A stretch of DNA of 64,000 bases from Psococerastis gibbosa (taxonomy: Eukaryota > Arthropoda > Insecta > Psocodea > Psocidae), in assembly GCA_963971405.1 (NCBI GenBank), contig OZ020491.1, positions 15,060,855 to 15,124,854 of the forward strand, written 5' to 3'. This document shows positions 1-64,000 of this stretch, in pieces. A program made the position numbers and the translations under genes. A model generated the notes under the pieces. It saw only the letters and a program-made list of their open reading frames with translations, was not told where the DNA came from and ran no database searches. The stretch's first letter is position 1, and each line of letters begins with the position of its first letter.

Positions 1-372
1 TGTCACAGGGTGGTGGAGTGCTCACCTGAAGTGAGGAAGACGATTACCGGAGCAGGACGGGTGTATTTGGATAGGACCTCCTGTAAGGTCAAAGATCACG
101 TCGCTGTATCTAGGTGCTACTCATGCCACAAATTTAATCACTCGGCAAAATTTTGCTCCAAGCAAAGTATCCCAATCTGTGGACATTGTGCAACCATAAG
201 TCATGTATATAAAGACTGCCCTACCAAAAATGATCACTCCCCAATTTGCATAAATTGTAAGCGAAATGGCCTCCAAGACTTTATTCATAAGGTTAATTCA
301 GTTACTTGCCCTTCTTATTTAAAAGCCATGAAACAATTAATTGACAATACCAATTATGGCCTTGACTTCTAA
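1..372 (+). pseudogene. LINE ORF1 (gag-like) C-terminus with CCHC zinc knuckles, 5'-partial
   Basis: The frame is open from base 1 and stops at TAA 370-372, giving about 123 residues. Two CX2CX4HX4C knuckles are visible (CYSCHKFNHSAKFC and CGHCATISHVYKDC), followed by a third, longer Cys cluster (CINC...H...C). The end, CPSYLKAMK then NTNYG, is the classic end of ORF1 proteins of Jockey/I/R1-type LINEs. Such proteins bind the element RNA and form the RNP. The following ORF starts inside its last codons. The upstream part is cut by the window edge. Confidence 0.8.
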
Positions 373-1279
373 GGGTAGTAAAAATTTGCAATCTATCTTT
401 AAAACATTTTCTGGCAGGAAAATTGACCAATGTGCTCCAAGTCAAAATTCTCAACTTTTAGAGCTTTCAGGAATATTAGATAATATTAGTCATTTCTATG
501 TTAATAATTCCACACCCAAGAGTAAAATTAATCTTATGTATAACATAGGGGAAGAAGTCGACTTACTCATTGGTTTCGCTTATCATGATCGCGTAAAGAA
601 AAAGGTTAGGTTTTCAAAAGGTATAAGCAAACGTCTTAATATGACGTCATTGAGTGAAGAAAAATTTCAGCAATACCCGTTGGTCAGCGATGGTAACTCG
701 TTTTGCCTTAGGCACTGTATAAATGGCATAAAATATTGTACATTGATTCTAGAAATATGGGATTCCACTGTCGGCTTTAAAAGTTTTTCTAGTCTTTTAT
801 CAATTGTAGATAACTGGGCTTTTGTCAACTATCCCCTTGTTTTAGGTGTAGATATATATACTATTAGTGGTAACATGGACTTTCCGGCGTTAGATTTACT
901 TAGTACTGTACTGATGCAACAAAACTTAAAATTTGTTTTTTACAATAAGGGTTACAGAAATATTGATTTTCTTCAGATTCCAAGTCATGCCCCTGATGTG
1001 CAGCCCAACCCCCCAGGCTGCCTTTTGCATAAAAATCAACAAGAGTTCTATATTAACAGCATGATAGAACTTAGAAATATATTTCTAAATGCCGATCATA
1101 TGAACGCAGTGAAATATCAGACTATACTTGAGTCAGCACTTTCACCCAGTATTCGCATATCAGGTGCTGCAATTAGTCTAATTAGGTTAACTAACACAAA
1201 TATATACAATAATGAGTGCTCCGCGTTTCTGATCAAAACAAATATATATAGGATGGGGTACACTCTAAATGATGGTTAA
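356..1279 (+). pseudogene. Unknown ~310-residue module at the start of the LINE helicase ORF
   Basis: The first ATG in frame is 356-358, overlapping the gag-like stop by 17 bases, which suggests coupled translation. The frame then runs without a stop to TAA 1277-1279. I do not recognise the domain. It is not a methyltransferase, protease or RT by any motif I can see. A YPLVSDGNSF stretch faintly recalls the DGNCF box of OTU-type cysteine proteases, but the expected Cys is Ser and no partner His motif is evident. After 1279 a second frame stays open to about 1355 before the helicase frame resumes, so this module and the helicase were probably one polypeptide broken by two frameshifts. Confidence 0.55.
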
Positions 1280-1369
1280 ATATGTTTCCTTTTGTCCCCT
1301 CTCCCAAAAATTCAATACTACAGAAAAATATATCTTGGTAACAGATAAGATAGAACGAATGCTGAACTG

Positions 1370-2390
1370 ATGCAGTCTACAGGTAAAGTGAACTTATTCG
1401 CACGTCCTATGCCTAAGCTGACTTTCGTTGAGGGCTGCCCTGGATCAGGCAAATCGCATTACATCATTCAACAGCACTGCACAGGGCGGGATCTAATACT
1501 GACCCACACTAGGGAGGCTGTAAAAGATATAAGAATAGCAACAGAAAAGCGGTTTCCAAACAACAAAAATCTACAGCTTCTCCAGAACTATCGCACTATT
1601 TCATCATTTATAATCAATTATCGAGGGGAAAAGTATGAAAGGGTTTTTATTGATGAAATTTCGCTTGGTCACGCCGGTTTTATAGGCTTTGTTGCTAATC
1701 TTTCTCACGCAAAGGAAATTGTCCTCCTCGGAGATAATAAGCAAATTCCATATATAGAGAGAAGCCCTTTCAAAGTTAATTTTCACAGTGTCACTGGGCT
1801 GTGCAGTCCCGGATGTTCTCCTTACTCAGACCAGGAGGTGCCCTGTAGATGTAGCATACGCTTTGTCCACGTCCTACCCGAATATCACGAGTAGGAATCC
1901 AATCGTAAATTCAGTTGCCCTAACGTTATCTAATGGTGAATATTACCAGTTAAAACCTGGTTCGCTCATTTTAACTTTTACTCAAGCTGAGAAACGCAAA
2001 GTTTCAAAAGCACTTGAGGGTAAGTGCTCTGAACCCATCCAAATCGGTACGGTCCACCAGAGTCAAGGGAAAACATCTGAACACGTTGTTTTGTGCAGAA
2101 TAAATTCATTACCTCTGGAAATTTACCACAGCATTCCTCACGCCATAGTAGCTATTTCAAGGCACACAAAATCGTTTCAATACCTAACAACTGGAAGCAA
2201 TGATGATGCAGTTAGCTCACTAATAAGGAAAGCCAGTATATTGGGCTCAAGACAACTCCTTGTGTGGCATAATAAACAATTAAATCAGCAAAATAATAAT
2301 AAAATAAATTTTGTGATGGGTGAAAAACCGGCAAGGGACATTAAGTGCTCTGAGTCACTGCCGGAGGTTATGTCACTAAACCATGGCTGA
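1370..2390 (+). pseudogene. Virus-type superfamily-1 RNA helicase domain in the LINE, frameshifted
   Basis: Helicase motifs appear in order. Motif I is GCPGSGKSH (about 1433-1459), motif Ia DLILTHTRE, motif II FIDEIS (about 1645), motif III LLGDNKQIPY (about 1723), motif IV TQTRRCPVDV (about 1825), motif V TVHQSQGKTSE (about 2048) and motif VI AIVAISRHT (about 2138). The QTRRCP, HQSQG and SRHTK pattern is that of alphavirus-like (tobamo/virga/negev-type) replicase helicases, not of cellular UPF1/Pif1 helicases. One frameshift between motifs III and IV (about 1753-1825) splits it: frame to 1894, then an overlapping frame from about 1790 to the stop at 2390. The family unwinds RNA using ATP; a role in retrotransposition is inference. 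Confidence 0.85.
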
Positions 2391-2790
2391 TCATCCTAAA
2401 TTATTAACAACTGCCTCCATGTCTCTTCAATGTAGTACGGCTAATATTAGTAAGCACCCATCAAAATATTTTATTTGTGTGCCTAAAAGCCTTTTTATTT
2501 ACTTAAAGTTTAAACATGGCTTGAGTACAAATTATAGAATTATATTTTTAATTACATATTATTTTCGATCTTACTTCTTTGCTCTGTATATCAAACTGTT
2601 CTTTTCTTAGTACGTTTTATATATATAAAGCACCCCAGCTGTGTTTCACGTACGTTTTTTTAAACTATAATCATAAAATGCATTTACGGTATTCTGCTCT
2701 TTACACAAAACCCCACCAAATAGCCAATGAATTTACAAAGTGAGATTGACAGGTACCAGGAAATAACAGACCACAGCTTCTCCTAACATG
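2391..2790 (+). other. AT-rich linker between the helicase and endonuclease blocks
   Basis: About 400 bases without recognisable coding motifs. A 75-residue open frame at 2383-2610 is AT-driven and has no domain signal. No poly(A), TTGAT tail or target duplication is visible here, which argues against two separate LINEs abutting, although a 5'-truncated insertion cannot be excluded by eye. Confidence 0.4.
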
Positions 2791-3530
2791 CAGACTTTGA
2801 AAACATATTTGGCACTGGCTTCAAAATTATGGTAATCAACATAAGGTCCTATAACAGGAACTTTACCGAATTGGCAGTACTCATAGATTCCCTAACAATC
2901 AATTTCGATATAATTTGTATAACGGAATGTTGGATTAATGATTATTTTGAACCAAAAGAAATCCCAAACTATAGCTCCTACTACACTCGTCAAAACAAAT
3001 TACAAAACGATGCAGTTGTTATTTATATAAAAAATAGCCATACTCATAGCGTAACGGAAATTAACTTACATGAAGGAAATGGGCTCAAAGTAAAATTTTA
3101 CATACATAAGCGAGAGTACGGTGTAATTTTTTTGGAGTATATAGATCACCTTCCTATTTAAACCTTACACCTTTTTTAGAGTCACTGCAAGATGCGTTAC
3201 AAAATGCTGCTGGTAGTAATACATGCATCCTTGCTGGGGATGTTAATATAAATAAATTAGGGAATAATTTACATAACCATATAAACGAATATCAAGATGT
3301 TTTAGGTGAATTTGGTTTGGTGCACTGCATACATAAGCCAACAAGAGTTACTCAACTTAGCAAAACTTGTATTGATCACATTTCTATCAAATCAGATAAA
3401 GAAGTTACAGCTGCCGTTCTTGAAACCACCATTACTGATCATTATCTGATAGCCATAGAAATCAAACTAACTGAACCTAAACAGAACAATATTAAGAAAA
3501 AAGAAAAAAGTCAAACAAACCGACTATAAT
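2791..3530 (+). pseudogene. LINE ORF2 N-terminus: APE-type endonuclease, frameshifted
   Basis: The frame around 2829-3161 reads NIRSYNRNF, then FDIICITECWI, matching the catalytic N- and E-containing motifs of apurinic-like LINE endonucleases. A frameshift follows, and 3317-3529 supplies the end of the domain with CIDHIS and TDHYLI, the conserved D and H region. The family nicks target DNA to prime reverse transcription. At least one frameshift (about 3161-3300) and a gap make it non-functional. The NIRS...F.EL style fits the Jockey/CR1-like group seen in insects. Confidence 0.75.
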
Positions 3531-4300
3531 AATTTAAAACTTCGTCTTTCTCACGAAACCTGGGAATCAGTGTACTGTCAAACGGACTTAAATGAAGTAT
3601 ATAAAATGTTTTTGCATAATTTTGAAGCTCACGTTCAAACGAACACCGTTACATTGCAGACAAAGCACAGACACAAAAAATTGACTCCATGGTCAACAAT
3701 TGGGCTAGTTACTTCAATTCACAAAAGAGACAAACTCCACGCCCGAGTTGTAAAACATCCAATGAATACATCACTCTCAACATATTATAAAAAAATGCAA
3801 ATAAATTGAAACAATTAATAAAAATTGCCAAGGCTAACTTTTATAAAAATAAGATAAATGAAGCTCACGACATTAAGGGAACCTGGAATGTTATTAAAGA
3901 AGCTACTAGTAAAAACACCAAAAACAGGAGTTATTCACATGAATTAATAATTAATTATATTATCGAAAACGACCCTAAAAAAATTGCGGATCATTTTAAC
4001 CATTTTTTTTTTTTAACGAAATCGGATCAAAACTGGCTGACGTATCTATAAAAAAAAACTAAAAACGAATGAACTTAGACTAGCTCAGAATATATAGGAA
4101 AGCGTAAACTTACCAAATTCACTCTTTCTAGCACCTGTTACTGGGGATGAAATCATTAATATAATAAGGGGACTTCAGTCTGAGAGTGCGCCAGGGGAGG
4201 ACGGTTTTAAGACAAAGTTACTCAAAGCCATTAAAGAAGAAATATCAGAAATTCTAGCCTTCCTCGTTAATCTAAGCTTTACCACCGGACAGTTTCCCGA
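3531..4300 (+). pseudogene. LINE ORF2 linker between endonuclease and RT, degraded
   Basis: Short open pieces in alternating frames (3570-3809, 3806-4051) carry lysine-rich linker sequence such as TPWSTIGL and FYKNKI, then GTWNVIKE, as in Jockey-type LINEs between APE and RT. Around 4181-4320 a further frame reads SAPGEDGF, the usual entry to the RT domain. Several indels, including poly-T and poly-A expansions near 4008 and 4051, break the frame. Confidence 0.65.
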
Positions 4301-5663
4301 TAAACTGAAGCAAGCCATTGTTCGCCCAGTATTTAAAAAGGGGGGAAAAAACTGACGTTAGTTGCTATAGACCAATCTCACTTTTAAGTACCTTCGGTAA
4401 AATATTCGAAAAATCAATGAAAGTAAGAGTGGAAAATTTCTTTAAGTCCTTCAATATTATTTCCGAAAATCAATTTGGTTTTAAAACCGGTGTAAGCACA
4501 AACGATGCATTACTTACCTTAACGGACCACATAATCACATAATCAGCAACATGGATGAAAATAAAAAAGTTATTGGAGTATTCCTAGACTTAGCCAAGGC
4601 TTTTGATACAATTTCTCACAAAATAATGCTCCAAAAACTTGAAAATGCAGGTATACGTGGAACCCCCTTAAAATGGTTTGATAGTTATTTATCAAACCGG
4701 TCTCAAAAAGTTAGCATTTCAGACCAAACAAGTGACTCTCTAACAGTCACCTTCGGAGTACCCCAAGGATCTATATTAGGCCCTGTTTTGTTTCAATTAT
4801 ATATAAACCCTCTTTGCAATCTAGCCAGTGATGGGAAAATTATTACTTTCGCTGACGATACTGTCATTCTCTTTCATGGAAACAACTGGGCAGAGGCTTT
4901 GAGCTCAGCTGAAGCAAGTCTCAGGCTAGTAAAATCTTGGTTGGATTCAAACCTACTAACACTTAACATAAGTAAAACACATCTTATGACTTTCCCCCCC
5001 AAAAAAGACCCATATATAAATATTGAGGAGCTGACAATACACGAATGCACAAACGGTATCTGTAATTGTGGAAAAGCTAATGAAACAACCTATCTTGGTG
5101 TTACAATCGATCCCTACCTTAAATGGACGGAACACATTAGAACTTTATCACACAGACTAAGAAAAACTGTTTATTTATTCAAAATTCTCCGTGACATATT
5201 ACCAATTGGCACATTAAAAACAGTCTATTTTGCAATCGTACAGTCAATTCTTTCTTATGGTATAATTGCATGGGGCTCTGCTAGAAAAGTTGCTCTGAAT
5301 CCACTAGAAAAGACACAAAAACTAATATTAAAGGTTATGCTGCGGAAACTTCGCCGCTACCCATCGGACGAACTTTTTGAGGAGGCGCGTATTCTGGACC
5401 TAAGGCAGTTATACACTAAAACTCTACTCATACGTTTCCAAAACCTCAAAGACGCAGCACAAATGAGAGAGCACTGCTACAACACTCGGCAAACAGACGC
5501 ACTCCTACTACCAAAACTAAATCTCAGCTTGGCAAAACGTAGCTACACATACCTGGCACCAAAAATATTTAACCTGATCCCCGTAAATATAAAAAGTTGT
5601 ACAAGAAAAACTTCTTTTAAACACCTACTAAACTTATGGCTTCATGAGAAAAAACAGATTTAG
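4301..5663 (+). pseudogene. LINE ORF2 reverse transcriptase domain and C-terminus
   Basis: The 4318-4542 frame gives YRPISLLSTFGKIFE and ENQFGF; the 4551-5663 frame gives GVFLDLAKAFDTISH, GVPQGSILGPVLF and ITFADDTVIL, the RT fingers and palm with the catalytic FADD intact. YLGVTIDPYLKWTEH and SYGIIAWG mark the thumb. The last 370 codons are uninterrupted. A stop near 4540 and the run of Gs at 4340 break the upstream part. There is no RNase H domain, which fits the Jockey/CR1 group. The catalytic core is the best preserved part of the element. Confidence 0.85.
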
Positions 5664-6020
5664 AAAACTTACTATTCCATGTAGAACAATAAAAATATAT
5701 TTTCATCAACATTTTTTTACTCAACTTAAAGAACAAAACTTATTTTTCTATTAACTCTTTTCTAGCATATACACTTTTACATACGTAACACATACCTGCA
5801 CACTGTCGTAACAAATCGGAGTTAAACTGAAATGCTGTACCGGCTTTAGCACGTGGAAGCATAGTTGGGCTGGTTATAATTCCTTGAAAAGTATTGAATG
5901 TAATATAACTTAGTATTTTAGCGTATTTAAAGTTAATATTAGTTTTGTCATTTTATGTATACTTCTCTTGTTGGAAAAAATTGGAATAAATATATATTTG
6001 ATTTGATTTGATTTGATTAT
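5664..6020 (+). repeat. LINE 3' UTR with TTGAT tandem tail
   Basis: AT-rich, non-coding. It ends with GGAATAAATATATATTTGAT and three further TTGAT-type units at about 5995-6017. Such a short tandem tail replaces poly(A) in many Jockey/CR1-like LINEs and marks the 3' end of the element. Confidence 0.6.
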
Positions 6021-6162
6021 GTATATTTTTATATATTAGCGTACTACAAATCATAAGGAGGTATAGCTGAAGAATCCAACTAAAATTCCGGAAAGCAAGA
6101 TTAGTGGCGCTACACCTAGCTACGTTTCCTCCAATGCTATTATTATATTATCCAATAGTTAC

Positions 6163-7012
6163 TATTGCTTTCCAATTTATAGCCTACGTAGTATAAGGAA
6201 AGCTTTGTGACGGTCCAAATTTTCGATTCCGAGATTTCAACGGATTTACACGTTTTCAGGTCCCAGGAACCCAAAAAAGTGGTTTTTAAGAAATGTCTGT
6301 CTGTGCATCGATTTCCGGGCAAACTACTCGGTCGATTTTGATGAAATTCGGCATGTAGGTTTACAAAAATTATACCACGGGACCATTTTTTTTTATTTGG
6401 GGGGGGGGGGGTTATTTACAAAACACTAAAAAAAAAGTCTAAAAAAATTATTTCCCAAAAACGGCTCCAACAATTTCTTTTAAATTCACATATATTGTAG
6501 TTGTTGTTAATGTTGATAAAATGCGGGGGGTCGCTTGCTCCTTGATAGTTTGCTTCTGGGGGTAAAAAAATAAAAATATCTAAATTTTAATGAAAAATGA
6601 CTAAAAAATAATTTTTCTGCGAAACCTTTCTATCGATGATTTCTACCTTCAGGTATGTTTTAGGTGTTAAATTGAGTAACGAGATCGGATAGGTTGCTTT
6701 CCCAGAAAAGTATTTGATTTTGCACAAAAAAAATGTTTTTTTTTTTTTAATGATTTTGAAAAAATTCACGCTCAAACGCATTGCGTGCCCTGCCAGTATT
6801 GCTGTGTGTTAATGTGTTGGTCTGACCTATCTAGAATTCTAGAATTTACCTCACCTCCAGTGACGTCAGGTAGACACCCCCCCCCCCCCCCCCCGAGACA
6901 TTGGAAATTTAACCATAGGAAAATTATTTACCATGAAATTACTCATTTTCTCTGTCTACTAATTTTGATAAATTGGAAAGCATGTTCGAGTAAACTCGGA
7001 CCGGTTCTTCTA
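6163..7012 (+). repeat. Dispersed ~850-bp repeat, copy 1
   Basis: It begins with a short stem, GCTTTCCAATTTAT followed by GTATAAGGAAAGC, and ends with AAATTGGAAAGCATG then CTCGGACCGGTTCTT. The start and end are inverted versions of each other (GCTTTCCAATTTAT versus ATAAATTGGAAAGC), which points to a non-autonomous DNA element. The first third carries a short frame ([17 protein letters not shown]) also readable in the other copies. Contains a 9-nt G run and a C run of about 18. Confidence 0.7.
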
Positions 7013-8433
7013 ATAGGTGGAGCAATGTTTTCATTCTCTTTTTTAGCATGCTAACTCAATTTTGAATCCACACCTCGTAACCTGCTAATATTATCTTTCT
7101 CTGCTCTCATATGAAAGTCCACAATAAGAAGTTGCACTTCAAAATGTTGATTGGTGTTCCTACAATTTAAATTCTCTATGTTGAAATACTAAAGCTAAAA
7201 AGTCAAGAAAATTTGTCTTTTACACCTAAATTCTCACATTTTTCGCCCGGGGAAAATCCCCATGCCCCTTAACTTCCTCTGGCACTGCCTTGTGACAGTG
7301 AAGAAAACTAAATACCTGTATGGTTGCTGAGTCTCCATAAAGTGTTCAGTGAGGGGAACAACTCCTCCCCTCCCCCCCTGAACCCTGACCCTGCAGACTT
7401 GCGCTTGAGTCAGTAGTAAGGCGTCATAATTTGTTGACTTCCCCAAAAATATAATCCCTACAGCCATGAGGTGAGGGTTGAAGGGGATCAAACTCCGCTC
7501 CCCAAATGAAACCACAACTTTTCAAGTGTTCTTCAACAATTTAACAAGTAAGTCCATAAGTTTATAATGACTGTTTTTTAATTGCAAAAAAAGGCTAATT
7601 TCTAAAAAATATTTATTGTATTACATTTAACATATATTTTTATCAAACAACAATAAAGATCTAAAATCTAAAACTATCCGCCAGGGATTTCCGTATGCCG
7701 TTGACCAAACCACTCATTTTTTTAAAAACAAACTTAAAATACTGTAGGTTATAAATTAATAGCAATAAGTTAATGTGTAAACAATAAAAACAATACAATT
7801 AATTCTTGTTCAACTGAATATTCGCCGTAATTAACTTCAGTAGATACCTGTCTAGGTATAAGAACCTCAAAATATATGTAGCCTACCAAGTCTGGTTTTA
7901 CAAACAACCTCAAAATGTTACATGTTACAGGGAATCGAGAGAAGTCTGGACAGAGCTGGACCCGAACGCATGATCTATATCTTTCAGTCTTCAGGGGCAT
8001 CATGTACATGTTAATACTATGTCCTGAAAAGGAGCCTGGGTTCGACTCCCGCTTTGCCCAGATTTTGTTCGATTCCTTGTTCCGGATATTATGTCCAGAG
8101 GAGATTCTCTTCTCAAGCTAAGTCAATTTATGATTGTTTTATATACCATACAATTCTGTAATAATTAGTGTGAGTATCTTTGCCTAGTTACCTATTTAAA
8201 AATTATACGAATTCTCGGTAACAAATAAAAATAAAAAATAATAAAAATGGCATAGTAGTGTTAAAATGTTCACGATGCTTCAGTTATAACGCATTTGAAA
8301 TTCAGTTCTTCACTCAAATTTTCCCCTGACATTATTTTCTTACGGTAGGTATCGGATTTAACGTAATTTTACCCATTTTCTGCCGATCTTCTAACTTTAA
8401 AGTGTGAAGTAGACAAAAATTAACATAACATAG
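7013..8433. other. Non-coding DNA downstream of the SLC6 stop codon
   Basis: No gene seen. It presumably holds the SLC6 3' UTR, transcribed leftward. A minus-strand AATAAA occurs at 7612-7617, about 820 bases past the stop, and could be a poly(A) signal, but AT-rich DNA produces such hexamers by chance. A GGTTCGACTCCC block at about 8039 resembles a tRNA B box, but no A box or cloverleaf accompanies it. Confidence 0.4.
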
Positions 8434-8643
8434 CTAAACCGGGGAAGACTGTGACTTTGATTGTGGCAAATTATGCCAGTATATACCCTGTACTATAGGT
8501 ATACCTTTAATTCTACTGATCACTGATAGTGAATCATGACTACCGGGGACTTCGTTTTTGGGCCCATGGTTCAGAAAGCAAGCTCCTCTCCCCACATCGC
8601 CGGTGGCCACCCCAGGTGACGGTGGGTGCCATTCTTGGAGACA
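8434..8643 (-). CDS. SLC6 exon 10: cytoplasmic C-terminal tail
   Basis: Residues 543-611 and stop TAG at 8436-8434. It opens [11 protein letters not shown] after acceptor CCTCAG, in phase with exon 9, at the place where GAT-type genes also have an intron (after GxxKQ). C-terminal tails are poorly conserved, so the phase match and the CLQxEW-like start are the only support. Another last exon is possible. Confidence 0.55.
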   Translation of the reverse strand, partial: CLQEWHPPSPGVATGDVGRGACFLNHGPKNEVPGSHDSLSVISRIKGIPIVQGIYWHNLPQSKSQSSPV

Positions 8644-11600
8644 CTGAGGTACAAAATTGATGAATGTGCTGGCATTCCTGTACACATCAGAAATAATAGC
8701 CCTAATCTAACACTCGGAGCACTTTCACATGCAATAACACAGATTGACATATTGGAAACGGGTGAAGGCAAACCGTTTTAGACGGTCCCTGGGCAACCTC
8801 GCTGTCCAGAGCGCTTCTGATAGCAGTTTGTCATTACACGCTAACATAGACAGCGCACAATATATTAACACATCACAAACAACTCGGTGGGCGTATAAGC
8901 AAGCCCAAGCTTGTGGGCGCCCTTAAGATAAATTATATTTTAAAAAAATTAAGTCAGTGATACTGATGGCACTAATTTTCAGCGTGTATATTTTTGCTGT
9001 CAGCATTTTCCTTATTTTTATTATATAATTTTTAAAAATCATTGGAAATATCGATATCAAAGACATACTCCCCCGGTGTATCTATTGCTGTGGCAACCGA
9101 AAACATTTAGTTGTTTATAAAGGAACTATTGTTGACTAGAACAGCTGAACTGTTGCACATAGTTATGGTTGACGTTACTCCTGGGGCGCCGCTCGATTTG
9201 GCGCGTGACTTGAAGTTGGGCTTGAGGCCTTGCAGAAAATTCTGAAATACAAGTTGACACAATAATAATAATAATAATGATAATAATATTCTGAAGAACG
9301 TTTTATGAACCTAGGCCTTCTTATAGAGGCCAATCGGTCCCTTGTTCAATGCCAACGACCCTATGGATTTCGGACATTATTTATATTGTTTCCGTAAGAA
9401 TTTTGTACAGTTGGCAAACTGGCATATGTCAACCTACACCCGCTATAAGCGATAATGGACAAGCTTACCATTGGCGCAATGTAATTGGCATGACTTTACC
9501 AAGTACAAATACGAGTCATACAATTTAACATAGTATTGTACTTAATTTTTGGCATCAATTAATTTTCCGTCAATGTGGCACAGACAGTCAGACAGACATA
9601 TCTGGAGAATGTATTTTTCGAGTTTAATGTATCCTACTTAATTGATAATAGGGCTATTATAAGTATATAATTTTGACTCGTTCACGAACTTGTTCAAGTC
9701 GAGGTGACGCTTGTTACAATGTCAATGATGGTAAGCATGTCTCACCTTGTCCATTGTCACTTGTGGTCTATGTTAACCAGTTTGCCAACGGCCAAAAATT
9801 CATGGGGTGGCAATACGTATAATGTTGGCAAAGCAAGGTTCAATGGGCAACTACAAGAAGTAGGTCTACCATCAGTACGTCAAAAAAAATTCCTTCAAGT
9901 AATATTAATGTATATACGATTCGCAGTAACCGGCGATTATATTGACTGGTGCCTTTATTAATCATTGTTTTCCGTTGAATAGATTCAATCTACCCTCAGA
10001 AAGGATGGGGGTTACATAAACTGAATGTCGGTAGAGAGACGGCTCGAACGACCACAGCCCTGGTTACTAGGCATGGTTTGTTCAGAGTCCACATGGCCAA
10101 ATTGGGTCATGAAGGTCCTACCATCTGCCGGGACTGCAATGAGTCTGACGAAACCGCGGAGCACGTGGTTGGGCACTGTCCAGCCCTGTGGCAGGCGCAG
10201 TTGGACTGTTTTGGGGCTGCCTACATCGACCAAGTCGATCTGATTGACTTGCCATTGAAGGACATGGTTGTCTTCGCTAACAAGGTTAAGCTGATGTTTT
10301 TCAACAGCTAATTAATTGGCTAAGGGCATAGTTTGAATGATTGGGATGTGATCCCAATAATTATGCTGTTCAAAGGGTCCCCAGACCTATGTCAGCTTAA
10401 CCCTCTAAATAATAATAAGTAATGAATAGATTCAAAGACAGTTTTCGTTTGTTTTCAACTGACTGCTGGATTTGTGGCTTTACATTGTATTTACCTGTTT
10501 TACAGTTCCTGATCCTGTGAGCAAATAGTATAGAGCATAAACAGGCACCCAAAGCATTGATGAGCAACTCAGACAGATTCCGACGACCTGTGCCCAGTAC
10601 GGGTATTCATAGTCCTTGCCGTAGCTCGCCGGTGAGTGCTGAATCACGTAGAAGATGAAAATTATCTATAACAGAAATATCGATATTCAATAGGCTGTAA
10701 ATTATTGGGTATTCTTCCTTGTACGTCTCTTCTAGCGAAGATTGGCGATTGCCCATCATAGCAATTCGGATAGTGGAGACCGCTACTCCGAAAAGGGAAG
10801 TCGTGCTCTTGCCAAACCAGAATGTTCTTCTTCCGCCCTCGGTCTTTCTATATTCTCTTCGCCTCAGGACCTCGCCATTAGGGACTTGATAACTCAAAGA
10901 TATGTGCAGCAATCGCCTACATGTTGACATTTCAAATGCATTGATTGTGTTCTCCGTAGCTTGGGCCAACGTCAATCCCATCATGATTAGGAACATTGGC
11001 TTCGGTGGTAGGATGGTAGCATGTTTGTATAGTCCACGCAAAATGAGAAAAGTATGGACATGGAATGTTTTGATCCTGTGCAACACTGTAAATATATTCT
11101 TTGCACAATTTTTGTTATGCCTTGCATCCAATGCAACAAGGTAACACAAAATGGCGCAAGGAATATTTTTACAGTGTTGCACAGGATCAAAACATTCCAT
11201 GTCCATACTTTTCTCATTTTGCGTGGACTATATACGTGTGCGCATCTCTACACACCTTACTTTATACTTCAACACTAAAACTACAAATATTTTATTTTTT
11301 ATTGCTTTCCAATTTATATGTAGTATAAGGAAAGCTTTGTGATGGTCGAAATTTTCGATTCCGAGATTTCAACGGATTTACACGTTTTCAGGTCCCAGGA
11401 ACCCAAAAAAGTGGTTTTTAAGAAATGTCTGTCTGTGCATCGATTTCCGGACAAACTACTCGGTCGATTTTGATGAAATTCGGCATGTAGGTTTACAAAA
11501 ATTATACCTCGAGACCATTTTTTTTTATTTGGGGCTAACTCAATTTGGGGGGGTTTCATTCTCAAAAAACGTCAAAAAAATTATTTCTAAAAAACGGCTC

Positions 11601-14600
11601 CAACGATTTCTTTTAAATTCACATATATTCTAGTCGTTCTTAATGTTGATAAAATGCGGGGGGTCGCTTACCCCTTGATAGTTTGCTTCTGGGGGTAAAA
11701 AAATAAAAATAACTTAATTTTAATGAAAAATGACTAAAAAATAATATTTCTGCGAAACTTTTCTATCGATGATTTCTACCTTCAGGCATGTTTTAGGTGT
11801 TAAGTTGAGTAACGAAACCGGACAGTTGGCTTTCCCAAAAACCTATTTGTTTTGCGCAAAAATGTTTTTTTTTTTTTAATGATAGAAACTTCGCGCTGAA
11901 ATGCATTGCCTGCCCTGCCATTATTACTGTGTTGTAATGTGTTTTAAATATATTGAGGTTACCTCACCTCCAGTGACGTCAGGTGGACACCCCCCCCCCC
12001 CCCCCCCGAGATATCCGAAATTTAACCGTAGGAAAATTATTTACCATGAAATTATTCATTTTCTTTCCCTACTAATTGATAAATTGGAAAGCATGTTCGA
12101 GTAAACTCGGACCGGTTCTTTTTATTTTTTTGCCCATGGCCTATGCATCAGTTATGTGGTTATCAGGGTTAAAAAATTGAATACACTATTATATGATCAT
12201 TCAACTCAGAGCTTTCAATTCACTGTCCAATTTTATTTTTATACTAACTGTGGCCATACTGCTGTAATATTCTTTTGGCTTATTACATACCGCCATGATT
12301 CCTGGTGCTAAGAACATCCAGCACATGGACCAAAACCAGTTAAGTCGAATTCCCATCATCTCGTAAATACAATCAGTAAATCGTTTGGCGCCGAAAATCC
12401 ACGAAATGGCCGTCGTTTGAAAGAAGCATACAAATAGGAGACACATCCCGCTAGCCGAGTAAAAGTCCATTAATTGGAAGACGTAAGCTCCACCCTAAAA
12501 AATAAAATTAAGATCAAACCGGAGGACACACGTCCACTATCAATTTTTTTTTCAAAGCTTACTAGAAATGTTGATCTTAGAGTCTAGATCTAGAGATCAA
12601 TGAGGTTATTGTTAAATTAAAACAAATCTCTACATTATGATATTTGACCGCTACTGACAACGTTTTCAAGAGTTTTTAGTTCGCAATTGCACTGAGAATC
12701 GAATTACGTCTTTAAAATCTGCTTTAATATTTGAAGATTCAATCAAGTAGATTTCCTTTTTGGGTTTAATTAGCGCCGTCTAGCGTAGATGTCTTATAGA
12801 TGTCTTCCGAACATATCTAGACAATGTCTAGCGTAGATGTCTTATAGACGTCTTCAGCAAGGCCGTAGCTATTGATTTACGAGGAGGGGGGGGGGTCCGG
12901 ACCCCTGGATCCCCCCCCCATAAATGCTGCCTAGGTCATCAGAAGACATCTTCTAGATGACGCGAACTTGTCGTGGCGTAGATGTCTTATAGATGTCTTC
13001 AGAAGATATCTAGAAGATGAGTAGCGTAGATTTCTTATAGATGTCTTCAGAAGATATCTAGAAGATGTCTAGCGTAGAGGTCTAATAGACGCCTTCAGAA
13101 GATATCAAGAAGATGTCTAGCGTAGATGTCTTAGAGATGTCTTCTAAAGATATCTAGAAGTCTAGCGTAGATGTCCTATAGATGTCCTTAGAAGATATCT
13201 AGAAGATGTCTAGCGTAGACGTCTTATAGACGCCTTCAGAAGATGTCTAGCGTAGATGTCATTATGACAATATTCCGTCATTTATGCATCAATAATAAGT
13301 CTGTACGATATTATAACTTAATATATAATAGATAAGTTAATTATCTACATAGGCTATAATAGTCTCCTTATAACAAAAATTTCATCAATTATATTGATGC
13401 AAAAATAACGGAATATTGACAAGTGGAATAGCCGTCTTATTCAAACGTATTAATCCTGTTTTTATCAGTATAGACAATAAATTGCTCCATGAGGATTTTT
13501 AAAAGACGCCCTATGCTTTAATTTACGGGAAATTTTCGCACCCAATTTCCTGACCCTATAGACTTAATACTTAAGTTGACATGAGAGATGTATTCCAGTT
13601 TCTCGAAACAATACCGATCATGTCCGAAAGTCAGTGGGTTGTATAGGCCTGTAGTTATAAGTCCATAGAATGGCCATGAATACATTATAAATATGTGCAG
13701 TAGGTTTGTATATATGCATAGTGTAGGGTTACGTGTAGAACTAACCTGTGAGACCATTGGCACACCAAGAAGAAACATAAGGAAGCACATGCCTAATGTT
13801 AATTTATTCCTATGTGGTCGTAGGCTTTCAGACCAGTTGTCCACAATGCCAGTTATGAAGCTTTCAACGATGCAGAACTCACTGTCAATTCCTAAAATCT
13901 GCAGGTTTAACAAACAAAAAATCATTAATTCGTTTCTTTACCCCGTTTATAGAATAATATAGGAATATAAAAATATAAGGAATAGCTGAAGATAATTAAA
14001 GGTCCATAGTATCACCATAAAGCCAGTACCGGTTCATAAAGTAAAGTGTTGGTTTTGAATAAAATAGGTACTCTTTTTTGAAGAAATTATGGATATGCCC
14101 CAATACATTGCATACTCTGCCAATATTACTGCGTTGAATAATATAGGTCTGCCCGTTTTTGACTACGCAACCGTCAACAGTAAAGTAGTTTGGAATCCAA
14201 ACTTCTGCATAATCAGGAGGTCCCCTTATTCATATCAGAGCAAGTTCAGACACGAAGGCTTGGCGGTATTTAAGTTCCGAACCCACGCTCTTGCAAAAAT
14301 GTGTTATGTATGAATTGAGAGTCCCTTGACACCCTGAAGGGGGCGCTAACAAGGAAAATAAAGAAGGAATTATTATTTTTATATCAGAACACTTACCACA
14401 AGCATTGAAAAAAATATGGCTGCCCAAACAGGCGCTCCGGGGAGTTTGAGTACGACCTCCGGGTAAGTTAAGTAGACCAGCCCCGGCCCACTTTTGACCA
14501 CATCTCCCACCTCCAGCCCTTGCTCCATGGCAATGTGGCCCAAGATGGCGAATGTCACAACTCCGGCGAGTAGACTTGTCAACGTGTTCACTATACAGGT

Positions 14601-17600
14601 TATTATAGCGTCCCTGAAATTAAATAAATCGTTGGCAGACCTGCTCGGTTAAGCCGGGTTTACACGCTGCGATAAATTGTAGCAATTTGTCGTAACGCTC
14701 GAAACGTTACGATTTATTGTTGCGTGTGAACAGGTCATTGTAGCGATTAATTGGAATTGGATTAGATGATTGATGCCGGCGAGCATCAATTTCTGCAAAT
14801 AGTAACGAAAAGTAGGAACCAGTTGGTTAAGTTGGTACGTGTAAACATGTAGCAACCATTTATCGCTACAATTTGATTTAGTTTGCATTGGCCGTTCACG
14901 GAGGTTGTGTATAGTTCGTTGTTTCGTTGACAATTTTTTGACGTTGACAACCGATTCTTAAATAATTCTACCAGTCATTGCGTTCATTTCGTTATTCTCG
15001 CAATAAGTTTATTTGAGAAAATTCCCTTTTTCTGCAGCAACCATTTGCGGCTCCACTTTGTTCTTGGTCTTCGCGACTTCTTCGCTTTTTTCGCTGAACA
15101 AACGATATATATAACGACCACAACGGCACAACAGTACTTCCTCCATGCCGAAACCTGATGGCCAACAATAAAAGCGACGATAAATTGTCATTCACATCGT
15201 TACGATTTATCGTAGCGTGTAAACCCGGCTTTAGATAGTTGCGGAGCTGTGTTGACTCGTCTAACAAGACGAATCTTGTCGAAGAATAATGAAAGGAAAT
15301 TGTCTTTATTTACCATTTGGGCGAATTTTTCGACTTCCGGCCCACTCTTACGACTAACCCATAATAAATAATGTAATGTTGAATTGTGCAATAGGCATTA
15401 AAAATTTAACTGAAAATAATTAAAAGAATAAAATATAAGTATAAATAAAGGATATCCCCCCCCCCCTCCCCATTCACTCACCATGCATACGCGCCTGCTC
15501 ATGGAATTTGAATAGAATGCATTGGAACTAACTGATGAGACTGGTTAAAGAAAGACATACTAAGTGCTGAAATTGGGTGTCTGCCTAGGGCCATTCGATT
15601 ATGGAAGGCTCCTGAAGGCACCAAAGCCCTGAAGACCTATTATATAAGTCAAGACATGTAGCGTCGGACTCTTCAACTCAACTTTCACCCGAAAGGTTGT
15701 TGGTTCGAGTCCCACACTGGCTACATTTTCTAGTCATGCTCCGGAGGGCATGCAAAGCAGGCGGCCTTCCTAGTTGAATGTAAGAGAGGGCTTTATAGAC
15801 CTAACTCCGCTAGGTTGGCTTAGTAATAGAAACAACAAAAAGTCCTTATTTATTTAATTATTTATTTATTTAGAACTTGAGCTTCATTCTGGTCTCTGAT
15901 CAGCATAGCGTTGCTCTTCGTAAGAGGTTTGATGCCTAGTACATTACATACATAGCGCATTCTAGTACATAATTTTAAGGTTTGTTTTCCTTATGAATTA
16001 AGCTGGAGACAATAACTGAAGACGAAATTCTTCGGATTCTCTCCAATGGTTCTAATAACTGGCTACACTAATAGTTCTGTATATAGGCCTAGGAGAGTTG
16101 GGACGCTTGCTTCCCGCCAAAAATAATGTGTTGGAATTTCTTGGGCCACTCGCCATCGACACCTCCAATGACCAGCCGTTGAAAAAACGTAGGTACCAGG
16201 TTAATTTTGGCTCGCTGGAATGTTCCATTTCTCCTATATAGAACTCTAGCTACTATATACGTTCTTAATCCATGTGCCTGCCCTATGGATAGTTGGACAG
16301 GTTCGACTTACTTGTAACAATTGTGGTAGAACTTGTTGTAACTGCCCAGAGCTGGCAGTGCCCCTGTACCTATGCTGTAGGCGAAAAATATTTGCGTAGC
16401 GCCATCCAGCCACGGTCCTGACCCCTGGAGCACCTCCCAGCGTGGAGTGATGTAAAATAAGAGACCTGCCCCTGCGCCTTCTAACGTCACTGACCGCACA
16501 AGGAGGACCAAGAGGACAAAATAAGGGAACATTGCGGTGAACCAAATTATCTGCAAGAAGAATTTTTTTTGGTGCAACAGACAATTTTCCGCAAGAATAA
16601 TAACTTTACTTTTTACTTTATCCAACGTCCACTCTTGGCGTTACCGCCATCTGGTGCCGCACATGCCAGTATTTCGAAGTCAAGTCGTTATTTGGGCTCT
16701 GGATTGATTGTCACGTTTGCAGATGAGCACTAGCTTGCGTCTACTGAGGCAGAGTGGGTATTGATGAAAGTGATGAAACAGGTGAGCCTGCAGGTATAGT
16801 CGTGGCCAGTTATGTATTGAAAATGGGCGACAAAAACAGCTCATGGGGTGTACGAACTCTACCAGAGGAAGGGGGGGGGGGAGTCCAGACCCACACATAT
16901 TTTGTCTTTTCCCACTGTTCAGCTGTTCCCACTTATCCTACTCTTTGTAAGCTATTCTTTTGGTATCTTCCCTGATTATTGTGCCCAACCACCTATTCTC
17001 AGAGAAATACATCTCTGTCAGATGGTGAAATTAAGCCCTACTAGAATTATCCTAGAGGTCTATCTCCCGAAAACTAAGTAAAAGAGACTCTTATTTTACT
17101 AAATTCAGGGATCTGATTAACAAAATAGTTCATTCCCAGTATTGTACTAAATAATCTATGCAGGCCACCAATACATTAAATTTTCGGCGAAGCTACTAAC
17201 TTAGTACATTCTACAATTATGTGTCCGTGATTGCTTTAGTGATTACGGCTGATTCTATCAGCCGGACTTGAACCCAAGGCCGTAGCTATAGATGTCCGAC
17301 GGGGGGGGGGGGGTGTATGGGATAAGCTAGTCTAAGGCCCTAGGCTACCATATTAGTTTATACCGAGCTTAAGAAAGCAAAACTGAATTAAATACAACCG
17401 GTAGTAGTATAGAAAGAACAGAACAAATTTATTTTTTATCAATTTAAAAATGACCTGTTGGACTGTTGATGGGCCTGCAAAGGAGGAAAGTATACGAAAA
17501 TACTTTGTGGATGATGGGATTTTTCACGACGGGGGGTCCGGACCCCCCTAAATACGGCCTTGCTTGAACCAGCTAGAAGTGATGCTGCCTACCTTTCCAC

Positions 17601-20600
17601 TCTGATGTATCCCACGTCGAATAATCCCGTAGACAAGAATCCAACCTAGCATGAGGCACCCAAGTAGCTCCCATTGCATCCCTCCCAGTTGCTCAATTCC
17701 AGGTGTAATTTGCAGTACCCTCTTGCTGAAATTAAATTAAAGTGTTATTTTAGGGAATACCAAATGGAAAATGGGAGACTTTAAACAATAATAGAAATAA
17801 GAGAACCCTCTTATTGTTTCACCCAATATTATTATTTGAGTTAAAACCAAGCCCGTAGCCAGGATTTTTTGTGGGGGTGGCTGCGGCAACTGTGATCCTA
17901 TATCTAGTATAAATTTTTTTTCTTGAGAATTCAATTTTATCTAGTGTATTCTTTTGAGATAATGGTGTTACTGGGTATATATATGATAGCATAGGCACAC
18001 CAAACGTCAATTTGTAGGCGGATTTAGGTTTGGTGTGAAAACTGGCACATAATATTTTGCGGATATGCGGACTAAATCGTAATGCTATCATTACGATGGT
18101 TTAGATTGAATATAATTAATATTACGGTTAACCGAAAGAGGGGGGTTCGGGGGTCTCCCCCGAGGGGAAAAAATCCACATATAAGTGCAAAAGAGTGGGG
18201 TTTCACAGCAGCAAAACTTACAAAGGAATATATATTCACATTGCTGTAAACAGGGGGGCCCGGGGGTCTCCCCCGGAGGAAAAATTTTGAAAAAATTGGC
18301 CCGAAATAGTGGAGTTTTATTGTTTTAACAGCGGCAATGTTATTAATTTGCTGAGGAAGACATACTCATGTTACAGTTCTAGATTTAATTAATTCTCAAC
18401 TTTTCATTTCAGGGAGGAGAGGGCTGCAGCCCAATAAGCCCCCCCCCTTGCCGACGGCCTTGGTTAAAACAGTAAGCCATTTTCTTCAGTTGCACTTGTA
18501 CGGTACCGCTCACAAATAAAATTATTATGAGACGCGATAACTTATTCCTGTTAATATCAAATTTACAATATCGGATTGTTGGGGGTCAAAGGCTCTGGAT
18601 GATACAGACTTTTTTTTAGAAAAAGGTTAATAATGTATCTAATTGATCACTTCAGTCTCCTCACTAAGTAACCTAATAGGTACGGTACTTAGCATAACCT
18701 AACATAACATAACTTTATTCTTTCCATCATAAGTCTTGTCTCAAGTTGTGACAGGTCAAGTTTTGTGGAGATTCGCACACGTATGCAAGCACGCTACCAC
18801 ATTGCCACTCAAGTTGATACTATTCCTTATACAGACGGAGCTTTCATACTTACTCCCAAAATTCTTCGACGGGCGTGGTAGTGTGGTTTGTGATATTATG
18901 TGCTAATTCAGCGTCCATGCCTGGTGCAAAGCAAGTGTCAGTGTTCCACCAGTTTCCTGCCAACAAATTGAACTTTTTATGTTTGTATTTTATACATCAT
19001 GTAAGTATATTATTTTATACTTGTCGATTAGTTGGTGCGCTTCTTTATTCTTTAATGAGTATTGCGTCTATTTCAAGAATGTCACAAGACCGAATGCCAA
19101 ACAAAATGTACACAACTATGGCGAAAAGCTGGGACGTCCACGAAACCGCTGGAAGGGCGAATTCAAGGCCGACTGAGAAGCCGAGTTGGGAGTTCGTAGT
19201 TGGTAGAGCGTCGTGCGAAACCGAGATGACTGCGGGAGTGTTGTTGAGCAGGCCAAAGCCCTGGAGCCGGAGGAGGAAGAAGAAGAAGCCTTTAGGTGCC
19301 CATTCCATTGACCGGCTAGGGCTATTTCCAAAAACGGTGACGTGGTAGCAGATATTCAAGACTTAGGTGGCGTTTCCACCGACCTCGCATTGCAGAATGC
19401 AAATGACATTGACGGAAACTAGAATTTTTCTTTTTATAGAAATCTATTAAAATGTTTGTATTTAACATATCCCATGACGCCATTTTTTAATTTTAGTTTG
19501 TTTGTGATTTTACTGTATGATCGTTGATCAATTTTAACTATGGCATAGAGGAAAATAAACATTTCCGTCAATTCTGCAATGCGAGATCGGTGGAAACGAC
19601 ACCTAAGTCTTGAATGTCCGCTACCACGTCACCGTTTTTGGAAATAGCCCTAGCCGGTCAGTGGAATGGGCGCCATACAATATGTGCATCTTAGAGTCCC
19701 TTAGCGGAGCCCTCTATCCATAAATTATCCCTAATGTCCCATATTTATTTATTTTCTTTTATTTTTTATCTTGTGTGACTCACCGCAGTCCTGCCATGGA
19801 AGTCCTGGGAGAGCCGTAAACGAGGCTATGAGATAGAATAGCGTCCAAGCTATAATGACGCAGTAGTACACATCCAGAAAAAAGACAATTGTCATTGTGG
19901 CGTACCCGACGCCTTGCAGAATGGGCGCCAGGTGACCTACCAGCGTCATTCCGCCAGAACCCAGGTACTGCCCGATGGCTACCTCTTGAAAGAAGATGGG
20001 GATGCCGCAGAAAATCATGGCTATAGTGTAAGTCACCAGAAATGCACCTGAAATAAGTAAGCAGAAATAGTATAGTGAAGTACGAATATTTACAGATAAA
20101 ATAATACAATTCATGCCATTATCATCATGTCATCTACTACAAGGCGATACATATGTGTGGTTTTTATATCTGGACGTAGCCAGAGAGGTGTAGGGGGGGG
20201 GGGGGCGTGACTCACGCCATTTTACTGTCGCAGAATCGACAGTGTGTAGTTTTGGATCACGGATACAAAATGTTCATTAGCTATCTTATAGCATTACCTG
20301 GTTATTTTAACTTAAATAGCAGATCAGTTTCACACGTATATCCGTACGGCATGTACTACTAGCTAGTTCGGAAACAGAGGAGGTTCCACGCCTCAGCAGC
20401 AGACAACACACCAGCCAACCAAGAGTTAAGATGCTCTCCAAGGAAGACTTGCCATATATTTTGCTCAGTTAAGAATTCGATAGATGGGTCCAGTTCGACT
20501 AGATAAAATATAAACTCAAATCTGAATAATATGCCTTAGCATAATGTTCATTAAATCTAAATAAAAATATTAATAAGGCATCCTCCTTGCAGAACATCCC

Positions 20601-23600
20601 AACTCCTGAAGACTCACGAAGTAGGCAGGAAAGAAGATACCACAGTAGATATTGAATAATAAAGAGATCAAATTGTATTCTACTTATCATTTTCCTGTGA
20701 ATATCACAACAGCATGTACGATCCTGAACGGCAACATGCCGTCCTCATTTACTGCGTGGCTGCTCCTTGTGCTCCCAGCGACCTCGAGAGTGGCCAGGCA
20801 CTTGCACTGCTTCCTCATTGTTATCTCCATATGTTTACTTGCAGAATCCCTGTTGCCTCTGGCTCGAATCCCAGTAGTCGCTGAAAGCACAAAGGACAAC
20901 CAGCAGTAACAGAAAATAAATTTTCCCAACTGGGGTACCATAGGTGGCGAAGCTCAGACAGTATATTAATGGTAGTCACTAGGACGCCGATAAAAGAAAA
21001 AAAACTTTGATAACCGTGTCATCACTTACAGAGTATTCATAAGAGTGGAATAAAGTTTAAGTTCAAATGGTAGCTCGAGTGAGCGCCTAAATTAATTAAA
21101 ATATAAATATGAAATAAAATTCCAACTCTTAATTCCCAGATTAAACTATAGTAGAAATCTTATGAGAAATTAGACCATGTCCTCCATCGCTATGGACATT
21201 GTCGTGCAGTGGCATGACACCAAAATGACCGTTGGGTTTCCAGTTTCAACAACCTCGAGTCCTCACGTGACTCACGCCCCCCCCCCCCCCAAATATTTGA
21301 CGCGCTAACACTAAATAGAATTGGGTTTTCTTTGATGAATTTGTAACAAAGTATAAAAAAGTGCGGGGAATTCAAACTTGATACAATGAATAAGATTTTA
21401 ATTTTTATAGGTCTATTCCAAAAAATTTCAAATTAATAATTTTTTCAACAACATTTTTTTGCACACAACCAAATAGTTTTTTGGGAAAGCAACCTGTCCG
21501 GTTTTTCGTTATTCAATTTAACACCTAAAACATGCCTGAAGCTAGAAATCATCGATAGAAAGGTGTCGCAGAAAAATTATTTTTAGTCATTTTTCATTAA
21601 AATTTAGTAATTTTAATTTTTTTACCCCCAGAAGCAAACTATCAAGGGGCAAGCGACACCCCGTATTTTGTCAACATTAATAACGACTACAATACAATGA
21701 ATACATGTGAAGTTAAAAGAAATCATTCAAGCCATTTTTGAAAAATAATTTATTTATAAGTTTTTTGGAGTCTTTTGCGAATAAAACCCCCCAAAATTGA
21801 GTTAGCCCAAAATAAAAAAATAGTCCCGAGGTATGATTTTTGTAAACCTTCATCTCAAATTTCATTAAAATTGAACGAGTAGTTTGCCCGGAAATCGATG
21901 AACAGACTGACAGATAGAGCGACAGACAGACATTCGTAACAAACACTTTTTGTTCCTGGGACCTCAAAACGTGTAAATCTGTTGAAATTTCGGAGTCGAA
22001 AATTTTGACCGTCACATAGATTTCCTTATACTACGTATAAAGTGGAAAGAAATAAGATTTCCTTCATTATTTCAGAATAGGCCATATACTCAGCTTCTGC
22101 TGTGCTGAGTGCAACAGCTCGCAACAGCTTGTCTCTAACTGCCCCAAATTAATAATGGGCAAGCAATAAGGAAGCAATGAAATAGCTATAAATAGTAGAA
22201 AGCTTACTAAATCCGGTGAGCTGCAATTTTGTCCCCGACAGCGACCTTCTATAGCGAGCATGTCATTATTAGAGGATAATGCATACGTATCACGTCAAGG
22301 ACCAGCTTCTGCTTCATCAGCATTGCTGTCTCTTTGTGTTCATTCGGACCCCACTAATAATAACTTAGAGACCAGTTGATAGTGAACTACCCTAGCAACC
22401 GCGGAAAGTGAAAATATCGATGGTAGATGTGTCAAAAATATCCGATAAATTTACAGAAGTGACATGTGACCTTCACTAACACCATTTGGCCACAGTTCCT
22501 GAACTCCTTAATTGGGGAATATCACACCAATCGTTTTGGTACACATCCGCCAATTCAATTATTGTGGCCAATCGATGTTAGAAAGAGGTCCATGTCATGG
22601 GACATAAAGCTGAGAACAATGTTTTCTGTTATTCCTGACATTTTTGGCAGTTCTACGATTAATGTTTCACTAGATATTTCATTTTTACTTTTTTTAAGAC
22701 TCCCCTCCGATCGTTTTTTTTTTACCCTAAAGTCAGAAGGGCGTACAATCAAAAACAAAGAAAATTCAACATAATTGATGATTGAAGATGCTTTCGCTCA
22801 TAACAATCAGTCTTCCGCGCCGCGCCCTCTTAATTCTACATTTCCGCCTTATTTTTCATGTTTTTTTTGTTGACAATTGCAAGTGTAGAACTTACGACAA
22901 GGCCACTAAATCTGGTCATAACTCAATTTCCCAAAGATGTTGGTTACGTCCTTCTCACTTTAGTCTGGTGATATCTTGACTTTTATGTGTTGTATATGTT
23001 TAGTTATTGCTTTCCAATTTATACGTAGTATAAGGAAAGCTTTGTGACAGTCGAAATTTTCGATTCCGAGATTTCAACGGATTTACACGTTTTAAGGTCC
23101 CAGGAACCCAAAAAAGTGGGTTTTACGAAATATATGTCTGTAGCTTTGTCTGTCTGTCTGCCTGTCTGTCTGTGCCTCGATTTCCGGGCAAACTACTCGG
23201 TCGATTATGATAAAATTCGGCATGTAGATTCAAGAAAATCATACCTCGGGACCATTTTTTTTATTTGGGGCTAACTCAATTTGGGGTGGTTTTATTCTCA
23301 AAAAAACTCCAAAAAACGTCTAAAAAAATTATTTCCCAAAAACTGCTCCAACGATTTCTTTTAAATTCTCATATATTGTAGTTGTTATTAATGTTGATAA
23401 AATTACGGGGGTCGCTTGCCCCTTGATAGTTTACTTCTGGGGGTAAAAAAATAAAAATAACTAAATTTTAATGAAAAACGACTAAAACATAATTTTTCGG
23501 CGAAACCTTTGTATTGATGATTTCTACTATCAGGTATGTTTTAGGTGATAAATTGTGTAACGAAACCGGACAGGTTGCTTTCCCAGAAAAGTATTTGGTT

Positions 23601-24072
23601 CTATATACAAAAAATTATTTTTTGAAGAAATTATGGAAAATTCACGCTCAAATATATAGCGTGCTCTGTCATTGTTAGGACTGTTACAATGTATTGGTGG
23701 GTTCGTTCCAGAATATGCAATAGAGTTTCAAGGGGTTTTTAATATACTGGGGTGGACCCCCCCCCCCCCCCCATAACCATAGGAAAATTATTTACTATGA
23801 AATTACACATTATGTCTATCTACTAATTTATAAATTGGAAAGCATGTTCGAGTAAACTAGGACCGGTTCTTTTCCTTATGATTAACTCGACTGTTGCGCT
23901 CTCCGTGTACTGTGCTTATAGTTCACTTACCGCCGCCATTTTTGTAGCAGAGATAGGGAAACCTCCATACGTTTCCCAATCCGACAGAGACGCTGATGCA
24001 TGAGAAGAGAAAATCTAATTTGTGTCCCCATCCTCCCCGCTCGTCCTCTTCAACCTCAGTTTCCGTTCGCAT
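8434..24072 (-). CDS. SLC6-family Na+/Cl--dependent neurotransmitter/amino-acid transporter, 10 exons
   Basis: Ten minus-strand exons join with matching phases into 1836 nt (611 aa), the normal SLC6 length: 24072-23931, 20047-19784, 18956-18854, 17725-17593, 16550-16312, 14613-14397, 13898-13746, 12494-12291, 10665-10495 and 8643-8434. All have AG/GT borders. The twelve-helix LeuT fold is covered, including [10 protein letters not shown] in TM1, LPWQDCGNWWNT before the glycosylated second extracellular loop, [11 protein letters not shown] in TM6, GIDSEFC in TM7 and YSASGM in TM9. Such proteins pump amino acids or transmitters into cells at the plasma membrane using Na+ and Cl-. TM1 has Gly31 where monoamine transporters have Asp, so a GABA, glycine or other amino-acid substrate is likely; the exact substrate is not decidable by eye. 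The N-terminus is short, so an upstream exon may exist. Confidence 0.9.
9261..9291 (+). repeat. AAT microsatellite
   Basis: Seven AAT units with one GAT interruption. It follows a short GC-richer block and may be the tail of a second LINE fragment. Confidence 0.6.
9308..9875. repeat. Diverged TIR element in SLC6 intron 9
   Basis: The left end (ACCTAGGCC...GGTCCCTTGTTCAATGCC) and right end are loose inverted copies, and the block at 9315-9525 is repeated at 57886-58108 (GTCAACCTACACC, AAGCGATAATGG, GCATGACTT). A non-autonomous DNA transposon is likely. Confidence 0.4.
9970..10425 (+). mobile_element. LINE 3' fragment: Cys/His C-terminus and AAT-rich tail
   Basis: The frame at about 10036-10311 reads [19 protein letters not shown], then CRDC...[13 protein letters not shown], the CCHC-type C-terminus after RNase H in I/LOA/R1-group LINEs. 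It stops at 10309-10311. The 3' UTR ends with AAATAATAATAAG near 10405-10417. It lies in SLC6 intron 9, antisense to that gene. Confidence 0.65.
10495..10665 (-). CDS. SLC6 exon 9: TM11 and TM12
   Basis: Residues 486-542: [44 protein letters not shown], ending GTVKQ before donor GTAAAT. This short exon is easy to miss because a longer open frame from a LINE remnant overlaps it in another frame. Confidence 0.88.
10735..11025 (-). pseudogene. LINE RT C-terminal fragment (RTE-like) in SLC6 intron 8
   Basis: The minus strand reads [18 protein letters not shown] and NGEVLRR, matching the NAFEMWCYRRML...NEEVLRR region at the end of RTE-type endonuclease-reverse transcriptases. It is immediately flanked by a palindromic MITE at 11028. 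Confidence 0.6.
11028..11233. repeat. Palindromic MITE with TA target duplication
   Basis: The arms start TAGTCCACGCAAAATGAGAA and run nearly perfectly for about 80 bases (through GTTGCACAGGATC/GATCCTGTGCAAC), with TA on both sides. TA duplication suggests a Tc1/mariner-mobilised element. It lies in SLC6 intron 8. Confidence 0.65.
11300..12125 (+). repeat. Dispersed ~850-bp repeat, copy 2
   Basis: Same ends and internal order as the copy at 6163 (GCTTTCCAATTTAT start, GGAAAGCATGTTCGAG end), with a C run of 19 at 11990. In SLC6 intron 8, antisense to the gene. Confidence 0.7.
12291..12494 (-). CDS. SLC6 exon 8: TM9 and TM10
   Basis: Residues 418-485: [47 protein letters not shown]. The acceptor is TTTTTTAG and the donor GTATGT at 12290. 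The open frame running on past the donor is intronic. Confidence 0.92.
12776..13260 (+). repeat. 48-bp minisatellite in SLC6 intron 7
   Basis: About eight degenerate copies of a unit starting TCTAGCGTAGATGTCTTATA and continuing GATGTCTTCAGAAGATATCT. The unit is rich in short palindromes. A GC-rich insert at 12862-12937 (GGCCGTAGCTATTG ... GGGTCCGGACCCC) interrupts the array and resembles the GCCGTAGC MITE family seen elsewhere. Confidence 0.75.
13746..13898 (-). CDS. SLC6 exon 7: TM8
   Basis: Residues 367-417: [45 protein letters not shown] is the conserved Na2-site helix. The acceptor is CTGCAG and the donor GTTAGT. Phase 0 on both sides. Confidence 0.92.
14397..14613 (-). CDS. SLC6 exon 6: TM7 region and extracellular loop 4
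   Basis: Residues 294-366: [37 protein letters not shown] (the conserved loop-4 motif) and [11 protein letters not shown]. Donor GTAAGT. The acceptor is TTTCAG at 14614-14619. Confidence 0.92.
14649..15237. repeat. TIR element with TTA duplication (PIF/Harbinger-like MITE)
   Basis: The ends are AGCCGGGTTTACACGCTGCG and its inverted copy CGCTACGATAAAT.../GTGTAAACCCGGCT, flanked by TTA on both sides. TTA duplications are typical of PIF/Harbinger. About 580 bp, no transposase. In SLC6 intron 5. Confidence 0.65.
15649..15871 (+). repeat. tRNA-derived SINE, copy A
   Basis: Head GACATGTAGCGTCGGAC (A-box-like), then TTTCACCCGAAAGG and B box GGTTCGAGTCCCA. The body is CCGGAGGGCATGCAAAGCAGG and TTGAATGTAAGAGAGGGC, with a TTATTTATTTA-type tail. 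RNA polymerase III boxes are inferred from the consensus. Confidence 0.75.
15872..16311. other. SLC6 intron 5, remaining part
   Basis: No gene or clear repeat recognised between the SINE and exon 5. Confidence 0.4.
16312..16550 (-). CDS. SLC6 exon 5: TM5 and TM6
   Basis: Residues 215-294: [17 protein letters not shown] (TM5), [31 protein letters not shown] (TM6, unwound ion and substrate site) and [12 protein letters not shown]. The donor GTAAGT splits the last Lys codon. Confidence 0.92.
16551..17592. other. SLC6 intron 4
   Basis: No gene. Long G runs occur at about 16870 and 17301. Two fragments of the GCCGTAGC/GGGTCCGGACCCCC family are seen at 17278-17312 and 17530-17566. Confidence 0.4.
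17593..17725 (-). CDS. SLC6 exon 4: TM4
   Basis: Residues 170-214: [31 protein letters not shown], then HQSGK before donor GTAGGC. GIE.LG..QWEL is the family signature ahead of TM4. An acceptor TTCAG precedes it. Confidence 0.9.
17848..18470. repeat. GCCGTAGC-type MITE, long copy
   Basis: Bounded by CCCGTAGCCAGGATTTTTTG and CCCCCCTTGCCGACGGCC. It contains two G-rich hairpins reading GGGGGTCTCCCCC. In SLC6 intron 3. Assignment is by its end sequences only. Confidence 0.45.
18854..18956 (-). CDS. SLC6 exon 3: extracellular loop 2
   Basis: Residues 136-170. It opens with NWWNTDTC, completing CGNWWNT with exon 2 and supplying the second bridging Cys. NIT and NHT are N-glycosylation sequons. It ends EEFW plus two bases before GTAAGT. 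Phases match on both sides. Confidence 0.9.
19293..19672. repeat. TIR element sharing its ends with the large palindrome
   Basis: The arms run GGTGCCCATTCCATTGACCG, GGCTAGGGCTATTTCCAAAA, ACGGTGACGTGGTAGC, then TTCCACCGACCTCGCATTGC, mirrored at the right end. The internal sequence recurs at 40243-40500 and 53500-53741. Located in SLC6 intron 2. Confidence 0.7.
19784..20047 (-). CDS. SLC6 exon 2: TM2 and TM3
   Basis: Residues 48-135, beginning with [17 protein letters not shown] after the phase-1 intron and including [22 protein letters not shown] and [13 protein letters not shown]. It ends in GLPWQDC plus one base, with donor GTGAGT. The Cys is the first of the conserved pair bridging extracellular loop 2. 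Confidence 0.9.
20048..21411. other. SLC6 intron 1, proximal part
   Basis: No gene. A GGGGGCGTGACTCACGCC block at about 20189-20219 has an inverted partner at 21262-21290 (GTGACTCACGCCCCC), which may bound a TIR element about 1.1 kb long. Confidence 0.35.
21412..22052 (-). repeat. Dispersed ~850-bp repeat, copy 3 (inverted, truncated)
   Basis: Reverse orientation of the copy at 6163. The start stem is at 22020-22052, and it is truncated at its far end before the TTCGAGTAAACTCGG block. In SLC6 intron 1. Confidence 0.65.
22053..23003. other. SLC6 intron 1, middle part
   Basis: A 102-codon plus-strand open frame at 22466-22774 shows no recognisable domain and no support. Otherwise nothing seen. 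Confidence 0.4.
23004..23874 (+). repeat. Dispersed ~850-bp repeat, copy 4
   Basis: Full-length copy with both ends. An internal GTCTGTCTGCCTGTCTGTCT microsatellite expands its first third. It ends 57 bases from SLC6 exon 1. Confidence 0.7.
23931..24072 (-). CDS. SLC6 exon 1: N-terminus and TM1
   Basis: Residues 1-47 plus one base. ATG at 24072-24070 is followed by an acidic stretch, then [14 protein letters not shown] and [17 protein letters not shown]. The donor is GTAAGT at 23930. The codons just upstream read GTT CAG AAT, so a splice acceptor after CAG (24076) is also possible. The ATG would then be internal and a further 5' exon would exist, as the usual SLC6 N-tail is longer. Confidence 0.85.
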
Positions 24073-24582
24073 ATTCTGAACAATTTGCAAATTCTAAAAT
24101 TATTGCTAATATTCCTTTACCTCATAGCATGCGACGCTCTGAGCGAATTTCAATTATTGGTGATGAGGTGGCTTCATTTCTGGCTTCGGAACACATACAG
24201 TATAATTTAATTACGGTTATGTAAGTGCCTATGCACTAGTACTGGAAGAGTATTACATACTACTTCATTATTATAAGGTATTTTTAATTTTTTGTGTTAA
24301 TGTGTTATAGTTTTTCCATGAACTTTACTGGGGGAATTTTCAGTCCCCAGTGACATTCATGGAACTGCTATATCTAAATTTAAAAATACCAGATTTAGGG
24401 TTGTCAATTTTTTACGTTCCGCATCCTCTCAATAGGCCCAACAACTTCGCCAACTTTTTGCATAAGTTAGGATTATAGGGATTTTGCCTGATTTTACACG
24501 AAGTGTTTTGTTTATGATTATTATGATTCAGTGTCGTATCATAGTGAGATTCTCCAAAGTGACTTTGCGGAACTTCATCATA
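24073..24582. other. Presumed SLC6 5' flank
   Basis: AT-rich DNA upstream of the SLC6 ATG. No promoter element can be supported by eye. Confidence 0.35.
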
Positions 24583-24714
24583 CTTAAAATCGTTGAAAAG
24601 ATAAGACGCAACTGATCAGACTTCTGATGATGGTATCTTACCGAAACCGGTTCCTGTTAGTATATTTTATTGTGGATCAGTTGCGTCTTATCTTTTCAAC
24701 AATTTTAAGTTCAG
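24583..24714. repeat. Hairpin element
   Basis: 36-bp arms (ACTTAAAATCGTTGAAAAGA then TAAGACGCAACTGATC) with one mismatch flank a loop containing CTGATGATGGTATCTTACCG and AAACCGGTT. A related GATGATGGCATAGTGCCGAA block occurs at 38255-38284. Confidence 0.65.
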
Positions 24715-25554
24715 TACCGCAGCCTAATATTACTTACCTGGCGAGATGAGAGGGTGACCACAACCTCAGGGGGTTGCGGAGGACCTTGAGCTTTGCCTCC
24801 GGCCAGGGTGGATTTTGCTGTGAACTCGAGAGGTGTTTCTTCGTTCCAGTAATACATAGCTTGTGGCAATGCATCGGCTGTCTACCCTTAGACCCTAAAA
24901 GATTAGGTAATGGATAATGTTTCTATTTACAAGTGTTGATCTATTCTCACCCCCTCCCCCCCTCCCATCACACATTATAAATGAATAAATAATCATTTAT
25001 TTGCAAACAGACTTTAAGAGGATATGCTATGTAGAAAATAGGCACCCCAAAATTAAATACTTTGCATTTTTTTAATTAATTAACAAATCAAGTTAGTAAA
25101 GATGAGGCTCATGTAAGTTGGAGAAGACTCCATCGTGCATCATATAATCGGGTAGGCTATTTTTACTTTTCGGTTTTGTAGTTTTTCCAAAAATTATATT
25201 TTACCCGAAATTATTGTCCCGAATGGTTTTTATGAAAGAACTAAGGTCCTACAAATTTCATATTTCTTATTACTGTATATGATGCACGAAGTAGTCTTCT
25301 ACAACTTACATCAGCCCAATCTTTAATAACTAGCTTTGCTATTTAAATAATAATAAAAATTCAATAAAAACAACAAATTTTGGTGCTAGTTTTCTACGTA
25401 TATGTCCTCTTAACAGTCCAATAAAATGCAAATCTACGGTCTACAGAAAATTTGAGTAAAATTTAAATTCCTTCATGGTATAATTAATTTTGTTTTACTA
25501 ATAAGTTACGTAAAGTATGCAGTAGATGCACTAATCATCAAGCTATAGAGACCT
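24715..25554. other. Intergenic DNA
   Basis: Nothing recognisable. A motif pair around GTAAAGATGAGGCTCATGTAAG TTGGAGAAGACT (25095-25130) and its inverted copy at 25262-25325 hints at a ~230-bp foldback. Confidence 0.35.
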
Positions 25555-25965
25555 ACAGGCTGATCATGGCGATTGGTATTTATTTAATCCTGGGATTAAA
25601 ATTGAAAAAACAAACAAATTTTGAATAGCACTTTCCATTATAAAATTATCTTGTTTACATTTTTAATACCAGGATATTAAATAAACCCAGGTATTATAAT
25701 CAATTGTTCCATTACTGCAGCCTGATTGAGGCGATTATAATACCGGGGTTAAATAAATACCCTTGGATTATAACTGTAAACAAATTTTGAATAGCAAATT
25801 ATCTTGTTTACATTTTTACTACCAGGGGATTAAATAAATACCGGTATTATAATCGCCTCGATCAGGCTGCAGGCTGCAGCTGGTATGTATCCTTAATCAG
25901 GGGTGTGGATACCGCACATCGGACTCCCCATTATAATCGCCATGTTCAGCCTGCTGCAGCCCATA
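25555..25965. repeat. Tandem pair of foldback repeats
   Basis: Two ~170-bp foldbacks in a row, with ends like CAGGCTGATCATGGCGATTG and TATAATCGCCTCGATCAGGC and inner GTATTTATTTAATCCTGGG. A diverged relative lies at about 54805-54900. Confidence 0.55.
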
Positions 25966-26116
25966 GGTAGATTTATAGAAAATTACAACCGGAATCAAAT
26001 TATAAAAGAAAACAAAAAGTCGAATGAATTGAAAAAAAAAACCCTAATTTTTCTATTGTATAGGGATTTTGGTAGGTTCTGTATAAGTAAATATTATTTA
26101 CTTACACTTATTTATT

Positions 26117-26335
26117 TACTAAATAAATAAATATTGACTTTTTATGTTCTATTACTATGCCAACCTGGCGAAGTTAGGGCTATAAAACCCTCTGTTATAC
26201 TCAACTAGGAAAACCCGGGACCGCCTGCTTTACATGCCCTCCGAAGCATGGCCAGAAAATGTAGCAAGTGTGGGACTCGAGCCAACAACCTTTCGGGTGA
26301 ATATATCTGTACCACTACTGTACAAGTCCTGATAT
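26117..26335 (-). repeat. tRNA-derived SINE, copy B
   Basis: Reverse of the SINE at 15649, with B box complement TGGGACTCGAGCC and tail AAATAAATAAATATTGAC at the left. The head end is altered (TGAATATATCTGTACC). Confidence 0.7.
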
Positions 26336-26364
26336 AGTATTTAAAATATTGTATTTAAGTAATA

Positions 26365-26575
26365 GTCGTGGCATTGACGAAGCAGTAGAATCAGGGATGA
26401 TAGGCCGTGGTTGTTCTGAAAGCGCACTTCCAATTCTTTCGTCGACCGCAGATGTTGACGAAACGTTTGGAAGTACGTTTTCAGATTGACCACGGTCTAT
26501 CATCCCGGATTCCACTGATTCGTCACGTAACTCCGGCCGTGAAAGACTTTGTAAATATATTAAGTCGTGGCATTG
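26365..26575. repeat. Hairpin element flanked by a 12-bp direct repeat
   Basis: GTCGTGGCATTG occurs at 26365-26376 and 26564-26575. Between them sit ~70-bp inverted arms (about 85% paired, starting ACGAAGCAGTAGAATCAGGG) and a 40-base AT-rich 3' tail. The layout matches the element at 44931-45256. Confidence 0.6.
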
Positions 26576-27426
26576 TTTGAATTTTATATTTTAACATACT
26601 GCAATTATATGATATTCATAAGGTTAATTGTGATTTGTGACAATGTACAATATTATGGAAATTTACTTTAGTGTCAGTAAAATCTAATGGACGAGCGTTT
26701 AGATTAAATATTTTTGTTAACTAGTAAATGGGGGTATTTGCACATGCATTAATTCTGGGTGTTTGAAGGTAAAATAACCTTTTGTTTTTGGGTCCTTATA
26801 TTTACATAAAGTTTTCCTAAGAAAAGCTCTGACGAATTAATGTGCGAGTGGAATATATTATCGAAAACCTATTAAAAATTGAACTCCCGATCACAGGTTT
26901 AATCTACATTCTAAATATACATTGGGTTTAAAAAAAAAAACTGACTCATTAGGGCTTGAGACATTAGAAACCGCATATAACTAGATTAAAGCGAAACTTT
27001 TGGCGCCTTCATATAATATAGATCCGGTTCAGTTTAAATGGTGGGAAGTTTTTGTTTGGACTGTGTATATGATTTCAATTGAGATGGAAAAGCACCGGAT
27101 GTGTTGCCAATCGGACGCACATCCGCGGGCGTCAACTTAAATTTGCGATAACATTTTCTCATTTGCGGCTTTTTCCACTTTATCCCTCAATCAAGTTGCA
27201 ATTTTATACGTACAGTATCGTGTGCTTTCTATTTGCATACTGCTGATTTCTCTTGAGATCTGACCCACTTTACAATTTGGTTTTTATAGCGGGATGGCGT
27301 GGAAGGGCTGGAGGGAGGATTTCCTATGAGGCAGGCATCAGTTATTTATAGCTGTGGCTAAGTAGGTAATAAGAATTTACAGTGAATAAATTATTAAACC
27401 TATTCAGTCGTTGATTCTAAGTCACA
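26576..27426. other. Intergenic DNA
   Basis: AT-rich, nothing recognised. Confidence 0.35.
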
Positions 27427-27585
27427 GACAGAGGGCATGTAACGCAGGCGGTTGCGGTCCTTCTTAGTTGAGTATAGAATAGAATATTTATTATATGCCA
27501 ACAACAGAAATAAATCGATCCAATAACGAAGGCATTTACAATAACATAAGAGAGCTTCGTAGCCCTAACTTGGCAAAAAGTCGGT
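27427..27585 (+). repeat. Partial SINE remnant
   Basis: Carries only the body (AGAGGGCATGTAACGCAGGC, TTGAGTATAGAATAG) and a diverged TAGCCCTAACTTGGC part; the tRNA head is missing. Confidence 0.45.
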
Positions 27586-28378
27586 ATTGCTTTCCCATTT
27601 ATACATACCGTAGTATAAGGAAAGCTTTGTGTTGGTCGAAATTTTCGATTTCGGGATTTCAGTGGATTTACACGTTTTGAGAATTCCCAGGAACCCTAAA
27701 AAGTTGGTTTTACGAAATGTCTGTCTGTTCGTCGATTTGTGGGCAAACTAACCGGTCGATTTTGATGGATTTCGACATGTGGGTTCATAAAAATCATATC
27801 TCAGGACTGTTTTTTTTCTTTATTTATTTTGGCCTAAAACATTATTTAAGCCTGAGTGTTCAAAATGTTTTGTAAACAAGAAATTATCGTAATTTTTGGA
27901 CGAAATTAATTAATTGCTCGTTCCACAGCCACAAAGATATAAAAGGGAACAGATGAAAAAATCTTAAAAAATACGAGTTTTCTGTGAAAGCTGTCTATTT
28001 CCCCTACAGATTTACACCTGTTCTACAAAATGGGTTTAAGGCTCTTTGTCCCATTTTTCTAAGGTAATAATATTTCAGTTCAGAAAATATAAACTTCCTG
28101 CGATAACTTGTATTTTCTATAAGTTTTGTATCTGTTCACTTTGTTATCTTTGTATCTGTGGAACGAACAATAAATTGGTTTCGTCATAAAATCAGCAAAA
28201 TTTCTTGTTTACAAAACATTTTGAACACTCAGCCTTAACTCCAAAAACATAAAAAAAAAATTCGCAGATAGACAGTCATATCGTAAAAAACATTTTTGTT
28301 TTAGTCCTAGGACCTGAAAACGTGTAAATCCGTTGAAATATCAAAATCGAAAATTTCAAGCTTTCCTTATACTTACAC
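27586..28378. repeat. Foldback derivative of the dispersed ~850-bp repeat
   Basis: The first ~250 bases match the start of the repeat (GCTTTCC, TATAAGGAAAGC, TTTACACGTTTTGAG). The last part is the same start in reverse (AACGTGTAAATCCG, AAGCTTTCCTTATAC). Internal arms with TTTTGTAAACAAGAAATT also pair. Both ends are thus left ends. Confidence 0.6.
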
Positions 28379-28502
28379 TTATATAAATAGAAAAAGAATG
28401 ACAGAGGAGGGTAGACAGTACAGTATAGATATTCCTAATGCAGTAATGCTCTGTATCTTGGACTGTACTTTATCAGTAGTTGTCATAAATGTACGATGGG
28501 TA

Positions 28503-28662
28503 CCGCCGTACCGTTTGGCGCTTTTTGCACCTACGTCAATAGTCAATAGTAAATGTGGTATTGACGTGGTAGCTGACATTTTTAGACTGCCTTTAATGTC
28601 TGCTACCACGTCAACACCACATTTACTACTGACTATTGACGTAGGTGGAATAAGCGCCTTAG
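28503..28662. repeat. Short palindromic MITE
   Basis: Ends GGCGCTTTTTGCACCTACGT and its inverse, with arms of ~70 bases containing TCAATAGTCAATAGTAAATG and ATTGACGTGGTAGC. Related by its GACGTGGTAGCAGACATT core to the MITEs at 19293 and 32756. Confidence 0.6.
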
Positions 28663-29950
28663 TAAAAGCATTATTACCGACTTCGGCTTCTCCTGAAATG
28701 GATGCCTAATAAGACTACATCGCGTTTAATTTAATTAGTAAATTTAAGAATAATATGAGCCTTGGAGGATTGCTGATGTAAAACAATTAAATACTTGTAT
28801 CACTTTTTTTTGTCATGATTATACAATATTTTATGGCTTTAACTAATTTATTGTCTACTTGGTTCTAACTTACATCTTGCGTCTTAAAGGTTCCAGTCTG
28901 ATGTGCTTTCTCTTCAAAGGCCGCGACTGGACTAACGGGTTTCCTGCTGTGAGTCAAGCTGTCAGCAATCATGACCGATTTGCATTGCGTATATTTACCT
29001 GCTATGAAGTCGCACACATATCTAATAAGTGCCTAGAGGTGCGTTTATAAACAGATATACTATATATTTTTTCAGTTTTTTTTTTTTCAAAGGGCAGCAA
29101 TTGATTTCTTTATTTTCTTAGCCTGTCTGGTTGATTTTCCTTTGCGCTGTAGTTTCACCTAGACATTTATTACCTAGTTCTTAAATGCCAATTTTTATAG
29201 CTTATTGTATGCGTAGCAAATAGACCCATAGAATGTTTAGAAAGAAAATGTCCTAAAACTGCCTAGGGTGAACGGAACACCAAAAAAATGAACAAAAAAG
29301 AATTGTCCATGCTAACATCAACAATATAGTGCAGGCCTACAAACATTATATTATACACAATTATGTGCTGTGTAGGCTTAATATATCTTAGCAATATGTT
29401 AAGAAATAAATCCATCTAAGTACCCAAGATTGGGCCTACTTACAGAGTTAATGAGCAGCAATATGATTAGAAATTCATCACAGATAAAAAGTCGCAATTT
29501 CTCCAATTTCATAAACTTTAGGGTTGTTTATTCATTTTCTGTCTGCCGAATGCCACAACCCTCGCTTCTGTCTCGGAACGAACTGCCGACCGGGAAGCTG
29601 TAGGTATAAGCTCAACATGGATCAGGATCGCTGTTGTATCGACCCTCACTTCATGACGTCACGTTTCACCCTTCCCGTCGACCCCCCCCCCCCCTCTCAC
29701 CTTCCCACAAATGTTTCGAGGATCCTCAAACAGGGATTATCTGGTTCGTATTGGATTGGTTAGTGTCACGACCATTTGTCTTGTAACTTGTAAGGTTACA
29801 GTTCAAGAAGGCGTGAAACAAAACAGGATTTATCGTGTAAGCAGGTGTCAGGTATATGTCTAGTCACATAGAAATAACAAATAAAAATGCGACTTAGCAC
29901 TTTCATGTACTGTCGGTACCTACTGGACTTTTTGATGACCTGTCCGGAGT
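28663..29950. other. Intergenic DNA
   Basis: No gene. Short open frames (28859-29050, 29524-29763) show no domain. A C run lies at 29683-29694. Confidence 0.35.
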
Positions 29951-30132
29951 CAAAACCGTAGCCAGGATTTTTTTCGGGGGGGGGGGGGGGGTTCAGAAAT
30001 TTAATTGGATATTACATAGTGGTCTTTATTTTATCTCTCAGAATCAGATTCTATCTAGTATCAAGCCATTTCATTTCGGGGGGGGGAGGGGTTTTAACCC
30101 CCATGAACCCCCCCCCCATGGCTACGGCCTTG
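29951..30132. repeat. GCCGTAGC-type MITE, short copy
   Basis: Bounded by CCGTAGCCAGGATTTTTTTC plus a 15-G run, and by a C run followed by ATGGCTACGGCC, so the ends are inverted. About 180 bp, no coding. Confidence 0.55.
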
Positions 30133-32755
30133 TTCGGAGTTACAAATGGAACTCCCTCCAGCCCGTCTGTTATGGACACATAATTCTTCCACTTCAAATT
30201 TGAACACCAGTTATTTGCTGATTTCTGTCCATTCACAAGTGCATTAGGGAAGGGAATGTCCAGGTACTCTGCGAGTATGGGGTCGTAATATAGGAAAACG
30301 TACAGTTGGTGGGCCGGTACGGAGGGTACCTATTTCTAGTGTATCTACTTCTATAGTCGAATGCAGTTTGCATAAATTTAAAAATTTTCAGTTGGACCTT
30401 CATTGCATTATATACTACAGTTCGTTTTATGTTAAAATACTCGTATCGTATAGGTAGGGACAAAACAGTTGTAAATCCAGCCCTGAGTGAGCCTATCTTT
30501 GTAGCTATAACACCACTAAGGCCAGTTCCTTGAACTGTGACCTGTAAAATGACTTAACATGAGGTGGTATGTGGTGTGAGGACAGACACGTAATGGAGGG
30601 GGGGGGGCAAGTTTTCTGGGGCAAGACGCAGTATGGGAGGAAGGGGTTGAAGATGACCATGCACGCAAACTGTCATGCATAATTCAATGCTTCTGGTTAT
30701 TCTGTTAGGGAGTTTTCAACCCCTTACTCGTTGACCCACCATAGCCGTAGGTGTTGATTTTTTTTAGGTGAACTTGTGAATGTTGACGGGGGAGGTGAGG
30801 TTCCAAATATTTTCGGTTTTTGTTTCATGTAGGTGTATGCGTTGTCAAGAACTGTTATGACGTGATCAAATGATTTTTTTTCTGAAAGTGAAGCGAACAG
30901 TTTTAGTAGATTTTTTAACATTTCCTTCTAACGTTAGTGAGTAGGCCTACCTAATAGTAAGGATGCAGCTGTGATACGTTGAAATTGAAGTACAGTAATA
31001 CAATACATTTAAGACGTAGGTAGCCTTTGACGTGAACGTTTCTATAATGTTAGAAAAGTTATTGCTAAACTTTTAGTAAGTAGTTTAGTTAGTTATAAAA
31101 TTATAGTACATTTTCATAAAAGTACTGTATACGTGACTTCCACTGGCACGGTCGGTATAATGGGAGGATTTGTTAAGTATTTTTTGTTTATTAATTTTTT
31201 AACTGACTGAGGTGAGGGCATACGATTCTAAACGTACAAAACATTTTACATACCATAGAATAAATATTTACTGTTGCATACGGTATAGGTTATGATAACT
31301 TGTGGTATTAGCCTTAGGGCCCAGCCTGAGACTTTGAACCATTGCCCTTTGACACTGTATGTCACTTCAGACTATTGGATTAAAATAAGGAGAAGCTCCC
31401 ACATCTTTCGAAATAAACAAATAGGCTATTGAAACTATACGGCACGGTAGGTACGCAAATACAATATTTACTATACTCGTTGTTGGTACAACGCAAATTC
31501 ACAATAGACCTAGCAGCCCTGGTGTTGAGTGCGATATGTTAGAAAGATCCCATCAGAAAATAGGTACCTACGTATACCTCTATTATAATTTTATAATCAG
31601 TACGTCGTACAATATTATAGTGTGAGACCGTTATGGCACCTTAACCTTTCAAACTCTCCAGCCTCGAGCAGTACCTAAAATATAGTATTAAAAATTTGAG
31701 TGAGTGTGAGTTGGGTACTGTAGGTTGTAATGTTTTGCTATCGCGACAGGCCTACCCATTTAAATTGTGCCTACAGATACGATAAAACGGGGGGGGGGGG
31801 GGTATGGGCGTTATGAAAGTTTTGTTACTTTGTTGGAGAAAAATACTACAGCGAACATTTAAGAGTAAAATAAAACATTAATTTAAATGGCGCCATATTT
31901 CAAATTCATTTCCAAAAAAGACAGAGAAACTAAATTTATTTTGTAAATAGTGCTTTATTTTATTATTAGCTATTTTTTCCAGGAAATTGATCAAGAAAGC
32001 TAAATACTCGAAGCTGAATTCTTGCATGTAATTTAATGTTCGTAGAACTCCCCCCCCCCCTCGAAAAAATTTCCATCCTGCGGCCTTGCTTATGGGGCCA
32101 ATTTGTCTGGGGGAAAGGGGAAAGTTAATTATATAATGACCGCACGTTGAGAGCTTTCCACTCCTTTCTCGAACGCCACCCGCGGGTCAAGTGTTTATGG
32201 TGCAATAGGTAAGTGGAACATTCATTTTAATAGCCTTATCAATTAGGCTCTGTTAAAGGGCTACCCAATGCATGTAGGGTTAACCCCCTGATCCCCCCCC
32301 CCCCCAAAAAAAATTATTAACAAATACCTGTGCAGAAATAAATCAACATACTAGAAGTTTAATGTTTGATTATTGTATATAATCGTATATGTTTTTGCAA
32401 GAAGCTAACACTCCCCCCTACCAAAAAAAAATCCAACCTACGATTTATCTTCATTCTTGAATCTCGGTAGATGAAACTTTATTATTAATTTCATTCGTGC
32501 TCTTTCATCTTTGGGCCTATTGGAAGTCTTTGTTGACCTTAGAATTTTCTAGTGTGTAAATTATCCTATCTAGGCTATCTATACTAGCCTAGGCTGAAAA
32601 TAAGTATACCTACCGTAAAATGGGAAGATTTCGAGGTTATTTATTGTGTCCACTAGGCTAACTGTGCATTGACAAATTACGTCAGCCATTCTAACTGAGA
32701 ACGGTTTTTGACTTCTAGTGGTATTAACATGAGTTAATTTTAACTCTGGTATGGC
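30133..32755. other. Intergenic DNA between SLC6 and calpain
   Basis: No gene recognised. Several G or C runs of 8-14 (30599, 31790, 32050, 32298). A plausible splice donor in TGCAATAGGTAAGTGG at 32205-32220 follows a short open frame and could belong to an upstream calpain exon, but there is no homology to support it. Confidence 0.35.
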
Positions 32756-32902
32756 GGGGTTTCCACATTCGTCAATGCCAATGGTAAATATGGTTTCGAC
32801 GTGGTAGCAGACATTTTTAGTATGTCTGCTGTTAGTAATGTCTGCTAAAACGTCAATTTCATATTTCTCATTCACCATTGACGTATGTGGAAACCCCGCC
32901 TA
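32756..32902. repeat. Palindromic MITE with GGCGGGGTTTCCAC ends
   Basis: Left end GGCGGGGTTTCCACATTCGT, right end ACGTATGTGGAAACCCCGCC, with TAT on each side as possible duplication. The core GACGTGGTAGCAGACATT ties it to the element at 19293 and the outer end of the palindrome at 53741. Confidence 0.65.
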
Positions 32903-33312
32903 TAGATGGCAGCAAATTGCGTCGGTATCTTGTTGGACACTATCGTACTGACTAACCCACTAATAACGAATGCTCGCGTCTTAGGCTAAGAATAGGCTAT
33001 TTGATAACTAGGTTGGGCTAGATCAGTACAGATTTTGTTTTTTATTGGCCCAGATTCCGATTACAAGTTGGAAAAATAGACGGCAGACTACAAATATATT
33101 GTGCTTGATATCCTTATCGCATGGGATGTCATCAAAGTACCGGTACGGAAAAGAAACTGATGAGGCTGGACACAGAAACGTTATTGAAATTACCAAGAGG
33201 GTTCCGGTCTTCTGCCACAGTCATCAGACAGGTAGCTGTTAAAGATGCATTACCGTATACGAAATATTACGATTAAGATATGGCAAAGTACATAAGGACC
33301 CCCTGTGCATTG

Positions 33313-33630
33313 TTCATGGCAGAGCATATTTTAAGAAATTTTCACTGGGTGGCACAAATTGAAATCCTACTCGATATATAGTGTAAATTTCGCTTGTATC
33401 CACCCTTCCATAAATAGTAAGTTCAGATTAGGTCTATTATTTTTAATAATGGGTAGTTTTGACCTTTTTTTTCTTTCTTTTTTTAATTTCTAGTTTGTTA
33501 GTATTGGAATTTGAAATTTGTGCCCAATTTCTGAGGGGCAATATGCCCCAAAGTAGGGGGCAAAATCACCTCACTGGGGGCACGCTTGCCCCAATGGGGC
33601 TTCCTTAAAATATGCTCTGGTTCATGGTAT
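33313..33630. repeat. Weak TIR element
   Basis: GGCAGAGCATATTTTAAG at the left and CTTAAAATATGCTCTGG at the right are inverted. The interior has GCCCC/GGGGC-rich stems. About 315 bp. Confidence 0.4.
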
Positions 33631-33710
33631 TTACTCCATGCTAGCTGGATGCCCATCCGAAGCGCATGCAATGAAGCAGCAAAAAGTTGGCTCCCGCTTT
33701 AAGAGGTTTA

Positions 33711-34023
33711 AGCGCCATAGGCCCAATACAGTCAAAATCAAGCTGTTCAGATGGCCAGGGACCCAAGGTCATGTGCGCAGGATTTACTGCGCCTGAATTA
33801 TGTTGCCAGTCCTGCCTGTTGAATTGTTAATTTGTTTTTCATTTCCCGTTGTTTTATTTTTTTTATGGTGCAACCCTACAACCTGGGAACATTTCCTTTG
33901 CCATTTCATTTGACATTTCCTCCTACGTTTTCCCCATCAGGGCTGACGCAGTAATAAGTTCTGCGTACTTTACCTTGGGTCCCTAAAGCTAAAGCTTCAT
34001 TTTGACTGTATTGGGCTTATGGC
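33711..34023. repeat. MITE just upstream of the first calpain exon
   Basis: Ends CGCCATAGGCCCAATACAGT and ACTGTATTGGGCTTATGGCG, with ~65-bp arms including AGGGACCCAAGGT. It stops about 115 bases before the exon at 34140. Confidence 0.6.
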
Positions 34024-34139
34024 GAGAACCGAGGTCCATAGACTATAATGATTATAATGCATATTTTTGACTGTAGGGTAGGCTATTGCTCTATTGTCTA
34101 TGGGGTAGGCCTGTGGCATATACTTTTTTGACACTTCAG

Positions 34140-34413
34140 GACGATGTCGTGGACTATCTGTCAGACAAACCAAGTTCTCCTTTATCTTCTCATGCTGATA
34201 TATTCTTGGAACTACCATGCACATCAGTCCATTCAGTGACAACCAATGACGGTTTATTGTTTGAAGACAATACTTTCCCAGCAAACGATGAATCCCTGGG
34301 CATGGCCGATCTGCTGGAAAATATAATTTGGCTACGACCACATCAAATTTGCGACTCTCCTAGACTCTTCGTAGATGGCGTGTGCCGTTCTGATGTTAAA
34401 CAGGGGATATTGG
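34140..34413 (+). CDS. Calpain exon (a): start of protease core
   Basis: Acceptor TTCAG at 34135-34139, donor GTAGGT. Residues 1-91 of the visible protein, with LFEDNTFPAND, IWLRPHQICDSPRLFV and SDVKQGIL. No convincing start codon lies in the exon; an in-frame ATG at 34086 is upstream of the acceptor. The preceding ~35 residues (VDYLSDKPSSP...) are unlike known calpains. Confidence 0.85.
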
Positions 34414-37400
34414 GTAGGTAGTTAAAGTTACCCTATGCGACTATTACAGCATTGCCATTTTTTATAGCCTGAATAAATTAGAAACAATATTTGCAGACAC
34501 CCATCTAAATGAATTCAGGGTACCCCAATAACCAGCATTGTCTGCGAACCTATTTTGCGTGTTGATATTTAGACTAGCATGGACTTTATAGCACGCAGGT
34601 TTATATAGGAAGTATTATGAGGCAGTCACGTAAGGGCTGTGGCATAACTATAAACTTGGCGCTCCGGGCTCCTAAACATTGGTTTGGGGCCTCTAGGCAC
34701 GGACCCATTGGTACAATAGTATTAAATAAGTAGTATAAATAAATAAATAAATATTGACTGTTTTGTTCTATTACTAAGCCAACCTAGCGGAGTTTTAGGG
34801 CTATAAAGCCCTCTCTTACACTCAACTAGGAAAACTCGGGACCTACATGCCCTCCGAAGCATGACCAGAAAATTTAGTAAGTGTGGGACTCGAAAAAACA
34901 ACCTTTCGGGTGAAAGTCTGAGTCTGTACCACTAATCTACATGTCCTGACATGTATTACAACTCGGCGAAGAATATCTCTCATCATGTTATAGAGAAAAG
35001 TGTCCCACGCTGGCAAGCTACTTTAAATTTATGCGGGTAGTAAAATCTAAGCGGATGATCAGATTAGAACCTTACTTCTTACTTCAGCCAACGCCCGTAC
35101 GTGGCCTTTCGGCCATCCGACGCCGTGCCGCCCAGTATAAAAAAGCTCGTCCCTCCAAAGTTGCCTCGCAGATGACGTCCTTATGGCCGTCGCAGGTTGC
35201 GAGATGTTCTGCAGTTCCTTCAGATGTAAAACACAGGGGGCACAATGGTGAGTCCACCACCCCAATCCTGTGCAAGTGCTTCTGAAGGAAATCGTGTCCC
35301 GTCGCCATTCGGAAAGTCACCACTGCCACATCTCTCGGAAGGTCCCTTGGATTAGAACCAAAATATACCATATTTGCTAAACTTTCATTTTGTATTTCAG
35401 GCGATTGCTGGCTTCTCTCCGCGTGTGCAGCCGTCGCTACTCGACAGGATCTCCTAAAGAGAGTGATCAATCCTGCAGAACCTCTTTTTGGCTCACTCTA
35501 CTCTGGACAGCTTACCTTCAGTTTCTGGAGCTTTGGAGAGCTGGTTAATATTACCATAGACGATAGGTTAGCCTCTACCCCAAAGAAATACTATACAGAA
35601 GAAGCATTTAGTTAAATTAGTTATCAAATGTTTCGCTTATGAATCTCAAAATGTACTACACTACACGAAAGTTGAACTATACGTCACGCGGGTACAACAC
35701 TCATCACAAACCCGTGCGGCTGCGCAGTGAGTGAGAGAAAAGGTGATTGCACACATGGGGCATCGCTATTTGCTTTGTCGGAAAATCCCAACTTTAGAGG
35801 AGCAACAAAAAACTAAAATCTGTTTTATTCGTTTAATATCTGCTAAGCAACACGTTTCAGATTCACTTTGCACTATATTTCTGAATGATGCGTTTTACAT
35901 CGTTTCGGCGAAGTTCTAATAAAAACGCCAGTACCTATTTACGCAAATAATTCGGTTTTACGGCACATTTCATATGGATTGTTTTCCAAAACCAGTCACA
36001 CATCCAGCCCATTGCAATCTAATTAAATTGGGTCTGCGCGACCTCGTTATTAGCATTCCATTCGTCCTTTGCACTGCACCTTTTTTCCCCGACTGTAAAT
36101 TCATGAATGATTGAATGAAAAAAGGAAAAACGCTGGCTGTTGCAATATAGCCTTTTTTCAAACAGCTTTTATGGCTAGATTACCCACGGACCAGATGTGT
36201 CCAATTTCAAATTACATTTCCGCTTGAAATAAATTTTTATTCACATTAGACCTTCTGCAAAACCTGCGGCTGGCCAAGGGGATTCCAATAATGTAAAACA
36301 ACGAAGATCTTTTCGACATACGCCCTCAGAACGTTAAACCGAGCCTGTAGGCCCATAGTCAATATGAAAGCCCAAAATTGTGAAATATGTACCTATACTT
36401 ATGTGTGAAGACTGAAGAGTGTCAAGGAATCGAAGACCCCTTTCACAGAATACTATAATATATACCCCTTTATATGACCCCTTTGTCTCGATGGTGGCCC
36501 ACGGCTGCTTTCTTCTCTACTTGCCGGAGTCACGCTCTTATAAATTCAGAGAAGGCCACTAAATTATTTTATGTTCCTTTTTGGGTAATCTAATGGTATA
36601 TAGGCATACAGAGACTAACTATAGACTTCTATATAGTATTTTCCCTTCAATTTCGTACTACAAAAAAAATAATTAGGTGAACTTTGTGTAAGGTCCAGCA
36701 ACCAGAATTGCATTCATCGTCATTTTTAATTTGCAGATTGCCTACTCTTTCTGGTAAACTGGTGTTTGCTAGTTGCACCCATTCTCAAGAATTTTGGCTA
36801 CCTCTACTAGAAAAAGCGTTTGCGAAGCTGCACGGCAGTTATGGTGCATTACAAGGAGGTCATTCTGCTCTCGCACTGGCTGACCTAACTGGAGGGATAG
36901 CGGAGAGACTTTTGGTGAAAAACTGTGAGTAATCGCATCATACGATACTCACCAATTTTCAGCAGAATGTAGAAGTACGCTAAATTAAATCGGCAGAGAC
37001 CATCGTTGACTAATACGAAGGCTGCGTTTGTGCCGTACCTAACTATTGAGCTGTAATTTGACAAATCGTATGCCTTGCAAGTTGCAAAGCTCCTAGCACT
37101 GGACTCGACTGTATTACCCTTCAGAAATTTGATTGAATGTTAATTATGAACATACCTACAAGATATACGGTAAAATAGGCTATATAGCGAAGTTTAAAAG
37201 TACCGAGTGGGGTTCGGTCAAAGACCCCCGCCTAACTCCGTAGAGTTAGGGCATGGGCACCCTCTTGTCCATGGGAGACGAAAAGCTCCCTAAAGGCGGA
37301 CGAACTGGATCCTGGCAGCAGGTGACGGTCAACGGCATAGGATGCGGAAGGCAAGGGGAAACCACCGCATTATAGGCTCAAGTGGCATCCCAAGAACCAG

Positions 37401-40400
37401 CGACCATGTATAATTCGAGGCATCGAAGTCACATGTTGCTGCTAACCAGCCATCCGGCTGTGACTTGAAGAAGAAAAGTACCTATTTCAAGCATATAAAA
37501 ACACAAAGGTTTACATACTGGCAGCCTGATAAAAGAAACGCCTAGTTCCTAGTTCCTGTTTAAACCCTCCACAAGCTTTTATTTATCCATGATTTACCAA
37601 CCGCTCACTGTTGGCCTGAACAACTATTAGATCTGGGGAATTATGCATTTAAAGGGGGACAGTTTTAGCAAATGAATCAGTACTGAGTAGACATATGATA
37701 AAGTCTATAATTTGAACGTTAAATTTTGTTCCAGGTCCATTTGAGGAATTGGAAACAATTTTCCAGCATGGTGCCTTTGTCACATGCGCAGGGAACACGC
37801 ATACGTCTGGGCTAGTTGATGGCCACGCCTACACGTTGACGGGGGTGGGTGCAGTGACCTTGACCTCGGGGGGTCATGCGAGATTGATGCGATTAAGAAG
37901 TCCTTGGGCTGATGCTGTCGAGTGGACGGGTCCTTGGAGCGACAGGTTGGTAATGGGAAGGGGCACGATTTTGGGCCTCGTACGCTATTGTTCTTGCTAA
38001 CAAGCAAGGCAGTGACCTATAATTAATCCTATCAAGAAAAGGCCTACCACCAGACTCGGAAAAATGCCTTTGTATGCTATGCTTTTGATTTACCAATAAA
38101 GAAAGCTATGTCCTAAACGATGTAGAAACTTATATGAGACGATCACCGCTAGTGGAGCATGCCGCCAATTTTTCAATGCCACCACCACAATTATCCCGAA
38201 TCATTAATTGTTTATACTTCTCAATTTATGTAGTTGTTTGTATGTATGTAGCCTGATGATGGCATAGTGCCGAAACCGGTCGCTTTAATTATATTTTAGT
38301 AATACTTGACAACGTGATTTTATTTTATTTACTATGGCGAAGTATTACAATGTGAATGTGGAAAATGATAGTATAACGTTATAAATAAAATAAATAAATA
38401 TTGACTTTTTTGTTCTATTACTAAGCCAACCTAGCGGAGTTAGGGCTTTAAAGCCCTCTCTTACACTCAACTAGGAAGACCCGGGACCGCCTGCTTTACA
38501 TGCCCTCCGAAGCATAGCCAGAAAATGTAGGAAGTGTAGGACTCGAACCAACAACCTTTCGGGTGAAAGTCAGAGTCCGTACCGCTACTCTACATGTCCT
38601 GTATAATGTTATGATGGAATATACGTCGGAATATTTGTCGGAATATACTGTATACCGAAAACCGAACAAGTAAGAGGCCTACATATGGGTCACTAACCCA
38701 ATGTTCCCGCCTTCTCGAACCAAAATGGACTCTTTGACGCTCCCTCGTTCGTCATTCATTAGTTGATTTTTAGGAGCATTGAGTGGGATTTAGCTGAACG
38801 GGAAGACAAAGAACGTCTTCAGCTGAATGCATTAGATGATGGAGAATTTTGGATGGAGTTTGCAGATTTTCAGAAACAATTCGAGGAACTCACAGTGGCT
38901 ACCATTGGTCCTGATTTTGACAGAGATGGCTGTTCAGGTATGATTTCCGGAATTACTATCAAACAGGGAAAACAATGGCCGAGCTCAGGGCGTTAGCGTC
39001 CGACCGGGGCGAGTTCAATAAATGGTACGGGGCGACCCCGCGACCCCCTCACGCTGCGCACGCGGCACTAAGAGGGAAGAAGAAGATGGTATCCAGTGGT
39101 GGAACTTAAATGAATGTATTATCATCATAGATAATAATCAGATCCAGTTGTCCGAGTGTGATACGTGAGCCTCCTCCACTCCCTCCTGTCTCTCCACTTC
39201 TGGTGATTCAGCACTTCTTCTGGTACCATTTCCTACGGATCAACCTCAATCTGGCTTCTACATCTCTTTTTGGTCTTCCTCTCTTTTGGGTTCCTCCAGC
39301 CATTTCCTCCCGCACCTGCTGTTATACATAATCTATTCTCTTTAAGTGTCCGAACCATTACTGCCTTCTTCTCCAACAAGGACTCTTCCACCCCCTCTCT
39401 TCTCATCAATTTCTTAATTATCCCTTCTTTTCCTCTTCTGTTCTGTTCTGACGAACTTCATCTCATCCGCTTGTATTTTACTGTCTTGATGTGGATGATG
39501 AGCCTAAGCGACTTCAATAGAGTTTACAAGGTTGTTTTCTTTACTTTTCAGATTCGCCCCGGCAATCGGTCAGTGTTCGAGGTGCGTGGACCACCGAAAG
39601 CGCTGGAGGCAGCAGAAACAATTTAGAAATGTTCCAGATTAATCCACAGTACCTGCTCACCATTCCCAACACCGCCCATCATGGCTCCGTTAGCATTTTA
39701 GTTGGTGTTATGCAGCAGCCGGCAACTACATTGCTTCCCATTGCATTCTTTATTTATAAGGTAAGCCACTGTCTTTCTATATGACTTGTTCAAGAAATAT
39801 GCGAAAATTTACGTAATTGCGGGTATGAAACAGAAAATATAGTCGCGTCATCTATTTTACGGTCACAGGCGCCCTTGTTGCACGCTCTAATAAACCACAG
39901 TATTAGTTGACCTCTCACTACTTGGGAAGGGTTTACAACCGCACGGTCTTTTACTGGGAATGTTAGAAGACGACCTTACGGTCACGGGGCATCGCCATGT
40001 CTTCCTGGGGCTCTTAGGCATTAATAAACTGCCCTAGAAGACACAAAAAAATATTCATCACCATCATAATCGATAATCAGCTCCAGTTTCCCGGGTGTGA
40101 CACATAAACCTTCTCCAGTCCCTCCTGTCTCTACTCCCTCTGATACCAGTCCAGGGATCGTCCTCAATCTGGTTTCTCTATCTCTTCCTTGGCCTTCCTC
40201 TATTTTTTCCTCCACCAATTTCCTCGTGCACCTGCTGTTAGGTGGGGTTTCCATCGACCTCGCATTGCAGAATGCAAATGACATTGACGGAAATTAGAAT
40301 TTTTCTTTTTATAGTAATCTATTAAAATATTTGTACTTAATAGACAGCAGACATTCAAGACTTAAGCGGGGTTTCCACCGACCTCGCATTGCAGAATGCA

Positions 40401-43400
40401 AATGACATTGACGGAAATGTTTGTTTTCCTCTATGCCATAGTTAAAATTGATCAATGATCGTACAGTAAAATCACAAACAAACTAAAATTAAAAAGAGTG
40501 GCACGTTGAGATGCTACCAAAATAACTAGTGGCACTCGAATATAAGTGGAAACTTCATGCCAGAAGATTTTCCCAATGGGAACCCCTTCCCAGAGGGTGG
40601 TTAAATCAGTTGTGGGTACCAAAAATTCGCTGAAGAGGTGGCAAATCAAATTTACCTCTATGTGTAAGCTTGTCGCCTGACAATCATAAAAAACAGTATG
40701 CCAGACGTTTTTAGCAACAGCAACCCCTCGCCAGAAGGGTCGGAAATTTATCCTAGGGTGCTTTTTGTTAAAAGGGTGGCAGTGGAAAAACCATTATACC
40801 GTATAGTACTCATGAATGTAATGTTAGAAATCTTAGTCACAGACATTTTAAGTGCAGTGGGGGTTGATACAGAAGGGTGGAAGTCACCAGCCAAAGTGAA
40901 AAATTAGCTGAAAAGGTGGCAACTTAATTTCTCCGTATACATCTTTGGATACTTCGTATTCATATTAGAAATTTTTGTCCCAGAAGTTTTCTCATACTTT
41001 TTCCCCACCAAGAAGGGGTAGTAATTTATCTGGGGTGGGTTTTCACTGTAAGGGTGGCATGGAAAATCCAACATAAAATGGTTCATTTGTGCTAATTTAT
41101 GGCAGGAAACAACCCCACAGAATATTTTAGGGTAGTTAGGGGTGATCCAGAGGGGTGGAAAGTCCAATACAGAGGGGTAAAATTGGCTGAAGAGGTGGCA
41201 ATCTGAATCGTAGCTTAAATGTCTTAAATTGGTGTCTGTGTTACTATGTTATTGGTCACAGACGTTATATTCGGTGTCTACCCCTCCCCAGAAGGGGTAG
41301 AAATCTACCTGGGGTGGGATTTCACTATAAAGGTGGCATGAAAAATTCAACGCGAAATAGCTGCTTCCTGCCCATATATGGCGGGGAATCATATGCCAGA
41401 ATATTGTAATGTGATTAGGGGTGATCCAGAGGGGTAGTAAATCATAAACTCAGGGATAAAATTCTTTAAAGAGGTGCCACCTTGAAATTTTGCTATGTGT
41501 TTGTATATTTAAATACAAGTACGAAAAAATTGGTCCCAGAAATTTTATGCGGTGCCAACCCCTCCCCAGAGGGGGTAGAAATTTATCTGGGGTGGGTTTT
41601 CACTGAAAGGGTGGCATGAAAAATCCAACATAAAAAGTCCCTTTGTGCTAATTTATGGCAGGAAACAAACCCACAGAATATTTTAGTGTAGTTAGGGGTG
41701 ATCCAGAGGGGTAGCAAACCAAAAACTGAAAATTGCGTAAAGAGGTGGCGCCTTGAAATTTTACTCTATGTTATTATATTTGAATATATGTATAAAAAAC
41801 TTGGTCCCAGAAATTTTATGCGGTGCCAACCCCTCCCCAGACGGGGTAAAAGTAGGAGAGACAATTTTATTAGCTAAACAGGTATTTGTGCCAGTCTCTA
41901 ATATTGATCCATTCATATTACCAATACCATTGGCCTACATTTGAAACGCACTTATCCCCAGTGGCGAAATACATAATATCCCCAGTGCGGGGGGGGGGGG
42001 GGGGCTACCAACCAACCAACTCTACGTTCAATTCGACGAGAAAGAAATTGTTAACCCCGTAGCCTAATTTCGAATCTTTGGAATTAAATTGCTTCATTTT
42101 CTTTTAATTGGTGCCAATTTTTAACATAGCTTCCATGTCTTGTTTATGCAATTTAGTCGAAACTTGCATTTATATTATTTTCAGACAATGGTGCCAGTGA
42201 TACAAATTTAATTTTTTATGATTCTGCCTATTTTACTGATAGACTTATTCCTAAAATCGTATTCTTTACGCTTAACAAGGTCGTTACTTAATATTACATG
42301 CAACATGTTATATATTCCATCGATCCTAACCCATAGTGTTAGGACAGGGTGATTTTTGCTTAACTGGTCAAAGTACAATAAGCGCTTCGCCAATATATTT
42401 GGGCCTCACTTCATGCTCACAGCTTGTACTTTTCTCTCGGCTCGTAGGCTTATGTGTATAGGCGAACTTATATTACGACTTTAGAATATTGGGAAACAAA
42501 GAAGAGGTCGTTTGGTTGACATATTATGTAAGCAAAACCGAGAATGCAACTGTAAAAGCTAATTTAGAAAGCCGCTGGTACGGTGTCAAAGAGCAATTGG
42601 GAGGAATAAAAAATATGATTAAGAATACATCAGAACTACATCTGAGAGCGGACAGAAGAAGACATAAAGTGTCTACGGCCGATTAAATTATTGCGCTTTT
42701 AGAGGAGGAACGAAAATGAGTGTCGAGGGACCGCAGTAGTAGTAGTAGTAATAAATTTGGCAAAGTCCCATGCCATGGTGAGGGCTCGCAGGACACTCCC
42801 CATCTTGATCACTCAGACAACTCAATTGCGGCAGCGAAGCTGTTTTCCTGCCTCGAATCCTCCCTTAGCGAAACTAACCGAGGTAAGACGTCCTAGCCAC
42901 GTGCCACCCGGTCTCGGCGCCGATCGGCCGGAGTCCTTCAAGGGAATCTGCACACCCATGCGATCATTGGGTACCTATCTCCCGAAGAAACGTTTCAGGG
43001 TGGCCGTTGTGTGGAGCTCTTCGGTCAAGCAACCCGGTAATTCTCAATCGATGCAGCCAGTGACATGCTCTGTATTCCAGATACGCATACAGTGGTGGCA
43101 AGCCCAATAATGCCTCAAGCGCAGATGGAGGAGTTGATGGCATTGCCCCAGATATTGAAATGCAAGCCAGTCTTTTTATTTTCACCAGCTTCTGCTTGGA
43201 TGTCTTCAGCGACGCCCTTTTCCATCACACACGCAGCCACATAAAGCCACCTCATCACTTTTGTTGAAAGACCCCAGGTACTTGCAAAACCAACCTGTAG
43301 GCTCCTATGAACCGAGCATGCCATTACTATTGCTGAATCTCATTGTCTGTTCCATAGAAGCTTCAAATCAAGATGAACTCCCAAGAACTTAACACATTTT

Positions 43401-46400
43401 GTGGATAGAACTTCTTGATCATTAACAAACAGAGTTGTGTTCTTCAGCTTCTTTCTTCTAGTGAAAAGAACTAACTGCGTGTTGCTGCAGCCTCTAGCTA
43501 CCCAGGTTCGAAAGGTTTTTAAAGTATGTCACGAAAATGAGAGGGCAGAATGTGGCTTTGTGTGGAACTTCGGTATAGTGCGAGTGAAAATTTGGCAAAA
43601 ATTCAACAGGCTTATGGGGAGACTTCTTTGTCAAGGGCACAGGTTTATCGATGGTTCAAGGCATTTTCCGAGGGTCGGGAGATGTTAGAAGGCGGACCCC
43701 ACAGCCGAAGACCTTCAACTGCAAAGTTGAATTGAAAACATTGAGAAAGTGCGGGCCCTTGTGCGTTACGATCGACGTTTGACAGTCAGAATGATCGCAG
43801 ATAAATTAAATTTAAACCACACAACTGTTAATCTTCGAAAAACGGTCATGCGAGGCGACCTAACAACAAGAACAATTGGGTGCTGCATCATGACAATGCG
43901 CCTTGTCACACAGTGATGTCAATCAATGAATATCTGACCAGTATAAACTCTTCAACCTCCCCATTCACCCGATGTGAGTCCTTGTGACTTCTTCCTGATC
44001 CCCAGGATCAAGAATGAGCTCAAAGGACGCCATTTCGGTACCACTGAAAACATTAAATCCACCGTAAACTGGAGGCCATCCAATAATCTGAATTCCAGCA
44101 CTGCTTTGAAGAGTGGAAAAGCCGCCTCCAGCGCTGTATCAACGCACAAAGGAACTACTTCGAGGGATATCGAATTGAAATCTAAATATATTTTAATTTG
44201 CTATACCGGTACAACATTAAAACAACCACGAAATTCTGGGTCCACGAATATCAGTCAGTTTGGCATTTCTTTTAAGTAACTTTTAAAACTACCACCAGTT
44301 TTTAGTTTAAAGCCGAACTGTTCTGCCACCACGTTCACATCAATTTTAGGCTATATTCTCTTTTAAATTATTTTCAGGAATATTTATAGCGTATGACTTA
44401 CAAAGCAGATCGTTCTGTGAATTGTGTTTTTTCGGTTTGTTGTCAGCCTGATTAATACAAAACATGCTCTACTTCATGATAATTATATACTGCGGCGGAT
44501 TCGATTCCATACTACTCATGTCTCTTTTCGTCGTAGAGGTTTTGAACATCTTCCACCCATGTCGCCAGCTTGCCTTACAAAGAAGTGATTACATTTCCCT
44601 GCCTGTTTAAGAGTCTTAGCCTAACCGATTTCCGTCTTTTCATGTTTTTTGTTTCCTTTATCCTCTTGTGGACATTAAACGAGTTGCGTCTGTTCTCCAT
44701 CTCTAACATGACCCTGCAGTTTCGTGTTCCATTCGTCTCCTTGAAGCTGACGTTTCTTCACTTTTTGATGTCAACCCAACCTGTTTAACGGAAGAAAGTG
44801 TGACGCATGCTTCGGGAATGTTTTCCTCGTTTAAATCGCCAGACAGAAATAAAATCTTCCCCATACTCCTACAAAAATAAATTCGTGAGGTTACTAAATT
44901 CCTTGCGGCGATTTATAAGGGCTGCTTAAGGTTTAGCTCGAGTATAAACAAAAAATAACAAAAACTTAGAGTTTTAGAAAAACTTGTTATAACAACCCGA
45001 ATTAGTAAAACCCAAATAATCGTTAAGAAATTAACTTTGTCTAAGAAACCCACTTGTGTTAGTATAATATAAGGGTTTTATACTAACACAAGTGGGTTTC
45101 TTAGACAAAGTTAATTTCTTAACGATTATTTGGGTTTTACTAATTCGGGTTGTTATAACAAGTTTTTCTAAAACTCTAAGTTTTTGTTATTTTTTGTTTA
45201 TTAAAATGAAATACCACGAAGTCACGAGTAATCTAATTATTTATGTTTAGCTCGAGGTTGCTTCGGGAAATCCTGGGGAATGTCCCCTAAAATGTTGAGG
45301 TGGTTCTATGTCACAGTCATACGGCCAACGCTGTTGTACGGCTGTCACGTATGGTGGAAAAGATCACGACTCATCACCTTTCAAGAGCAACTGAGAAAGT
45401 TGCAGAGAACAGTATGCATAGCAATAACGGGAGCCTTACGGTCAACACCGACAGCTGCATTGGAAGTGCTGTTAGAGTAACCACCACTGCACTTGGTAAT
45501 CGAAAATGAAGCATGGATAGCTGTTCAAAGAATGTTTACGGTTAACGCCTTACAGCCCAGACTCCCGTTTGCTGGACATGCGCTTGAACTCTTGAAACTG
45601 AGGAAGCAAGAACTGTCAATGCCATGTGACAGATTGGCGAAAGGCACAATTTTTCACTGTATTTTTCAATTTTTCAATGATTTTTCAAGATCGTGACCAG
45701 TGGAGTTGTGAGACGGAATCAGATACTGATCTGGTATGGTATACTGACGGGTCTAAGCAAAACGGGAGATCGGGTTTAGGCGCGCACTGTGCAGAACTGA
45801 AGGCAGAGATAGTACGACCACTGGGAAGGTTTGCCTCAGTCTTCCAGGCTGAAGTGCAAGCAATCGCTGAGGCAATGGAATGCTGCATGGAAAAGAAAGT
45901 GTCCAACAGGAATGTAATAGTGTACTCTGATAGCCAAGCTGCTTTGCGAGCAATTTCCAACCCTGTGGTGACATCAGCAGTCGTGCAAGACTGTAAAAAT
46001 CTGTGCGAAAAGGTACGAGGTTCTAACCGTGTGCATCTCATAGCGGGCACGAAGGGAACGAAAGGGTGGACGAGCTGGCTCGTGAAGCGTCTAACACCGA
46101 TCCATATGGACCTGAACCAATTCTTCCCGTACCCTGGACAACCGTAATGACCAGAATCACGTCGGAGTTGATCGGGAACTTTAATAGGTGCTGGAATGAG
46201 ACGCTCGGAATGAGACACTCAATAAGGTGTATTGAGGGTCCATGCACAAAATTACGTCTCAATATGCTAAGCCGCGGCCGAAATTCCACAAGAATCGTAA
46301 CGGCTCTGATAACTGGCCACGGATCCTTCCGAGCTCACCTGTCAAAGCTCGGTGTAGCGGTAGACTCCACAAACTGCAGATTTTGCGAAGAAGCCGTCGA

Positions 46401-49400
46401 AAACGGGTGGCACGTCCTCACAGAATGCCCGGCGATCTGGAGGGCAAGACTTGACACTCTGAAATTCGCCATTCTCGGGGACCATGAACTCAGATGCCCA
46501 AGGCCGGGTTATCTAGTACAGTTTGCCACCAGAATCGGTATAGTCTAGAGAGCGAGGAAAGTCGAGGTCGCTCTATGGGCCCTCACAAGCGGCCTAAGTC
46601 GATAAAGCCCCGGCGAAGAACAACAACAACAACAACAACAAGGTTTAGCTCCATCCCCCTCAAGTGGCGGGAAGTCTGCGTGATCTTCATTCCCAAACAT
46701 AGTAGGTCAGACTACACCAAGCCATTGGCGTTCAGACCTATAAGCCTCAGTTCCTTTTTGCTAAAGACAATGAAATCGGGTGAATGGGGAGGTTGAAGAG
46801 TTTATACTGGTCGTTTAATGTCCACAAGAGGATAAAGGAAACAAAAAACATGAAAAGACGGAAATCGGTTAGGCTAAGACTCTTAAACAGGCAGGGAAAT
46901 GTAATCACTTCTTTGCAAGGCAAGCTGGCGACATGGGTGGAAGATGTTCAAAACCTCTACGACGAAAAGAGACATGAGGAGTATGGAATCGAATCCGCCG
47001 CAGTATATAATTATCATGAAGTAGAGCATGTTTCGTATTAATCAGGCTGACAACAAGCCGAAAAAACACAATTCACAGAACGATCTGCTTTGTAAGTCAT
47101 ACGCTATAAATATTCCTGAAAATAATTTAAAAGAGAATATAGCCTATAATTGATGTGAACGTGGTGGCAGAACAGTTCGGCTTTAAACTAAAAACTGGTG
47201 GTAGTTTTAAAAGTTACTTAAAAGAAATGCCAAACTGACTGATATTCGTGGACCCAGAATGGTTGTTTTAATGTTGTATAGCAAATTAAAATATATTTAG
47301 ATTTCAATTCGATATCCCTCGAAGTAGTTCCTTTGTGCGTTGATACAGCGCTGGAGGCGGCTTTTCCACTCTTCAGAGCAGTGCTGGAACTCAGATTATT
47401 GGATGGCCTCCAGTTTACTGCGGATTTAATGTTTTCAGTGGTACCGAAATGGCGTCCTTTGAGCTCATTCTTGATCCTGGGGATCAGGAAGAAGTCACAA
47501 GGACTCACATCGGGTGAATGGGGAGGTTGAAGATTTTATACTGGTCAGATATTCATTGATTGACATCACTGTGTGACAAGGCGCATTGTCATGATGCAGC
47601 ACCCAATTGTTCTTGTTGTTAGGTCGCCTCGCATGACCGTTTTTCGAAGATTAACAGTTGTGTGGTTTAAATTTAATTTATCTGCGATCATTCTGACTGT
47701 CAAACGTCGATCGTAACGCACAAGGGCCCGCACTTTCTCAATGTTTTCAATTCAACTTTGCAGTTGAAGGTCTTCGGCTGTGGGGTCCGCCTTCTAACAT
47801 CTCCCGACCCTCGGAAAATGCCTTGAACCATCGATAAACCTGTGCCCTTGACAAAGAAGTCTCCCCATAAGCCTGTTGAATTTTTGCCAAATTTTCACTC
47901 GCACTATACCGAAGTTCAAGAAGTTCTATCTACAAAATGTGTTAAGTTCTTGGGAGTTCATCTTGATTTGAAGCTTCTATGGAACAGACAATGAGATTCA
48001 GCAATAGTAACGGCATGCTCGGTTCATAGGAGCCTACAGGTTGGTTTTGCAAGTACCTGGGGTCTTTCAACAAAAGTGATGAGGTGGCTTCATGTGGCTG
48101 TTGTGGCTGCGTGTGTGATGGAAAAGGGCGTCGCTGAAGACATCCAAGCAGAAGCTGGTGAAAATAAAAAGACTGGCTTGTATATCAATATCTGGGGCAA
48201 TGCCATCAACTCCTCCATCTGCGCTTGAGGCATTATTGGGCTTGCCACCACTGTATGCGTATCTGGAATACAGAGCATGTCACTGGCTGCATCGATTGAG
48301 AATTACCGGGTTGCTTGACCGAAGAGCTCCACACAACGGCCACCCTGAAACGTTTCTTCGGGAGATAGGTACCCAATGATCGCATGGGTGTGCAGATTCC
48401 CTTGAAGGACTCCGGCCGATCGGCGCCGAGACCGGGTGGCACGTGGCTAGGACGTCTTACCTCGGTTAGTTTCGCTAAGGGAGGATTCGAGGCAGGCAAA
48501 ATAGCTTGCCTTGCAAAGAAGTGATTACATTTCCCTGCCTGTTTAAGAGTCTTAGCCTAACCGATTTCCGTCTTTTCATGTTTTTTGTTTCCTTTATCCT
48601 CTTGTGGACATTAAACGAGTTGCGTCTGTTCTCCATCTCTAACATGACCCTGCAGTTTCGTTTTCCATTCGTCTCCTTGAAGCTGACGTTTCTTCACTTT
48701 TTGATGTCAACCCAACCTGTTTAACGGAAGAAAGTGTGACGCATGCTTCGGGAATGTTTTCCTCGTTTAAATCGCCAGACAGAAATAAAATCTTCCCCGT
48801 ATTCCTAAAAAAATAAATTCGTGAGGTTATACGGCCAACGCTGTTGTACGGCTGTCACGTATGGTGGAAAAGATCACGACTCATCACCTTTCAAGAGCAA
48901 CTGAGAACGTTGCAGAGAACAGTATGCATAGCAATAACGGGAGCCTTACGGTCAACACCGACAGCTGCATTGGAAGTGCTGTTAGAGTAACCACCACTGC
49001 ACTTGGTAATCGAAAATTAAGCATGGATAGCTGTTCAAAGAATGTTTACGGTTAACACCTTACAGCCCAGACTCCCGTTTGCTGGGCATGCGCTTGAACT
49101 CTTGAAACTGAGGAAGCAAGAACTGTCAATGCCATGTGACAGATTGGCGAAAGGCACAATTTTTCACTGTACTGACTCGGTGATTTTTCAAGATCGTGAC
49201 CAGTGGAGTTGTGAGACGGAATCAGATACTGATCTGGTATGGTATACTGACGGGTCTAAGCAAAACGGGAGATCGGGTTTAGGCGCGCACTGTGTAGAAC
49301 TGAAGGCAGAGATAGTACGACCACTGTGAAGGTTTGCCTCAGTCTTCCAGGCTGAAGTGCAAGCAATCGCTGAGGCAATGGAATGCTGCATGGAAAAGAA

Positions 49401-52400
49401 AGTGTCCAACAGGAATGTAATAGTGTACTCTGATAGCCAAGCTGCTTTGCGAGCAATTTCCAACCCTGTGGTGACATCAGCAGTCGTGCAAGACTGTAAA
49501 AATCTGTGCGAAAAGGTACGAAGTTCCAGCCGTGTGCATCTCAGATGGGTCCACGAAGGGAACGAAAGGGCGGACGAGCTGGCTCGTGAAGCGTCTAACA
49601 CCGATCCATATGGACCTGAACCAATTCTTCCCGTACCCTGGACAACCGTAATGACCAGAATCACGTCGGAGTTGATCGGGAACTTTAATAGGTGCTGGAA
49701 TGAGACGCTCGGAATGAGACACTCAAAAAGGTGTATTGAGGGTCCATGCACGAAATTACGTCTCAATATGCTAAGCCGCGGCCGAAATTCCACAAGAATC
49801 GTAACGGCTCTGATAACTGGCCACGGACCCTTCCGAGCTCACCTGTCAAAGCTCGGTGTAGCGGTAGACTCCACAAACTGCAGATTTTGCGAAGAAGCCG
49901 TCGAAAACGGGTGGCACGTCCTCACAGAATGCCCGGCGATCTGGAGGGCAAGACTTGACACTCTGAAATTCGCCATTCTCGGGGACCATGAACTCAGATG
50001 CCCAAGGCCGGGTGATCTAGTACAGTTTGCCACCAGAATCGGTATTGTCTAGAGAGCGAGGAAAGTCGGGGTCGCTCTATGGGCCCTCACAAGCGGCCTA
50101 AGTCGATAAAGCCCCGGCGAAGAAGAACAACAACAACAAGGTTTAGCTCCATCTCCCTCAAGTGGCGGGAAGTCTGTGCGATCTTCATTCCCAAACATAG
50201 TAGGTCAGACTACACCAAGCCATTGGCGATCAGACCTATAAGCCTCAGTTCCTTTTTGCTAAAGACAATGAAAAGTCTAATGGAACGAGAACTCAGGCTT
50301 ACACTCACCAGCAGCAATGAATTGCACGACGGTTAGCACGGTCTAAGGCGAGGGCGGTCAACAGAAATCGCCCAGCATAGTTTCGTCAAGTAACTATTGT
50401 AGAAGGGAATCTTGACGCTAAAGAAATGGTGTTCTGTGTATTTCTTTTTTTTTAATTTAATTCTGACTGCTGTAGATGAGTTTATTTATTTATTATTATT
50501 ATTAGTATTATTTTTTAATCACCCAAAGAAGATTGACCCAGAGACTGCAGCAACACGCAGTTAGTTCTTTTCACTAGAAGAAAGAAGCTGAAGAACACAA
50601 CTCTGTTTGTTAATGATCAAGAAGTTCTATCCACAAAATGTGTTAAGTTCTTGGGAGTTCATCTTGATTTGAAGCTTCTATGGAACAGACAATGAGATTC
50701 AGCAATAGTAATGGCATGCTCGGTTCATAGGAGCCTACAGGTTGGTTTTGCAAGTACCTGGGGTCTTTCAACAAAAGTGATGAGGTGGCTTTATGTGGCT
50801 GCGTGTGTGGTGGAAAAGGGCGTCGCTGAAGACATCCAAGCAGAAGCTGGTGAAAATAAAAAGACTGGCTTGCATTTCAATATCTGGGGCAATGCCATCA
50901 ACTCCTCCATCTGCGCTTGAGGCATTATTGGGCTTGCCACCACTGTATGCGTATCTGGAATACAGAGCATGTCACTGGCTGCATCGATTGAGAATTACCG
51001 GGTTGCTTGACCGAAGAGCTCCACACAACGGCCACCCTGAAACGTTTCTTCGGGAGATAGGTACCCAATGATCGCATGGGTGTGCAGATTCCCTCGAAGG
51101 ACTCCGGCCGATCGGCGCCGAGACCGGGTGGCACGTGGCTAGGACGTCTTACCTCGGTTAGTTTCGCTAAGGGAGGATTCGAGGCAGGAAAACAGCTTCG
51201 CTGCCGCAATTGAGTTGTCTGAGTGATCAAGATGGGGAGTGTCCTGCGAGCCCTCACCATGGCATGGGACTTTGCCAAATTTATTACTACTACTACTACT
51301 GCGGTCCCTCGACACTCATTTTCGTTCCTCCTCTAAAAGCGCAATAATTTAATCGGCCGTAGACACTTTATGTCTTCTTCTGTCCGCTCTCAGATGTAGT
51401 TCTGATGTATTCTTAATCATATTTTTTATTCCTCCCAATTGCTCTTTGACACCGTACCAGCGGCTTTCTAAATTAGCTTTTACAGTTGCATTCTCGGTTT
51501 TGCTTACATAATATGTCAACCAAACGACCTCTTCTTTGTTTCCCAATATTCTAAAGTCGTAATATAAGTTCGCCTATACACATAAGCCTACGAGCCGAGA
51601 GAAAAGTACAAGCTGTGAGCATGAAGTGAGGCCCAAATATATTGGCGAAGCGCTTATTGTACTTTGACCAGTTAAGCAAAAATCACCCTGTCCTAACACT
51701 ATGGGTTAGGATCGATGGAATATATAACATGTTGCATGTAATATTAAGTAACGACCTTGTTAAGCGTAAAGAATACGATTTTAGGAATAAGTCTATCAGT
51801 AAAATAGGCAGAATCATAAAAAATTAAATTTGTATCACTGGCACCATTGTCTGAAAATAATATAAATGCAAGTTTCGACTAAATTGCATAAACAAGACAT
51901 GGAAGCTATGTTAAAAATTGGCACCAATTAAAAGAAAATGAAGCAATTTAATTCCAAAGATTCGAAATTAGGCTACGGGGTTAACAATTTCTTTCTCGTC
52001 GAATTGAACGTAGAGTTGGTTGGTTGGTAGCCCCCCCCCCCCCCCGCACTGGGGATATTATGTATTTCGCCACTGGGGATAAGTGCGTTTCAAATGTAGG
52101 CCAATGGTATTGGTAATATGAATGGATCAATATTAGAGACTGGCACAAATACCTGTTTAGCTAATAAAATTGTCTCTCCTACTTTTACCCCGTCTGGGGA
52201 GGGGTTGGCACCGCATAAAATTTCTGGGACCAAGTTTTTTATACATATATTCAAATATAATAACATAGAGTAAAATTTCAAGGCGCCACCTCTTTACGCA
52301 ATTTTCAGTTTTTGGTTTGCTACCCCTCTGGATCACCCCTAACTACACTAAAATATTCTGTGGGTTTGTTTCCTGCCATAAATTAGCACAAAGGGACTTT

Positions 52401-54702
52401 TTATGTTGGATTTTTCATGCCACCCTTTCAGTGAAAACCCACCCCAGATAAATTTCTACCCCCTCTGGGGAGGGGTTGGCACCGCATAAAATTTCTGGGA
52501 CCAATTTTTTCGTACTTGTATTTAAATATACAAACACATAGCAAAATTTCAAGGTGGCACCTCTTTAAAGAATTTTATCCCTGAGTTTATGATTTACTAC
52601 CCCTCTGGATCACCCCTAATCACATTACAATATTCTGGCATATGATTCCCCGCCATATATGGGCAGGAAGCAGCTATTTCGCGTTGAATTTTTCATGCCA
52701 CCTTTATAGTGAAATCCCACCCCAGGTAGATTTCTACCCCTTCTGGGGAGGGGTAGACACCGAATATAACGTCTGTGACCAATAACATAGTAACACAGAC
52801 ACCAATTTAAGACATTTAAGCTACGATTCAGATTGCCACCTCTTCAGCCAATTTTACCCCTCTGTATTGGACTTTCCACCCCTCTGGATCACCCCTAACT
52901 ACCCTAAAATATTCTGTGGGGTTGTTTCCTGCCATAAATTAGCACAAATGAACCATTTTATGTTGGATTTTCCATGCCACCCTTACAGTGAAAACCCACC
53001 CCAGATAAATTACTACCCCTTCTTGGTGGGGAAAAAGTATGAGAAAACTTCTGGGACAAAAATTTCTAATATGAATACGAAGTATCCAAAGATGTATACG
53101 GAGAAATTAAGTTGCCACCTTTTCAGCTAATTTTTCACTTTGGCTGGTGACTTCCACCCTTCTGTATCAACCCCCACTGCACTTAAAATGTCTGTGACTA
53201 AGATTTCTAACATTACATTCATGAGTACTATACGGTATAATGGTTTTTCCACTGCCACCCTTTTAACAAAAAGCACCCTAGGATAAATTTCCGACCCTTC
53301 TGGCGAGGGGTTGCTGTTGCTAAAAACGTCTGGCATACTGTTTTTTATGATTGTCAGGCGACAAGCTTACACATAGAGGTAAATTTGATTTGCCACCTCT
53401 TCAGCGAATTTTTGGTACCCACAACTGATTTAACCACCCTCTGGGAAGGGGTTCCCATTGGGAAAATCTTCTGGCATGAAGTTTCCACTTATATTCGAGT
53501 GCCACTAGTTATTTTGGTAGCATCTCAACGTGCCACTCTTTTTAATTTTAGTTTGTTTGTGATTTTACTGTACGATCATTGATCAATTTTAACTATGGCA
53601 TAGAGGAAAACAAACATTTCCGTCAATGTCATTTGCATTCTGCAATGCGAGGTCGGTGGAAACCCCGCTTAAGTCTTGAATGTCTGCTACCAAGTCACCG
53701 TTTTTGTATTTAGCCCTAGCCGGTTGGTGGAATCCCCGCCTTATCAATGTGCTTTACGTGTCTGAATCACTATAAAAGATATTATTTACTTCTACATTTT
53801 CAGCGACTTATCCCCCTACTTTCACGGTCACGTGTCTTTGTGTGAGTTCTTTCTCGTCAGCGTCATTTTCGGTCTTCACCTTATCCGGGTTCTCAGAGTA
53901 TTTCAAGAGTATTTCCACGGAATGGTGGAACTGGTACCCGCACATCGAGGAAATGCAAGCTACTGCTGATTTTGTTATTAGAATAAAAGCGCCCATATGT
54001 AACATATGGCATAGCCTTCCAGGGTGATAGAAGGACGGACCGATTTAGTGAAGTAATGTACATTCAAGATGTACCAACGGCCTTACCATGTTTATTCCAT
54101 TAGAGCAGAGCATGTTTCAAACTGCGGCAACTTGGTAGTGTGCACAGCGTTGGCAGGGGAACCTGGTGGGACATGATAACTCGCTTAGGCAGTATAAGTC
54201 GAGTCCTGGTCACCTCCGATTTAATCGTGTAACTTTACCATGTTCCCCAAGTGGTTCGGAATCCACTATAATCAGGAGGTCCACCCTGTTAGTCAACTCC
54301 CCCTTCCCCGAGGTGAAAGAGTCTGCCCTTAGGGTGCCTCAAGTTAACAAACAGACTCACTCCCCCCGCCAGGCTGACAGGGTTGCTTAAAGCAGAAATG
54401 CTGAAAGCAGGCGTTGGAAACAACACATTCAAGATGTAGAGATTTCTTTTAGAACCTAATTTTATTTCATCCAGACTGACACACCTGATGACAGGCTACA
54501 CGCCGAGTACTTCCTGTGCACCCCAGAAGAAGTCAGTACTGGTATGTTCACCGACAGCCTGGAGGTGATCACCAGGGCCTCCCTCTCCCCTGGCCACTAC
54601 GTCATCGTTCCTGCCACGTTCCTCCCCCATTGCCACGCAGAATATCTTCTAAGAATTTACGCTCTACAGCATTTCACACTCACCGAAATATTGCCCAATT
54701 AA
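34140..54702 (+). CDS. Calpain-type cysteine protease (core plus domain III, no EF-hands), 7 visible exons
   Basis: Exons 34140-34413, 35401-35566, 36737-36924, 37735-37945, 38774-38937, 39552-39760 and 54475-54702 join in phase into 1440 nt (479 codons and a stop). The protease core shows LFEDNTFPA, WLRPHQICDSP, GDCWLLSA with Cys94 (numbered from the first visible codon), DDRLPTLSGKLVF, EFWLPLLEKA and GHAYTLTG with His240. The third triad position is LRSPW: Ser265 instead of the near-invariant Asn. Domain III follows (GAWTTESAGG, NPQY, PGHYVIVPATF) and the protein stops there, so neither the penta-EF-hand nor a C2 domain is encoded. Calpains are cytosolic Ca2+-activated proteases; loss of Asn suggests weak or absent activity. 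Upstream exons are probably missing from this model. Confidence 0.88.
34737..34950 (-). repeat. tRNA-derived SINE, copy C
   Basis: Reverse orientation, TGGGACTCGAAAAAACAACC at the B box (mutated), AAATAAATAAATATTGAC tail at the left, head CATGTCCTGAC at the right. In a calpain intron. Confidence 0.7.
35040..35397 (-). pseudogene. LINE C-terminal fragment in calpain intron
   Basis: The minus strand reads DVAVVTFRMATGHDFLQKHL, HRIGVVDSPLCPLC and TAEHLATC: the CCHC-type C-terminus found after RNase H in LINEs common in hemipterans. Its open frame continues into calpain exon (b) on the opposite strand by chance. Confidence 0.7.
35401..35566 (+). CDS. Calpain exon (b): catalytic cysteine
   Basis: Acceptor TTTCAG. 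It completes LGDCWLLSACAAVA with the catalytic Cys, then VINPAEPLFGSLYSGQ and FSFWSFGELVNITIDD. Donor GTTAGC at 35567. Confidence 0.88.
35567..36736. other. Calpain intron
   Basis: No coding or repeat feature recognised. Confidence 0.35.
36737..36924 (+). CDS. Calpain exon (c): central protease core
   Basis: Acceptor TTTGCAG. RLPTLSGKLVFASC, EFWLPLLEKAFAKLHGSYGA, LADLTGGIAERL. Donor GTGAGT. These are the classic calpain core motifs. Confidence 0.92.
37206..37480 (+). mobile_element. Fragment resembling an RTE-type LINE 5' region
   Basis: A GC-richer block with TAACTCCGTAGAGTTAGGGC and GGCAAGGGGAAACCACCGCA, phrases I associate with the region upstream of the RTE-like endonuclease ORF in arthropods. 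No ORF. Recognised from pattern memory only. Confidence 0.35.
37735..37945 (+). CDS. Calpain exon (d): catalytic His and substituted Asn
   Basis: Acceptor TTCCAG. GLVDGHAYTLTGV carries the catalytic His. RLRSPWADAVEWTGPWSD has Ser at the position of the catalytic Asn (family LRNPWG). Donor GTTGGT. Confidence 0.9.
38382..38600 (-). repeat. tRNA-derived SINE, copy D, with target duplication
   Basis: Full copy: B-box complement GGACTCGAACC, head end CTCTACATGTCCT, tail AAATAAAATAAATAAATATT. Flanked by GTATAACGTTAT (38371) and GTATAATGTTAT (38601), a 12-bp duplication with one change. Confidence 0.75.
38774..38937 (+). CDS. Calpain exon (e): end of protease core
   Basis: Acceptor TTTTTAG. IEWDLAEREDKERLQL, DDGEFWMEFADFQKQFEEL (family DDGEFWMSF.DF), TIGPDFDRDGC. 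Donor GTATGA. Confidence 0.88.
39140..39330 (-). pseudogene. RTE-like LINE 3' fragment, antisense, copy 1
   Basis: The minus strand reads RDRREWRRLTYHTRTTGSDY near the end of an RT C-terminus, preceded by an R-rich GRPRKR-like segment. A second copy lies at 40055. In a calpain intron. Confidence 0.5.
39552..39760 (+). CDS. Calpain exon (f): domain III, first part
   Basis: Acceptor TTTTCAG. VRGAWTTESAGGSRNNLEMF, INPQYLLTI, SVSILVGVMQQPA, IAFFIYK. Donor GTAAGC. AGG.RN..F..NPQY is the domain III signature. Confidence 0.88.
40055..40242 (-). pseudogene. RTE-like LINE 3' fragment, antisense, copy 2
   Basis: The minus strand reads RGRPRKR, a stop, then NQIEDDPW and RDRRDWRRFMCHTRETGADY. It ends where the GGTGGGGTTTCCATCGACCT element begins, so that element inserted into or beside it. 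Confidence 0.55.
40560..41850 (+). repeat. ~277-bp tandem array, left arm
   Basis: Landmarks recur at about 277-bp steps: AAGAGGTGGC (40633, 40910, 41188, 41466, 41738) and CCCCAGAAGGGGTAGAAAT (about 40728, 41010, 41287, 41563, 41838). About four and a half diverged units. No coding seen. Confidence 0.75.
42880..43495 (-). pseudogene. LINE RT thumb fragment in left arm
   Basis: The minus strand reads KIKRLACISISGAMPSTPPS then ALEALLGLPPLYAYLEYRA, the RT thumb region of RNase-H LINEs (family LQRLACLAITGAM.STPT.ALE.LL.LPPL). Frames alternate; TKCVKFLGVHLDLKLLW lies further up. Confidence 0.65.
43505..44280 (+). pseudogene. mariner transposase remnant
   Basis: LAKIQQAYGETSLSRAQVYR and WFKAF.EGRE match the mariner N-terminal helix-turn-helix. 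RRLTVRMIADKLNLNHTTV follows, then LHHDNAPCHTVMS with the catalytic second-D region, and SPCDFFLIPRIKNELKGRHF with the third D. An internal deletion (about 43840-43880) removes the first catalytic region. Several frameshifts. Confidence 0.8.
43565..44682. repeat. Inner inverted repeat B, left
   Basis: Pairs with 46811-47917 (coordinate sum 91482, shifting to 91493 through a small indel). Contains the mariner remnant and ~400 bp of flank. Confidence 0.85.
44931..45256. repeat. Perfect 123-bp hairpin with tail, flanked by a 12-bp direct repeat
   Basis: GTTTAGCTCGAG occurs at 44931-44942 and 45245-45256. Inside, 44945-45067 and 45078-45200 are exact reverse complements (123 of 123) around a 10-base loop. 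They are followed by a 44-base tail ending TAATTATTTAT. It sits inside LINE coding sequence. Confidence 0.85.
45245..46555 (+). pseudogene. LINE RT end, RNase H and Cys/His C-terminus, copy 1
   Basis: GKSWGMSPKMLRWFYVTVIR and TLLYGCHVWW (RT thumb), LVWYTDGSKQNGRSGLG (RNase H first Asp), AEVQAIAEAMECC (Glu), VYSDSQAALRAI (Asp), then after a frameshift MDELAREASNTDP, and FCEEAVENGWHVLTECPAIW (CCHC end). I/LOA-group LINE. The stop is at about 46546. Confidence 0.75.
46618..46775 (+). mobile_element. AAC microsatellite tail followed by a second LINE RT fragment
   Basis: Eight AAC units (46618-46641) tail the RNase-H LINE. Then a frame reads SIPLKWREVCVIFIPKHSRS and FRPISLSSFLLKTMK, the RT entry region of a related LINE, cut off by the chip at 46776. 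Confidence 0.65.
46811..47917. repeat. Inner inverted repeat B, right
   Basis: Inverted copy of 43565-44682. Its left edge is preceded by a ~36-base chip (46776-46812, GGTGAATGGGGAGGTTGAAG) that comes from inside the same block (47511-47546). Its right edge joins the third partial arm copy at TTCAAGAAGTTCT. Confidence 0.8.
47215..47917 (-). pseudogene. mariner transposase remnant, inverted duplicate
   Basis: Reverse copy of the mariner in block B with the same internal deletion; a few substitutions (FRAVLELR in place of FKAVLEFR in an antisense frame). It therefore duplicated after decay. Confidence 0.8.
47914..48495 (+). repeat. Third partial copy of the palindrome arm
   Basis: Matches 50617-51185 in the same orientation (AGTTCTTGGGAGTTCATCTT ... 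GAGGATTCGAGGCAGG). Joined to blocks B and C at short microhomologies. Confidence 0.8.
48501..50268 (+). repeat. Direct repeat C, right copy
   Basis: Same-strand copy of 44560-46765. It lacks the segment matching about 44913-45322, so the deletion removed both the hairpin element and part of the RT coding. Confidence 0.85.
48835..50052 (+). pseudogene. LINE RNase H and Cys/His C-terminus, copy 2
   Basis: Same element as at 45245. The 49357-50052 frame is intact from AEVQAIAEAMECC through GNERADELAREAS to LVQFATRIGIV and stop. A TGA at 49327 separates it from LVWYTDGSKQN. Confidence 0.75.
50125..50539 (+). mobile_element. AAC tail, LINE RT fragment and unique spacer
   Basis: Shorter AAC run (50125-50139), the RT fragment ISLKWREVCAIFIPKHSRSD and RPISLSSFLLKTMKSLMERE, stop about 50336, then ~200 bp of T-rich DNA with no match in the left half. 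Confidence 0.55.
50540..51155 (+). pseudogene. LINE RT thumb fragment in right arm
   Basis: Mirror copy of 42880-43495: NTTLFVNDQEVLSTK, KFLGVHLDLKLLW, STWGLSTKVMRWLYVA and KRLACISISGAMPSTPPSAL, with frameshifts. Confidence 0.65.
52185..53475 (-). repeat. ~277-bp tandem array, right arm
   Basis: Mirror image of the array at 40560-41850, with the same unit-to-unit differences, so the array existed before the palindrome formed. Confidence 0.75.
53689..53741. repeat. Unpaired outer TIR end
   Basis: In reverse it reads GGCGGGGATTCCACCAACCG, GGCTAGGGCTA, ACGGTGACTTGGTAGC. It matches the end of the element at 19293 and the GGCGGGGTTTCCAC end at 32756. Confidence 0.6.
54475..54702 (+). CDS. Calpain last exon: end of domain III and stop
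   Basis: Acceptor TCATCCAG, phase 0, matching exon (f) across a 14.7-kb intron. AEYFLCTPEEV, ASLSPGHYVIVPATFLPH, EYLLRIYAL, then stop TAA 54700-54702. This aligns with the R..L.PG.Y.IVP.T..PH end of domain III. A poly(A) signal candidate AATAAA is at 55066-55071. Confidence 0.88.
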   Translation, partial: TDTPDDRLHAEYFLCTPEEVSTGMFTDSLEVITRASLSPGHYVIVPATFLPHCHAEYLLRIYALQHFTLTEILPN

Positions 54703-56197
54703 CTTATTCATAAATATATTATTGCTATAATATTGCTATATTTTTAAGAATCACATGTAATTAGTATTTTATCATTTGGCCTAACATTAATATTGACTAA
54801 TAATGCTGCGGGTATGGGATTGAATGTGTAAACAAGACAATTTTATAATGGACAATGCTATTCAAAATTGTTTGGTTTACTTACATTTTTAACGCCTACA
54901 TTGCGCTCATTTAAAAAAAAATGTAGTAATATTAAATAGGTTTATTGGATAATGACAGCCTAAAAATTGCAATCCAATTACCTTGGTAGGTATACAGTAA
55001 GCTACGATAATTCGAAAAACATTAATACTAAGGAAGCACATCTAGCATATTAATCTTTACACATAAATAAACTCTCCAATAATACACGACAGAACTTAGA
55101 TAACAACAGCTATGGCCTGAACTACATGTTTTTGCCCAATTGGGACCCAAAATGTTTTTGTAAGTTAACCAAATAAAAAGCCTTACGACTGCAGTTCAAT
55201 TTGATAACAAAGTATAACAATACGGCTAAATCCATTATATTGTAGGCCTACCTATTACACGATATACTGTCAATAAGTTCGATTGGTGTAAAACTGTTCC
55301 AGCAACATTTTCTCCTAATTGGGCCACAATCTAATGCCTATTAAAGACGGCTGTAGATGTATTTATCTGTAATTATTTTTCCAAATATTTGCCAGCCAAA
55401 GCTTAATACTTCTATAAATCCTTAAAAGGTAGCTTAGTTACAAATAAAATACGATTTAAATAAAGGTTTTACTGTCGGACCATTCATTATAGAAAATAAA
55501 ACACTTATTATTTTGTTTCTTCTAATACTTCCATGCATTTATAAAGCCGATTAAACTCAGTGTTTCGTTGTTTTTAATTCTGGGCCACATTGCAATTTTA
55601 ATAAGGCCGAGATTGCGAAATATTTTCTTAATAAAGGAGACCTGGATATTTTTAACAACGACTAATTAATTTCTCGTGCCATCGCGGCAAAGATATGAAA
55701 TGCCATATGAAAAATTCATAACAAATACAAGCTAAATTTGCATCTTCGCATCTGAAATGTTATTACTCTAGAAAATCGCGATAAAGTGCATTGAACAAAT
55801 TTCATAAAATAGTTATAAATCAATCGGCTAACCTTTTTTTTTCTTTAGAATATTCGCGTTTTTTTTCGAGGAATTAATTAATTTCGTGAAAAATACCGGG
55901 GATCCTTCTTTTCTTTACAAAATATTTGAACATCCATATCTTAACCTTGTCTTGTTTCACGATAATTTTATCATATTGGACTTTTATATGAGTAAGTATC
56001 TAGTTACCGTACTTAAAAAATGATGGGGAAATTAGAGAAAGACATGAAAAAATGAGACCCAAGAATGTTATCAACTTGCTTGGACAGGTGTTGATATCAA
56101 GTGGTCACAATACAGTTTTTTGCCTTTTTTAAGATTTCCCCTGGTTATATTTAAACTATAAAGATAATAACAATAAATACATAAATGGTTGGATAAG
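54703..56197. other. Calpain 3' flank
   Basis: No gene. AT-rich DNA that should include the calpain 3' UTR. A relative of the foldback pair at 25555 is seen at 54805-54900. Confidence 0.35.
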
Positions 56198-56557
56198 GGA
56201 GCATCCATAAATTACGTAACGCTTCTTAAGGGGTAGGGGGGGTTCCCGTCAGCGTTACGCTTCGTTACATTAGGGGAGGGAGGGGTATAGACCTGCGTTA
56301 CGTAACGTAAAAATTCAATTTTAATTTTATAAAGTTAACAATAGATTGAATAATTTTTTCAAAGTGCGCGGATAAAACCGGATATATTCAATAAAAATTA
56401 AAAGTTCTGAATGAAGAAAGGGGGGGGGGGTTGAGGTAGCGTTACGCATTAGGGGGGGGGGGGGTGGCTACTATCATTACGGTCCCGTTACAAGAGGGGA
56501 GGGGGGATTTAAAATCCCCAATTTTTGCGTTACGTAATTTATGGATGGCCCCTAAGC
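56198..56557. repeat. MITE with ATCCATAAATTACGTAACGC ends
   Basis: Left GGGAGCATCCATAAATTACG, right CGTAATTTATGGATGGCCCC. The interior is full of CGTTACGTAACG palindromes and G runs of 7-12. About 360 bp. This end type is widespread in invertebrate genomes. Confidence 0.65.
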
Positions 56558-57885
56558 TAATCAAGAGCTTACTATAAATTGCTACGTATTTCGTATTTTT
56601 AAATTACAATTAAGTTGCTTAAAATAGATTTAGAGAGCATTTGATTCAATTTTAAATGAAACTATGACATAGGGTGGCAGAATTCAATGTTTCTTTCTAC
56701 TTTATTGACATGGTGACTGGTCGTGCGAACACATGTGTCTTTTGGTCTGAGAACATTGCATCATTTTGGTTAACCTATGATCAACGTATGTGATATTTCT
56801 AACATATTTCTAACTATAGAGAGACATGGAAGCATGGAAGCATTAGTTCAGTTTGAATCTAAGAAGAATACCATTACATTGAATATAACACTATTGTTAT
56901 ATATTCAGTGACCATTATTATGCAATCAATGCAGTGGGGGGTTTCAGATTTTTTCCTGTCCTTTGATCCTGTTATAATACTGTCCATTACAAACATACGT
57001 AGCAGTAAAAAATATCCAGTCAACATTTCTACAAATAAAAATAAAAGATTCAGCTATATTGCTAGTAATGTCATCATCTGCCTTGCGCTAGCGCTACCAG
57101 GGGCGCCGAGTTCCGGAGGGCATGTATGTTTTTGCTCCACCAGGAAAGTATGCGCTTTTTGCTATCAATAGCTGTTTAATACTCAAATCTTACCAATATT
57201 TAACATATTTTGAATGAAAGCAGTCTGAATTGTTTTGAATAATAAACAACCAAGAAAATAACGGCTAAACAAAACATTCTAAATATTTTGGCGCCAATAA
57301 TCTCTGGGCAGTAGCCCTTTGCCTGCATGAATAATATCTATGCTTATTTACCTTTAAATTTTGACTTGATCGATTTTCAAACCCCGGCGCCCCTGAGCGG
57401 TGCAAGTGCCAACCAACAGACATAAATAGTAATTATGCCTGAAGCTACCACTGATCAACTGTGGCTAATAATTTTATTTGTAGACATTTGTACTAAGTAT
57501 AATAAATTTTGTTTAAGTTTCCTTCCCACGAAGTCACAACATATACACACATGGATTAAAAATAAACGGTACCTTATTCACAAGCCACCAATATATCACC
57601 CTACAGACAGCATGATTGTTGAGTGTTGGCCTACCTTAATGGCAAGCGAGAAAGAAAATCCTCAGTTCAAAACTCGATAAGTGTCTCTTCCGGTTCATTT
57701 TGTTGCCGCTTTGCATGCTTCCACTCATTATAATCGGCAAGTATTCGTCGCCCATAGCCGTTATGGAGGTCTCTGAACGTAGCTTTGGTCCTATGAACAA
57801 CTTCAGTTCGCCCACTATAACAAAATTTCTTTAATAGTACAAACTACTACTACTACAAAGGTATTATATATATATAAATAGCCCA
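56558..57885. other. Intergenic DNA
   Basis: No gene recognised. Open frames at 56908-57171 and 57435-57680 have no domain signal. Confidence 0.35.
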
Positions 57886-58108
57886 TAGGTCCCTTGTCCA
57901 ATGCCAACGATCCCATGGATTTCGGACCTTATATGTATTCTTTCCGTAGTTTCCGTATGCATTTTTGGCTATTGGCTAACTGGTATACGTTCTTGATGTC
58001 AACCTACACCGGACAACAAGCGATAATGGTCAAGCTGAGGCAAGCTTACCATTGACGCAATGAAGCAGGCGAAAGCATGACTTAACCGAGTATAGATACG
58101 AGTTAACT
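57886..58108 (+). repeat. Copy of the repeat at 9315-9525
   Basis: Shares GGTCCCTTGTCCAATGCCAA, GATTTCGGAC, GTCAACCTACACC, AAGCGATAATGG and CTTACCATTG with 9315-9525. Probably one end of the same DNA element. Confidence 0.5.
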
Positions 58109-58119
58109 ATTGTGGTAAT

Positions 58120-59155
58120 GCAAAACGTGATTAATTGTACCAAATATCATTGGGAATGTCTCCGCAAGCGAGGAGTAGCAGAAGACTACGTCCACACAAT
58201 TAAAGACATGTATGAAAACTGCGCGACAAAATTGAGGAGTGCGGCGGGCCTCAGTGGCAATTTTACCGTCATGTATGGCTTGCATCAAGGGTCGGCACTT
58301 AGCCCCTTCTTATTTGTCGTAATTATGGACACCCTAACATGTGACATTCAGGGAGAAGCTCCAGCCAGCCTCCTATTCGCAGATGACATAGTCATAACAT
58401 CACTAAGCCGAAATGCCGCTGAACAAGAGGTAGCCAAATGGTTTGAAGCGCTAGAAATAGAGGGATTGAAAGTGAACCGTGCAAAACGGAGGATACGGAA
58501 TGTGTACGACAGAAACCAGGCACAATCCGTATTGGAAATCAACCCCTAAACAAAGTGGGCAAGTTCAAGTATCTAGGTAGTGTCATAGAGCAAAAAGGGG
58601 GATGTCAAAAGTCGGATAAAAGCCGGCCGATGTTTCGAGATATTTCCGGGATACTCACATACCGAAAAATGCCCAAAAAGCTGAAAGGACGCATTTATAA
58701 GCAAGTTGTTCGCCCGTGCATGCTGTATGGGTCTGAATGCTGGGCTGTACGACAGTGTGAAGAAAATATGATCCACGTGGCTGAAATGAGAATGCTCAGA
58801 AGATCCTGTGGCGTGACGCTGAGAGACCAACGTAGAAACCAAGACATAAGGCAAGAGATGAGAACCCGGGACGTACTGGAGAAACTAAGAGAAAAGAGGC
58901 TGAACTGGTGGGGCCACGTCTTACGTAGAGACGAAAACCACCTAGTGAAAAGAGCAACAAACCGGGAGATGCAAGAAAGAAGACCACCAGGGAGGCCGAG
59001 AGTTACACTGGGAAGAAAGAACGCCGGGGATATGAGAAGTTTGGGGCTCTACACCAAGGACGCACAGGACAGAACTGTGGAAACGCTGCTGTCGTGCCGC
59101 CGACCTTCCATGAGGATAAGGCGCGGTAAAAGTAAAACTAAGTATCATTACCAGC
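58120..59155 (+). pseudogene. RTE-like LINE reverse transcriptase fragment
   Basis: RGVAEDYVHTIKDMYENCAT, GLHQGSALSPFLFVVIMDTL and SLLFADDIVI give the RT palm with FADD. After a frameshift near 58549 come KFKYLGSVIEQKG, RPCMLYGSECWA, HVAEMRMLRRSCG, RLNWWGHVLRR and PPGRPRVTL, the usual RTE C-terminus. The 5' part with endonuclease is absent. Confidence 0.75.
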
Positions 59156-59189
59156 AGAAATTTCATTTTTGCCCTCTCAAGGAATATTG

Positions 59190-61080
59190 ATAAATGATTT
59201 AGTGAAGGAATACAAAATATAACTAACAAAAAACCAGCAAAAGTTGGTAAGTGGGAAGCTTATCATAGCAGGCTCACAGAGTACAACAAAGCTATTCGGA
59301 AAGCAAAACGGAAAACATGGAGAAGCTTCTGCGAAAAAGTTGAAAATACAGCAGAAACAGCTAGACTCCATAAAATACTGAATTCCACCCACACTAACCC
59401 CGTGGGAACTCTGGAAAATTCTGATGGCAAGTTTACACGGACAGGGGAGGAGACACTGGAAAAACTTTTAGGGTGCCACTTCCCCTGTTCGGTGAAATGC
59501 GACGACAACAGCAGCACATCAGAAGACAATAAAGCCCGAAGGGCTGATTGGAACTGTGCCAAAAGGCTGATAAAACCGGGATAGGTGGGCTGGTCCATCA
59601 GCACTTTTGAGCCATGCAAGGCTCCAGGTCCGGATGGGATTTTTCCCCTCCTTCTTCAGGAGGGGAAAGAGATCCTCACCCCGGCATTGACAACCATCTA
59701 TCAGGCCAGTGTAGCGCTTGGACATGTTCCTAAGTCGTGGGCAATGGCTAAGGTAGTATTTATACCTAAACCTGGAAAGGCGAACTACGCCCAGGCCAGG
59801 TCATACAGGCCGATATGTCTCAGTTCTTTTCTATTAAAAGCTCTAGAGAAAATCCTGGATAAACATATCCGGGAAAAAATACGCACTAACGCTGGTTTGC
59901 ATAGTTTTCAGTATGCGTACTGCCCTGGCAGATCCTCTGAGACTGCATTGCATCAACTGGTGAGCAGACTGGAGGAAAGCCTGGACAATGGGGAGATTGC
60001 ACTGGCAGCGTTTTTGGACATTGAGGCGGCTTTCTCCAACGCGGGACATGACTCCATGGTAAGGGCGTTGGAGAGAGTTGGCGTAAATGCAACTGTGTGT
60101 AGATGGATCAGATCCATGCTTAGCAATAGGAGGATTCTAGCATCCCTATCTGATGAGAAGGTGATGGTAAGGGCCACCAGGGGTACGGCACAGGGTGGGG
60201 TTATCTCGCCCCTGTTGTGGAACCTTGTGGTGGACAAAATCATCACCAGACTCAATGAGGTGGGAGTGTACGCACAAGGATATGCGGATGATTTGGCCAT
60301 TGTGATTAGGGGTAAGTCCATGAGGGTCATAACCGAGCTAATGCAAATGGCTTTTTCTGAAGTAGAAAAATGGTGCAAGGCTGAAAATCTGAGCATCAAC
60401 CCATCCAAAATCTCGATGGTACCATTTACTCGAAAGAGGAATCTTGATGGGGGAAAGCTGCCTAAGCTTTTCAATCAAGTTGTAAAACTGGGGACGGAGG
60501 TTAAGTATCTAAGGGTTAACCTAGACAAAGGACTTACCTGGAATCCCCATATTACAAAAACTATTAACCGAGCTAAACAATTAATTTATGTTTGCAGACG
60601 GGCAATAGGCACAACGTGGGGAATCAGGCCTAAAATGGCAATGTGGATTTACACAATGGTCATTAGGCCGGTGATTACCTACGGAAGTGTGGTTTGGTGG
60701 ACCAAGACTACACAGGTCACAGTGACAACCAAGTTGAATGGGCTCCAGAGGCTGGCCTGCCTCTGTATCACAGGAGCAATGTCAACTTCACCAGGGGATG
60801 TCCTGAATACTCTATTGAACCTGCCAACCTTGGGAATCTTCATTGAAGCACAGGCCAGGATGGGCGCCTATAGATTGGAGCTGGAAGGCTGCTGGAGAAG
60901 CAAAAGGTCAGGCCACTCCAATATTACCAAAAGCATATCGGAAGACACGCTTTTAATGCCGTCAGACCGAATGACACCCCTGCTCTCATTCAGCAAACCA
61001 TTTAACACTAGAATTCCAGCTAGAGAAGAATGGAATGCTGAAGAACATCAAACAGGGGACAATGACCTAGTCTGGTATAC
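59190..61080 (+). pseudogene. LOA/I-group LINE ORF2, reverse transcriptase part
   Basis: KRKTWRSFCEKVE (linker), then TAG at 59582, then FEPCKAPGPDGIFPLLLQEG, VVFIPKPGKANYAQARSYRP, AAFLDIEAAFSNAGHDSM, GTAQGGVISPLLWNL, GYADDLAIV (palm, catalytic DD intact), LNGLQRLACLCITGAMSTSP (thumb). The frame runs open from 59585 to 61189, but after about 61080 the protein is out of frame. Confidence 0.85.
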
Positions 61081-61082
61081 AA

Positions 61083-61907
61083 GATGGGTCGAAAATGGAA
61101 AATGGGGCTGGAGGAGGAGTCTATGGGGAAACTGTAGACAAATCCATAGTCCTAAGCCTCGGCAAATATGCTACAGTCTTTCAGGCTGAGGTAGGGGCCA
61201 TTATAAAATGCCTAGAGGAGTCTATGGAAATGGAATGCAAGGGCAAAACCATTATTATCTATACAGACTCGCAGGCAGCGATTAAGGCTGTGGGGGCTAT
61301 AAAGATCACATCAAAAATGGTGTGGCACTGCACCAACCTCCTAATAAAGGTGTGTCGGGAAAACTCAGTCTCGCTGATTTGGGTCCCGGCGCACTCGAAT
61401 TTTGATGGGAATGAAAGAGCCGACGAGGTGGCTCGAAAAGGTGCAGAAACGCCATTCATTGGTGCAGAACCTAAGTACGGGATGGCTTATTGCCAGGCCC
61501 GTACTTCTGTACAAAAATGGGTGCAGAGAAAAACTGCAGAGGAATGGAAGAAAGTCCCGGAAAGCAGATTTGCTAAGAAGGTTATTCCGGGTCCTAGTAA
61601 GAAGCTCACCGATCAGCTTCTCTCTTTAAGTAGAGAGCAAGCTAGAAGGGTGGTTGGCACGCTTACGGGCCACGGCCACTTCAACAAACACATGCCTAGG
61701 GTTGGCGTGAAAAACGACAGTAGATGCAGACTGTGTGAAGTTGAAGAAGAAACAGCTGAACACATTCTCTTTGAATGTGAAGCGCTGGGACAAACTCGAT
61801 ACCAAACTCTTGGCCACCCTAGGTCTGAAGAGGAAACCATCCGATCTAATCCCATCACAAAAACACTAGAATTTATCAAAAAGACTGGTGTTATAAGATG
61901 GGCGTAG
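61083..61907 (+). pseudogene. LOA/I-group LINE ORF2, RNase H and Cys/His end
   Basis: Continues the RT part one base later. GGGVYGETVDK, FQAEVGAIIKCLEESMEME (Glu), IIIYTDSQAAIKAV (Asp), WVPAHSNFDGNERADEVA (His and last Asp), then TGHGHFNKHMPRVGV and CRLCEVEEETAEHILFECEA. The stop is TAG 61905-61907. The first RNase H Asp lies at the insertion site, where TGGTATAC is followed by an extra A. Confidence 0.85.
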
Positions 61908-61980
61908 ACGGCAAACGTGGAAGCAAAAGACCTTCTAGGTCGACGCTTATAGGAACTCAAACGAGTAGGCCCCACGAAGG

Positions 61981-62010
<30 letters not shown>

Positions 62011-62012
<2 letters not shown>

Positions 62013-62628
62013 ATAAGATGCTAGTGGGAGACCCATATTTAATCATCCTGGATTCCACTGCTTCATCATTGGTACTAGTCTTCATTAAACAAAGGGTTAG
62101 GGCTAGCCTTCTTTGAAGTATTGCTGGCTCTCACTATCATTAACAAACCTACGGAAAGTGGAATCTGAAGGATGTTTCCTGTTATTCCTATAGATGACAG
62201 TTTCCTTCGGATGCCACTTTCCATAGCAGTACCTGTGATCTTGAGTGCATCTTTAGTCGCTTCCCCGGTACCACAGGTGTCTTACCTCACAGAGCCATCT
62301 GATGTGATCCGCAAACTTTGTGATCGCTGGTGCTCATATGGCGGGAGGCTTCGGTTAAAAGGGTTTTGCCGTTGCCGAGGGGGTGGGTTCGGACTCTTGT
62401 TTTCCCTTACAACCCCAACTCGTTGAATACTATTTGTATCAAGCACCGTCGGAAGTTCTGAAGTAAAGCAATAAATGTATTATTTCAACGGGATGGGCAC
62501 TTGCAACCGGATGTTTCAATCATTGCCCAAATTTTTCTACGGGCCAAAAACAAGTTCTGCCGCACTGCCCACATGTTCAGGAAATGCTTAAGCTTGCATT
62601 TGGAATAAGAGAACAGACTGAAAGGAGT
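62011..62628. other. Intergenic DNA
   Basis: No gene recognised. A GC-richer stretch at 62330-62400 has an open frame without domain signal. Confidence 0.35.
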
Positions 62629-62836
62629 CAGGACATGTAGAGCAGTGGACCTCTGGATCTTTCACCCGAAAGGTTGTTGGTTCGAGTCCCATACTTGCTA
62701 CATTTTCTGGCCATGCTTCGGAGGGCATGTAAAGCGGTGGCCCCGGGCCTTCCTAGTTAGTGTAAAAGAGGACTTTATAGCCCTAACTCCGCTAGGCAGG
62801 CTTAGTATTAGAACAAAAAGTCATTATATATTTAAC
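62629..62836 (+). repeat. tRNA-derived SINE, copy E
   Basis: GGACATGTAGAGCAGTGGAC (A-box-like), TTTCACCCGAAAGG, GGTTCGAGTCCCA (B box), GGAGGGCATGTAAAGCGGTG, TTAGTGTAAAAGAGG, and a short TATATATTTA tail. It lies just past the 3' end of the PH-domain gene. Confidence 0.75.
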
Positions 62837-62954
62837 TAGCTGAAATTATCCCTTATAACAGTGCACTAGAGTACTAGATCTTATTTTGAAGTTTCGACTT
62901 GTCCTTGCTAGGATTGAGGTTACCGTGTAATTATTGGGACAAGTATAGGCCTAG

Positions 62955-62960
62955 TTTATT
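62955..62960 (-). terminator. Candidate poly(A) signal of the PH-domain gene
   Basis: AATAAA on the minus strand, about 90 bases after the stop at 63051. Position is right for the short form, but the hexamer is common in AT-rich DNA. Confidence 0.35.
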
Positions 62961-63050
62961 TCATACGAAAAATAAAGGTGAAGTTTTCAAAATGGACACT
63001 GTAGTGTGAAGTTATAGGTACTTCTAAAATATGCCAGGGCGAGTGTTAAA

Positions 63051-63265
63051 TCACCAGTATGTACAAATATTATTACTTTCGATTTCGTCCAATTGGCTTT
63101 GCAGCTCTGCGACCATAAGTTTCATGTAGTCATAACTTGCAAATGCAAGTGCTTTCATCCACTGTTCCATCGATTCTTGCGAATCCGCTCCAAGAATGTA
63201 ACTACGATTGCCAGCGCCGTGAAAAACTATCTTAAATGTAAACAATTCTTCATCTTCGGCCAATT
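63051..63265 (-). CDS. PHETA1: PH-domain gene exon 2
   Basis: Acceptor TTTCAG at 63266-63271. Second half of the PH fold with the conserved Trp in MEQWMKALAFASYDYM, then a short helix and stop TGA 63053-63051. If the donor at 63076 is used, the exon ends at 63077. Confidence 0.85.
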
Positions 63266-63789
63266 CTGAAACAATTCATAATTTGCACAGGGATGGTTCA
63301 AAAATTGTGATTTCGAAAGCCTGTATTTAATAATTATACAGGTTATATCCATTTTTAACAACACTTGACGTAGGTGCGTAACAACAAGAGGTATGACCCT
63401 CGACATTGCCCAGCAGGTGTTGAAATGTGTATAGAAGTGACAATTTTTATTTACAATTAATTCTTTGTTGCTACTGACAAGACCCTAAGCGATAATGGAT
63501 ATGGTACCCTACCCAACTCCCATCTACAGAACAGAATTATCAAACGCAGGCCTGAGCCTAATGTGTCTTAATCTAGGTACGTACCTATGGTGTAGCCCTC
63601 CAAAATTACCACTCCTAAAGGTTCTTTGTCCCCTTGTTTCTCAAAATAAAATAGAAGATTTCCTTTTAGCACAAACCATCGCTTTTGCAACCCTCTATTG
63701 ACTTCTCCTCTTTTTTGAAGCCATCCTTCCCGGTCAACTGGACTGTTAGACGATGCAAAAGATGCTAAATTTTTTTCGTTAATCTTCAT
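63051..63789 (-). CDS. PHETA1: Sesquipedalian-like PH-domain endosomal adaptor (two exons)
   Basis: Exons 63789-63585 and 63265-63051 join in phase (68 codons plus one base, then two bases onward) into 139 residues. MKINEKNLASFA, DREGWLQKRG, LQKRWFVLKGNLLFYFE, PLGVVILEGYTI, AEDEELFTFKIVFHG, YILGADSQESMEQWMKALA and YDYMKLMVAELQSQL match sesquipedalian (PHETA/FAM109) from its first residue. In vertebrates these PH proteins bind OCRL and guide endosome-to-Golgi recycling. The family's C-terminal F&H motif is absent here. An in-frame splice donor GTAATA at 63076 suggests a longer form using a further exon beyond the window's view or in 62.8-63.0 kb. One ortholog is assumed. Confidence 0.85.
63585..63789 (-). 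CDS. PHETA1: PH-domain gene exon 1
   Basis: ATG 63789-63787, as in vertebrate sesquipedalians which also start MKLNERSLAFYA. First half of the PH fold (GWLQKRG, RWFVLKGNLLFYFE). Donor GTACGT at 63584. Confidence 0.88.
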
Positions 63790-64000
63790 TGTTCTGTCAT
63801 TTTCATTGTTAATTTTTAATATTGAAGATTATAAATCATCTATATTTGCATCAATGTTTTTGTTTACATTGCCATTTTTATATTCCAATTTCAGTCAATC
63901 CCGCTAGGGGCGCAAGGGCGGAGGGCCCAGAAAAAAAACAAGGGCCCCAAAATCATCAAAAAGTTGTGTACGTTTTTACTTTTTACAATACTTTGTGCAA
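63790..64000. promoter_or_regulatory. 5' flank of the PH-domain gene
   Basis: AT-rich DNA upstream of the minus-strand ATG, expected to hold the 5' UTR or promoter. No element can be named. Confidence 0.3.

Follow-up and report, generated by a model that had tools for sequence, protein, structure and literature searches.

A three-ORF LINE of Psococerastis gibbosa with a tobamovirus-like superfamily 1 helicase between gag and APE-RT

Helicase-carrying LINEs and the element in the window

Helicases in LINEs have been reported by Lazareva, Morozov, Solovyev and colleagues (2015, 2017, and 2019). In Hemiptera and Orthoptera, superfamily 1 helicase (SF1H) ORFs were described beside a Jockey-type ORF2, and one such ORF in N. 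lugens shares 2 nt with ORF2 (Morozov et al. 2017, PMC5563155). In the TRAS/R1 LINEs of Lepidoptera, which have a reverse transcriptase (RT) of the R1 clade, a virus-type SF1 helicase is located at the C terminus of ORF2, and an unassigned stretch of more than 300 residues lies ahead of it (Lazareva et al. 2015, PMC4686597). For CR1/L2/Jockey LINEs, Metcalfe and Casane (2014, PMC4120745) used domain types and trees to argue that ORF1 has been joined to an unrelated ORF2, and they propose that a 5'-truncated insertion landed between the two ORFs; the word "helicase" is absent from the text of their article.

The window analyzed here is a 64,000-nucleotide stretch of DNA of Psococerastis gibbosa. 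Positions 1-6017 are the 3' six-sevenths of a decayed LINE of about 7 kb, which belongs to a family termed A2; a further 1,002 bases of it extend beyond the window start to its 5' end, and its 3' end is near position 6017. The order of this element on the + strand is gag zinc knuckles (1-372), helicase ORF (356-2390), spacer, APE-RT (2727-5663), and (TTTGA)n tail. Two hallmarks of a LINE are present, namely, (i) an APE endonuclease and an RT in one ORF, broken in the window copy and uninterrupted in the relatives at loci L027 and L019, and (ii) a constant 3' end with a short-repeat tail, combined with variable 5' truncation. The candidate target-site duplications seen on comparison of the flanks are short (5 to 10 bases), and one copy has none. 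We confirmed the window element as a true LINE unit in which the SF1 helicase has a separate ORF, placed after gag and before APE-RT. This organization had been claimed in an earlier note on this DNA and is borne out by the sequence, the fold, and the repeated genomic order. The further suggestion of a new architecture does not stand, since the SF1H ORFs that adjoin or overlap a Jockey-type ORF2 (PMC5563155) were already on record; the helicase-carrying LINE architecture was thus known before the window copy.

Like the LINEs described by Morozov et al. (PMC5563155), the window element has a virus-type SF1 helicase ORF just ahead of an APE-RT ORF2, on the same strand and separate from the RT. 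In that description we did not encounter the gag-helicase-ORF2 chain of overlaps, the exchange of a cassette between RT types, or the protease fusion seen among the families of this genome; OTU and protease terms have 0 occurrences in the text of that article. A virus-type SF1 helicase in a LINE is also what it shares with the TRAS/R1 elements (PMC4686597), from which it differs in that its helicase occupies a separate upstream ORF.

Features of the gag, helicase, and ORF2 segments

Positions 1..372 (+ strand) contain the C-terminal part of a gag-like ORF1, recognized by its reading frame, its motifs, and the comparison of loci. Its three zinc-knuckle-like motifs (115-156, 178-219, and 247-309) scored below the Pfam cut-offs. 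Of the eight other family A loci that match gag, six are 89 to 93% identical to the window in the gag end; for family B (L016) the identity is 58.8%.

The helicase ORF (356..2390, +) begins with an ATG in the +1 frame, giving a 17-nt overlap with the gag stop; in the window copy it is interrupted by a TAA (1277-1279) and by a frameshift within 1780-1894. The alignment of relatives revealed an N-terminal region conserved in the family (approximately residues 1-210; 356..1020, +, with an approximate boundary). The segment at approximately 1030..2270 (+) is the counterpart of the solved tobamovirus helicase, composed of the accessory part and the SF1 core with motifs I-VI, according to Pfam, a PDB profile search, and the predicted fold. 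All the motifs I-VI listed in the earlier note were located, and the helicase motifs are found at 1433-1456 (GCPGSGKS), 1646-1657 (FIDE), 1724-1762, 1830-1850, 1965-1994, 2049-2072, and 2142-2168. The two pieces of the helicase matched Pfam Viral_helicase1 (PF01443) with E values of 2e-19 and 2e-11; membership in SF1 is indicated by the span of this profile match over the core and by the presence of motifs I-VI. The significant rows of the PDB profile search cover positions 346-632 only. The predicted fold corresponds to the entire tobamovirus helicase structure (392 of 440 residues), and the list of fold matches is wholly occupied by the helicase part. In BFVD, the named best rows were virga-like virus replicases, most of them from arthropods, with Atrato Virga-like virus 1 as the top row; the best row extends over 698 columns of such a replicase at an rmsd of 21.8 and is a lead only. 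The assignment as a tobamovirus-like SF1 helicase is supported by sequence and predicted fold. The protein resembles the helicase of tobamovirus and virga-like replicases in fold and in its match to PF01443 but differs from a viral replicase in being LINE borne, in its length of about 650 amino acids, and in having no Pfam match to a methyltransferase or polymerase domain in its ORF.

In a database search with length limits that exclude full replicases, 17 of the 18 matches were uninterrupted proteins of 633 to 667 amino acids covering 89 to 99% of the query. As judged from these sequences, the window helicase is a member of a family of free-standing proteins of about 650 amino acids. It bears signs of purifying selection; in the comparison of families A1 and B, synonymous sites were saturated and no ratio was obtained. 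Two candidate features ahead of the helicase, an OTU protease (DGNS) and a 2A-like peptide (DVQPNPPG), were rejected because neither sequence is conserved in the 17 relatives.

Positions 2383..2405 (+) are a remnant common to the ORF2 start of family A1, with the ATGGCTGA overlap with the helicase stop, and A1 DNA homology ends there. The subsequent spacer (2406..2726, +, 321 bases) was found at no loci other than the five that have the A2 junction. The decayed ORF2 (2727..5663, +) is spread over several frames and comprises an apurinic-type endonuclease (about 2823-3517), which scored below the Pfam cut-off, and an RT (about 4119-5591) with a FADD motif at 4848-4859 and a match to Pfam RVT_1 (E value, 1e-25). 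The 3' untranslated region and (TTTGA)n tail (5664..6017, +) form the 3' end of the element. No RNase H was detected with Pfam in the uninterrupted ORF2s of A1 (L027) and B (L019), and the window ORF2 is too broken for this test. In a tree of 70 RT rows, the window RT is set apart from P0021, P0139, and P0019 with an unsupported placement, which goes against simple co-inheritance; the RT lineages were distinguished by identity and tails, and the tree contains no named reference RTs.

Mosaic families in the genome

The search of the genome for the helicase returned 102 rows, about 48 of them in two satellite arrays, and 19 places, mostly the best scoring, were examined. Many copies carry gag, helicase, and APE-RT in one order on one strand, a recurrence that the earlier note had named as support. 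The gag-helicase halves of A2 and A1 share about 92% DNA identity, whereas their ORF2s are only 25% identical in protein, and the homology breaks at position 2405. Since a closely similar half is joined to unlike ORF2s, A2, or else A1, is chimeric and was put together at the ORF2 start. Eleven genome matches stop at position 2405, of which three (C20:17.04, C12:9.73, and C20:10.06 Mb) are outside the places examined. A second chimera, D, consists of the gag and half of the helicase of family B joined to the A1 ORF2, with one junction at three loci. Chimera D has no helicase motifs II-VI but is present at three loci, so that a motor supplied in cis is not a strict requirement, a point against the role favored below for the helicase. 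Two of the eight family B loci (L017 and L018) share flanks and therefore count as one insertion. In families A and B the gag ORF overlaps the helicase ORF, and in A1 ORF2 also overlaps the helicase. In a distant fourth family, the helicase is fused with a coiled coil (identified by eye) and a Ulp1-like protease.

The chimeras may have arisen either by a 5'-truncated LINE landing inside another or by template switching, and the data fit both; no founder nested insertion was found among the genomic copies. In contrast to the domain types and trees used previously (PMC4120745), these recent chimeras show breakpoints to the base, in one genome and beside relatives of both parents. In the literature searched, which included few subscription papers or preprints, we found neither an account of such a mosaic gag-helicase/ORF2 history nor a report of a LINE helicase joined to a Ulp1-like protease.

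We are inclined, with some reserve, to regard gag plus helicase as a self-contained cassette that moves among LINE lineages whose RTs are unrelated and that functions with any RT placed behind it. In this genome it precedes three RT types (A1, A2, and B), is fused to a protease in the fourth family, and appears to have taken part in at least two recent recombinations (A1/A2 and B/A1). If so, the unit of selection for the 5' half would be the cassette and not the RT, and chimera D, with its broken helicase, would amount to a natural knock-out that receives help in trans.

Proposed role of the helicase and alternative explanations

The best explanation of the whole, to which we assign a probability of roughly 0.7, is that A2 is a three-ORF chimeric LINE whose gag-helicase cassette acts on the gag-RNA particle. 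Gag and helicase would be translated from one RNA through their overlapping ORFs, and the helicase, as an NTP-driven RNA motor, would strip structure, proteins, or small-RNA complexes from the element RNA before it is copied by any RT at the target. Since the helicase stays with gag and not with the RT, the gag-RNA particle is the likeliest partner, and the helicase probably serves this RNA-protein particle rather than the RT. The range of roles for captured viral helicases in LINEs is thereby narrowed: gag and helicase remain together across an exchange of the RT, and a motor-less chimera reached three loci.

A tentative alternative, clearly less probable, is that the helicase acts mainly as a suppressor of RNA silencing, sequestering small-RNA duplexes or unwinding them and thereby freeing the element from control by piRNAs or siRNAs. 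Such a role is compatible with a cassette that stays with gag, and the helicase of a P. xylostella LINE was weakly suppressive in leaves of N. benthamiana, as cited by Morozov et al. (PMC5563155). However, the motifs and the whole viral helicase fold have been kept, which a plain RNA-binding suppressor would presumably not need.

We consider it unlikely that the helicase acts with the RT in target-primed reverse transcription, where it would clear RNA structure or displace strands, as proposed by Morozov et al. (PMC5563155). The fusion of the TRAS helicase to ORF2 and not to gag (PMC4686597) favors this role and speaks against a gag partner, but gag and helicase were kept together while the RT was swapped for one only 25% alike, and chimera D occupies its three loci without motifs II-VI.

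Despite the virga-like replicases among the best BFVD rows, it is highly improbable that the helicase is not a transposon gene but an endogenous viral element left by a virga-like virus, given the free-standing form of nearly all its relatives within the length limits of that search, a scan of IMG/VR with the helicase alignment in which none of 31 pattern stretches was confirmed as a relative, and the overlaps of the helicase with gag in A and B and with ORF2 in A1.

The equally improbable view that an APE-RT LINE was inserted by chance beside an unrelated gag-helicase element is already contradicted. The 321-base spacer and the A1/A2 break make an insertion plausible as the origin of A2, but no A1 ORF2 was found beyond the tail of the window copy, up to position 9000. 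The earlier note had considered APE-RT copies with a clean 5' end near 2.4-2.8 kb and helicase copies never linked to RT as signs against a single unit; instead, helicase copies are linked to RT, and the six RT-only copies examined, from a set of about nineteen close ones, each start at a different window position (2842-4319) and have no common 5' end near 2.4-2.8 kb. Furthermore, the A2 junction is identical at five loci, and the 5' flanks differ among the three of these that reach the 5' end (the window, L009, and L013).

Organization of the element and linkage of its ORFs

The element at the start of the window (plus strand) comprises the C terminus of a gag-like ORF (1-372), which includes three motifs resembling zinc knuckles; a helicase ORF (356-2390), which overlaps the gag stop at its ATG; a decayed APE-RT ORF (ORF2; 2727-5663); and a 3' UTR followed by a (TTTGA)n tail, the element ending near 6017. 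Two lesions interrupt the helicase frame, a stop at 1277-1279 and a frameshift within 1780-1894. Pfam searches matched the two helicase pieces to Viral_helicase1 (E values of 2e-19 and 2e-11) and the APE-RT to RVT_1 (1e-25). Tobamovirus replicase helicases were the top solved relatives by sequence (2.5e-12) and were also matched by a profile from 17 helicase relatives (8e-53). Upstream, the element extends 1,002 bases past the window to a 5' end shared with four other copies (L009, L013, L024, and L025), which start within five bases of it.

In its account of TRAS elements, Lazareva et al. 2015 (PMC4686597) places a virus-type superfamily-1 helicase (SF1H) at the end of ORF2, behind an unassigned spacer of >300 aa, whereas the window helicase occupies its own ORF between gag and ORF2. 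It lies just before ORF2, as in the Jockey-type LINEs with SF1H ORFs next to ORF2 that Morozov et al. 2017 (PMC5563155) describes for Hemiptera and Orthoptera; antiviral roles are considered by Morozov et al. 2019. Because of these earlier reports, the feature is a variant of a type of LINE already known, and, as far as literature searches show, the new part is chimeras that can be read to the base.

A search of the genome that contains the window (409 Mb in 68 contigs) gave 102 matches to the helicase piece, and linkage was assessed at 19 copy loci plus the region upstream of the window. The order gag, helicase, and APE-RT on one strand, proposed in the earlier note, recurs in other copies. 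(i) At eight family-B loci, with a helicase piece 63-65% identical to that of the window, the helicase is followed by APE-RT on the same strand; the gag end is in place at five, and three are 5' truncated. Six of the seven other loci are 98.8-99.9% identical to L016, and L023, which has an internal loss, is 96.5-97.3% identical; L017 and L018 share flanks and represent a single, duplicated insertion. (ii) Six family-A1 loci (L010, L012, L014, L025, L026, and L027), some 5' truncated or fragmentary, carry the helicase with A1 ORF2, which at L011 lies immediately beyond the fetched stretch and at L024 is present as fragments only. (iii) Family A2 consists of the window copy, L009, L013, L015, and a broken fifth member at C20:16.00 Mb; ORF2 of L009, L013, and L015 is interrupted or cut off by the locus end. 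L009 (G000:C21, minus strand) is seemingly split, with the ORF2 start in the locus, the matching RT ~11 kb downstream (C21:3414917-3415579), and, starting between the two, an 817-aa open frame that belongs to something else.

By the earlier note, APE-RT copies with a clean 5' end and target duplication near 2.4-2.8 kb, together with helicase copies never linked to RT, would speak against the three-ORF unit. Six of the ~19 close RT-only copies start at 2842, 3121, 3429, 3440, 4210, and 4319, the pattern expected from ordinary 5' truncation, and no other 5' sequence common to these six was found within the fetched stretches. In other genomes, matching contig sizes provide indirect evidence of helicase-RT linkage: P0007 (helicase) and P0021 (RT) are each associated with one contig of 5415 bases, P0006 (helicase) and P0139 (RT) each with one of 5877 bases, and P0139 is the best non-self match of P0021. 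At least two such coincidences arose in 7.5% of random shifts of the lengths, and in both top rows they never did.

Exchange of the gag-helicase cassette

The window copy is a chimera, and the cassette of gag and helicase has been exchanged between different ORF2 sequences. A1 copies are ~91-92% identical to the window as far as position 2405 and do not match past it; eleven genomic matches end there, with A1 ORF2 near all eight of those looked at. A1 and A2 diverge right after the common ATGGCTGATSATCCTRAATTATT: in A1 the helicase stop and ORF2 start overlap by 8 bases, whereas A2 has a 321-base spacer and then a different ORF2. Between A1 and A2, the ORF2 proteins share 25.4% identity across 370 aa (A1 versus B, 24-26%; A2 versus B, 34%), and the 3' tails of A1, A2, and B are (TTA)n, (TTTGA)n, and (ATTC)n, respectively. 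A1 ORF2 has separate relatives in the genome, up to 58% identical; one of them, 43% identical, is preceded (L042) by an ORF1 of 250 aa, coiled-coil-like by eye, in which no gag or helicase match was found. Since A2 keeps a remnant of an A1-like ORF2 start, the data suggest that A2 rather than A1 is the derived form.

In a second chimera (D; L039, L040, and L041), family-B gag and/or helicase is joined to A1 sequence, which starts with the final 36 bases of the helicase and continues with ORF2. The helicase is cut at residue ~425, ahead of motif II, and the junction is at the identical base at the three loci, with a four-base overlap; a further listing of junctions gave these three loci as well. 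The copy on C2 terminates in an A1-type (TTA)n tail with no family-B sequence beyond it in the fetched stretch, and this copy has therefore moved as a chimera. For LINEs, Metcalfe and Casane 2014 (PMC4120745) inferred exchange of ORF1 and proposed 5'-truncated insertion as one route. No founder insertion was identified here, and target-site duplications were limited to short candidates of 5-10 bases, with none at one copy.

Selection and possible role of the helicase

The helicase motifs are conserved, and the ORF shows signs of purifying selection (dN/dS of 0.19 for A1 versus A2 over 280 codons; pN of 0.25 and pS of 0.78 for A1 versus B). The ORFs overlap, and helicase and ORF2 may be translated by re-initiation at such overlaps. 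Because gag and helicase remain together while the RT changes, the helicase may act on the gag-RNA particle. Two observations argue against this role, namely, the fusion of the helicase to ORF2 in the TRAS elements treated by Lazareva et al. 2015 (PMC4686597) and the spread of chimera D without the helicase motor; the latter implies that helicase activity either is not needed in cis or is provided in trans.

Protease-fused relative, satellite arrays, and other features

A distant LINE-like unit (L029/L036; G000:C21:239900-249300) has a 1130-aa ORF with an N-terminal region and SF1 helicase as in the window family (34% identical to P0001) and a C-terminal Ulp1-like Peptidase_C48 domain (E value of 1.5e-12). 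Downstream of this ORF are an APE-RT, which is broken, and a tail of (TTGTA)n. Literature searches found no publication on the combination of helicase and Ulp1-like protease in a LINE. Arrays with many helicase matches occur on two chromosomes (L037, G000:C3:25797300-25801300; L038, G000:C14:20479500-20483500). Both pieces consist of rearranged family C ORF parts, the C3 piece having a 3,393-bp unit with neighbors 99.3% alike, and they apparently represent a satellite that arose from a LINE ORF.

The window also contains a near-perfect palindrome (40346-43495 and 50540-53688) with inverted arms of 1,658 and 1,506 nt that are 100% complementary and further 99% arms within it, which is either a recent inverted duplication or an assembly artifact. 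A piece of a sodium:neurotransmitter symporter gene at 19752-20129 (minus strand; PF00209, E value of 1.1e-30) is probably a host exon. Another LINE lies at 59585-61904 (plus strand); its domains are RT, RNase H, and zf-RVT, and it is of a different kind from the helicase-bearing one.
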